Below are positions 1 through 40,532 of a stretch of DNA of 40,532 nucleotides, piece after piece. The stretch lies in NCBI GenBank assembly GCA_902781215.1, contig CACZIO010000028.1, forward strand, positions 1 to 40,532, read 5' to 3'. Each line of letters begins with the position of its first letter. Positions within the stretch are counted from its first letter, which is position 1. The position numbers were made by a program, and so were the translations under genes. The notes below the pieces were generated by a model. It was not told the origin of the DNA, did not search any database, and saw only the letters and a program-made list of their open reading frames with translations. The stretch comes from an uncultured Lachnospiraceae bacterium. GTDB taxonomy: Bacteria > Bacillota > Clostridia > Lachnospirales > Lachnospiraceae.

Positions 1-582
1 GGCAGTGGAGCGGATATCCTGATCTGTACAAAATCCGATCTGGTAGTACGTGATGTTGATCTGCTTAAGAAACTGGGACAGGTTACTGTGTCATGGTCAA
101 TCAACACGCTGGATGAGAACTTCAAAAATGATATGGATTCAGCCGTAAGTATTGAGCGCCGGATTATGGCTATGAAGCAGGTTTATGAAGCAGGTATCCG
201 CACGGTATGTTTTGTGTCTCCCGTATTTCCCGGTATTACGGATTTCGAGGCGATTTTTGAGCGGGTGCACGATCAGTGTGACCTGTTCTGGCTTGAAAAC
301 CTTAATCTGCGCGGTGGCTTTAAAAAGACCATCATGGACTACATTGCGGAGAAGTATCCGAGTTTGGTGCCTCTTTATGATGAAATCTATAACAAGCATA
401 ACCGCAGCTACTTCGAGGCGTTGGAGAAGAAGGCCGAGGGAATGGCAAAGAAATATGACTGCCCGTTTGTCGACAATGAAATGCCCTATGGCAGAGTGCC
501 AAAAGGACATCCGGTAATAGTGGATTATTTCTATCACGAAGAAATTAGGGGTTCAGAAAACACCGGAAAGAGAACCAAGTAA
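1..582 (+). CDS. Radical SAM protein, 'mobile pair B'-like (5' end outside window)
   Basis: The reading frame is open from base 1 and ends at TAA 580-582, so about 193 C-terminal residues are present. The CxxxCxxC cluster motif must lie upstream and is not visible. The part seen begins in a core strand-like stretch (LICTKSDLVVRDVDLLKKL), then VTVSWSINTLDENFKND, and ends with YGRVPKGHPVIVDYFYHEE. I recognise this as the spore-photoproduct-lyase-like radical SAM family found as one of two adjacent genes on Firmicutes mobile elements ('radical SAM mobile pair protein B'). The reaction is unknown. The A partner would lie further left. It converges on the recombinase gene on the minus strand, with a hairpin terminator between them. 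The family call rests on recalled sequence similarity only. Confidence 0.75.
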   Translation, partial: GSGADILICTKSDLVVRDVDLLKKLGQVTVSWSINTLDENFKNDMDSAVSIERRIMAMKQVYEAGIRTVCFVSPVFPGITDFEAIFERVHDQCDLFWLENLNLRGGFKKTIMDYIAEKYPSLVPLYDEIYNKHNRSYFEALEKKAEGMAKKYDCPFVDNEMPYGRVPKGHPVIVDYFYHEEIRGSENTGKRTK

Positions 583-588
583 AGAATA

Positions 589-635
589 GCTCCCGGTCAC
601 TGGCATAAAACCGATGATCGGGAGCATTGCTTTTT
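589..635 (+). terminator. Intrinsic terminator after the radical SAM gene
   Basis: Arms 589-599 (GCTCCCGGTCA) and 615-625 (TGATCGGGAGC) form an 11-bp stem with one G-T pair, followed shortly by TTTTT at 631-635. It begins 7 bases after the radical SAM stop codon. It also lies just beyond the recombinase stop on the other strand. Confidence 0.7.
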
Positions 636-641
636 CCCGGC

Positions 642-2256
642 TCAGCCCTCGAAGGTGGAGCCGTTTTTGAAGGTGAAGGTCAGGCGGCCATCCGCGTAAG
701 CCGTGGCGTAGTCCAGCAGGCCGCACCAGAGCTTCTCGCTGAAGGTGGTGACCTCGCCGTCCTGCTGCTTGAGAATCCGGAGGAAGTCCTCCATCGTGCC
801 GCGCCGGTCGGAGGAAGTCCTCCATCGTGCCGCGCCGGTCCCGGATATCGCTGATCTGCTGTGCGACTGCATCCTTCTTGGCCTCGGCCTCCTTGAACTT
901 CTGGCTGATGGCCTCGAAGCGCTGGTTGTATTCGGTCTGGTCCTGCGCCACCGTTGCGTTCTGCCGGATCATCTGCTGGAGCATCCCGTTCAGGACCTCC
1001 ATCTCACCGAGGAGCTCTTGCTGCTGGGCCTCCAACTCGGTCGTGTCGAGGGTCAGTGCCATGCCCTGTTCGTAGGCGGCGATGGCAGCGTCCCGTCCGG
1101 CCAGCAGCTGGTTGACTGCCACCGTGAAACGGTCCTTTACCGAGGCCTCGTCGAGATAAGGCGTCGTGCAGCGGACCTCGTTTTTGTATTTCTGGTTGCA
1201 CTGCCAGACGGTCCGCTTGCATTTTTCCGGCGAGTGCCAGACCTTTGAGCCGTACCATCCGCCGCAGTCGCCGCACTTGATCCTGCCGGAGAGCAGATGG
1301 ACACCGCTGTGGCGATTCTTGCCCTTGGTCCGTCTGGCCAGTTCCCGCTGGACCATCTCGAAGGTCTCCGGGTCGATGATGGCTTCGTGGTTATTCTCCA
1401 CATAGTATTGCGGGACCTCACCCTGATTGGTTCTCATCTTCTTGGTCAGGAAGTCCTCGCAGAAGGTCTTCTGCAGCAGGGCATCGCCCTTGTACTTCTC
1501 GTTCGATAGGATGCTCTTGATGGTGGTCTGGCCCCATTGGTGCTTGCCTGCCGGTGTGGGGACGCCTTCGTCGGTCAGCGTCTTGGCGATGCCGTGCGGC
1601 GTCATGCCTTTGAGGAACATTCCGTAGATGCGTTTGACCACCTTGGCCTGCTCCGGGTTGATTACCAGATTCCCATCTTCGCCTCGGTCGTAGCCGAGGA
1701 ACCGTTTGAATGGAACCGTGACCTTGCCATCTGCAAAGCGTTTTCTCTGGCCCCATGTGCAGTTCTCGGAAATGGACCGGCTTTCTTCCTGCGCGAGGCT
1801 CGACATGATGGTCAGCAGAACTTCGCCTTTACCGTCGAAGGTCCAAATGTTTTCTTTTTCAAAATAGACTTCGATGCCGTTTTCCTTCAGCTGTCGGATG
1901 GTGGTTAGGGAGTCGACCGTGTTCCTCGCAAAGCGGCTGACGGACTTGGTGACGATCAGGTCGATTTTGCCGTCCATCGCATCCGCGATCATGCGTTTGA
2001 AGCCCTCGCGGTGCTTGGTGCTGGTGCCCGTGATGCCCTCGTCGGTGTACACGGACACAAACTCCCAATCGTCCCGGCCCTTGATGTAATTGGTGTAGTA
2101 ATCGATCTGCGCCTCATAGCTCGTGAACTGATCGTCGTGATCAGTGGAGACGCGAGCATACCCGGCGACCTTCCGTTTCTTCTGCGCGGAGAGCGGCGTG
2201 GCCGTAAACCGCGTCAGGGTTGCTGGGATTGTTTGGACTTTCCTTTGCTGTTCCAA
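642..2256 (-). pseudogene. Large serine recombinase, frameshifted near its 3' end by a 31-bp tandem duplication
   Basis: Starts at TTG 2256, reading MEQQRKVQTIPATL, with a consensus AAGGAGG about 7 bases upstream; there is no better ATG. The N-terminal resolvase domain has YARVSTD (nucleophile Ser37), then SRFARN and EESRSISEN. The recombinase domain and a zinc ribbon (CGDCGG with partner cysteines) follow, then a coiled coil of about 100 residues. At 779-840 an exact 31-bp duplication shifts the frame. Removing one copy gives exactly 528 codons ending at TGA 642-644, with the normal family ending (LWCGLLDYATAYADGRLTF, then FKNGS). As read, translation leaves the family sequence and runs to 553, across the terminator and into the radical SAM gene. 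The start lies inside the 3' end of the next recombinase, so the two were one operon. It could still be partly active because the catalytic domain is intact. Confidence 0.85.
779..840. repeat. Exact 31-bp tandem duplication
   Basis: Bases 779-809 are repeated without change at 810-840. The unit starts GGAGGAAGTCCTCC and ends GCGCCGGTC. Since 31 is not a multiple of three it breaks the recombinase frame, and deleting one copy restores it. Confidence 0.95.
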
Positions 2257-3110
2257 TACCGCTCCCTCCTTACTTGTTTCATGTGTTCGCTCATGGCCTT
2301 CCTGCGTTCTGGCGTGTAGGAGCCCTTGATGGATTCCTTGAACTTGGCTCGCTGTTCCTCGGACCAAGGCTTACCTTTGCGCTTGGTGGAGTATTCTGCT
2401 TCCTCAGTGTGGCCGTCTGCGAAGGTGAATTCCAGCAGGCCGCTTTTCACCATCGTGATGTGATCAACCTGTTCCCGGAAGGCGTCTCCGTCAAATTCGG
2501 GAAGGTCCATCAGGTCAGCGGCAATCTCCATGAGCTCCGGTTCCCGGATGCCCTTGATGCCGCAGTTGGTGGCACCGCTGCCGGAGCATCGCCAGTAGGC
2601 AATCTTGCCGTCCGAGGTGCCTTGGACCTGCCGCCTGCAGGAACCACCGCAGCAGCCGCACCTGATTCGGGTGGTGAGGGGTGAGAACCGGCCTTCACCT
2701 TTGGCCATGTAGCTGCGGACCCATTCCCGCTGGCGATCCTTGTACTCATCCGTCCAGCAGTCCTTCTTGGCAGAAGATTCCCATTCCTTGGTGACCTCGG
2801 TCCCGCCGTAAAAATGGAAAACCAGAATGCCGCCGTCCGGAACGTCAATCCGCTCGATGCGCTCGGCAAAGACCTCATCGTCAAATTCCGCAAGCCCCAG
2901 CACCTCAGCGCAGCAGGCCTTCAGAATCTTGTCCGGGATCTCCTTGGCCATGCAGGGCTCGCCTTTTTGCTTCTGCTTCCGGGAGCCGCAGACCCAAGTG
3001 GTGTACATGCCGTCCTCATCGGTGTAGGTGGTGGTGAACTTGGCTCTGTTCTTCCGGGTGTTGTGCATGAAGCTCTTACCGCAGTTTCCGCACTTGATCT
3101 TCCCGGTAAA
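2214..3110 (-). pseudogene. Second large serine recombinase, C-terminal fragment only
   Basis: Only the zinc-ribbon and tail part of a recombinase remains. In order there is FTGKIKCGNCGKSF (first CxxC), a WVCGSR partner, a tail with WTDEYKDRQREW, a second zinc ribbon (IRCGCCGGSC), and a second tail with WSEEQRAKFKE before TGA at 2214-2216. The doubled ribbon-plus-tail arrangement is known in clostridial recombinases. The resolvase and catalytic domains are missing. Family-like sequence stops at about 3110, and the frame meets a stop about 24 bases further on, inside the start of the methyltransferase gene. The first in-frame ATG is at 3068. Its 3' end overlaps the start of the neighbouring recombinase, which fits an original tandem recombinase pair. 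A rearrangement breakpoint at about 3110-3120 is the likely cause. Confidence 0.85.
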
Positions 3111-3122
3111 GCATGTGATTCT

Positions 3123-3854
3123 ATGCCTGAAAATCTATATGATAATCATGAATTTAATGAAAAATATGCACAGATGGAACGCAGTGTAATAGGCTTGGAG
3201 GCTGCAGGAGAATGGCCGCAGCTGAAGGAGCTGCTTGGTGATATGAAGGATAAAGACTTTATTGACCTGGGCTGCGGCTATGGATGGCACTGCGCTTATG
3301 CGGTTACGGCCGGCGCCAAAAGCGTTGTCGGTATCGACCAAAGCGAAAAGATGCTTTCAAAAGCAATGGAAATAAATGCGCACCCGCTGATTCAATATCG
3401 AAATGAAAGAATTGAAACGTTCATACCGGATTTCGAATGCTGTGATCTTGTACTAAGCAATCTTGTGCTGCATTACATTCGGGAGCTGACCGTGGTCTAT
3501 CGAAATGTGTATGCTGCACTTAGAAAGAACGGTATATTTGTTTTCAATATAGAACATCCTGTATTCACGTCGGGGATCAGGCAGGAATTTGTTCAAGATG
3601 CGAACGGCAAGAATCTATACTGGCCAATCGATGATTATTTTATCAGCGGTCCTCGCGATACAGTATTCCTTGGTGAGCACGTGGAAAAGCAGCACCATAC
3701 ATTAACTGAGGTTCTGCAGGGACTTCTTGATACCGGCTTTGCAATTGAAGCAGTACAGGAAGTAAGGCCAACAGATGAAGTAATAGAAAGCAACGGATGG
3801 CAGGATGAACTGCGCCGACCGATGATGCTGCTTGTAAAAGCGAGAAAAGTATAA
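3123..3854 (+). CDS. Class I SAM-dependent methyltransferase
   Basis: 243 residues. It starts MPENLYDNHEF and has the SAM-binding motif I FIDLGCGYGWH (about residues 46-56), the acidic end of strand 2 in VVGIDQSEKML, and motif IV DLVLSNLVLHYI. This matches small Rossmann-fold methyltransferases of Firmicutes in the UbiE/biotin-synthesis-like group; the substrate is unknown and could be a small molecule. The ATG at 3123 fits the usual N-terminus of the family, but no ribosome binding site or promoter is visible. The sequence just upstream is the broken recombinase on the opposite strand. Either the gene lost its own promoter in the rearrangement or it is read from outside. The coding sequence appears intact. 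Confidence 0.8.
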   Translation: MPENLYDNHEFNEKYAQMERSVIGLEAAGEWPQLKELLGDMKDKDFIDLGCGYGWHCAYAVTAGAKSVVGIDQSEKMLSKAMEINAHPLIQYRNERIETFIPDFECCDLVLSNLVLHYIRELTVVYRNVYAALRKNGIFVFNIEHPVFTSGIRQEFVQDANGKNLYWPIDDYFISGPRDTVFLGEHVEKQHHTLTEVLQGLLDTGFAIEAVQEVRPTDEVIESNGWQDELRRPMMLLVKARKV

Positions 3855-3913
3855 TTGCAGAATGAAATTTGAATTTGAAATTCCCTACATCATAGGCATC
3901 AGCCTAAATCGGG

Positions 3914-3962
3914 GCACGAAAAAACCCCGAAACCCTTGGCTTAACAGTGATAAGGAACTAAT
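3914..3962 (+). repeat. Left member of a pair of inverted, related end segments
   Basis: This stretch shares AAAACCCCGA, then TTAA, AGTGATAAG and AACTA at matching spacing with the reverse complement of 26356-26402. Inside it, CGGGG and CCCCG can pair as a small hairpin. By eye roughly two thirds of positions agree over about 47 bases. It may be part of a recombination site or a shared regulatory element. Confidence 0.45.
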
Positions 3963-4008
3963 CGATACTTATCATCTGTTGGCTGACGGTATCGGGTGCC
4001 AAAATTGA

Positions 4009-4045
4009 CCGACCAGCTTCAGATGAGGCTGGTCGGATCCTTTTT
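4009..4045 (+). terminator. Hairpin with T-run directly before a ribosome binding site
   Basis: Arms CCGACCAGC (4009-4017) and GCTGGTCGG (4028-4036) form a 9-bp stem, followed by ATCC and TTTTT at 4041-4045. The T-run touches the GGAGG (4046-4050) of the DUF6061 gene. It could end transcription of the methyltransferase gene or act as an attenuator for the DUF6061 gene. Confidence 0.6.
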
Positions 4046-4057
4046 GGAGGTATTAAA

Positions 4058-4306
4058 ATGAAACCGATTATTTCTTGTGCATTCAATATGGATACCGCCT
4101 GCGTGGAGCTGCGGTTCCTTGACGGCGCGATGCTTACCATTGACACCATCGCCGTGGAGGACGAGGTCGCGGCCAATTCGTTCGAGCGATCCGAGTTGGA
4201 CTATTTGATCTATAACGACCCAACCGGGTACGCCGATCTGATACTGAACGGAGATCTGAAGGCGTATCTGCGGACTGTAACGGACTACCACCCTTTGGAC
4301 AACTGA
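4058..4306 (+). CDS. DUF6061 family small protein
   Basis: 82 residues, beginning MKPIISCAFNMDTACVELRF and containing the strongly conserved-looking block ERSELDYLIYNDPTGYADLI. I recognise this as the small DUF6061 family, common near the regulatory end of integrative elements in gut Firmicutes. The function is unknown. No signal peptide or membrane segment is visible; the protein is acidic and likely cytosolic. GGAGG at 4046-4050 stands 7 bases before the ATG. It is preceded by a terminator-like hairpin and followed by a GC-rich inverted repeat. Confidence 0.75.
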   Translation: MKPIISCAFNMDTACVELRFLDGAMLTIDTIAVEDEVAANSFERSELDYLIYNDPTGYADLILNGDLKAYLRTVTDYHPLDN

Positions 4307-4693
4307 ATACGAGCATACGGCGGCGCTGTGTTGGTACCGCCGTTAGTATTGTAAAACCATACTGGTCACATGGTTCTGAACGCGAAAGATCGTTCATACA
4401 ACAAGCCCCCGTCGGACAGTCCGTAAGTCTATCGACAGCAAGAGGCTCCTACCGGGTCGTGCGTCACGACCAGAAGCGTTTTGCCTGCCTCATTGAGATC
4501 CGAAAAGATTTCTACGATCATAATGTGTCAAATGTTTTTCGTGCATTTTGTAGTGCTTGAAAATATCGGAAAAAGAAACAATTTGCATTATCCGATCAAA
4601 AGATGGTCTGGAGATCAAAATCTACGCAAAAACAACGGCATGCTGCGGCCCATGTCGGTCTGGAAAAGCAGATTTGTGAATGCAAATCGAAAA
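4307..4693. other. Non-coding stretch between the DUF6061 and XRE genes
   Basis: An inverted repeat (ACGGCGG 4317-4323 and CCGCCGT 4337-4343) follows the DUF6061 stop and may end its transcript, though no T-run follows. Further on, short open stretches in more than one frame are broken by stops. I see no supported gene here. The second half is clearly more AT-rich than its surroundings. Confidence 0.5.
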
Positions 4694-4722
4694 TTGACGA
4701 GTCCGATTTCTTGTGGTATAAT
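4694..4722 (+). promoter_or_regulatory. Sigma-A-type promoter for the XRE gene and possibly the signalling operon
   Basis: TTGACG (4694-4699) and a perfect TATAAT (4717-4722) are 17 bases apart. The expected start of transcription is near 4729, about 75 bases before the XRE start codon. No equally good promoter is visible between the XRE gene and the next gene, so this one may serve the whole downstream operon. Confidence 0.75.
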
Positions 4723-4805
4723 CTGAACAGCATTTGTGTTATATTGCAAAATGTGGAGATATCCGCAAAAAGACGTATATTTCCATCATCATATGGAGGG
4801 AAAAG

Positions 4806-5039
4806 ATGCGCATCAGCTACAGGCCGCTATGGGTCATGCTTGCCGAACGGGAAATCACCAAAAAACAGCTCCGCGAGCTCAGCGGCATCAGCACTGCCTC
4901 ATTAGCGAAGCTTGGCAAGGGAGAAAACCTGACAACAGACACTCTTTTGAAGATTTGTAAGGCTTTGAACTGCAGCATCACGGAGATCATGGAGACCGTT
5001 CCGGATGTCCGGCAGGATGAGAGTATCTGTGAGGAGTAA
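4806..5039 (+). CDS. XRE-family helix-turn-helix regulator, small
   Basis: 77 residues from ATG 4806, chosen because GGAGGG stands 5 bases upstream; the frame is open further upstream but without a binding site. The helix-turn-helix covers about residues 10-65: LAEREITKKQLRELSGIS, then STASLAKLGKGENL, then TDTLLKICKALNCSITEIME. This is the compact Cro/CI type with no ligand domain, so it most likely binds DNA as a dimer. It has its own strong promoter and lies 121 bases upstream of the permease-kinase gene in the same direction. The gap holds an imperfect hairpin (arms 5041-5050 and 5075-5085) but no clear second promoter. It is the natural candidate for a repressor of the cargo operon or an element maintenance regulator; the sequence does not settle which. 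Confidence 0.85.
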   Translation: MRISYRPLWVMLAEREITKKQLRELSGISTASLAKLGKGENLTTDTLLKICKALNCSITEIMETVPDVRQDESICEE

Positions 5040-5160
5040 ACGCTTCAAACGAGAATGTTCGTTGAGTTTGGAATGTTTGAAAGCGGACGCGATAGCTTTT
5101 GCGGCGCGATCCTGATCGAGCGGTTGCCTGCCGGAAATGAATGGTCTTGAGGTTTGAAAA

Positions 5161-7953
5161 ATGGATGAAAAGAAGGAAACGATAAAAGCCCTGGACCGAT
5201 ATCTCTCCCCTCTTGACGTCTGGGCGATGGCCTTCGGCGTCATGGTGGGCTGGGGAGCGTTCGCCATGCCCGGAAACACCTTCCTCCCGGTGGCGGGACC
5301 CGCCGGCACGCTGATCTCCATGTTCATCGGCATGGCGATCATGCTGGTCATCGGCAGCAGCTTCTCCTATCTCATGGGACGCTCGTCCATCACCGGCGGG
5401 GTCTATTCCTATACCAAGGAGGCCTTCGGACGGGATCACGCCTTTTTGAGCTCCTGGTTCCTGTGCCTTTCCTATCTGACGATCGTGTTCCTCAACGGCA
5501 CAGCCCTGTTCTTCATCCTCCGGATCCTGCTGGACGGGGCCGTGCAGACGGGCGTCCACTATGCCATCGCGGGGAACACCATCTATCTCTCGGAAACGCT
5601 GGTGTCCGCGCTGGTGCTGGGCGGCGTGGGGGTGCTCTTCATCGTGGCGAAGCCCCTGCTGCAGCGCCTCCACACCGTCCTCTCCGCGGTTCTTTTCATC
5701 GGCGTGGCGGTCATTGCGGTCATGTGCGTCCCCCACGCGCTTTCCAGCGGCGCGCTGACGGAGTTCGGGTCCGGCGGAACGGGGAAGGTCTACGCCGTTT
5801 TCAGCCTGGTGATCCTGGCACCCTGGGCCTTCGTGGGCTTTGAGGTCACGTCCTTCGACACGGCGCATTTCAAGTTCCCCATCCGGAAGTCGAAGGGGCT
5901 GATCATCGTCTCCATCATCCTGGCGGCCTTCGCCTATGTGTCCATGACGCTGACGGCCGTATCCGCCGTACCGGAGGGATTCTCTTCATGGCAGGAGTAT
6001 GTCTCCTCCCTGGACGGCCTGACCGGCCTGACCTCCGTGCCGACCTTCTTCGCCGCGGGACGCATCATGGGGACCGCGGGCCTCGCCGTCATTGTCGTCG
6101 CCGCGCTCTCCGGCATCCTGACGGGGATCATCGGCGGGTACCGCGCCGCCACCAGGATCCTCTCCACAATGGCGGAGGACCGCATCCTCTCCGAGCGGTT
6201 TTCCCGGACGAGCTTCAGTATCTTCTTTATCATGGTGATCTCCATCGTGCTGGCGTTCCTGGGACGGAACACCCTGAACTGGTTCGTCGACCTTACCTCC
6301 TTCGGGGCCATCGTCGGCTTCGGGTACACCTGCGCCGCCGCATGGAAGATCGCGAAAGCGGAGGGGAATAAAAAGCAGGCTGTCCTGAGCGTCGTCGGCA
6401 CGGTGATCTCCGCTCTGTTCGCCGTGGTGCAGCTCGTCCCCAGCCTGACCGCCATGGAGGCCATGGGGAGCCAGGCATTCCTCCTGCTGTCCCTGTGGTG
6501 CCTGCTGGGCTTTGTGTTCTACTGGCGGACGATCAAATACGGCATGCTGACGGAACACAGCGGGATGTTCACCTCCGGCACGGTGCTGTTCGCGTTTCTG
6601 ATCTACACGGCGATCATGTGGCTCGGCAAGCAGCTCGCCGGAAAGCAGAGCGTGGATGAGATCCGCTCCGCGCTGTTCGGCGGCGGCTTCGTTCTCCTGC
6701 TGATCATCTTTGTGGGACTCGCGGTCATGCTATACATCCAAAGGCTGGTCCGTATCAAGCATGAAGCCTCCGAGCGGGAGTGGATCCGCGCCGTGGAGGG
6801 AAGCCTTGCCAAGAGCCGGTTCCTTTTCAACATGTCCCACGACATCCGGACGCCCATGAACGCGATCCTGGGCTATACGAACCTCGCTTTGAAGGAGCCT
6901 ACCTCCGATACGTAGCGCGACTATCTGACGAAGATCGAGAGCTCCAGCCAGCATCTGCTGGCGCTCATCAATGACATTCTGGAGATGAGCCGCATCGAGA
7001 GCGGAAAGGTGGAGCTGGAGTACGCTCCCGCCGATCTGTGCGGCATCCTGGACTCCCTGTACGACCTGTTTGCCGAGCAGATGAAGCAGAAGCAGATGGA
7101 TTTCTCCGTCCACACCGCCCAGGTCCAGGACCGCTGGGTCTGGTGCGACAGGAATAATCTTAACCGGGTGCTGCTGAATCTCCTCTCCAACGCCTACAAA
7201 TTCACTGACGACGGCGGCACGATCTCCGCCTCTCTCTACGAGCTGGGCAGCCCGGCGGACGGCTACGGCTCCTATGAGATCCGTATTCAGGACAACGGCA
7301 TCGGCATGTCCAAGGAATTTGTGGAGCGGATGTGGGGCGCCTTTGAGCGCGAACGCAGTTCCACGGACAGCGGCGTGGAAGGCACCGGTCTTGGGCTGGC
7401 GATCACCAAGGGCATCGTGGATATGATGGGCGGCACCATCGAGGTGCTCACCGCCCCCGGCTGCGGCACGGAGATCCTTCTCCGCTTCAAGTTCCGGCTG
7501 GCGGAGAATGAGGAGATCCACAAAGAGAGCGTCGCTGTCGGGGCGGCGGACGAGGAGACGGTGGATTTCACGGGAAAACGCCTTCTGCTGGTGGAGGACA
7601 ACGCCATCAATATGGAGATCGCGAAGATGATCCTGGAGCAGATGGGTTTTTCCCTGGAGACCGCCGAAAACGGACAGGCTGCCGTGGACATGGTCGCCGC
7701 CTCGCAGCCCGGGCATTTTGACGCTGTCCTGATGGATATTCAAATGCCCGTCATGGACGGCTACGCCGCCACGCGGGCGATCCGGGCTCTGGACAATACA
7801 GAGTTGGCGAGTGTGCCGATCTTGGCCATGACGGCCAACGCCTTCCGGGAGGACGTGCAGGCTGCCATGGACGCGGGCATGCAGGCGCACATCGCAAAGC
7901 CCATCGACATCGGCGACCTGACAAAAACGCTCCGATCGGTTCTGAGATCGTGA
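5161..7953 (+). pseudogene. APC-family amino acid permease fused to hybrid histidine kinase and receiver; in-frame TAG at 6913
   Basis: One continuous 930-codon frame broken only by TAG 6913-6915 (codon 585). Residues 1-525 are a multi-pass APC-superfamily permease: GWGAFAMPGNTFLP is the glycine-rich first helix, and TGGVYSYTKEAFG follows. Then comes a kinase: FNMSHDIRTPMNA (His560), N box LLNLLSNAYKFT, DNGIGM and GTGLGLAITKG. A receiver ends the protein: LLVEDNAIN, acceptor Asp859 in LMDIQMP, and AKP. The stop falls inside the dimerization domain between LKEPTSDT and RDYLTKIESSSQHLL, so it looks like one substitution in an otherwise intact gene. Read as it stands, the cell makes a permease with half a kinase domain; restart at an internal ATG such as 6985 would lose the phosphorylated histidine. 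The binding site is a weak GAGG. It is the first gene of the signalling operon. Readthrough or sequencing error are alternatives. Confidence 0.8.
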
Positions 7954-8186
7954 TGCCGGGAGGCAGCGGCAATGTCTTCCGAAGAACGAACTGTATAGGT
8001 GAACGGACTGAAATATGTGAGCAACACACAGGGACACGACGCGGACTGACGGGATACGATCCCGGGCAGACGAAAAACTGCCGTGCGGTCTTTGAACAGG
8101 CCGACGCGCAGGTGCGCGAAGAGAAGAAGCTGCTCAAAAGCCCCGGCGCTGTGACCCGGCTATAAACAAACAGGAGGAAAGATACT

Positions 8187-10409
8187 ATGCAAGAGAACCA
8201 GACGGCTTTCCGCCCCTCTCGCGACAGAAGGCGTATCTTGCTGATCGAGGATGAGTATGTCAACCAGGAGATCCTGAAAATGTTCCTGGAGGACAGCTAT
8301 GACCTTGTTGTGGCGGGAACGGGAACGGAGGCTCTGAACATCATTCGTTCTCAATATGAGATGCTCAGTCTGATCCTGCTGGATCTGAATCTGCCGGATC
8401 TCAGCGGACTTGACATTCTGCGTCAGGTCAAGGCAGACTCCAGAACCGCCCGCCTGCCGGTCATTGTCGCGACCTCCGACGGCGACGCGGAGGTGGAGTG
8501 CCTGACGCTGGGCGCCATTGACTTTATTTCCAAGCCTTATCCGCGGCAGGAAGTCGTTCTGGCGAGAGTGCTGCGCACCATCGAGCTGTCCGAGGATCGG
8601 GATACCCTGAGCCTGACGGAGCGCGATCATCTGACCGGGCTATATAACAAGGAGTTCTTCAATCGCTACGCCGCCCAGCTCGACATCCATCACAGAGACT
8701 GCCCTATGGACGCGATCGTACTGAACGTCAATCAGTTTCATATGATCAATGACCGCTATGGAAAGGTCTACGGCGACGAGGTGCTCCGTCTGATTGCGGA
8801 GAAGATCCTGGAACTCGTTGAACAATCGGGCGGCATCGCAGGCAGGAGTGAGGCGGACAACTTCTGGATCTACTGCCCCCAGTGCGCGGATTATGGCGCG
8901 ACCCTTGAAGCGGTGCAGGGTGACCTGAACGGAGACGGACAGAGCGAAAACCGCATCCGTCTGCGGATGGGCGTGTATTCCAACGTCGATAAGGAGCTGG
9001 ACATCGAGCGCCGCTTCGACCGGGCCAAGCTTGCCGCAGACACCGTGAAGGGCAGCGTTACGAGGGTGATCGGGCGATATGACGACTCTATGCACGAGGC
9101 GGAGCTGCTTGCCGAACAGCTGATCGAGGACTTTCCCGCGGCGATCCGGGAGCGTCAATTCCAGGTTTACTACCAGCCCAAATTCGACGTGCGGCCCAAT
9201 GAACCGATCCTTAACAGCGCGGAGGCTCTGGTGCGCTGGAGGCATCCGACGCTGGGTATGGTAAATCCGGGCGTGTTTATCTCCCTTTTTGAAAACAACG
9301 GACTCATTTCGACGCTGGATCAATATGTCTGGTCCGAAGCTGCGGCGCAGATCAGACAGTGGAAGGATCGTTTCGGGGTCACGCTGCCCGTATCCGTCAA
9401 CGTCTCCCGTGTCGATATGCTCGATCCGGGGCTGATCGAGAAATTGCAGGAGATCGTGACGCGCAACGGGCTGACCACGCGGGAGCTTTTGCTTGAGGTC
9501 ACAGAATCTGCCTATACGGAGGACGCGGAACAGATCATCGAAACTGTCACGCAGCTTCGCAAGCTGGGCTTTCGGATCGAGATGGATGATTTCGGTTCGG
9601 GCTATTCCTCCCTGAATATGCTCTCGTCGCTTCCCATCGACGCTTTGAAGCTGGACATGCAGTTTGTCCGAAACGCGTTCAGGGAGCGGAAGGACACCCG
9701 GCTTCTTGAGGTCATGATCCTGCTGGCAGAGTCCTTTGAACTGCCGACGATTGCCGAGGGCGTGGAAACGGCGGAACAGATGTTCACTCTCAAGATGATG
9801 GGCTGCGCGATCATCCAGGGCTATTATTTCTCGCGCCCTCTCCCTGCGGAAGCGTTTGAAGCGTTTATCGCGGAGAGAAAGGAAATCGAACCGCACACAG
9901 AAGCAAAGAGCGGCCTGACAAGAAAAGACAACTATACATATAATGCGCTCCACGACTCTCTGACCGGGCTCTATAACAACAGTGCCTTTGAGATCCTGTT
10001 CCATGACGCAGACCAGGAGCACATTGCCGTGCTGATCGCCGACATCGACGACTACCCCAATCTCAGGAAAAGCCGGGGGCGGGTATACGCAGACAACTTG
10101 GTTCGCCGTGTGGCTGAAGTTCTGCGAAGCAGCTTCCGCTCTGTGGATCATATTTGCCGGCTGAAGGAGGACGAATTCGTCGTCATCATGTCAAGGATCA
10201 CAAGCTCGCAAAAAGAACTGGTCTTCTCCAAGATCGAGTCTGTTACCCAGGCCCTTTGGGAAGGAACGGACGAGCTTATGCCTGTCACGCTGAGCGTGGG
10301 TATCGCTTTCTCCGACCGGGAGCACCCGGACGGAGACATCTTTCAGGATGCGGACAAAGCGCTCTGGCGGATGCGGGAGATCTGGCATTCCGGTTATGCG
10401 GTATATTGA
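8187..10409 (+). CDS. Response regulator with GGDEF-EAL-GGDEF output (probable c-di-GMP phosphodiesterase)
   Basis: 740 residues, preceded by AGGAGG. An N-terminal receiver has IEDEYVN, acceptor Asp66 in LILLDLNLPD and ISKPY. A first GGDEF fold (about 146-290, HLTGLYNKEFFNRY) has its signature changed to RSEADNF. The EAL domain (about 305-560) keeps the hallmarks of an active phosphodiesterase: EALVRWRHP, LLLEVTES, DDFGSGYSS, LKLD, AEGVETAEQ and QGYYFSRPL. A second GGDEF fold (about 585-740, DSLTGLYNN) reads KEDEF at the signature. Neither GGDEF should make c-di-GMP; they may bind GTP or serve in dimerization. It is the only output protein in the operon and lies 28 bases before the Hpt gene, so phosphorylation probably controls c-di-GMP breakdown. 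A domain on each side of the EAL is unusual. The preceding gap 7954-8186 holds no convincing gene. Confidence 0.88.
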   Translation: MQENQTAFRPSRDRRRILLIEDEYVNQEILKMFLEDSYDLVVAGTGTEALNIIRSQYEMLSLILLDLNLPDLSGLDILRQVKADSRTARLPVIVATSDGDAEVECLTLGAIDFISKPYPRQEVVLARVLRTIELSEDRDTLSLTERDHLTGLYNKEFFNRYAAQLDIHHRDCPMDAIVLNVNQFHMINDRYGKVYGDEVLRLIAEKILELVEQSGGIAGRSEADNFWIYCPQCADYGATLEAVQGDLNGDGQSENRIRLRMGVYSNVDKELDIERRFDRAKLAADTVKGSVTRVIGRYDDSMHEAELLAEQLIEDFPAAIRERQFQVYYQPKFDVRPNEPILNSAEALVRWRHPTLGMVNPGVFISLFENNGLISTLDQYVWSEAAAQIRQWKDRFGVTLPVSVNVSRVDMLDPGLIEKLQEIVTRNGLTTRELLLEVTESAYTEDAEQIIETVTQLRKLGFRIEMDDFGSGYSSLNMLSSLPIDALKLDMQFVRNAFRERKDTRLLEVMILLAESFELPTIAEGVETAEQMFTLKMMGCAIIQGYYFSRPLPAEAFEAFIAERKEIEPHTEAKSGLTRKDNYTYNALHDSLTGLYNNSAFEILFHDADQEHIAVLIADIDDYPNLRKSRGRVYADNLVRRVAEVLRSSFRSVDHICRLKEDEFVVIMSRITSSQKELVFSKIESVTQALWEGTDELMPVTLSVGIAFSDREHPDGDIFQDADKALWRMREIWHSGYAVY

Positions 10410-10437
10410 ATTGTGATCAGGAAAGGATGAAAAGAAA

Positions 10438-10779
10438 ATGACGGTTAACGATTTGAAAACCTACGGCGCCGATACCGAGGAAGGACTGCGGCGCTGCATG
10501 AACAACGAGAGCTTTTATCTTCGGCTGGTGAAAATGATCCCGGGAGACGCGAGCTTCCCGAAGCTCTATGACGCCGTTGACAAGGGCGACCTGGATGCCG
10601 CCTTTGAAGCCGCGCATGCGCTCAAAGGCAGTGCCGGCAACCTTTCGCTGACGCCGATCTTCGCGCCGATCAGTGAGATCACGGAGCTGCTCCGCGCGAG
10701 AACGCAGACGGATTATTCAGCGCTGATCAATCAGATCCGCGAAGCCCGGGACGAGCTGGCACACATCTGTGAGGAATAA
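10438..10779 (+). CDS. Stand-alone Hpt phosphotransfer protein
   Basis: 113 residues. The Hpt signature AAHALKGSAGNLSL places the phosphorylated histidine at residue 60, in the expected four-helix bundle with no other domain. Hpt proteins carry phosphate between the receiver of a hybrid kinase and the receiver of a response regulator. None of the four hybrid kinases nearby has an Hpt domain of its own, so this one is the obvious shared carrier. It follows the receiver-EAL gene by 28 bases, with AGGA upstream of the ATG, and is surely cotranscribed. It is cytosolic, with no membrane segment. Confidence 0.9.
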   Translation: MTVNDLKTYGADTEEGLRRCMNNESFYLRLVKMIPGDASFPKLYDAVDKGDLDAAFEAAHALKGSAGNLSLTPIFAPISEITELLRARTQTDYSALINQIREARDELAHICEE

Positions 10780-10827
10780 TCGCTTTCTTCACTGATTTCT
10801 GCGATCCTGCAGCAAACAAAGGCATGT

Positions 10828-10864
10828 CCTCTGCAGGTATCCTGAGAAAAGGAGCCTGCAGAGG
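10828..10864 (+). repeat. Long intergenic hairpin between the Hpt and sensor-kinase genes
   Basis: Perfect 10-bp arms CCTCTGCAGG (10828-10837) and CCTGCAGAGG (10855-10864), with an inner 4-bp TCCT/AGGA stem. No T-run follows, so it is not an ordinary terminator. It may protect or divide the operon mRNA. Confidence 0.6.
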
Positions 10865-10885
10865 CGGGAGACGTTTGAAAGAAGG

Positions 10886-13435
10886 ATGGGTTTCGGTATG
10901 AAGAAAGCGCGGATCGCCATTGTCAATATCGCGATCATGGTGGGAATACTGATCTTTGTCATTCTGTATTCCAGCTATGAAGGCAAGGCCGCACTCCGCC
11001 GACAGGTGGAGAGCTTTGTGAGCACCACCGTCGCGATGGAGCATGTGACGGAGAATTATATGGCGGGCGAACAGCACATCTGCGACGTGTGGGCGCGCTA
11101 TATCAACAGCAAGGGTATGAGTATCGAGGAGGCCGCCTCCTTCATCTGCATCTCTCATGTGACGCAGACCGCCTCTGCGCATATCGTGTATCTCGATACG
11201 CTGTCCGGTCTGTCTACGAGGGCAAGGCAGGATGCCGCCGACGACTATGCCGTCTCTTACGGACGGATAGGTCTTCTGAACGATGTGAGCTGGATCAATG
11301 ATATCGGGAAATCCGTCAACATTTCCCGCGCCTATACAAACCCGGTCAACGGGGAACAGTCCATAGCCTTCTGCAATAATGTCACGCTTCAAGATTCAGA
11401 AACCGGCGAGCTCCGTGACGCCGTGCTGCTGCGCGTGCTACCGATCGCGGAGATGGCGCAGAAATGGATCTTCCCGCAGGAAGGGTTTGAAAACACCGAA
11501 CTGTCCATGATTGATGCGAACGGCGATTATATCATCAAGGGCCATTCCTTCAAAAATTCCAGTTTCTTCGAGTTTTACAGGTCTTACAACACCATTGATC
11601 CAGCCTCCGCGCAGGAGTTCTTTGAAACCATCACGTCTTCGACCGGCTCCTTTACTATGCTCAACTCCCGCGGGGAGAAATGTATCCTCGCCTATACCCC
11701 GGTCGACGCGACAGGAGGATGGACGCTTCTCAGCTTCATGCCGATGAAGGATCTGCGCGTAAATACCGAAAACTGGCTGTTGATCGGCGTTATTTCCGCA
11801 GCCCTTCTGCTCCTCTTCGTGTTTGACCTGTCTGTCATGCTTAATTTCAATAAGAAGCTCCAGGCGGCGGCCAGAGAAGCGGCCTCGGCGAACAGGGCAA
11901 AAACCGATTTTCTCTCCACCATGTCGCATGATATCCGCACGCCGATGAACGCCATTATGGGCTTGACGACCATTGCGGAGAAGAATCTGGGAGACACGGA
12001 ATCGGTGGCCGATAATCTTCGGAAAATCGGCCTTGCCAGCAATCATCTTTTGTCTTTGATCAACGACATCCTGGATATCTCCAAGGTGGAGAGCGGCAAG
12101 CTGAATCTGAGTCCCCTGACCTTCTCCATCGTCGATACGGTCGAGAACCTGGTCAACATCTCCCAGCCGATGATCAAGGAAAAGAACATCAGCTTCAGCT
12201 TCCGTATCAACCGTATGGAAAAGGAATATCTGTATGCTGATCAGCTGCGCCTGAATCAGATCTACATCAACATCCTTTCCAACGCGATCAAATACACGGA
12301 GCCGGGCGGAAGCGTCAGCGTAGATATGCGGGAGGAGGAAAGCGAGACGCCCGGCTGCGTCAAGCTGACCTACGTCGTTGCCGATACGGGCATGGGCATG
12401 AGCCCCGAGTTCATGGCAAAGATGTACGAGCCCTTCTCCCGTCAGACAGACAGCCGCGTCAACACCATTCAGGGCACCGGCCTCGGCCTTGCGATCACGA
12501 AGCAGATGGTGGATCTGATGAACGGCGTCATCGACTGCCAGAGCGAGCTGGGGAAGGGCACGACCTTCACCATCGTTTTGGATATTCCGGTCGCGGACAA
12601 GCAGCTCGACGACATGCGGCTCGAGCCCATCGACGTGTTGATCGTGGACGACGACACGGTCCTGCTGGAGACCGCCGTGGACGCGCTGGAGTCCTTGGGC
12701 GTCACCGCGGAGAAGGCCGAAGACAGCGTAACGGCGCTGGAGATGATCCGGCAACGTCAGGAGTCCGGCCGACAGTACGGCGTCGTGATCCTGGACTGGA
12801 AGATGCCCGGCATGGACGGCGTGGAAGCTGTAAGGCGCATCCGATCCGAGATCGACGAGAACGTCCCGATCCTGCTGATCTCGGCCTATGACTGGTCCGA
12901 CATCGAAGACGCGGCAAAGGATGCCGGCGTAAACGGCTTTATCAGCAAGCCCCTCTTCCGCTCAAAGCTGTATGATAAGATCAACGAGCTTCTGGGAACG
13001 GAAGCGAAGTCTGCGGAGCCGGAGGATGATTACTCCGACCTTGCCGGAATAAGCATTCTCGTCGCGGAGGATAACGACATCAACTGGGAGATCATCTCCG
13101 CCATGCTGGGGATGTTTGGAATCGTGACGGAGCGCGCGGAGAACGGTCAGATATGCGTCGACAAGATGAAGGCGGCGGAACGCGGACAATACGCCCTTGT
13201 CTTCATGGATATCCAGATGCCGGTCATGAACGGACTGGATGCCGCAAGGAATATCCGCGCGCTGGAGGATCCGTGGGCGTCCTCTATCCCGATCATCGCC
13301 ATGACGGCGGACGCGTTTTCGGAAAATGTCACAGAATGCCTGAACGCCGGCATGAACGGACATATCGCAAAACCCGTAGACATCAGACTTGTCATCAAAG
13401 AGATCCGCAGGATCAAGGAGGAAAAGAAAGCATGA
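10886..13435 (+). CDS. Membrane sensor hybrid histidine kinase with two receivers
   Basis: 849 residues from ATG 10886; a second in-frame ATG at 10898 (MKKARIA) is an equally likely start. A first membrane helix (about 10-30, IAIVNIAIMVGILIFVI) and a second (about 296-318, LIGVISAALLLLFVFDL) enclose an extracellular domain of about 260 residues. That domain resembles double Cache sensors (SMIDANGDYIIKGHSF, AYTPVDATGGWTLLSFMP). The kinase follows: STMSHDIRTPMNA (His348), LSNAIKYTEPGG, DTGMGM and GTGLGLAITKQ. Receiver 1 has VDDD, LDWKMPGMD and SKP. Receiver 2 has AEDNDIN, FMDIQMPVMN and AKP. Having two receivers and no Hpt suggests transfer to the separate Hpt protein. It overlaps the downstream lipoprotein gene by four bases, so the lipoprotein is probably its ligand-binding partner. 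The Cache call is by pattern only. Confidence 0.88.
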   Translation: MGFGMKKARIAIVNIAIMVGILIFVILYSSYEGKAALRRQVESFVSTTVAMEHVTENYMAGEQHICDVWARYINSKGMSIEEAASFICISHVTQTASAHIVYLDTLSGLSTRARQDAADDYAVSYGRIGLLNDVSWINDIGKSVNISRAYTNPVNGEQSIAFCNNVTLQDSETGELRDAVLLRVLPIAEMAQKWIFPQEGFENTELSMIDANGDYIIKGHSFKNSSFFEFYRSYNTIDPASAQEFFETITSSTGSFTMLNSRGEKCILAYTPVDATGGWTLLSFMPMKDLRVNTENWLLIGVISAALLLLFVFDLSVMLNFNKKLQAAAREAASANRAKTDFLSTMSHDIRTPMNAIMGLTTIAEKNLGDTESVADNLRKIGLASNHLLSLINDILDISKVESGKLNLSPLTFSIVDTVENLVNISQPMIKEKNISFSFRINRMEKEYLYADQLRLNQIYINILSNAIKYTEPGGSVSVDMREEESETPGCVKLTYVVADTGMGMSPEFMAKMYEPFSRQTDSRVNTIQGTGLGLAITKQMVDLMNGVIDCQSELGKGTTFTIVLDIPVADKQLDDMRLEPIDVLIVDDDTVLLETAVDALESLGVTAEKAEDSVTALEMIRQRQESGRQYGVVILDWKMPGMDGVEAVRRIRSEIDENVPILLISAYDWSDIEDAAKDAGVNGFISKPLFRSKLYDKINELLGTEAKSAEPEDDYSDLAGISILVAEDNDINWEIISAMLGMFGIVTERAENGQICVDKMKAAERGQYALVFMDIQMPVMNGLDAARNIRALEDPWASSIPIIAMTADAFSENVTECLNAGMNGHIAKPVDIRLVIKEIRRIKEEKKA

Positions 13436-14730
13436 AAAAGCTGATCTGCATCATTTTAGCCATTTGCGCAGCCGTATCGCTGACAGCCTGCGGCGGCAAA
13501 ACGCAGGAGGAGACCGCCGCGGGATTCAAGCCGGCTCTCGACACCAATACAAGCTGCAGCATCACGGTAGTTGGAAGCTATGACAACTTTGAGGCGCTGG
13601 AGGCGGAATTTGACCGGTTCAACGAGTTCTATCCGAACGTTCAGCTCAGCTATGTGAAGCTGGACGACTACAGCAATACGCTGGTCACCGCGCTGGAAGG
13701 CAATGACAAACCCAATATTTTCTTCACCACCGCCTCGATGATCGGGAACGAGCAGTATGATCCGGTATTTGCTCTTGCGGAGGATCTTGCGGACCCGGCC
13801 CTGGGTTTGGATCTGGACTGCATCCGCCCCGGCCTCATCAACCATGACGCGGAAGGCCGCGTGCTGCTGGTTCCGGTTTTTTCCCGATCCTATGGTATGC
13901 TGGTGAACAAGGACCTGTTTGAAAAGGAAGGGCTCGACATTCCAACTACATGGACGGAGCTGCTGGCCGTCTGCGAAGCGTTCCGCGGCAAAGGCTGCTC
14001 AAGCCCCATGATGGGCTACAGTCTTAAGTCGTCGAGCTGTTTCATGTACACGGTCGCCTACCCGCTGTTTGCGGCTGCCCTTGCCGAAAACCCGGAAGCG
14101 CTTGTGCTCGCCAATGAACTGGATCCCGCGGCGGGAGAAACCATGCGCCCGGCCCTGGAGGCGGTGGAGCAGCTGATCGGAAGCGGCTGTATCGATCTCG
14201 ACGCGTGCGATATGATCGAGGACAACTATACCCAGGTGATCCTCCGCTTTTTTGAAGGCGATGTGCCGATGATGATCTGCGCCGGTGATACCGTATCCGG
14301 CACCAGAAAACGGGAGAGTCAGTCGGAGGCATTCACCAATGCGCCCTTCGATTACTCGTTTGCCCCGATCCCCTTGACGGAGGAAGGCGGATATTTTATC
14401 GACAGTCCTTCCGTGGAGTTCTCCGTCAACAAGGACTGCGACGATCTGGATATGACAAACGAATTCATGCGGTTTCTGATCACAAGGGAAGAGCTGAACG
14501 CGATGGCTTCGGTGAAGCGCCTGGTAACGCCCACTACCGATCTGTCCTTTGATGCGGTTTACGCTCCTTTCGGGCAGGTGCCGTCGGAGCGTACCATCTC
14601 TCCGGAGGTGCTCGGCATTACGGATGCGCTTACGGTTCAGATCCGACTCGCGGCGTTCCAGGTCGGAAAAGGCGATATCACGGTGGATGAAGCCGTCACG
14701 ATGTACGGAAGCCTGGAAGAAACGCAGTAA
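13432..14730 (+). CDS. Extracellular solute-binding lipoprotein
   Basis: 432 residues from ATG 13432, which overlaps the previous stop (ATGA) and has AAGGAGG upstream. A lipoprotein signal is clear: MKK, a hydrophobic core, then LTAC before GGK, so Cys20 or a neighbour would be lipidated and hold it on the outer face of the membrane. The mature protein follows the family 1 carbohydrate-type binding protein pattern: ITVVGSYDNFEALEAEFDRFNEFYPNVQ, then PVFSRSYGMLVNKDLFEKEGL and TTWTEL. No ABC permease or ATPase gene is nearby. Encoded between two kinase genes and coupled by overlap to a Cache-type kinase, it most likely presents a ligand to the kinase rather than feeding a transporter, in the manner of LuxP with LuxQ. 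That role is inference. Confidence 0.85.
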   Translation: MKKLICIILAICAAVSLTACGGKTQEETAAGFKPALDTNTSCSITVVGSYDNFEALEAEFDRFNEFYPNVQLSYVKLDDYSNTLVTALEGNDKPNIFFTTASMIGNEQYDPVFALAEDLADPALGLDLDCIRPGLINHDAEGRVLLVPVFSRSYGMLVNKDLFEKEGLDIPTTWTELLAVCEAFRGKGCSSPMMGYSLKSSSCFMYTVAYPLFAAALAENPEALVLANELDPAAGETMRPALEAVEQLIGSGCIDLDACDMIEDNYTQVILRFFEGDVPMMICAGDTVSGTRKRESQSEAFTNAPFDYSFAPIPLTEEGGYFIDSPSVEFSVNKDCDDLDMTNEFMRFLITREELNAMASVKRLVTPTTDLSFDAVYAPFGQVPSERTISPEVLGITDALTVQIRLAAFQVGKGDITVDEAVTMYGSLEETQ

Positions 14731-14832
14731 TCCACGGGCGAAAAGCATCCCGGCATACCCGTCGGACCGGGGGCTCTGTCTGAGACAACGGAAGCGCTGA
14801 TGAAGTGTATATGATATGAAAAGAGGCTGACC

Positions 14833-16893
14833 ATGGCGAACAAGGTTTTCCAGATGAATGATCAGACGGCGTTCATGATCCGGGAACTGGGCGGACACAT
14901 GCCCGGGGGGTTCTTCATTTACAAAGCCGAAGAGCCGGAAGAGCTTCTCTATGCAAACAAGCCTGTCTTTGATATCTACGGCTGCGACGATCTTGAGGAT
15001 TTCAAAAAGCTGACGGGCTATACCTTCCGGGGCATGGTGCATCCGGAGGATTACCGCCGCATCTCAGACTCCGTTGCGGAACAGATCGACGCCAGCGATG
15101 ACAACATGGACTATGTGGAATACCGGATCATCCGCAAGGACGGCGCCGTCCGCCGGGTGGACGACTACGGCCACTATCTGGAGACAGACGTTTACGGAGG
15201 AGTTTATACGGTCTTTATTTCCGACATCACGGAGAAGCATGAACGGATCGTGTCGGAACTGGAAGGTCATAAAGCGACGATCGACACCCTGAACGAGACC
15301 ATCGGCAGGATGGACGCTGATCACCTCACTTTCAGCAGCGTCGCACAGGCTCTCGCCGGGGACTATTTCAGCATTTATGTGGTCGATCCCGACACAGAAG
15401 CCTTTGTCGAGTACAGCTCCTCGGAGGAGTACAAGAATCTGGGTATCGAAACGCAAGGGGCGAACTTCTTTGAGCTGAGCCGCAGGAACATGGAAACCTT
15501 GATCTATCCGGAGGATCGGGAACGCTTTATGGCGGTTTTTTCCCGTGAAAGGGTACTGAAAATCATCGAACGGGACGGCCACTTCACGACAAAATACCGT
15601 CTTATGCTCAATGGCATTCCTACGTATGTCAGCATGAAGGCAACTCTTCTGGAAAACCGGAACGAACGCCGACTGATCATCGGCCTCACCAACATCGACG
15701 CCCAGATGAAGCGCGAGGAGGAATTCCGGAAACATATGGCGGAGGCAAGGACCCGCGCGAAAAACGATTTTCTTGCCAACATGTCCCATGATATCCGCAC
15801 CCCGATGAACGCCATCGTGGGTTATACGAACATCGCCAAAAGCCATTGGGATGAGCCGGAGGTCGTAGCGGACGCGCTGGATAAGATCGGTTCCTCCAGC
15901 CATTTTCTGCTCTCTCTGATCAATGATATTCTTGATATCTCCAAGATCGAAAGCGGAAAAATGCAGCTCAGCTTGGCAGCCTGCGATCTCAGAGATATTT
16001 TCCGGCGTATCGAGGATATTACGGCGCGGCAGGCGAAGAACAAGTCCATTACGATCACCTATTCGCACGACACAGTACATCATTACAAGGTAATGGCAGA
16101 CGACCTGCGGATCGAGCAGGTCCTGATCAATATCACCGGCAACGCCATCAAATACACGCCGGAGGGGAAGAGCGTCGAGCTGATCGCGGAAGAACTCGGA
16201 GCGACAGAAGACAAAAAGATAAAATATCGCTTCATTGTCAGAGATACCGGCATCGGTATCAGCAAAGAGTATTTGCCTCATATATTCGAGAGCTTCACAC
16301 GTGAAGAGAAAACAACAGTAAACCGCGTGCAAGGCACGGGCCTCGGGCTTGCGATCACAGCCAAAGTCGTTGAAATGATGGGCGGCGTGATCTCAGTCAA
16401 AAGCAAGCAGGGCGAGGGCTCGGAATTCACGGTCGAGCTTGCTCTGGAGCCCTCCGAGCCGGACGAGAATACCGCGGAGGCGAACGAGATCCAGTATGCC
16501 GCTCTGAACGGCAAGCGGGTCCTGCTGGTAGAGGACAACGCGATCAACGCGGAGATCGCCACCATCGTGCTTGAGCAGTACGGGATCGCGGTCGACCACG
16601 CCGAAAACGGCCGGATCGGCGCAGATAAAGTGAAGAATGTCGAAGCCGGTTATTACAGCGCCGTCCTCATGGACATTCAAATGCCGGTCATGAACGGCTA
16701 CGAGGCGACGCGGGCCATCCGGTCATTACCGGGTGAGTATTACAGGACGCTTCCCATCATCGCCATGAGCGCGAACGCCTATGACGAGGATATTCGGGCG
16801 AGTCTGGACTCCGGGATGAACGCTCATATCGCCAAGCCTTTCCAGCCTGACGATTTGATAAAAACACTGTGCCGGTATATAGTCGATCAGTGA
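14833..16893 (+). CDS. Cytosolic PAS hybrid histidine kinase with one receiver
   Basis: 686 residues with no signal peptide or membrane helix. The first PAS domain (about 15-135) includes GGFFIYKAEEPEELLYANKP and EYRIIRKDGAVRRVDDYGHY, typical of PAS_3-type folds. A second, less typical PAS-like region (about 160-290) includes DYFSIYVVDPDTEAF. The kinase has ANMSHDIRTPMNA (His319), LINITGNAIKYTPEG, DTGIGI and GTGLGLAITAK. The receiver has LLVEDNAIN, acceptor Asp614 in LMDIQMPVMN and AKP. AGAGG stands upstream of the ATG. It lies 102 bases after the lipoprotein gene in the same operon. As a soluble sensor it probably reads a cytoplasmic signal such as a metabolite or redox state; the ligand cannot be told from the sequence. 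Confidence 0.88.
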   Translation: MANKVFQMNDQTAFMIRELGGHMPGGFFIYKAEEPEELLYANKPVFDIYGCDDLEDFKKLTGYTFRGMVHPEDYRRISDSVAEQIDASDDNMDYVEYRIIRKDGAVRRVDDYGHYLETDVYGGVYTVFISDITEKHERIVSELEGHKATIDTLNETIGRMDADHLTFSSVAQALAGDYFSIYVVDPDTEAFVEYSSSEEYKNLGIETQGANFFELSRRNMETLIYPEDRERFMAVFSRERVLKIIERDGHFTTKYRLMLNGIPTYVSMKATLLENRNERRLIIGLTNIDAQMKREEEFRKHMAEARTRAKNDFLANMSHDIRTPMNAIVGYTNIAKSHWDEPEVVADALDKIGSSSHFLLSLINDILDISKIESGKMQLSLAACDLRDIFRRIEDITARQAKNKSITITYSHDTVHHYKVMADDLRIEQVLINITGNAIKYTPEGKSVELIAEELGATEDKKIKYRFIVRDTGIGISKEYLPHIFESFTREEKTTVNRVQGTGLGLAITAKVVEMMGGVISVKSKQGEGSEFTVELALEPSEPDENTAEANEIQYAALNGKRVLLVEDNAINAEIATIVLEQYGIAVDHAENGRIGADKVKNVEAGYYSAVLMDIQMPVMNGYEATRAIRSLPGEYYRTLPIIAMSANAYDEDIRASLDSGMNAHIAKPFQPDDLIKTLCRYIVDQ

Positions 16894-16952
16894 ACACGAG
16901 CTATGCGGACTATGAGAGGATCATCGGACAATAAGCAGACGGAGGAAAAAGC

Positions 16953-19900
16953 ATGAAGATCAGAAAGAATACGGCGTTTTTGACATGCACCGCAATATTG
17001 CTGTTCCTCATCCTGTCGCTCGGCGCGCAGATGTCGATAACGACAGCGGCTGCGGGTCACGAGGGCATCACCGTCCGTGTAGGCTATTATGAAAACGAGG
17101 TTTTCCAGGAAGGCGCACGGGAGGGAGCTGTCAAATCCGGGTACGCCTATGAGTACTATCAGAAGCTCTCGGAGTATACCGGATGGCAGTATGACTATGT
17201 TTACGGCGAATTCGGAGACCTGTACCAGATGCTTCTGGACGGCGATATAGATTTCCTCGCGGGTCTTGCCTGGCGGGAGGATCGTGAGGAGATCATAGGG
17301 TATCCGGACGCGGCTATGGGCAATGAGACATATAACCTCGTCAAGCATGACGCCGATGAGGATATAACCGTCGCCCCCTCTACGCTGGACGGGAAAAAGA
17401 TCGGCGTCCTCGACAGTGCAATGGCGGGTGTGCTGCAAGCGTATCTGGAGGAGCATGAGGTACAGGCTGAAATCGTTCTTTTCCGGGACTATGAGCCCCT
17501 TTTTGACGCTTTTGACAACCATGACATTGACGTTATGGCCGTGGAGGGAGACGGGGCATACGGACGGCCTAACGCAGAGCTTTTATATGCGTTTGGCGCT
17601 TCAGACTATTATCTTTGCGTTGCGAAATCACGCCTAGAGCTGTTGACTGAACTGAATGAAGCGCAGACGGAGCTTGCGGCGAATGAGCCGAACTATATCA
17701 ACTCGCTGCGCAGCAGATACTATCCTGTCAGCATTTCGAGCCGAGCCTTTTCCGCGACTGAGAAGCAGTGGCTCTCCGGGCACGACGAGCTGCGTGTAGG
17801 TTATCTGAATCACTATCTGCCATACAGTGACACGGACGATTCGGGGGATGTGACCGGGATCGTCAGAGATGTCGTTCCGAGGATGCTGGAGGAGCTCGGT
17901 ATCAGTCACATTTCCGTTTCCTTTGTCGGCTACGACAGCTACGACAGGATGATCTCCGCCCTGAGCGACGGAGAGATCGATACGGCCTTCCCCGTTGGCG
18001 GCGGTCTGTACTATTCCGAGGAGAGCGGTATTTTCCAGTCCGCACCCGTCGTATCTGCCGCCACGGAGCTGGTCCACCGGGGAGAGTATACGGAGGAAAC
18101 GACAGCCCGTTTTGCGGTCAATGAGAACAACCGTATGCAGTATTACTTCGTGCTGACCCATTATCCGGACGCCGAGATCGTTTTCTATCCCTCGATCGAC
18201 GACTGCCTGCAGGCGGTCAGCGAAGGCAGTGTGGGCTGCACCACCTTGAACGGACTGAGAGCGAACGATATCCTGCGCAACAGCCGTTACAGCGGCCTGG
18301 CTCTGCTCCAGACGACGTATGACGACGACCGGTGCTTTGGCGTTGAGATCGGCAACGCCGGACTTTTGAGACTGCTCAACCGGGGCATCAACGTGCTGGG
18401 CTCTGATTACGCGCAGAATCTGGCGTTCCGCTATACGGATCAGTTGTATTCCTATTCCGTATGGGACATGATCCAAAACAACATGGCGCTCTTTGGCAGC
18501 GCTATCCTCGGCATCGCCGCTTTGATCATCCTGTTTCTCGTTCGCGACGCCAGAAGATCCAGGCGGGAGATCCAAAACAAGGAAAACGCCCGGGTCGAAC
18601 TGGAAAAGGCGAATACGGAGCTGGCAGAAAGCCAGGCGGCGAAGCAGCGCGAGCTGGAGGAACGGCTAGCGCTGCAGGGGGAATTGCTGGAGCAGCAATC
18701 GCGCCGGGAGCAGCAGGACAAGATGATCACCGCTCTGGCGTCGGATTATCGCTGCGTATATCACGTTGATCTGGATCGTGACGATGCCGTCTGTTATCGG
18801 GAAGATCCCACGGACTCCGAGCAGACGAAAGAAGGGATCCACTTTCCGTATCATGAACGCTTTGTCTGGTATGCAGAGCATTGTGTCGCGGAGAACTACC
18901 GCGAAGGTTTTCTGCGGTTCATCGACCCGGAGTACATACAGTCGGCGCTTTCAAACGAGCTGATCATTGCCTATCGGTATCTCGCCCAAAGAAATGGGAA
19001 AGAGTACTATGAAATGATCCGTATGGCGGGCGTGCGCCACGCGGAGGATCGCGACGACCACATCGTACACGCCGTGGGCCTCGGTCTCACAGTCATCGAC
19101 GAGGAAATGCGGGAGGCGATGGCGAAGAACCGGGCGCTGGCGGAGGCGCTCAGCGCAGCCGAGGAAGCAAATAAAGCCAAGACGGCATTCCTGTCCAACA
19201 TGAGCCACGAGATCCGCACCCCAATGAACGCGATCATCGGTCTGAACAACATCGCCATGAACGATCCCACGGCCAGCGATAAGGTCAAGGAATACCTGGG
19301 AAAGATCGGCGATTCCGCCCATCATTTGCTGGGGATCATCAACGACATCCTGGACATGAGCCGCATCGAATCCGGACGCATGACCATCAAAAAGGAGGAG
19401 TTCTCCTTTGCCAAGGCGCTGGAGCAGGTCAACACGATCGTCAGCGGCCAGTGCCGGGACAAGGGGCTCGTCTACGACTGCCGCGTCATCGGTCAGGTGG
19501 ACGATTATTATATCGGCGACGCCACGAAGCTCAAGCAGGTGATGATCAACATTCTCGGCAACGCGGTCAAGTTCACGCCGGAGGGCGGGACGGTCCGCTT
19601 TATGATCGAGGAGGGACCGCGCTATGACGGGCAGGCGACGCTCCGCTTTATCATCAGCGACACCGGCATCGGTATGAGCAAGGAGTTTCTGCCCCGGATT
19701 TTTGACGCCTTCAGCCAGGAGGACTCTTCCTCCACCAGCCGCTACGGTTCGACGGGCCTGGGCATGCCGATCACCAAGAGCATCGTGGAGCTCATGAACG
19801 GCCACATTGAGGTAGAAAGCGAAAAGGGCAAGGGCACTGTTTTTACGGTAACCGTTACGCTGGGCGAATCGGAGAGAAAGAATCTCCCAACCGAAGAGGA

Positions 19901-20708
19901 TGATTTGGTTTCCAAGGATATGAGCGTTCTGGTGATCGACGACGACCGGATCGCTCTTGAACACGCGGAAATCATTCTCGGCCAGGTGGGCGTAAGCTGC
20001 GATACGGCGGAATCCGGCTGGGAGGGCGTGGACAAGGTCCGCATCCGTCACGGGCGGCGGGAGGACTATGATCTGATCCTGATCGACTGGAAAATGCCCG
20101 AAATGGACGGCGTCGAGACGACGCGGCATATCCGTGAGATCGTCGGTCATGATACGCCCATTATCATCCTTACGTCGTTTAACTGGGAGGAGATAGCGGA
20201 TGAGGCCAAGGAGGCCGGCGTAGACACCTTCGTGTCAAAGCCGCTGTTTGCCGAGAACGTGATGGACGAGTTCAGGGAAGCCTTCCGCCGCAAGCATGAG
20301 GCGCTGGAAGAGAATACAGCGGATCTGAAGGGACGCAGGGTACTACTGGCGGAGGACGTGGCGGTGAACGCCGAGATCATGATGATGGTGCTGGCTATGC
20401 GGGAGATAGAGGTCGATCTTGCAGAAAACGGCAGGGTCGCCGTGGACCTGTTTGAAAGCCATGAGCCGGGCTATTACGACGCGATCCTGATGGATATGCG
20501 CATGCCGGAAATGGACGGGCTCGAGGCAACGCGCCATATCAGAGCCTCTGATCACGCCGACGCGAAAAGCATCCCGATCATCGCGCTCACTGCCAACGCT
20601 TTCGACGAGGACGTTCAGCGCAGTTTGCAGGCCGGGCTGAACGCGCATCTGAGCAAGCCCGTCGAGCCGGAGCTTTTGTTTGAGACGCTGGAAAAGCTGA
20701 TAAAGTAA
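16953..20708 (+). CDS. BvgS-like hybrid histidine kinase with two periplasmic-binding domains and two receivers
   Basis: 1251 residues with GGAGG before the ATG. An N-terminal signal/anchor (about 10-35) is followed by two family 3 solute-binding (Venus flytrap) domains. The first covers about 40-255 (ITVRVGYYENEVFQEG, GEFGDLYQMLLDGDIDFLAG). The second covers about 275-495 (ELRVGYLNHYLPYSD, YDRMISALSDGEIDTAF). A membrane helix (about 510-530), a coiled coil, and a PAS-like domain (about 575-700) follow. The kinase has SNMSHEIRTPMNA (His752), NILGNAVKFTPEGG, DTGIGM and GSTGLGM. Receivers lie at about 990-1110 (IDWKMPEMD) and 1125-1250 (LMDMRMPEMD, SKP). Family 3 domains usually bind amino acids or similar small molecules. 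It is the last gene of the operon and is followed after about 220 bases by a strong terminator. Confidence 0.9.
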   Translation: MKIRKNTAFLTCTAILLFLILSLGAQMSITTAAAGHEGITVRVGYYENEVFQEGAREGAVKSGYAYEYYQKLSEYTGWQYDYVYGEFGDLYQMLLDGDIDFLAGLAWREDREEIIGYPDAAMGNETYNLVKHDADEDITVAPSTLDGKKIGVLDSAMAGVLQAYLEEHEVQAEIVLFRDYEPLFDAFDNHDIDVMAVEGDGAYGRPNAELLYAFGASDYYLCVAKSRLELLTELNEAQTELAANEPNYINSLRSRYYPVSISSRAFSATEKQWLSGHDELRVGYLNHYLPYSDTDDSGDVTGIVRDVVPRMLEELGISHISVSFVGYDSYDRMISALSDGEIDTAFPVGGGLYYSEESGIFQSAPVVSAATELVHRGEYTEETTARFAVNENNRMQYYFVLTHYPDAEIVFYPSIDDCLQAVSEGSVGCTTLNGLRANDILRNSRYSGLALLQTTYDDDRCFGVEIGNAGLLRLLNRGINVLGSDYAQNLAFRYTDQLYSYSVWDMIQNNMALFGSAILGIAALIILFLVRDARRSRREIQNKENARVELEKANTELAESQAAKQRELEERLALQGELLEQQSRREQQDKMITALASDYRCVYHVDLDRDDAVCYREDPTDSEQTKEGIHFPYHERFVWYAEHCVAENYREGFLRFIDPEYIQSALSNELIIAYRYLAQRNGKEYYEMIRMAGVRHAEDRDDHIVHAVGLGLTVIDEEMREAMAKNRALAEALSAAEEANKAKTAFLSNMSHEIRTPMNAIIGLNNIAMNDPTASDKVKEYLGKIGDSAHHLLGIINDILDMSRIESGRMTIKKEEFSFAKALEQVNTIVSGQCRDKGLVYDCRVIGQVDDYYIGDATKLKQVMINILGNAVKFTPEGGTVRFMIEEGPRYDGQATLRFIISDTGIGMSKEFLPRIFDAFSQEDSSSTSRYGSTGLGMPITKSIVELMNGHIEVESEKGKGTVFTVTVTLGESERKNLPTEEDDLVSKDMSVLVIDDDRIALEHAEIILGQVGVSCDTAESGWEGVDKVRIRHGRREDYDLILIDWKMPEMDGVETTRHIREIVGHDTPIIILTSFNWEEIADEAKEAGVDTFVSKPLFAENVMDEFREAFRRKHEALEENTADLKGRRVLLAEDVAVNAEIMMMVLAMREIEVDLAENGRVAVDLFESHEPGYYDAILMDMRMPEMDGLEATRHIRASDHADAKSIPIIALTANAFDEDVQRSLQAGLNAHLSKPVEPELLFETLEKLIK

Positions 20709-20852
20709 AAGTGTCAAGCGGCAGGTGTATTCAAATGCCGCCGGACAAGAAAACACAGCAAGAAAACACAAATGGCATTCTGTGCTTTTTCTTCGATCGT
20801 ATGGGAGCGGATGGAAAGAGGATGGAAAGCAGCAGATACTGGCTTCCCTGTT

Positions 20853-20874
20853 CCATTAGTAATTATACTAATGG
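20853..20874. repeat. Perfect 9-bp inverted repeat next to the candidate oriT
   Basis: Arms CCATTAGTA (20853-20861) and TACTAATGG (20866-20874) with a 4-base AT spacer. It shares its last base with the outer arm of the neighbouring hairpin. It may be a protein-binding site for the relaxosome or a repressor. Confidence 0.65.
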
Positions 20875-20921
20875 CGCACTTATATACTGTGGTCTCTCGA
20901 ACCACAGTATGTGCGCTCTGC
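20874..20921 (+). other. Candidate origin of transfer (oriT), MOBQ / RSF1010 type
   Basis: A 10-bp inverted repeat, ATACTGTGGT (20884-20893) and ACCACAGTAT (20901-20910), is followed at once by GTGCGCTCTG. The RSF1010/R1162 family of oriT has an inverted repeat followed by TAAGTGCGCCCT. Here TATGTGCGCTCT (20908-20919) agrees at 10 of 12 positions and in the same place relative to the repeat. By analogy the cut would fall after GTGCG, between 20915 and 20916. An outer GCGCAC (20874-20879) can also pair with GTGCGC. The MOBQ-type relaxase gene lies 1.9 kb downstream. The nick position is inferred. Confidence 0.65.
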
Positions 20922-20928
20922 GAGGCAA

Positions 20929-20957
20929 CGCCCGGACCGAGAAGGTCCGGGCGTTTT
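20929..20957 (+). terminator. Strong terminator-like hairpin after the signalling operon
   Basis: Arms CGCCCGGACC (20929-20938) and GGTCCGGGCG (20944-20953) form a 10-bp stem with loop GAGAA and a following TTTT. It is the first strong terminator after the last kinase gene, which ends at 20708. Confidence 0.75.
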
Positions 20958-20975
20958 GCGTCGCTGCGCTCCATC

Positions 20976-21009
20976 CAGGGGACGTGCCCCTGCGAGCGCT
21001 TGCGCGCTC
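20976..21009. repeat. Two further short hairpins in the oriT region
   Basis: CAGGGG (20976-20981) pairs with CCCCTG (20987-20992), and GAGCGC (20994-20999) pairs with GCGCTC (21004-21009). With the three before them they make five hairpins in about 160 bases of non-coding DNA. Confidence 0.55.
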
Positions 21010-21067
21010 TACCCCCACCGCTTCCGCGGCTGTCTTCCGAGAAGAGAATATCCTTCACATATTTTTT

Positions 21068-21140
21068 GTTCCAAATTAACGCAAATGCGAAACAAAATGT
21101 TCCAAATGATATTGACTTACGGTTTTCTGCCTGCTACGAT
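21068..21140 (+). promoter_or_regulatory. Promoter and possible operators of the LexA-like gene
   Basis: TTGACT (21112-21117) and TACGAT (21135-21140) are 17 bases apart. Upstream, TGTTCCAAAT occurs twice (21067-21076 and 21098-21107), 31 bases or about three helical turns apart. The second copy ends 5 bases before the -35 box. These are plausible sites for self-repression or for another element regulator. They are not the classic Gram-positive SOS box. Confidence 0.65.
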
Positions 21141-21183
21141 ACTGTTATGAAACGACTTGTTCCTGTTCTGTTTGGAGGCTCTT

Positions 21184-21792
21184 ATGCGCAAAAAAGATGA
21201 AAACCGTATGCAGGTTATACGAGACTGCATCGACAGTTATTACAGCGCCTACGGCGAGATACCCACCGTGCGTGACATTTCCGCAAACACCGGTATCGCC
21301 GTCACCACGGTCCATCGTTATCTGACGGCGCTGAAGGAATCCGGCGAGCTCGAATACAATGGTCGCCGCTCCATCATCACAAAGCGGATCAACATGGAAT
21401 CGGCGCAGTATTCCATGCCGGTTCTCGGTTATGTGCGCTGCGGCCCCGGCGAGGAAGAGGAAGAAGCGGTCATCGAGTACATCCGCCTGCCGGAGAGCAT
21501 GGTCGGCCGGGGCGAGTTCTTCGCCCTCATCGCCAAGGGCGAGTCCATGATCGACGTCGGTATTCATCCCGGTGACTATGTGATCATAAGAAAGCAGAAC
21601 TACGCTGAGCCCGGGGAACTCATCGTTGCGCTGTACGAAGGACTGAACAATTTGAAACAGCTTGCCTATGACGATGACGAGCACCGATATGTTCTGCGGT
21701 CCTGCAATGAGGATAAGGAATCCTATCCCGACATTTCGTTCGAGGAGCTCACGATCCAGGGCGTGGCCGTGGGCGTCTATCACGGATTTTGA
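21184..21792 (+). CDS. LexA-like autocleaving repressor (S24 family)
   Basis: 202 residues from ATG 21184, chosen for GGAGG 5 bases upstream. An N-terminal winged helix resembles that of LexA (DCIDSYYSAYGEIPTVRDIS, then TTVHRYLTALKESGEL). The C-terminal S24 peptidase domain has catalytic Ser121 (AKGESMIDVGIHPGDYV) and Lys158 (NNLKQL). The likely cleavage bond is Cys86-Gly87 in YVRCGPG. The spacing of cleavage site, serine and lysine equals that of E. coli LexA (84/85, 119, 156) shifted by two. A Cys-Gly bond is used by UmuD. The gene stands between the oriT candidate and the mobilization genes, so it could link DNA damage to transfer or excision. It may be an element-specific regulator rather than the host LexA. 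Confidence 0.85.
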   Translation: MRKKDENRMQVIRDCIDSYYSAYGEIPTVRDISANTGIAVTTVHRYLTALKESGELEYNGRRSIITKRINMESAQYSMPVLGYVRCGPGEEEEEAVIEYIRLPESMVGRGEFFALIAKGESMIDVGIHPGDYVIIRKQNYAEPGELIVALYEGLNNLKQLAYDDDEHRYVLRSCNEDKESYPDISFEELTIQGVAVGVYHGF

Positions 21793-21929
21793 TTTCGTTA
21801 ATATGAGCAATTTCATCCGGCGGTGACAAGATTCGACAGTTTTCGCTCTTCCGTTTTGTTACACTATAGCTCAGCTTCGACTTACTTCGCGTGCTCCAAT
21901 CTGGAAACGCGATTTCATCACAGAGCTCA

Positions 21930-22041
21930 AAAACGACCTGGTCATTTTTACCATATCGTTTTCGCCTGAGGCCCCTTTTGAGGACTCAGGCGATCCTGCC
22001 CCTGGACAAAACGATTGACCCATTTTGGGATAATCGTTTTT
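21930..22041 (+). promoter_or_regulatory. Three hairpins before the mobilization genes, two of them related
   Basis: Hairpin 1: AAAACGA (21930-21936) with TCGTTTT (21956-21962) plus an inner TGGT/ACCA stem. Hairpin 2: TCGCCTGAG (21962-21970) with CTCAGGCGA (21985-21993). Hairpin 3: AAAACGAT (22008-22015) with ATCGTTTT (22033-22040) plus inner CCCA/TGGG. Hairpins 1 and 3 share arm sequence and a two-part design, and hairpin 3 ends in a T-run. They may act as terminator or attenuator between the repressor and mob genes. Confidence 0.55.
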
Positions 22042-22070
22042 CAAGTCTTTCTAAAACCAAGAAAGAAAGA

Positions 22071-22499
22071 ATGATGTTCAACCTGAAAGCCTATCCACCC
22101 ATCGAGCGAAATGCGGACGGCTCTCTCATCCGCATGAAGCTTCGCCAGTCGTGGGCGGTCAAACGGATCATCCGGGAGCATTGCTGCAATCTTCAGGATG
22201 AACGGAACTGCCTTCTGCTGGATGACGGTGAAGAAGTCACTTGCCCACAGCTTCGCAACCGCTCGGTGTGCTGCACGTTTTTCCGAAACGTACTTCTGAA
22301 GCTCGCTGAGGCCGCCGGGCTGGAAGCGGAGATCTTCCATGAGGATAATGTGCGCCTCTGCGCCCGATGCGGAAAGCCATATATTGCCCATGGCAATCGA
22401 GCCAAATACTGCGACGAATGCAAGGTCATCACAAAGAAGGAACAGCAAGCGGAATACGCCCGCCGAAAGAGGGCGAGACGTCGAAAAATAGAGATTTGA
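22071..22499 (+). CDS. Cys-rich VLP-type protein of mobile elements
   Basis: 142 residues from ATG 22071 (a second ATG follows at once). The frame is open further upstream but without a plausible start. The core matches the cysteine-rich VLP family found beside relaxase genes: WAVKRIIREHCCNL, NCLLLDDGEEVTCPQ, SVCCTFFRNVLL. A terminal treble-clef-like zinc site follows (LCARCGKPYIAHGNRAKYC, then DEC), then a very basic tail (RRKRARRRK). It is probably a small nucleic-acid-binding protein with a role in mobilization, but no activity is established that I know of. The binding site is a weak purine run (AAGAAAGAAAGA). It is the first gene of the mob group. Confidence 0.75.
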   Translation: MMFNLKAYPPIERNADGSLIRMKLRQSWAVKRIIREHCCNLQDERNCLLLDDGEEVTCPQLRNRSVCCTFFRNVLLKLAEAAGLEAEIFHEDNVRLCARCGKPYIAHGNRAKYCDECKVITKKEQQAEYARRKRARRRKIEI

Positions 22500-22584
22500 A
22501 CCCCGGGTGTATCAAGGCTTTCCGGACGCAGAGGTCGGGGTGCCCGCATACCTTGTACCACCTACCCCAAAAGAGGTAATTCAA

Positions 22585-22905
22585 ATGAACCCACAGATCG
22601 AAGAATTGCGTGCCGAGCAGGAACAGATCCAACAGGAGATTGAGCAGCTCGAGCATCAGCAGGTGCTGATAGAAAACAAGATATCCTACTTCAAAGGCGC
22701 GGATCGCCGGAAGCGATCCCACCGTCTTATCACCCGCGGCGCGGCGGTGGAAAGTATCGTCCCCGCCGTGAAGGACATGGATCAGGTGGATTTCTATGAG
22801 CTCATGGAAAAGGTCCTGACCCACCCCGCCGTAATACCGCTCCTGCCCGGAGGCAATGAAGATGGCACTGTACCACTTCCACCTGACGCAGATCAAGCGC
22901 AGTGA
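22585..22905 (+). CDS. DUF3847 family small coiled-coil protein
   Basis: 106 residues from ATG 22585, with GAGG about 9 bases upstream. The first third is a strong coiled coil (IEELRAEQEQIQQEIEQLEH), followed by the basic signature RRKRSHRLITRGAAVESI. This pattern is that of DUF3847 proteins, usually encoded just before a MobA/MobL relaxase. Its 3' end overlaps the start of the relaxase gene by about 45 bases, so the two are translationally coupled. It is a likely relaxase accessory factor; this role is inferred from position. Confidence 0.75.
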   Translation: MNPQIEELRAEQEQIQQEIEQLEHQQVLIENKISYFKGADRRKRSHRLITRGAAVESIVPAVKDMDQVDFYELMEKVLTHPAVIPLLPGGNEDGTVPLPPDADQAQ

Positions 22906-24328
22906 GGGTAAGACCGCCATGGCCGCGGCAGCCTATCGCGCCGGGGAAAAGCTGCACAGCGATTACTACGGTTTTGACTATGACTACACCCGCAAGAGCG
23001 GCGTCGTGCATACGGAAATCATGCTGCCGCCTCATGCTCCAAGAGAGTATGCAGACCGAAAGACACTATGGGACGCCGTGGAGAAGGCTGAGCGCGGCAA
23101 GAAAGCTCAGCTCGCCCACAGCTTTGACATTGCCTTACAGACCGAGTTTTCGCTGGAAGAGAACATCGCCCTGGCGAGGCAATTTGTAGCGGAGCAGCTC
23201 GTCGCCCGGGGCATGATCGCCGACCTTGCGGTACATTTGCCGGACAAGGATGACGGCATTGACAATCCGCACTTCCATGTAATGTGTCCCATCCGACCTC
23301 TGAACCCGGACGGCTCTTGGGGTCTGAAGCAGCGCCGGGAATATGTACTGGACGAGCACGGCAACCGGATCGAGGATGAAAACGGCAACTACATATTCAA
23401 CGCCGTGCCCACGACCAACTGGAGCCAGCCGGAGACGCTGGAGGAGATGCGCCGGGCCTGGGCGGAGATGTGTAATCGCCGGTTTGAAGCTAAGGGTTTC
23501 GATTGCAGGATCGACCACCGATCCTATGAGCGCCAGGGCATCAAGCAGGTGCCCACGACCCACGAGGGTCCCAACGTCCGCAAGATGGAGGCCAAGGGCA
23601 TTGAAACAGAAAAAGGCAAGCTGAACCGTTGGATCCGCAATGTCAATCGCTCGTTTGCCAACCTCAAAGCAAGGCTCGCGGCGCTGCTGGAGGCGCTCGA
23701 CGCCATCATAGAGGAACAACGTAAGGCGCGGGCAAAGTTCGAGGCCGAAAATATCGCCACGCTGCTGAACACCTATTACCGCCGCCGCAATGCCGGGGCA
23801 TACAGCTCCAGAGCCCGCGCGAACAATCTGCAGGAGCAGATCGACACCTTTGAATACCTGCAGGCCAAGGGCATCAATACGCTGGACGATCTGAAAGACG
23901 CCGTCCAACAGCTGGGTGACCGTGTCACCGATAAGCAGACGACGATCCGGGACAGGCAGAACCGGATCAAGGAGATCGACGACCTCCTGACCTGCGTTGA
24001 GAACTATAAGCGGCTAAAGCCCCTGTTCGATGAGATGAACAGGATCCGATGGAAGAAAAAGCGCGAGCAGTTCCGGCAGGACCATGATGGCGAGCTCAAG
24101 CTGTTCTACCTCGCCCGCAGGAAGCTGAATGAGGCGCGGCAGGGAGACGAACCCCTTCCCCTCGCGGCAATGAAAAAGGAACGGACTGCGCTGATAGAGA
24201 AAAATAAGAGCGATTACGCCTCTTTGAAAGACGAGCGTACCGAGTTTCTCAAGCTGCAGAAGATCAAGGCCCATCTGGAATCCGCGCTGCGATCCGAACC
24301 CGAGCGCAGCCGGGAGCCGGATCGATGA
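22862..24328 (+). CDS. MobA/MobL-type relaxase (MOBQ)
   Basis: 488 residues from ATG 22862, which gives the family start MALYHFHLTQIKRSEGKTA and has GGAGG 8 bases away. An ATG at 22856 is only two bases from the same site. The relaxase domain covers about 1-230: a catalytic tyrosine candidate in AAAYRAGEKL, then IDNPHFHVMCPIRPL with the metal-binding histidines (about 137 and 139). KGFDCRIDHRSYERQGI and PTTHEGPNVRKMEAKGI follow, typical of MobA/MobL. The second half is mostly charged coiled coil. The enzyme would nick one strand at oriT and stay attached to the 5' end; the candidate oriT lies upstream at 20.9 kb. No coupling protein or secretion genes are present, so transfer would depend on a helper element. 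Confidence 0.92.
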   Translation: MALYHFHLTQIKRSEGKTAMAAAAYRAGEKLHSDYYGFDYDYTRKSGVVHTEIMLPPHAPREYADRKTLWDAVEKAERGKKAQLAHSFDIALQTEFSLEENIALARQFVAEQLVARGMIADLAVHLPDKDDGIDNPHFHVMCPIRPLNPDGSWGLKQRREYVLDEHGNRIEDENGNYIFNAVPTTNWSQPETLEEMRRAWAEMCNRRFEAKGFDCRIDHRSYERQGIKQVPTTHEGPNVRKMEAKGIETEKGKLNRWIRNVNRSFANLKARLAALLEALDAIIEEQRKARAKFEAENIATLLNTYYRRRNAGAYSSRARANNLQEQIDTFEYLQAKGINTLDDLKDAVQQLGDRVTDKQTTIRDRQNRIKEIDDLLTCVENYKRLKPLFDEMNRIRWKKKREQFRQDHDGELKLFYLARRKLNEARQGDEPLPLAAMKKERTALIEKNKSDYASLKDERTEFLKLQKIKAHLESALRSEPERSREPDR

Positions 24329-24355
24329 ACACGATAGACGGAGGAATGATCTGTT

Positions 24356-26347
<1,992 letters not shown>

Positions 26348-26355
26348 CGGGCAAA

Positions 26356-26402
26356 TAGTTACTTATCACTATTAACCCTTGTGGTATCGGGGTTTTCCGG
26401 TG
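26356..26402 (-). repeat. Right member of the inverted, related end segments
   Basis: On the minus strand this reads AAAACCCCGATACC, then TTAATAGTGATAAGTAACTA. It matches the plus-strand segment near 3914-3962 in its two best-conserved blocks. It lies 34 bases after the TnpX gene. Confidence 0.45.
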
Positions 26403-26403
26403 C

Positions 26404-26453
26404 AATATCTTTTTTGGTTGCACAACATGGCACGTTGCACCCAAAAAGATATT
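26404..26453. repeat. Long hairpin near the right end of the element
   Basis: AATATCTTTTTTGG (26404-26417) pairs with CCAAAAAGATATT (26441-26453) with one unpaired T. The loop repeats TTGCAC (26418-26423 and 26435-26440). It may be a bidirectional terminator or part of the attachment region. Confidence 0.55.
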
Positions 26454-26577
26454 TTGCTTTTTTGTGTTATCGAAGGCTATTTCTCCTTCATAAACCGGGA
26501 GTCAAGAGGATGACTCTTGGGTTATTTCATTTTTGCCCGAAATCTGCCATAATACAGTCAGCCAAAGGGCGACAACT

Positions 26578-26631
26578 TATGATGACAATGTGGTATTCAC
26601 CTTCAAGGACAGGAAGGAAGTCACGATATAG
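26578..26631 (+). pseudogene. Last codons of another serine recombinase
   Basis: The frame here reads YDDNVVFTFKDRKEVTI then TAG. This is the usual closing strand pair of large serine recombinases (compare LTFTFKNGS at the end of the frameshifted recombinase in this window). Nothing upstream in the frame continues the gene. A terminator follows 10 bases later. It is probably the 3' stub of a resident recombinase gene broken when the TnpX element arrived. The stretch is short, so the call is tentative. Confidence 0.45.
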
Positions 26632-26641
26632 GGAATAATAT

Positions 26642-26687
26642 AACAGGCCGCTTTGATGGTTGATTTCCGTCTCGCGGCCTGTTTGTA
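26642..26687 (+). terminator. Terminator after the recombinase stub
   Basis: Arms AACAGGCCGC (26642-26651) and GCGGCCTGTT (26674-26683) form a 10-bp stem with a 22-base loop, followed by TTG. It can also serve the convergent oleate hydratase fragment, whose stop codon is at 26696-26698. Confidence 0.65.
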
Positions 26688-26695
26688 ATGAATGA

Positions 26696-27232
26696 TTATC
26701 TACTGTCTTTCGGAAACTGTGGTTTCAGAACAGAATCCTTTAGTGCTATGCTCTTATCTCTGCCCGGATACATGATGTAATAAGGCGGAATCTCGTTTGC
26801 CTTTTTCAAGAGCTCTTTTATCAGCTTTGCCTTCCCAAGCCACAGTTTGAGAGGATTGATCTTCGGAAGGTCTTCCTCCGTAATCTTACCCTTCATACCG
26901 CCGAATTTCATGACTCTTTCTTTGATATAGCGAAGGTCATATCTGGCAGGATTCACCTCGATGACTTCCTTATCCAGACCCGTTAACATGTAAACTGCCT
27001 CCAGCGGTGTGCGGACAGAGGTTTCAATGGTGAACACCACATCACGGGGAACCTCGACATATTGTCCAATGAGAGCGAGATTTGTGCAGTCCTTCGGAAT
27101 GATCGTCGGGCGGTCGCTTTCCTTGCGAGGCATGAACTGCGAGGTGATATAGGGCATCATACAGGTAGAGATATGGGAATGTGCCAGCACCTCATCCTTC
27201 ATATCCAACATTCTTAAGGGATCACACATCAC
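26696..27232 (-). pseudogene. Oleate hydratase, C-terminal fragment
   Basis: About 178 residues survive. The stretch CMMPYITSQFMPRKESDRP, then NLALIGQYVEVPRDVVFTIE and TSVRTPLEAVYMLTGLDK, is the conserved C-terminal part of the oleate hydratase (myosin-cross-reactive antigen) flavoprotein family, normally about 560-600 residues long. The FAD-binding N-terminus with its GxGxxG motif is absent. Family-like sequence fades at about 27220-27240, at a palindrome, where an unrelated AT-rich sequence begins. The enzyme adds water to unsaturated fatty acids, but this remnant cannot be active. ATG 27232 is only the first in-frame start, not a real one. Confidence 0.8.
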
Positions 27233-27237
27233 CCAAT

Positions 27238-27252
27238 CAAGACTTAGTCTTG
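27238..27252. repeat. Palindrome at the junction of two gene fragments
   Basis: CAAGACTTAGTCTTG has perfect 7-base arms around a central T. It lies where the oleate hydratase fragment ends and the AT-rich reading frame begins, and may be a recombination or insertion scar. Confidence 0.5.
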
Positions 27253-27254
27253 AT

Positions 27255-27776
27255 ATGTTCAGAGCAGTAACTGAAAAGTTCTTTATAGAGTATCAGCAAG
27301 ATTTATCAGACATATTACCTCTTGCAAATACATTAGTGCAGTTTTGTTGCCACTCTTTGTCCAATAATACTTCTGAACGTTATGTTTGTTGCCAAAAAGT
27401 TGAAGTAGTCTCCCATTTAGAACAAGCAATAAGCATGGTGGAGCGAGACAGATTACATATACTTCTTCTTTCTGCGCTGGCTACAGAACAACTATCAGTT
27501 AATTTAAACAGAACAGGAGCAATCCTAACCGAGGATATAGAAGAAAGTGAACGGTTAAAATCAATAGCAAAGTCTACACAGCTAAGCGAAAAGGCAAAAT
27601 CGCAGAAAGCAGCTTTGTTGTATCTTATTGAAACCAATCTCTTTCTTGCTAACGAACGTAAGGAAGAACCAATAGATAATAGTAGGCTTTCAGAGTTACT
27701 ATCGTTTGCAAAATGGATTATCTATTTACAGAATAGTTCGGACTTGTGTTTCCATACTGATTCTGACACGAGTTAA
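27255..27776 (+). CDS. AT-rich hypothetical protein, probably truncated at its start
   Basis: 173 residues that I do not recognise. The sequence is plainly AT-rich and uses A/T-ending codons, unlike both the element and the chromosome around it, which suggests separate transfer. It looks helical and soluble (DILPLANTLVQFCCHSL, VSHLEQAISMVERDRLHILLLSALATEQLSVNL), with no membrane segment or signal peptide. No ribosome binding site precedes ATG 27255, and the frame is open upstream through the palindrome, so this may be the C-terminal part of a longer gene. It could be a passenger gene; no function can be given. Confidence 0.45.
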   Translation: MFRAVTEKFFIEYQQDLSDILPLANTLVQFCCHSLSNNTSERYVCCQKVEVVSHLEQAISMVERDRLHILLLSALATEQLSVNLNRTGAILTEDIEESERLKSIAKSTQLSEKAKSQKAALLYLIETNLFLANERKEEPIDNSRLSELLSFAKWIIYLQNSSDLCFHTDSDTS

Positions 27777-28226
27777 AGATGGAACTAGGATTGCATTAAT
27801 ACCTTTTCTGTCAGTTATTTTACATAGAACCAAGCAAAAAGTGAGGATCCCTGCATTTGGCATCGTATTCCATCGCCCTGGGATGCAATGGGTATGAAGC
27901 ACATATGCAGCAAATCCTCACTCCATACGGGGTTTGAGTTGTAACTGGGAATCACGATTTTTGCTTACAGAAACCGCCAGAATCAAGCAAAACCGAGCGG
28001 AAAACGCAAAACCATCTCAGTTTTCTCGGGTGTTTTTGGAAGTGCCTGACGGTCTCCCAAGAGATAAGGGAATTCAGCAAGCGCTGACGCACTTGCCTCC
28101 TGAGGGTCCTCGCAGCATAGCTGCTGTGGTCTCGGCGGCAAACGTGCCACGGCACGTTTGCTTTTCGCCTCGACAGTTCTCCAAGCGCTGATCACTGCAC
28201 AGACCGTACGACAGAAGACTGGACAG
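27777..28226. other. Non-coding debris with hairpins
   Basis: I see no supported gene. An imperfect long hairpin has arms 27841-27856 (GTGAGGATCCCTGCAT) and 27905-27921 (ending ATCCTCAC). AAGCGCTGA occurs twice (about 28079 and 28182). A short frame at 27934-28191 shows no protein-like pattern. The composition changes from AT-rich to GC-rich across it, which fits a border between foreign and resident DNA. Confidence 0.5.
28138..28165 (+). terminator. Terminator-like hairpin
   Basis: GCAAACGTGCC (28138-28148) pairs with GGCACGTTTGC (28151-28161), and TTTT follows. The stem is perfect; the innermost pairs would open to form the loop. No gene directly upstream explains it. Confidence 0.6.
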
Positions 28227-28265
28227 GATCCTTCGGAAGATCGCTCTTCCGGAGGATCTTTTTTT
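28227..28265 (+). terminator. Strong intrinsic terminator before the Wzz-like gene
   Basis: GATCCTTCGGAAGA (28227-28240) and TCTTCCGGAGGATC (28245-28258) form a 14-bp stem with one T-G pair and loop TCGC, followed by seven T. It insulates the chromosomal operon from the debris upstream. Confidence 0.85.
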
Positions 28266-28291
28266 ACCTGTTTTGCGGACATCTGACCTGC

Positions 28292-28320
28292 TTGCACTTT
28301 CAGGTCAATGATGTTATCAT
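28292..28320 (+). promoter_or_regulatory. Sigma-A-type promoter of the Wzz-like gene
   Basis: TTGCAC (28292-28297) and TATCAT (28315-28320) are 17 bases apart, 55 bases before the start codon and directly after the strong terminator. Confidence 0.65.
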
Positions 28321-28374
28321 TTCGAAGTAACTCTGTTTACCTGAATTGTGAATGTTGAAGGAGAGATAGCCAAG

Positions 28375-29907
28375 ATGCACAGTTCTGATGAGAAGACAAT
28401 AGATTTGAGGGACTTTTTTGTAGAACTTCTTTATAAATGGAAGACGATCCTGCTGATCACGGTCGTGATCACGGTTCTGTTGACCGGCCTGGGCGCGGTC
28501 AGGGCCCTGAGAAGCAGCCGGGCTGCTGCCGTGGATCCGGGCGAGGAGCTGACTGAGGAGGTCCTGGAGGAGCAAGCAGGGATCCTGGAGGAAAGTGCCC
28601 GGGCGAAACTGACAGAGGTGGAGGCTCAGGAGGTCGAGCGCGTATACCGGCAGTACAAGTCCTACATTGATTACAGGAATTACTGCCAGGAGGAGCTGAC
28701 CAATTTCGACCAGGTCTTTGACAAGAAGGACGGCAGTCTGGTCTATGAGCGCGCGACCTATTTGCTGGACTCGACGATCGAGGGCGCGGAGAAACAATAT
28801 ACCAACAACGCTGTGAACCTGGAGGACTATCAGAAGATCCAGGAGCTCCTCAATGCGGACAGCATCGAAGAAGCTTACAAATGCCTGTATTTTGACTCTC
28901 TTACAGCAACGACCACAGAGCTGAAGAATTTCGGCGAGGACGACGCAGTCTATCCCTCAGATATTATGGTCTCTGTGGATGTGGTGGGTCCGGATGAGGC
29001 GACCTGCGAGCAGATCTGGGGCATCGTGGACGCAGCTTTCCAGGAAAAGACGAAGACTCTGAAAAAGATCGATCCGAAGACCAGCATGGAGCTGATTGAT
29101 ACGACCTTCCGCGGGAATATAGCCGAGTACTATATTTCCAAAAAGCAGCCGACACTCGATTATGTCCAGCGTGTCGACTCCATGATCACCAACCTGAAGC
29201 TGTATGCCATCGACAAATTCACCGATGAGCAGGCGGCCTATTTCAATGTGCTGCGGGATTCGGAGCGGGCCCTGATCGAGGGCGGGATCGTCTCCCTGGC
29301 AGAGCTGGAGCAGGAGGGGGCTGAAGCTGCCGCCCCTCAGTATATCAGCAAAAAAATGCTGGTGCTCGGCATTCTGGCGGGTCTCTTCCTGTCCTTTGTC
29401 TATGTGCTCGCCAGGTATCTCTTCAGCGGCACGATCAATGTTGCACAGGAACTGCAGGACTATTACCAGGTGCCTGTCCTGAGCACGGTCTTCGTGAAGG
29501 GACGCAGGGGCAGGGGGCTCTTCCCCGGCCTGATCAGAAAACTCCTGCATGTGGACTCCATGACGGCGGAGAACAGGGCCGAGATGATCGCGGCCGATAT
29601 CTGCGGCGGCATGCAGCAGGCACAGAGCGATTCCGTTTACATTGTGCGGACCTGCGGCGACGGGGCGGACCTGAATATCTCCTCACTGCTGGAGAAGGCT
29701 GTCGCCCGGCGCAATCCGGAGAGCCGTATCTATGCGGGGTCCCCGCTCACAAGTGTGGATGAGATGCAGAATCTCACGCAGCAGAAGGCCGCTCTTCTCC
29801 TGGTCCACAACAAGCGGACCGTGCAGGCGGATGTCGAGAAAGTTCTGGACCTGTGCAGCAGACAGGCCATCAAGGTGCTGGGTGCCGTGGCGATCACAGA
29901 TATCTGA
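28375..29907 (+). CDS. Wzz-like polysaccharide co-polymerase with degenerate tyrosine-kinase-like domain
   Basis: 510 residues from ATG 28375, with AAGGAG 11 bases upstream; a GTG at 28348 is possible but has no binding site. The layout is that of Wzz/capsular chain-length proteins: cytoplasmic N-terminus IDLRDFFVELLYKWKTI, a first membrane helix (about 22-44), a long mostly helical extracellular domain, and a second helix (about 323-350). The cytoplasmic part resembles the C-terminal BY-kinase fold (SMTAENRAEMIAADIC, KAALLLVHNKRTVQADVEK, KVLGAVAITDI) but lacks a Walker A GxxxxGKS/T loop; the corresponding place reads RTCGDGADLN. It may act as a regulator of surface polysaccharide length or as a pseudokinase. 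It stands between two terminators as a single gene. Confidence 0.72.
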   Translation: MHSSDEKTIDLRDFFVELLYKWKTILLITVVITVLLTGLGAVRALRSSRAAAVDPGEELTEEVLEEQAGILEESARAKLTEVEAQEVERVYRQYKSYIDYRNYCQEELTNFDQVFDKKDGSLVYERATYLLDSTIEGAEKQYTNNAVNLEDYQKIQELLNADSIEEAYKCLYFDSLTATTTELKNFGEDDAVYPSDIMVSVDVVGPDEATCEQIWGIVDAAFQEKTKTLKKIDPKTSMELIDTTFRGNIAEYYISKKQPTLDYVQRVDSMITNLKLYAIDKFTDEQAAYFNVLRDSERALIEGGIVSLAELEQEGAEAAAPQYISKKMLVLGILAGLFLSFVYVLARYLFSGTINVAQELQDYYQVPVLSTVFVKGRRGRGLFPGLIRKLLHVDSMTAENRAEMIAADICGGMQQAQSDSVYIVRTCGDGADLNISSLLEKAVARRNPESRIYAGSPLTSVDEMQNLTQQKAALLLVHNKRTVQADVEKVLDLCSRQAIKVLGAVAITDI

Positions 29908-29937
29908 CAAACAGCGATTTGAAAACGGGATTTTTTG

Positions 29938-30023
29938 CAGACGAAGTATTTACAAACGTATTTAACAAACGGAGTTTTTACTAACGAAGTTTTAACAAAC
30001 GAAGTTTTAACAAACGAAGTTTG
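29938..30023. repeat. Short tandem repeat array of about 15-bp units
   Basis: Six units of the form ACAAACGAAGTTTTA lie head to tail; the last ones are nearly identical and the first ones are diverged and slightly shorter. It is AT-rich within GC-rich DNA, between the Wzz-like gene and its terminator. No spacer structure is present. Confidence 0.8.
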
Positions 30024-30050
30024 TTTCCTACATAACTGAACGTTCAAAAA

Positions 30051-30097
30051 CAGGGGTGGAGTGCCGGCATCTGCCGGGTCTTCCACCCCTGATTTAT
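30051..30097 (+). terminator. Large hairpin terminator after the repeat array
   Basis: CAGGGGTGGA (30051-30060) pairs with TCCACCCCTG (30082-30091), and inside it CCGGCA pairs with TGCCGG. A T-rich stretch follows. Confidence 0.65.
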
Positions 30098-30120
30098 CTT
30101 TCCCCTCCTGGCTGGGCCGG

Positions 30121-30150
30121 TTGACCCCGCTTCGGACAAGGGGGTATACT
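30121..30150 (+). promoter_or_regulatory. Sigma-A-type promoter of the CotH-like gene
   Basis: TTGACC (30121-30126) and TATACT (30145-30150) are 18 bases apart, just after the terminator of the previous gene. The start codon is about 270 bases downstream. Confidence 0.6.
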
Positions 30151-30156
30151 GGTAGG

Positions 30157-30426
30157 ACGAAGCACAGACGTCAGGGACTGCGGGAAGCACAGAGGCGACG
30201 TCCTGGTTGCGGCCCTGCTGTTCGTGCGGGTGTATATGGCCCGCCGACGGGTCCTGCATGTGCGGGATGGTCCGGCGCGTGTGCCGGCCGGCGCCGGTCA
30301 CATTGGCGGTCAGGTCCGGCTGCATCGATGCAAGGCGATAGTCCGCCCCGGGAGGGTGTGGACAGCAGTGTTTAACACGGGAGGCTGGTGCCGGAGCGCG
30401 CAGGTGCTCCGGCAATTCTGGATTAT
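30157..30426 (+). other. Long GC-rich leader before the CotH-like gene
   Basis: About 270 bases between the promoter and the start codon, with no supported gene. Several GC-rich inverted repeats are present (for example AGGACG near 30153 with CGTCCT near 30205). I could not match it to a known riboswitch class; the c-di-GMP-I pattern is not present. Confidence 0.4.
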
Positions 30427-32562
30427 ATGAGACATGGAAAAGGAATCCTGGGTCCGGTCCTGTTCCTGTGTACTGCCGCGCTGATGATCGTGCTGCTGGC
30501 TGCCGGGTACAGACAGGGCAGGGAGCGGGCCGCGGCGGCGCGGGCCTACCGGGCGGCGCATGCCCTGTTTGAGGATATTGTTTTCTGCGGAGCAGGCGTT
30601 CCTTCAGGAGCTGTCGGCCCCGGCCGGGGGGAGGGCCTGCCGGGTGAGGCTGCGGCTTCTGAAGCGGATGCGTCTGCCCGGATGGAAAACGACGGAGACC
30701 GGGAGCGGGCGGCAGAGCCGGCATTCGCGGTCCAGGAGATCGTTCTGCATAAACGCGACGAGGGAAAGTGGCGGGCCTACATCCCTGCAGACCTGTCGGA
30801 CAGGGTCTGTGTCAGGTTTTCTCATCTGCGGTCCCTCCAACTGTATGGAAAAGGAGAGGAGGAGCCGGCGGTCAGCCTGCGGGATGGAGACCTGCTGGAC
30901 TGTGATGCGCTGACGGCCGGGGAGGGGAGTCCGGAAAAGGGCTGGACCTGGAAGGCTGTGGCGGAGAGCCTGGACGGCACGAGAGAGGAAGCGGAGATCA
31001 GGTTTTTTGTCGCGGAGGAGCTGCCGACGCTCTACATGACGACCATGTCGGGGAGCCTGGATGCGGTCAATGCGGACAAGACAGTCCGCGAAGAGGGACG
31101 ATATGTCTTCTATACGGCAGAAGGCCGGAGGGATGTTTCCGGCAGGTGCAGGATCCACGGGCGCGGCAACAGCAGCTGGAAGGAAGACAAAAAGCAGTAC
31201 AGTCTGAATCTGGCCTCCGCCCGGGAGGTCCTCGGGATGGAAAGCGCCGAAAAATTTGCCCTGATCGCCAACAGCACGGATGATTCCAATATGCGCAATA
31301 AGGCGGCTCTGGACCTGGCCGCCCTCTGCGGGATGCCGTCGACGCCGGAGTCCGTCTTTGTCAATGTGTATGTCAACGGGAGCTACAACGGGCTCTACCT
31401 GTTGGCGGAGCGGCCCAGCGCGCGGGGCGGAAGCGTTCGGATCGCGGATCTGGAGGCGGCCAATGCGGCTGTGGCGGATGAGTCAGAGGATCCGGCGGGG
31501 ACGGCGGCAGAGGCCGGCGAGGGGGTCACCGCGACGAATGAGGACGGGCTGGAGATCCATGCCGCTTCCGACGCGCGGACACCCGATAATATCACCGGCG
31601 GCTACCTGCTGGAGATGGACGGGAGGTACGAAAATGAGCCCTGCTGGTTTTCCACCAGCCGGCATCATTTTGTCGTGAAGTATCCGGAGGCGGTTCCGCT
31701 GGCGGAGGCGCAGTACATTGCGGAATATGTGCGCGCCGCGGAGAGGGCCTTCTATCACGAGGACGGGACCGATCCCGTGACGGGAAGATCCTGGGAGGAG
31801 TACCTGGACATGGACTCCTGGAGCCGGATGTACCTGCTGCAGGATTTTCTGGTCCAGTGGGACGTGGAGAGCTTCAGTTTCTTTGTCTACAAGGAGGCGG
31901 ACGACCCCCTGCTCTACTGCGGGCCGGTCTGGGATTTTGACCTGTCTGCAGGGACGACCGGCGTTGGACGGCTTCCCAACATCACCAGATACAGCATGTG
32001 GCTGCGGGACCATCGCGAGGGGTGGCTGACGAAGCTGGCTGAGCATGAGAGTTTCCGGACCGCTGTCTTCAGTGAGGCCGCGCCCTCCTTCTTCTCTGCC
32101 CTGCAGGGATATCTGGAGGAGCCTGCAGCGATGGAGGCCGATGCCGGCGGGGACAGTGATCCGCATGGGATCGACGGATTCTGCGCGCAGACAAGGGCCC
32201 TGCGGACCTCGGCGGCCATGGACTGCAGCCGGTGGGACAGGTCCAATGACTTTGCCGAGAGCGCGGAGGCGCTGCGGGAATGGCTTCTGGACCGGAGCGG
32301 GTTCTGGCAGGGCTATGCGGAGGACCCGGACGCCTACTGTAAAGTGACCTTCCGGTACGGCTTTTCGGATATGGATATCTATGTGCGCCGCGGGGAAAGC
32401 CCGGGCTTTGTGCCTGTCGAGGACTACGGCGAGCACCTGTACGGGAGCTTCCGGCGCAAATACGGAGAGATCACAGGCTGGACGGATGAGAACGGAGAAG
32501 TTCTGACGAAGGATACGGTCATCACGGAGGACAAGGTCTTTGTTCCGTCGGAACAGGAGTAG
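30427..32562 (+). CDS. Membrane-anchored CotH-family protein (spore-coat-type kinase)
   Basis: 711 residues from ATG 30427, chosen because it gives a normal signal-anchor (MRHGKG, then about 20 hydrophobic residues). A GTG at 30388 has GGGAGG close by and would add 13 residues. After a linker of variable sequence and a Bacteroides/Clostridia-style N-terminal region, the CotH domain has RCRIHGRGNSSWKEDKKQYS (about 236-255), KFALIANSTDDSNMRNKAA, and the metal-binding GPVWDFDLSAG (about 498). These fit the conserved features of CotH kinases, which phosphorylate serines of secreted or coat proteins with ATP. The acidic, alanine-rich insert at about 345-375 (DESEDPAGTAAEAGEG) looks disordered. Substrates are unknown; its position beside a Wzz-like gene suggests the cell surface. 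Confidence 0.8.
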   Translation: MRHGKGILGPVLFLCTAALMIVLLAAGYRQGRERAAAARAYRAAHALFEDIVFCGAGVPSGAVGPGRGEGLPGEAAASEADASARMENDGDRERAAEPAFAVQEIVLHKRDEGKWRAYIPADLSDRVCVRFSHLRSLQLYGKGEEEPAVSLRDGDLLDCDALTAGEGSPEKGWTWKAVAESLDGTREEAEIRFFVAEELPTLYMTTMSGSLDAVNADKTVREEGRYVFYTAEGRRDVSGRCRIHGRGNSSWKEDKKQYSLNLASAREVLGMESAEKFALIANSTDDSNMRNKAALDLAALCGMPSTPESVFVNVYVNGSYNGLYLLAERPSARGGSVRIADLEAANAAVADESEDPAGTAAEAGEGVTATNEDGLEIHAASDARTPDNITGGYLLEMDGRYENEPCWFSTSRHHFVVKYPEAVPLAEAQYIAEYVRAAERAFYHEDGTDPVTGRSWEEYLDMDSWSRMYLLQDFLVQWDVESFSFFVYKEADDPLLYCGPVWDFDLSAGTTGVGRLPNITRYSMWLRDHREGWLTKLAEHESFRTAVFSEAAPSFFSALQGYLEEPAAMEADAGGDSDPHGIDGFCAQTRALRTSAAMDCSRWDRSNDFAESAEALREWLLDRSGFWQGYAEDPDAYCKVTFRYGFSDMDIYVRRGESPGFVPVEDYGEHLYGSFRRKYGEITGWTDENGEVLTKDTVITEDKVFVPSEQE

Positions 32563-32644
32563 GGACTTGCGGCGCGGACCGGTCCCTGTGAGAAAAAATG
32601 ACCGGGAGAATGTCAAAGCTTCAGACGGATGATGGAGGTAAATA

Positions 32645-33208
32645 TTGAAGTACGCGGAAATCAAGGAATATGATATAGCGAACGGGCCCGGTGTCCGGGT
32701 GAGTCTGTTTGTGTCCGGCTGCCGCAACCAGTGTCCGGGCTGTTTCAATCCGGAGACCTGGGATTTTGACTACGGCCATACCTATACGCTGGACACGGAG
32801 GACCGGATCCTGCGCTCCCTGATGCCGGACTACATCGAGGGCCTGACCCTGCTGGGCGGAGAGCCCTTTGAACCGGAGAACCAGGCGGTCCTGGTCGGCC
32901 TCCTGCGCAAGGTCAGGAAGATCTACCCCAACAAGTCCGTCTGGTGCTATACGGGCTACACCTATGAAAAAGACCTGCTGCGGGGCGGGGACAGGCACAC
33001 ATCCTTTACGGATGAGATGCTGTCCCTGATCGATGTGCTCGTGGACGGGCGGTTTCTGCTGGCGGAGAAGGACATCACCCTCCTCTACCGCGGCAGCCGC
33101 AACCAGCGGATCCTGGCCCTCCGCCGTGATCAGCAGACGCAGGACGCCCTGCAGGAGATCGACAGGATCGCCAGGGGAGACGCGCACAGTGATGCCCGGT
33201 GGAAATAA
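32645..33208 (+). CDS. nrdG: Anaerobic ribonucleotide reductase activating protein NrdG
   Basis: 187 residues from TTG 32645, read as Met, chosen because GGAGG stands 6 bases upstream and the product starts as the family does (MKYAEIKEYDIANGPGVRVS). The radical SAM cysteines are Cys26, Cys30 and Cys33 in SGCRNQCPGCFNPETWDF, the class CxxxCxxC spacing. GGEPFEPEN follows as the SAM-contact motif. NrdG uses a 4Fe-4S cluster and SAM to make the glycyl radical of NrdD, allowing deoxynucleotide synthesis without oxygen. The nrdD gene is not next to it, which is unusual; a CotH-type gene stands in the place where nrdD is often found. It points to an anaerobic host. Confidence 0.92.
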   Translation: MKYAEIKEYDIANGPGVRVSLFVSGCRNQCPGCFNPETWDFDYGHTYTLDTEDRILRSLMPDYIEGLTLLGGEPFEPENQAVLVGLLRKVRKIYPNKSVWCYTGYTYEKDLLRGGDRHTSFTDEMLSLIDVLVDGRFLLAEKDITLLYRGSRNQRILALRRDQQTQDALQEIDRIARGDAHSDARWK

Positions 33209-33302
33209 GGAACTGCCGGCAATTGGGCCGGGCAGCTGCGCTGCGCCGCATGGACAGGCAGGACCGGCAGCCGGCATGCCCGGCACGGGCACGGGCGCGG
33301 GG

Positions 33303-33326
33303 CGGCAGCAGCGGCGGCTGCTGCCG
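33303..33326. repeat. Perfect 10-bp GC-rich hairpin before the RNA methyltransferase gene
   Basis: CGGCAGCAGC (33303-33312) and GCTGCTGCCG (33317-33326) with loop GGCG, 29 bases before the start codon. There is no T-run. It could influence translation or mRNA stability. Confidence 0.6.
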
Positions 33327-33355
33327 GGTGCCAGGGATAGAAGGTCACGATAAAG

Positions 33356-35119
33356 ATGATGAAGGAGATCACACTGCCTGCGGAGTTCTGTTCCCGCATG
33401 CAGGCAATGCTGTCAGAAGAAGATTACCAGGCGTTTTTGGCTTCCTACAGGCGAAAACGCCTTTTTTCCCTGCGCGTCAATCCGCTCAAGTGCAGCCGGA
33501 CGCAGGCGCTGGACCTGCTGAAAAAAGCTTATGCGGGCTACCATGCGGGCGCTGGCGCTGAGGGGGAGGAGCCGGCACAGGCCGGACCTGTTTTTGCCGC
33601 CGTGCCCTGGGAGCCCGACGGCATCTACTACCCGGAGCAATTCCGGCCGGGCAGGCTGGCCTGGCATGAAGCGGGGATGTACTACATCCAGGAGGCCAGT
33701 GCCATGGCGCCCGCCCGTCTTTGCGGCGCCCTCCCCGGAGAGCGGGTCCTGGACCTGTGCGCGGCGCCTGGCGGCAAGAGCACGAAACTGGCGGCGGACC
33801 TGCGCGGACAGGGGCTGCTGGTCTGCAACGAGATCCATCCGGAACGCGCCAGGGTCCTGTCGGCCAATATCGAGCGGATGGGCGTGCGCAATGCCCTCGT
33901 GACCAGCGCGTCCCCGCAGGAGCTTGCATCCTGTTTCCCGCTTTTTTTTGACCGGATCGTCGTGGATGCGCCCTGTTCGGGGGAGGGAATGTTCCGCAAA
34001 GAGGAGGAGGCCCTTCTTCATTGGAGCCCGGAAAATGTCCGGACCTGTGCGGACCGGCAGAGGGGGATCCTGGAGGAGGCGGCTGCCATGCTGCGCGGGG
34101 GAGGTACCCTGGTCTACTCGACCTGCACCTTCGCGCCGGAGGAGAACGAGGGTGTCCTGGCCCTTTTCCTGCGGGACCATCCTGAATTCTCGGTGGTCGA
34201 TATCCGGCAGATGCCGGGCGTGGACACGCAGAGCTGGGGCTTTGCCCCCGGACAGCCCGCCTGGGCGGCAGGCTCTGCCGCGCCGGGTCCGGAGGAAGAT
34301 GCCGGGGCCCCGGCGGCTTCTCTCGCGGGAACTGTGCGCCTGTGGCCGCACAGACTGGAGGGAGAGGGGCACTTTGCCGCCGTCCTCCGCAAGGAGGGAA
34401 AGCCCCGGACCGAAGCCATGCCTGTCGCTGCCGCTCCTGCGGGCGGCATCATTGCGGACAGTGGCAGAGTGAAGCCCGGAAAGAACGGGCTGGAACATCG
34501 CGGAAAGAACGGTAAAGACCAGCGCGGAAAACGGGGAAAGGCAGCCGGAAAGGGAAAGCGCCGGGATCCGCGGGAGGCGGACCTGCTGCGGCTCTGGCAG
34601 GAATTTGCGGAGGATACCCTCCGGCCGGCGGGATCGGACTTTGCTGCAGGATCCCCGGCCGCTCCCAGCTGCGGGCCGGAGAACACAAAAGAGCTGACGG
34701 CCTTCTCCCGGGGAGAGGAGAACCTCCACTGCTTCGGGGACACCCTGTATGCGCTTCCGCTGCCCGCGGCCAGTCTGCCCCTGAACGGCCTGCGGGTCCT
34801 TCGAGCGGGCCTGCAGCTGGGGAGCGTGACGAAGGGACGCTTTGTGCCGTCCCATTCCCTGGGCATGGCCCTGCATATGGAGGAAGTCCGGCGCAGTGTG
34901 AACCTGGCGGGTTCCGGTGAGGAGGCCTATGCCTGGATCCGGGGGGAGACGATCCCGGTCCCGCCGGAATGTGCCGGCTGGAAAGGCTGGGTCCTGGTCT
35001 GCATCGACGGCTGCGCCGCCGGCTGGGGCAAGGCCGCAGGCGGCATGGTCAAGAACCACTATCCCAAGGGCCTGCGCAAGGGCAGCAGCTACCGGCCGGA
35101 AAAGCCGGAGGGACTGTGA
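33356..35119 (+). CDS. RsmF/NOP2-like RNA m5C methyltransferase
   Basis: 587 residues. It carries the RsmB/NOP2/RsmF pattern: motif I VLDLCAAPGGKSTKLA (about 125-140), motif IV DAPCSGEGMFRKEEEALLHW (about 203) and the catalytic TC of motif VI in VYSTCTFAPEENE (about 254). The C-terminal part (LPLNGLRVLRAGLQLG, GRFVPSHSLGMAL, VLVCIDGCAAGWGKAAGG) is the PUA-like RNA-binding region of RsmF-type enzymes. It transfers a methyl group from SAM to cytosine in 16S rRNA. An inserted basic low-complexity linker (about 375-405, repeated GKNG, RGKR, GKGKRR) separates the two halves and is longer than usual. Start codons at 33356 and 33359 are both possible. Confidence 0.88.
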   Translation: MMKEITLPAEFCSRMQAMLSEEDYQAFLASYRRKRLFSLRVNPLKCSRTQALDLLKKAYAGYHAGAGAEGEEPAQAGPVFAAVPWEPDGIYYPEQFRPGRLAWHEAGMYYIQEASAMAPARLCGALPGERVLDLCAAPGGKSTKLAADLRGQGLLVCNEIHPERARVLSANIERMGVRNALVTSASPQELASCFPLFFDRIVVDAPCSGEGMFRKEEEALLHWSPENVRTCADRQRGILEEAAAMLRGGGTLVYSTCTFAPEENEGVLALFLRDHPEFSVVDIRQMPGVDTQSWGFAPGQPAWAAGSAAPGPEEDAGAPAASLAGTVRLWPHRLEGEGHFAAVLRKEGKPRTEAMPVAAAPAGGIIADSGRVKPGKNGLEHRGKNGKDQRGKRGKAAGKGKRRDPREADLLRLWQEFAEDTLRPAGSDFAAGSPAAPSCGPENTKELTAFSRGEENLHCFGDTLYALPLPAASLPLNGLRVLRAGLQLGSVTKGRFVPSHSLGMALHMEEVRRSVNLAGSGEEAYAWIRGETIPVPPECAGWKGWVLVCIDGCAAGWGKAAGGMVKNHYPKGLRKGSSYRPEKPEGL

Positions 35120-35203
35120 CGCTGGTCCCCGGAGGGCTTTAAGACCTGTCACTTGATAACCAATGAGTGCAAAAGGGGATACCTGTTGAGGGAGGATTAC
35201 TCC

Positions 35204-36580
35204 ATGGATCTTTTTGAATATATGCGGCGCGAGCAGCAGGAGACAGAGTCCCCGCTGGCGGCCAGGCTCCGTCCGACCACGCTCGACGAGGTCGTGGGCC
35301 AGGAACATATCATCGGCAGGGGGCGTCTGCTCCGCCGGGCCATTCAGGCCGACAAGCTGGGCTCTCTGATCTTTTACGGACCGCCCGGGACCGGCAAGAC
35401 GACCCTGGCCAAGGTCATTGCCCACACGACCAGCGCGGAATTCGTCCAGCTCAACGCGACGACCTCCGGCAAGAAGGACATGGAGGAGGCCGTGCGGGCC
35501 GCCCAGGACAGGATGGGCATGTACGGCAAGAAGACCATCCTCTTTATCGATGAGATCCACCGCTTCAACAAGTCCCAGCAGGACTACCTGCTGCCCTTTG
35601 TCGAGGACGGGACTGTCACGCTGATCGGTGCCACGACGGAGAATCCTTATTTTGAGGTGAACAGCGCCCTGATCTCCCGGTCGACCGTCTTTGAGCTGCA
35701 CCCCCTCTCGCAGGCGGATGTGCGCGCCCTGATCCTGCGGGCCGTCTATGACACAGACAAGGGCATGGGCATGTACAATGCCGTCATCGACGACGACGCG
35801 GCCGATTTTCTGGCCGATGTCGCGGGCGGCGATGCCCGCCGGGCCCTGAGCGCCGTCGAGCTGGGGATCCTGACGACAGAGCCCTCCGGGGACGGAAAGA
35901 TCCATATCACGCTGGAGACCGCGCAGGAGTGTATCCAGCGCCGCGCGCCCCGCTACGACAAGGGAGGCGACAACCACTACGACACCATCTCCGCCTTTAT
36001 CAAGAGCATGCGGGGATCTGACCCCGACGCGGCTGTCTACTACCTGGCCAGGATGCTGGAGGCGGGAGAGGATCCCAAATTTATCGCCCGCAGGATCATG
36101 ATCTGCGCGGCCGAAGATGTGGGCAATGCAGACCCCCATGCCATTACTGTCGCTGTGAGCTGTTCGCTGGCCTGTGAGCGCATAGGTCTCCCCGAGGCCC
36201 AGATCCTCCTGGCGCAGGCGGCCGCTTACGTGGCCTGCGCACCCAAGAGCAACGCCGCGGTCAACGCCATCTTCGCCGCGCGCGACCTGGTGAAAAAGAC
36301 CGGGAATCTGCCTGTGCCCCCCTATCTGCAGGACGCCCACTACGAGGGGGCACAGAAGCTGGGCAGGGGCATCGGATACCAGTACGCCCACCTCTACCGC
36401 GGCCACTACAGCGGCCAGCCTTATATGCCGGAAAAGGTGCGCGGGACCCGCCTGTACGAGCCATCGGAAAATGGATATGAAGAACAGATCCGGGCCCGCC
36501 TGTACGAACTCACCGGCGACAGCCGGTACCAGGAGCCGGAAGAGCTCCTGGACAGGGATCCCGACGGCAGCAGACCCTGA
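35204..36580 (+). CDS. rarA: Replication-associated recombination protein RarA (MgsA family)
   Basis: 458 residues from ATG 35204, chosen for GGAGG 8 bases upstream and the family start MDLFEYMRREQQETESPLAARLRP; an earlier TTG at 35153 lacks support. An AAA+ domain has Walker A FYGPPGTGKTTLA (about 58-69), Walker B ILFIDEIHRFNKSQQDYLL (about 112-130), sensor GATTENPYFEVN and arginine finger region ALISRSTVF. The C-terminal tetramerization part has DTISAFIKSMRGSDPDAAVYYLARML and AAEDVGNADP. RarA acts at stalled replication forks. It follows the methyltransferase gene by 84 bases. It is a housekeeping gene and a sign that this part is stable chromosome. Confidence 0.95.
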   Translation: MDLFEYMRREQQETESPLAARLRPTTLDEVVGQEHIIGRGRLLRRAIQADKLGSLIFYGPPGTGKTTLAKVIAHTTSAEFVQLNATTSGKKDMEEAVRAAQDRMGMYGKKTILFIDEIHRFNKSQQDYLLPFVEDGTVTLIGATTENPYFEVNSALISRSTVFELHPLSQADVRALILRAVYDTDKGMGMYNAVIDDDAADFLADVAGGDARRALSAVELGILTTEPSGDGKIHITLETAQECIQRRAPRYDKGGDNHYDTISAFIKSMRGSDPDAAVYYLARMLEAGEDPKFIARRIMICAAEDVGNADPHAITVAVSCSLACERIGLPEAQILLAQAAAYVACAPKSNAAVNAIFAARDLVKKTGNLPVPPYLQDAHYEGAQKLGRGIGYQYAHLYRGHYSGQPYMPEKVRGTRLYEPSENGYEEQIRARLYELTGDSRYQEPEELLDRDPDGSRP

Positions 36581-36673
36581 GATCAGGCGGCACGATCCGC
36601 CTCTGTGACAGCGTCAGGCAGCGTCTGACTGTGGTTATTTATAAACAGGACATGTCAACCCGCATCCGGCGCG

Positions 36674-36695
36674 CAAGACTCGCAAGCGAGTCTTG
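36674..36695. repeat. Perfect 10-bp hairpin next to the DUF4364 ribosome binding site
   Basis: CAAGACTCGC (36674-36683) and GCGAGTCTTG (36686-36695) are separated by AA, and AAAAAAGGAGG follows directly. It may be a control element in the leader or the end of a dispersed repeat. Confidence 0.65.
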
Positions 36696-36715
36696 AAAAA
36701 AGGAGGACCGGCAAT

Positions 36716-37231
36716 ATGAGAGACGAAGTATTTACCGTTTACAAACTCATCATTCTGTATATGCTGGACCGCGCGGAGGGCGATGTGACCCAGGCCATGC
36801 TCTCCTCCTTCCTGCTGGAGAGCGGCTACGCGAATTTCGTCTCTCTCGCCGAGAGCTATGACCAGCTGGAGAAACGCGGCCTGGTCCGCATTGTCCTGAC
36901 CGGGGACAAAAAGTTCCTCCACCTGACGGAGGCCGGCCGGCAGGCCTACGAGTACTTCGGCAGCCGGCTGAGTCCGCAGATTCGCGCCCAGGCGGATGAG
37001 TGGCTCCGCGAGAACGGCCAGAAGATCCGGGAGGACCGGGAGGTGACGGCTGTCTACGAGAAGATGACCAGCGGCGTCTACGAGGTGCGGATGAGCGTCC
37101 GGGAGCGCGGAGTGACCCTTTTTGAGGTCAGGATGGCTGTGCCGGATGCCGCCTCCGCCGAGGCTGTCGCGTCCAAATGGGAGGAAAAAAACACCTCCGT
37201 TTACCAGTATCTCGTTGAAAATCTCTTCTGA
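36716..37231 (+). CDS. DUF4364 family protein (winged-helix)
   Basis: 171 residues with a strong AAGGAGG before the ATG. The N-terminal half (VFTVYKLIILYMLDRAEGDVT, then NFVSLAESYDQLEKRGLVR and HLTEAGRQAYEYFGSRL) forms a winged-helix pattern like that of PadR/MarR-type regulators. The C-terminal half (YEVRMSVRERGVTLFEVRMAVPD) is a beta-rich region particular to this family. DUF4364 is widespread and nearly restricted to Clostridia, which supports the host assignment. The role is unknown; DNA binding is inferred from the fold. The stop codon is 4 bases before the -35 box of the rho promoter. Confidence 0.85.
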   Translation: MRDEVFTVYKLIILYMLDRAEGDVTQAMLSSFLLESGYANFVSLAESYDQLEKRGLVRIVLTGDKKFLHLTEAGRQAYEYFGSRLSPQIRAQADEWLRENGQKIREDREVTAVYEKMTSGVYEVRMSVRERGVTLFEVRMAVPDAASAEAVASKWEEKNTSVYQYLVENLF

Positions 37232-37235
37232 CGCA

Positions 37236-37264
37236 TTGAAATTATTTTTTTGCTGGTCTATAAT
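37236..37264 (+). promoter_or_regulatory. Sigma-A-type promoter of rho
   Basis: TTGAAA (37236-37241) and a perfect TATAAT (37259-37264) are 17 bases apart. Transcription should start near 37271, about 365 bases before the rho start codon. Confidence 0.75.
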
Positions 37265-37270
37265 CCTCTT

Positions 37271-37635
37271 GAATCAATACATATTTCCATTCCTGTTTTA
37301 CACCGTAAGAAACAGGACTTTTCCGTATCGGATTCCGGCGTGGAAAGAGACCGGTTTTTTTCCGGCCGGAATTTGCATGTCCCGGACAGGCCGGTCAGGA
37401 TCACTCCGTGCCGGACCGGGCGGAATCTTTTGATCAAATCAAATTTGTATTTTATTTCTATCAGAGGCATCCTGATTTCCCCGTACGATTCTGCTGACAT
37501 TTTGTTTCTGCACAGAAGGTGCAGCTTGTTTTTGTATATAGAATATATTTCAATAGAAGACCACGGCGCGGGGCATGCGGCTGCGGATGTGATGCCGGCC
37601 TGCGCTGTGAAGCGATAGATTTTGGAGGATAACTG
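37271..37635 (+). promoter_or_regulatory. Long structured rho leader
   Basis: About 365 bases without a gene. CCTGTTT (37292-37298) pairs with AAACAGG (37310-37316) and is followed by ACTTTT, which looks like an attenuator. A CCGG pair near 37327-37345 is followed by seven T. Much of the leader is T-rich and pyrimidine-rich, as expected for Rho-binding RNA, so Rho may end its own transcript here. GGAGG (37624-37628) serves the start codon. Confidence 0.5.
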
Positions 37636-39690
37636 ATGACAAGAGAACGCTATGAATCCATTTCCCTGCATGATCTGCGTGAGATCGCCAAAAATCGCGG
37701 CATGCGGCGCATTTCCACCTTGAAGAAGGCCGAGCTGATCGACGCGATGATGCAGAAGGACGAAGAAGAGGCGAAAGCGCTTCGCGAAGAAAAGAAAGCC
37801 CAGCGCAGCAGGGCGGCAGCAGCGGCGGCGGAGGCAGCAGCTGCGGTTGCGGAAGCGGAGGAAGCAGCCGGCGGAACAGCCGGTTCGGATGATGGCGGGA
37901 CAAAGACAGCAAACCGCAGCGGTACAGAGCGGGAGAGCGGCCAGGGCCGGCAGAGAGGATATGGTCAGCAGGCACCGCAGGGCCAGCAGGCCCAGCGCGG
38001 CCGTCAGGGCAGCGGAAACAGCGGCCCCGGCAATGCGAATGCAAGACGCACCGGAACCCGGCAGTATCGTGACGACAGCCAGGGCGGCCAGTCCGGCCGG
38101 GGCCAGCGCCAGCAGCGGCCGGGCCAGGGTCAGACCGGCCAGGGCCGTGACCTGCGCAGGAACCAGCGCCAGCAGGCCAGGCCGGCAGGCGCACAGGCAG
38201 CCGGTGAGACGGCACCTGTGTCCGAATCCGCGGCGCCAGGTCAGGTCCCCGCGGGATCGGAAGCCGGGAGCAGCCGTGCAGCGGCGCCTGCCGGGAATAC
38301 CGGATACGCAGAGAAACCGGTGAGCGAGGCGGCCCTGGTACGTGAGCCGGCGGCCCCCTACGCCGTGCGGGAGGAGGGGACGCGCAGCGACCGCAGGGAG
38401 AGCCGCGATTATGATGGAGCGGCCGCTTCCCAGGGCGGTCAGGCGGACGCTTCCGCGGGACGCACCCTGCCCCGCTACTACTATCAGCCGGGCAGGCCGG
38501 ACACGCCGGTCCTGCACAAGGATGAGCTCAATACGGAGCTGGACAGCGGCCAGCTGGCCAACGGTATTCTGGAGGTCATGCAGGACGGGTTCGGATTTAT
38601 CCGCTGTGCCAACTACATGCCGGGCGAGAACGATATCTATGTCGCGCCCAGCCAGATCCGCCGCTTCGGCCTCAAGACCGGCGACATCATCGTCGGCAAC
38701 ATCCGTGTCCGCACGCAGGGAGAAAAATTCAGCGCCCTGCTCTATGTCAAGAGTGTCAACGGCTTTTCGCCCGAGGAGGCGACCCGGCGCTACAATTTCG
38801 AGGACATGACGCCGATCTTCCCGGATGAGAGGATCAGGCTGGAGCGCGCCGGCGGCAGCATCTCCATGCGGATCATGGACCTGATGAGCCCGGTCGGCAA
38901 GGGGCAGAGAGGCATGATCGTCTCCCCGCCCAAGGCCGGCAAGACGACCCTTCTCAAGGAGGTCGCCCGGTCTGTCAAATACAACAATCCGGAGATCCAC
39001 CTGATCGTCCTGCTGATCGATGAGCGGCCCGAAGAGGTCACGGATATCCGGGAGGCGATCGAGGGGCCCAACGCGGAGGTCATTTATTCCACCTTTGATG
39101 AACTGCCGGAGCACCACAAGCGGGTATCGGAGATGGCCATCGAGCGGGCCAGGCGCCTGGTGGAGCACAAAAAGGATGTCATGATCCTGCTGGATTCCAT
39201 CACCAGGCTGACGCGGGCCTACAACATCACGGAGCCCTCGAGCGGGCGCACCCTGTCCGGCGGCCTGGACCCGGCCGCCCTGCACATGCCCAAGCGCTTT
39301 TTCGGCGCGGCCAGAAATATGCGGGAGGGCGGCAGCCTCACCATTCTGGCGACGGCCCTCATCGACACGGGCAGCAAGATGGACGACATCGTCTTTGAGG
39401 AGTTCAAGGGGACCGGCAACATGGAACTGGTCCTCGACCGCAGGCTCTCCGAGCGGCGCATCTTCCCGGCCATTGATCTTGTTCGCAGCGGCACGCGGCG
39501 GGACGACCTGCTGCTGACGCCGGATGAACAGAACGCCATGGGCATCGTCCGCCGGGCCTTCAACGGCATGAGCAGCGAGCAGGCCGTGACCCAGGCGCTC
39601 GACCTGTTCTCGCGGACCCGCACCAACGGCGAATTTGTCAACATGGTCCGCAAGATCCAGTGGGGAATGACCGCGGATCACAATAAATGA
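37636..39690 (+). CDS. rho: Transcription termination factor Rho with long disordered insert
   Basis: 684 residues, against about 420 in E. coli. The Rho N-terminal helix bundle is at about 1-45 (ISLHDLREIAKNRGMRRISTLKKAELI). About 50-285 is low-complexity, first Ala/Glu-rich and then rich in Gln, Gly and Arg (QGQQAQRGRQGSGN, GQRQQRPGQGQTGQ). The cold-shock RNA-binding domain follows (GILEVMQDGFGFIRC, YVAPSQIRRFGL). The ATPase has Walker A SPPKAGKTTLLKE (about 429-441), Walker B LIVLLIDERPEEVTD, Q loop LLDSITRLTRAYN and R loop SGTRRDDLLL. Everything needed for RNA-dependent translocation is present. The insert is a known feature of some Rho proteins in Firmicutes, Actinobacteria and Bacteroides and may add RNA binding or phase separation. 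Confidence 0.97.
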   Translation: MTRERYESISLHDLREIAKNRGMRRISTLKKAELIDAMMQKDEEEAKALREEKKAQRSRAAAAAAEAAAAVAEAEEAAGGTAGSDDGGTKTANRSGTERESGQGRQRGYGQQAPQGQQAQRGRQGSGNSGPGNANARRTGTRQYRDDSQGGQSGRGQRQQRPGQGQTGQGRDLRRNQRQQARPAGAQAAGETAPVSESAAPGQVPAGSEAGSSRAAAPAGNTGYAEKPVSEAALVREPAAPYAVREEGTRSDRRESRDYDGAAASQGGQADASAGRTLPRYYYQPGRPDTPVLHKDELNTELDSGQLANGILEVMQDGFGFIRCANYMPGENDIYVAPSQIRRFGLKTGDIIVGNIRVRTQGEKFSALLYVKSVNGFSPEEATRRYNFEDMTPIFPDERIRLERAGGSISMRIMDLMSPVGKGQRGMIVSPPKAGKTTLLKEVARSVKYNNPEIHLIVLLIDERPEEVTDIREAIEGPNAEVIYSTFDELPEHHKRVSEMAIERARRLVEHKKDVMILLDSITRLTRAYNITEPSSGRTLSGGLDPAALHMPKRFFGAARNMREGGSLTILATALIDTGSKMDDIVFEEFKGTGNMELVLDRRLSERRIFPAIDLVRSGTRRDDLLLTPDEQNAMGIVRRAFNGMSSEQAVTQALDLFSRTRTNGEFVNMVRKIQWGMTADHNK

Positions 39691-39746
39691 GATATTCTTG
39701 TGAAAACCATGTCAGGCAATCTGTAAAAAATGAGGATGGAATAGAA

Positions 39747-39764
39747 AAGGCTCCGGAGAGCCTT
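39747..39764 (+). terminator. Weak hairpin between rho and malQ
   Basis: AAGGCT (39747-39752) and AGCCTT (39759-39764) form a 6-bp stem with loop CCGGAG. No T-run follows, so termination would be weak and rho and malQ may be partly cotranscribed. Confidence 0.35.
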
Positions 39765-39790
39765 GTATAGCTCAGGAGGATTTAAATATT

Positions 39791-40532
39791 ATGAGACGTT
39801 CCTGTGGAGTCCTGCTTCCCGTCACCAGCCTTTCATCCCGCTACGGGATCGGCTGTTTTTCCACAGAGGCATACCGGTTTGTGGACTTTCTGGTGCAGGC
39901 GGGCCAGTCCTGGTGGCAGATCCTGCCGCTGGGACAGACCGGCTACGGAGATTCGCCCTATCAGTCCTTCTCGACCTTTGCGGGCAATCCCTATATGATC
40001 GATCCGGACCAGCTGATCGGGGCGGGTTATCTGAGTCGGGAGGAAGTGGAGCAGTACGACTTCGGCGGCCACCCCGCCTATGTGGATTACGAGCGGATCT
40101 ATCAGGTGCGCTTTCTGCTCCTGCGCCGCGCCTATGAGAACAGCCCCTTTGCCCTGCACCCGAAGGGGAAATGGCAGGAGAACAGCTTCAACCGCGACCG
40201 CTACGACTTCGAGACCTACATCACCAACAACCGGGAGTGGCTGGAGGACTATGCCCTCTACAGCGCCCTGAAGATCCGGTTCGGGAACGCGGCCTGGATG
40301 GAGTGGGAGGAGGATATCCGCCTGCGCAGGCCGGAAGCCATGAAAAAATGGCGCGGCGAGCTGATGGATGACATCCGCTTCTATTATTTCCAGCAGTATA
40401 TGTTCTTCCGCCAGTGGAAGGCGGTCAAGGACTACGCCAACCGGCACGGGATCCGGATCATCGGGGACCTGCCGATCTATGTGGCCCTGGACAGCGCGGA
40501 TACCTGGAGCCATCCGGACCTGTTCAAGCTGG
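39791..40532 (+). CDS. malQ: 4-alpha-glucanotransferase MalQ (3' end outside window)
   Basis: 247 complete codons are visible from ATG 39791, preceded by AGGAGGA. The sequence is that of family GH77: MRRSCGVLLPVTSLSSRYGIG at the start, WWQILPLGQTGYGDSPYQSFSTFAGNPYMIDPDQL, then FFRQWKAVKDYANRHGIRIIGDLPIYVALDSADTW, the conserved block before the catalytic aspartate. The enzyme moves alpha-1,4-glucan segments between maltodextrins in glycogen or starch breakdown. The catalytic residues lie beyond the window edge. Confidence 0.95.
   Translation, partial: MRRSCGVLLPVTSLSSRYGIGCFSTEAYRFVDFLVQAGQSWWQILPLGQTGYGDSPYQSFSTFAGNPYMIDPDQLIGAGYLSREEVEQYDFGGHPAYVDYERIYQVRFLLLRRAYENSPFALHPKGKWQENSFNRDRYDFETYITNNREWLEDYALYSALKIRFGNAAWMEWEEDIRLRRPEAMKKWRGELMDDIRFYYFQQYMFFRQWKAVKDYANRHGIRIIGDLPIYVALDSADTWSHPDLFKL

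Follow-up and report, generated by a model that had tools for sequence, protein, structure and literature searches.

PAPI-1 of Pseudomonas aeruginosa PA14 carries rcsC, pvrS and pvrR; in the excerpt of PMC2696094, PvrS is described as a hybrid sensor that depends on an external Hpt, and PvrR as an EAL regulator. The Roc system (RocS1/RocS2, RocR) is also from P. aeruginosa (PMC12051241, excerpt). We analyzed a stretch of 40,532 nucleotides from an uncultured Lachnospiraceae bacterium (the window), in which four hybrid kinases, one Hpt and an EAL protein had been predicted in one operon. Given the genes on PAPI-1 (PMC2696094, excerpt), the original prediction that no described element carries such a set was too strong. 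The system is known in kind, and what is new is its scale, its hosts and its mobility. With moderate confidence, we propose that the block, at about 4.6-20.8 kb, forms a modular signaling cassette open to horizontal transfer, in which a many-input phosphorelay would lead to a c-di-GMP phosphodiesterase.

The features are listed in Table 1. Pfam matches agree with the four hybrid kinases, the one free Hpt, the lipoprotein and the seven receivers in all that had been predicted. The genes at 5161-20708 are indeed co-directional, with gaps of -4 to 233 bases, and relaxase, TnpW-like and TnpX-type genes lie downstream. The gene set is present, but the first of the seven genes does not form a single open frame, as kinase 1 is split within the HisKA helix by an in-frame amber stop (6913-6915). 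Since this frame is uninterrupted in three near-identical copies (L031, L032, L080), the stop is either a nonsense mutation private to this genome or an error in the sequence. Amber recoding of the gene was ruled out, as these copies have no stop there. Kinase 1 counts as a full hybrid kinase only in its uninterrupted relatives.

Table 1. Features of the operon and its surroundings in the window
Feature	Position	Strand	Basis
Candidate promoter, sigma-70-like, 11/12 + extended TG; probable start of transcription unit	4694..4722	+	Consensus scan
Small DNA-binding protein of 77 aa, HTH_26 (Cro/C1-type), heading the unit	4806..5039	+	Pfam
Permease-kinase 1, first half: AA_permease_2 + HisKA start, ends at in-frame amber stop	5161..6915	+	Pfam
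Permease-kinase 1, second half: HATPase + REC, same frame	6985..7953	+	Pfam
Proposed output and predicted c-di-GMP phosphodiesterase, REC-GGDEF(degenerate)-EAL-GGDEF	8187..10409	+	Pfam
Free Hpt, 113 aa, proposed hub	10438..10779	+	Pfam
Hybrid kinase 2: N-terminal sensor (probably transmembrane + extracellular)-HisKA-HATPase-REC-REC	10886..13435	+	Pfam
SBP_bac_1 sugar-type solute-binding lipoprotein, likely start 13432	13432..14730	+	Pfam
Hybrid kinase 3: PAS-HisKA-HATPase-REC, probably cytosolic	14833..16893	+	Pfam
Hybrid kinase 4: SBP_bac_3(x2)-unassigned linker-HisKA-HATPase-REC-REC	16953..20708	+	Pfam
Right limit of G308-shared block	20709..20793	+	DNA comparison
Mobilization module: LexA-like S24, Cys_rich_VLP, DUF3847, MobQ relaxase, TnpW-like, TnpX-type recombinase	21157..26322	+	Profile matches

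The kinases contain HisKA, HATPase and receiver domains and, by Pfam, no Hpt domain of their own. A model of the kinase 2 sensor was too poor to show its fold (pLDDT 41). The operon has no ABC permease gene, the relatives of the lipoprotein are mostly sugar-binding proteins, and its gene is found together with that of kinase 2 in two other clusters (L076 and L098); we propose the lipoprotein as a co-receptor of kinase 2. All seven operon genes are under purifying selection relative to the copy in another genome, G308 (dN/dS 0.10-0.27). The earlier statement that there is no DNA-binding regulator was mistaken: the HTH_26 gene heads the set, 121 bases upstream of the kinase operon and on the same strand. 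It stands ahead of the operon in both other hosts with a readable left side (amino acid identity 98.7% in G308 and 94.8% in G261), and cluster L077 is also headed by a 42% relative. The genes would be transcribed together from the candidate promoter. The promoter is weak taken alone, with 13 matches in the consensus scan against 9.4 expected; in the alignment its hexamers are identical in the G261 copy and changed at one base in the G308 copy. An Rfam search of the window found no riboswitch or other match, and in seven further loci a group II intron was the sole match.

The proposed output had been called a receiver-EAL protein. Both domains are present, and the full order is REC-GGDEF-EAL-GGDEF. 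Conserved positions of the EAL domain, which we take to be the catalytic residues, are kept in 83 of 83 family members, and the aspartate of REC in 79 of 79, counting those that have a letter at the position (84 members examined in each case). The GG(D/E)EF motif of diguanylate cyclases is absent from the N-terminal domain (EADNF) and the C-terminal one (KEDEF), and at least 82 of the 83 relatives depart from the canonical motif in the N-terminal domain. With its EAL catalytic motifs complete, the protein is predicted to be a c-di-GMP phosphodiesterase. Its own genome (94.67% complete) has 20 HisKA matches, 2 Hpt matches and 7 GGDEF matches in 4 frames, and thus this Hpt and this enzyme are scarce. 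With four GGDEF-matching frames in the genome, one acquired phosphodiesterase could reset the c-di-GMP of the host.

The Hpt has its invariant histidine in 27 of 27 cases, and its model (pLDDT 97.3) has solved Hpt domains as top structural matches (TM 0.72, E 2.5e-3). In a genome-wide comparison of Hpt with phosphodiesterase occurrence, the counts are dominated by long Hpt frames, which are probably CheA, and the comparison was set aside for that reason. In a mirror test, the divergence of the Hpt was compared with that of the REC and EAL domains of the EAL protein over 19 loci by partial correlation. The Hpt followed REC given EAL (r=0.48, p=0.0002), and the value for EAL given REC was 0.11 (p=0.11). 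The rank test gave 0.34 (p=0.0005) for REC versus 0.05 (p=0.29) for EAL, and the test on 15 adjacent pairs gave 0.45 (p=0.0005). The Hpt co-diverges specifically with the receiver of the EAL protein, and this supports a partnership of the two. Receivers were also compared directly on these sequences; receiver classes are treated in PMC9981736 (excerpt). An alpha-1 asparagine occurs in 75 of 80 EAL receivers, 45 of 48 terminal kinase receivers and 0 of 28 internal ones, and the alpha-1 identity of EAL receivers is 0.38 to terminal and 0.27 to internal receivers. Over the whole domain, EAL receivers are about equally near to terminal (0.29) and internal (0.26) kinase receivers. The predicted many-to-one relay is favored by the intact EAL residues, by 2 Hpt versus 20 HisKA and by the co-divergence of the Hpt with the EAL receiver, but its kinase-to-Hpt half is without co-divergence support. 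Judged from these sequences, a many-input relay that would converge on the phosphodiesterase is the best reading.

Recurrence was assessed in 83 EAL-bearing frames from 79 named loci, with frames of up to 800 aa taken as short. A chained Hpt, kinase or permease gene accompanies 41 of 55 short frames and 7 of 28 long ones. Where both contig ends are 1.5 kb or more away from the chain (well-flanked), the counts are 17/25 for short versus 3/16 for long frames (p=0.0036), and for a chained Hpt 11/25 versus 1/16 (p=0.013). Well-flanked REC-GGDEF-EAL frames without any chained kinase, Hpt or permease number 8 of 25 short and 13 of 16 long ones. The modules are also swapped. Elsewhere the permease is fused to GGDEF or GGDEF-REC-GGDEF-EAL, and on contig C44 of the same genome it is fused to REC-GGDEF-EAL. 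Hpt genes lie beside a GGDEF gene apart from such clusters in four loci (L067, L069, L079, L092), and contig C69 of the same genome has an Hpt gene alone. The chances seem to us about even that ruminant-gut Firmicutes share plug-in c-di-GMP cassettes, with a conserved core of Hpt and REC-EAL that gains, loses or swaps sensors (permease fusions, binding-protein kinases, PAS kinases), and that whole multi-kinase operons jump between families. If so, bacteria acquire a ready-made multi-input attachment decision from their neighbors.

The gene order was looked for outside this chromosome, and it is present in full in G308 and, ended by the contig end, in L031. The whole block is in G308 at 93.8-98.6% DNA identity over 5139-20793, inside a 214.5-kb contig with both flanks present. 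G261 has both block ends on contigs (96.7% DNA identity over 5076-10938), and the sharing runs to about 20918, followed by a patch to 21004; the operon middle is absent from the G261 contigs read. L031 is a 12-kb contig wholly within the block and could be misbinned. Host distance was gauged by the rho and RarA proteins. RarA is 48.7% identical to that of the window host in G308 and 41.1% in G261, and G261 RarA is 39-41% alike to those of the other two hosts. Flank GC is 0.45-0.48 in G308 and 0.63-0.64 in G261, that of the block is 0.55-0.58, and the flanks of the G308, G261 and window copies are unlike. The predicted horizontal mobility is supported by 94-99% identical DNA in hosts with RarA at 49% and 41%, and the block appears to have moved recently between very different ruminant-gut bacteria. 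Carriage by a plasmid, phage or virus was rejected: tblastn found no plasmid or phage record with one place covering 80% of the phosphodiesterase (467 and 56 partial matches, respectively), and a search of IMG/VR, for close relatives only, gave none.

Each of the three near-identical copies comes from a metagenome-assembled genome, and the L031 contig holds the operon only, 99.6% identical. The apparent transfer would be false if a repeated block had been joined to the wrong contigs in assembly or binning, but this is very unlikely: the G308 copy is flanked on both sides and, in steps of 500 bases, departs from the window by 0-13%, which rules out a collapsed copy, and the G261 copy is also different, with a right flank of its own on a contig of 268.8 kb. 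The TnpX/MobQ integrative mobilizable element next to the operon might also have carried it along as a unit, as originally predicted. This module is complete-looking (LexA-like, DUF3847, MobQ, TnpW-like, TnpX-type) and begins about 450 bases past the operon. The MobQ relaxase (22856-24328) reaches 256.5 bits with NCBIfam MobQ (cut-off 200), the TnpX-type recombinase (24592-26322) is a DUF4368 serine recombinase, and the TnpW-like gene, which together with TnpX marks a Tn4451-type element, is marginal (24.1 bits versus a 25-bit cut-off). A gene of DUF6061, a family common on mobile elements, is upstream of the operon and partly also in G261. Serine recombinases are near two other clusters: a TnpX relative follows the L036 cluster at 1.1 kb, and L040 has a 453-aa serine recombinase 8.3 kb after its own cluster, along with a fragment like the left recombinase of the window directly before its phosphodiesterase gene. 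However, the readable surroundings of the G308 copy (2.9 kb on the right, 15.4 kb on the left) and of the G261 copy (18.3 and 8.4 kb) gave no module parts, and thus the element is not supported as the vehicle. Only L036 of the 79 loci has a TnpX relative by its cluster, with the start missing and the frame broken; this one neighbor compares with about 0.4 expected by chance (79 loci, 1.155 Mb; based on 46 DUF4368 matches across the roughly 127 Mb of 49 genomes, which were reached through 50 of the 79 loci). In the search for element ends, repeats were mostly homologous kinase and receiver segments and no left end was found. A search of 397 genomes gave DNA relatives of the module in 18 others, but these are just 67-72% alike and did not place the left end. 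A tyrosine-recombinase motif scan matched L044 and L061 of the 79 loci. Joint movement with this element is doubtful.

It is similarly improbable that the kinases do not share the Hpt and each have other partners, which would leave only a pair of Hpt and phosphodiesterase, perhaps fed by distant kinases. Of the 25 well-flanked short loci, five (L064, L066, L068, L071, L094) have such a pair (Hpt + REC-GGDEF-EAL) without a chained kinase or permease, and the terminal receivers of 14 two-receiver kinases from 12 loci do not co-diverge with the Hpt (partial r -0.09, p 0.78). For the internal kinase receivers there is a weak trend (0.23, p 0.059) that is unexpected under the relay model. Against separate partners, the kinases have no Hpt domain and the genome shows one other Hpt only, and 10 of the 25 well-flanked short loci have chained kinases.

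In the shared relay that we prefer, the Hpt and the phospho-receiver c-di-GMP phosphodiesterase (REC-GGDEF*-EAL-GGDEF) would be the conserved core. The amino-acid-permease sensor, the sugar-binding lipoprotein with its membrane kinase, the PAS kinase and the SBP_bac_3 kinase would be interchangeable inputs. Each hybrid kinase would autophosphorylate and then phosphorylate its own receiver. The shared Hpt would take up phosphate from these receivers and hand it to that of the phosphodiesterase. c-di-GMP might then be lowered (or released) according to the availability of amino acids and plant sugars, and the sensor block probably tells a gut bacterium when to break down c-di-GMP. Phosphorelays are usually regarded as insulated and slow in evolution. 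A near-identical 16-kb four-kinase relay in distant hosts suggests that a complete multi-sensor circuit is transferable and then kept under selection, and its natural variants make relay insulation, promiscuity and module swapping directly testable.

In the LuxU relay of Vibrio, LuxQ works with a binding protein, as proposed for kinase 2, but the output LuxO is a transcription regulator and not an EAL enzyme. To our knowledge, the genes of that relay are scattered and form no mobile block. Four kinases feed one regulator via LuxU (PMC4398556, excerpt), a likeness to our block. The Roc system is similar in its branched sensors onto several regulators, including the EAL protein RocR, but RocS1 carries its own Hpt (PMC2696094, excerpt), and the excerpts of PMC12051241 and PMC2696094 do not describe it as a mobile block. 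Diguanylate cyclases on genomic islands of Vibrio alginolyticus are also c-di-GMP enzymes of mobile elements that act in other hosts; unlike our output they are cyclases, and kinases or an Hpt are not mentioned in the excerpt of PMC10672970. Ks-Amt5 (PMC5764959) and CbrA (PMC7096432) resemble permease-kinase 1 in joining a transporter fold to a histidine kinase, but the transporter is of the ammonium (Ks-Amt5) or SLC5 (CbrA) type and the excerpts mention no c-di-GMP output. Tn4451-type elements share a TnpX-type serine recombinase and a relaxase with the adjoining module, but their relaxase is MobV and not MobQ (PMC5704250, excerpt). In the excerpt of PMC2696094, one of the two sensors of rcsBC-pvrRS on PAPI-1 has an Hpt of its own, a free Hpt gene is not mentioned, and the system is proteobacterial and linked to fimbrial genes and the DNA-binding regulator RcsB, all unlike our block. 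Like our block, it is an acquired island with a sensor that needs an external Hpt, PvrS, and an EAL regulator, PvrR, that opposes the biofilm program (PMC2696094, excerpt).

The operon was recovered much as originally predicted: gene calls and Pfam gave seven genes in one direction, spaced by -4 to 233 bases, and seven receivers in total. The protein described as receiver-EAL has both domains and two GGDEF domains besides. The first gene is not the single frame assumed, as an amber stop divides it inside the kinase helix. The three near-identical copies of the operon (L031, L032, and L080; 94-99.6% DNA identity to the window across the parts each holds) have this frame without interruption, and the stop is thus either a private nonsense change or a sequence error. 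Third-position GC is 0.83-0.87 in the permease-kinase gene versus 0.70-0.75 in the remaining operon, suggesting a separate origin. Contrary to the view that the set has no DNA-binding regulator, a Cro-type HTH_26 gene with an upstream promoter-like site precedes the permease-kinase, and the unit is larger than first described. The HTH_26 protein also precedes the copies in genomes G308 (98.7% amino acid identity) and G261 (94.8%), while L031 is uninformative because its contig starts at window position 5179. The HTH-headed layout recurs in L077, a different cluster headed by a 42% relative.

Features in the window and in related loci (locus prefixed where outside the window)
Feature	Position	Strand	Description
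Serine recombinase	553-2367	-	exact 31-base tandem duplication (778-839) may shift its end
Second recombinase frame	2214-3068	-	zinc-ribbon; adjoins the former
Promoter-like site	4694-4722
HTH_26 gene	4806-5039		Cro-type
Gene 1	5161-7953		amino-acid permease + HisKA, then HATPase + receiver
Amber stop	6913-6915		in gene 1
Gene 2	8187-10409		receiver-GGDEF-EAL-GGDEF
Gene 3	10438-10779		Hpt
Gene 4	10886-13435		hybrid kinase, two receivers
Gene 5	13432-14730		solute-binding lipoprotein, sugar-type
Gene 6	14833-16893		PAS hybrid kinase
Gene 7	16953-20708		hybrid kinase, two SBP_bac_3 stretches, two receivers
Mobilization module	21157-26322		LexA-like, Cys_rich_VLP, DUF3847, MobQ relaxase, TnpW-like, TnpX-type genes
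MCRA-family fragment	26696-27232	-	oleate-hydratase-type; just right of recombinase, insertion possibly truncated it
CotH-type kinase homologue	30388-32562		right flank
Recombinase fragment	L040:1-292	-
Serine recombinase	L040:11109-12470	+
Group II intron match	L070:14253-14339	-	near related cluster
Other Hpt	L174:7714-8046		contig C69
GGDEF-Hpt pair	L067:18119-19987
GGDEF-Hpt pair	L069:13148-14904
GGDEF-Hpt pair	L079:17643-19414
GGDEF-Hpt pair	L092:1592-3348

A single contig scan for the phosphodiesterase gave 443 relatives, of which the best, at 79 loci, were kept. Judged by record titles these are largely ruminant gut MAGs, which we take the RUG-series genomes to be. Flanks were readable for two of the three near-identical copies. 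In G308 (goat omasum MAG, L080) the entire block lies within a 214.5-kb contig. In G261 (water buffalo rumen MAG, L032) the left part, up to window position 10938, is on a 15.4-kb contig and the right end of the block lies at one end of a 268.8-kb contig; the contigs read did not include the middle. DNA identity between the window and G308 is 86% over 4599-5073, 98.6% over 5139-8251, and 93.8-94.2% over 8252-20793; for G261 it is 95.9% over 4099-5082, 96.7% over 5076-10938, and 95.2% over 20585-20918, then 84% to 21004. Beyond the shared block, the flanks of G308 and G261 as read matched neither the window nor one another. In G308 the flanks have a GC of 0.45-0.48 and the operon part 0.55; in G261 the values are 0.63-0.64 and 0.58. 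In the window GC is 0.57 in the operon, 0.53 in the left 4 kb, 0.44 at 26323-28300, and 0.61 in the remaining right side.

The hosts themselves are distant. RarA identity to the window host is 48.7% in G308, 41.1% in G261, and 46.7% in G260 (host of L031); G308 shares 39.3% with G261 and 74.0% with G260. For rho DNA, the match reached 260 bits in G308 and 397 bits in G260, with none in G261; the 35 of 36 same-genus genomes with a match gave 700-1361 bits, and the 13 of 24 other-family genomes with a match 102-377. The copies in the window host, G308, and G261 are therefore likely to reflect recent transfer. L031, a 99.6% identical copy, takes up the whole of its 12-kb contig and may have been misbinned, and thus it was not relied on. 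Sliding identity of the window to G308 varies between 87 and 100%, as expected from repeated recombination, and dN/dS is 0.10-0.27 across all seven genes.

The operon is thus mobile, as predicted, but the adjacent TnpX/MobQ element is unproven as its carrier, because the module was not found beside the copies in G308 and G261, TnpX neighbours are few, and no element ends were found through repeats or DNA relatives of the module. To the right of the operon, the 2.9 kb that can be read in G308 and the 18.3 kb in G261 contain no gene of the module. DUF4368 has one match in G308, on another contig, and zero in G261. Among the 79 loci, many of which end early at contig ends, L036 carries, 1.1 kb past its cluster, a TnpX relative that has no start and whose frame is broken. 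In L040, a serine recombinase of 453 aa with 21% identity to TnpX follows the phosphodiesterase gene at 8.3 kb, and just before that gene is a fragment with 47% identity to the left recombinase of the window. About 0.4 TnpX-type neighbours are expected by chance, by arithmetic from DUF4368 density (46 matches in about 127 Mb from 49 genomes, to which 50 of the 79 loci led; the loci sum to 1.155 Mb). The recombinase frames at 553-3068 are probably what is left of other mobile elements.

Among proteins that have a letter at the relevant positions, 83/83 keep the EAL motifs intact and 79/79 the receiver aspartate; at least 82 of 83 relatives have a non-canonical first GGDEF domain, and the last GGDEF of the window protein reads KEDEF. 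Because of this combination, the output is likely to be a receiver-gated phosphodiesterase. The Hpt histidine is invariant (27/27), and the structure model (pLDDT 97.3) matches solved Hpt domains, e.g. 3myf and 7c1i (TM 0.72, best E 2.5e-3). The window's own genome has 20 HisKA matches versus two Hpt matches. The only other Hpt found there lies away from kinase genes but is of the same family (56% identical). All seven GGDEF matches found in this genome are in four frames (contigs C8, C28, C44, and C5), three of which belong to the REC-GGDEF-EAL family, which makes for a very small c-di-GMP network.

The two halves of the predicted many-to-one relay fared differently. Across 19 non-redundant loci, Hpt divergence followed that of the EAL protein's receiver over and above the EAL domain (partial r 0.48, p 0.0002), and the reverse control, EAL given receiver, gave 0.11 (p 0.11). 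Rank statistics with a GGDEF-EAL control gave 0.34 (p 0.0005) versus 0.05 (p 0.29), and co-divergence in 15 adjacent Hpt/phosphodiesterase pairs was 0.45. These values specifically support a putative pairing of Hpt with this receiver. The Hpt did not co-diverge with the terminal receivers of 14 two-receiver kinases (-0.09, p 0.78); internal kinase receivers gave 0.23 (p 0.059). Given these results, the kinase-to-Hpt half is a proposal based on gene linkage and the logic of the domains. EAL receivers (75/80) and terminal kinase receivers (45/48) carry an alpha-1 asparagine, and internal ones do not (0/28); such motifs also occur in other receivers, so this is weak evidence. Whole-domain identity is 29% for EAL versus terminal and 26% for EAL versus internal receivers.

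Related clusters are modular. Using HMMs built for this analysis, we placed 83 EAL-bearing frames from the 79 loci in gene chains (three are near-identical copies, and one L035 gene counts as two frames). An Hpt, kinase, or permease gene shares the chain of 41/55 short frames (<=800 aa) and 7/28 long ones, and an Hpt that of 26/55 and 3/28. When only chains with 1.5 kb or more to each contig end are counted, such neighbours are present in 17/25 short versus 3/16 long frames (p 0.0036) and an Hpt in 11/25 versus 1/16 (p 0.013); the remaining 8/25 short frames speak against recurrence. The permease has a kinase as its fusion partner in the window; it is joined to GGDEF elsewhere (e.g. L053, L055, and L077), to GGDEF-REC-GGDEF-EAL in L059 and L060, and to a REC-GGDEF-EAL protein (1300 aa) on contig C44 of the window's genome. 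The GGDEF/EAL fusions link the permease sensor to c-di-GMP enzymes. Kinase 2 (gene 4) and the lipoprotein are again side by side in L076 and L098. Of 62 genomes from the genus of the window, 9 have a close phosphodiesterase relative at the cut-off used, and the window's own is one of these. A GGDEF gene directly followed by an Hpt gene is a second recurrent pair, in four loci.

Among the literature matches listed, subscription papers aside, there was no description of such clusters in gut Firmicutes. The separate ingredients are already known, as far as the excerpts of the cited papers go: transporter-kinase fusions (PMC5764959; PMC7096432), island-borne c-di-GMP enzymes (PMC10672970), many kinases with one Hpt, and a mobile Hpt-dependent sensor with an EAL regulator. 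In the excerpted accounts, many kinases converge on the single Hpt LuxU in Vibrio (PMC4398556), as proposed for the window operon, and the mobile island PAPI-1 carries an EAL regulator and a hybrid sensor that needs an outside Hpt (PMC2696094), a likeness on mobile DNA.
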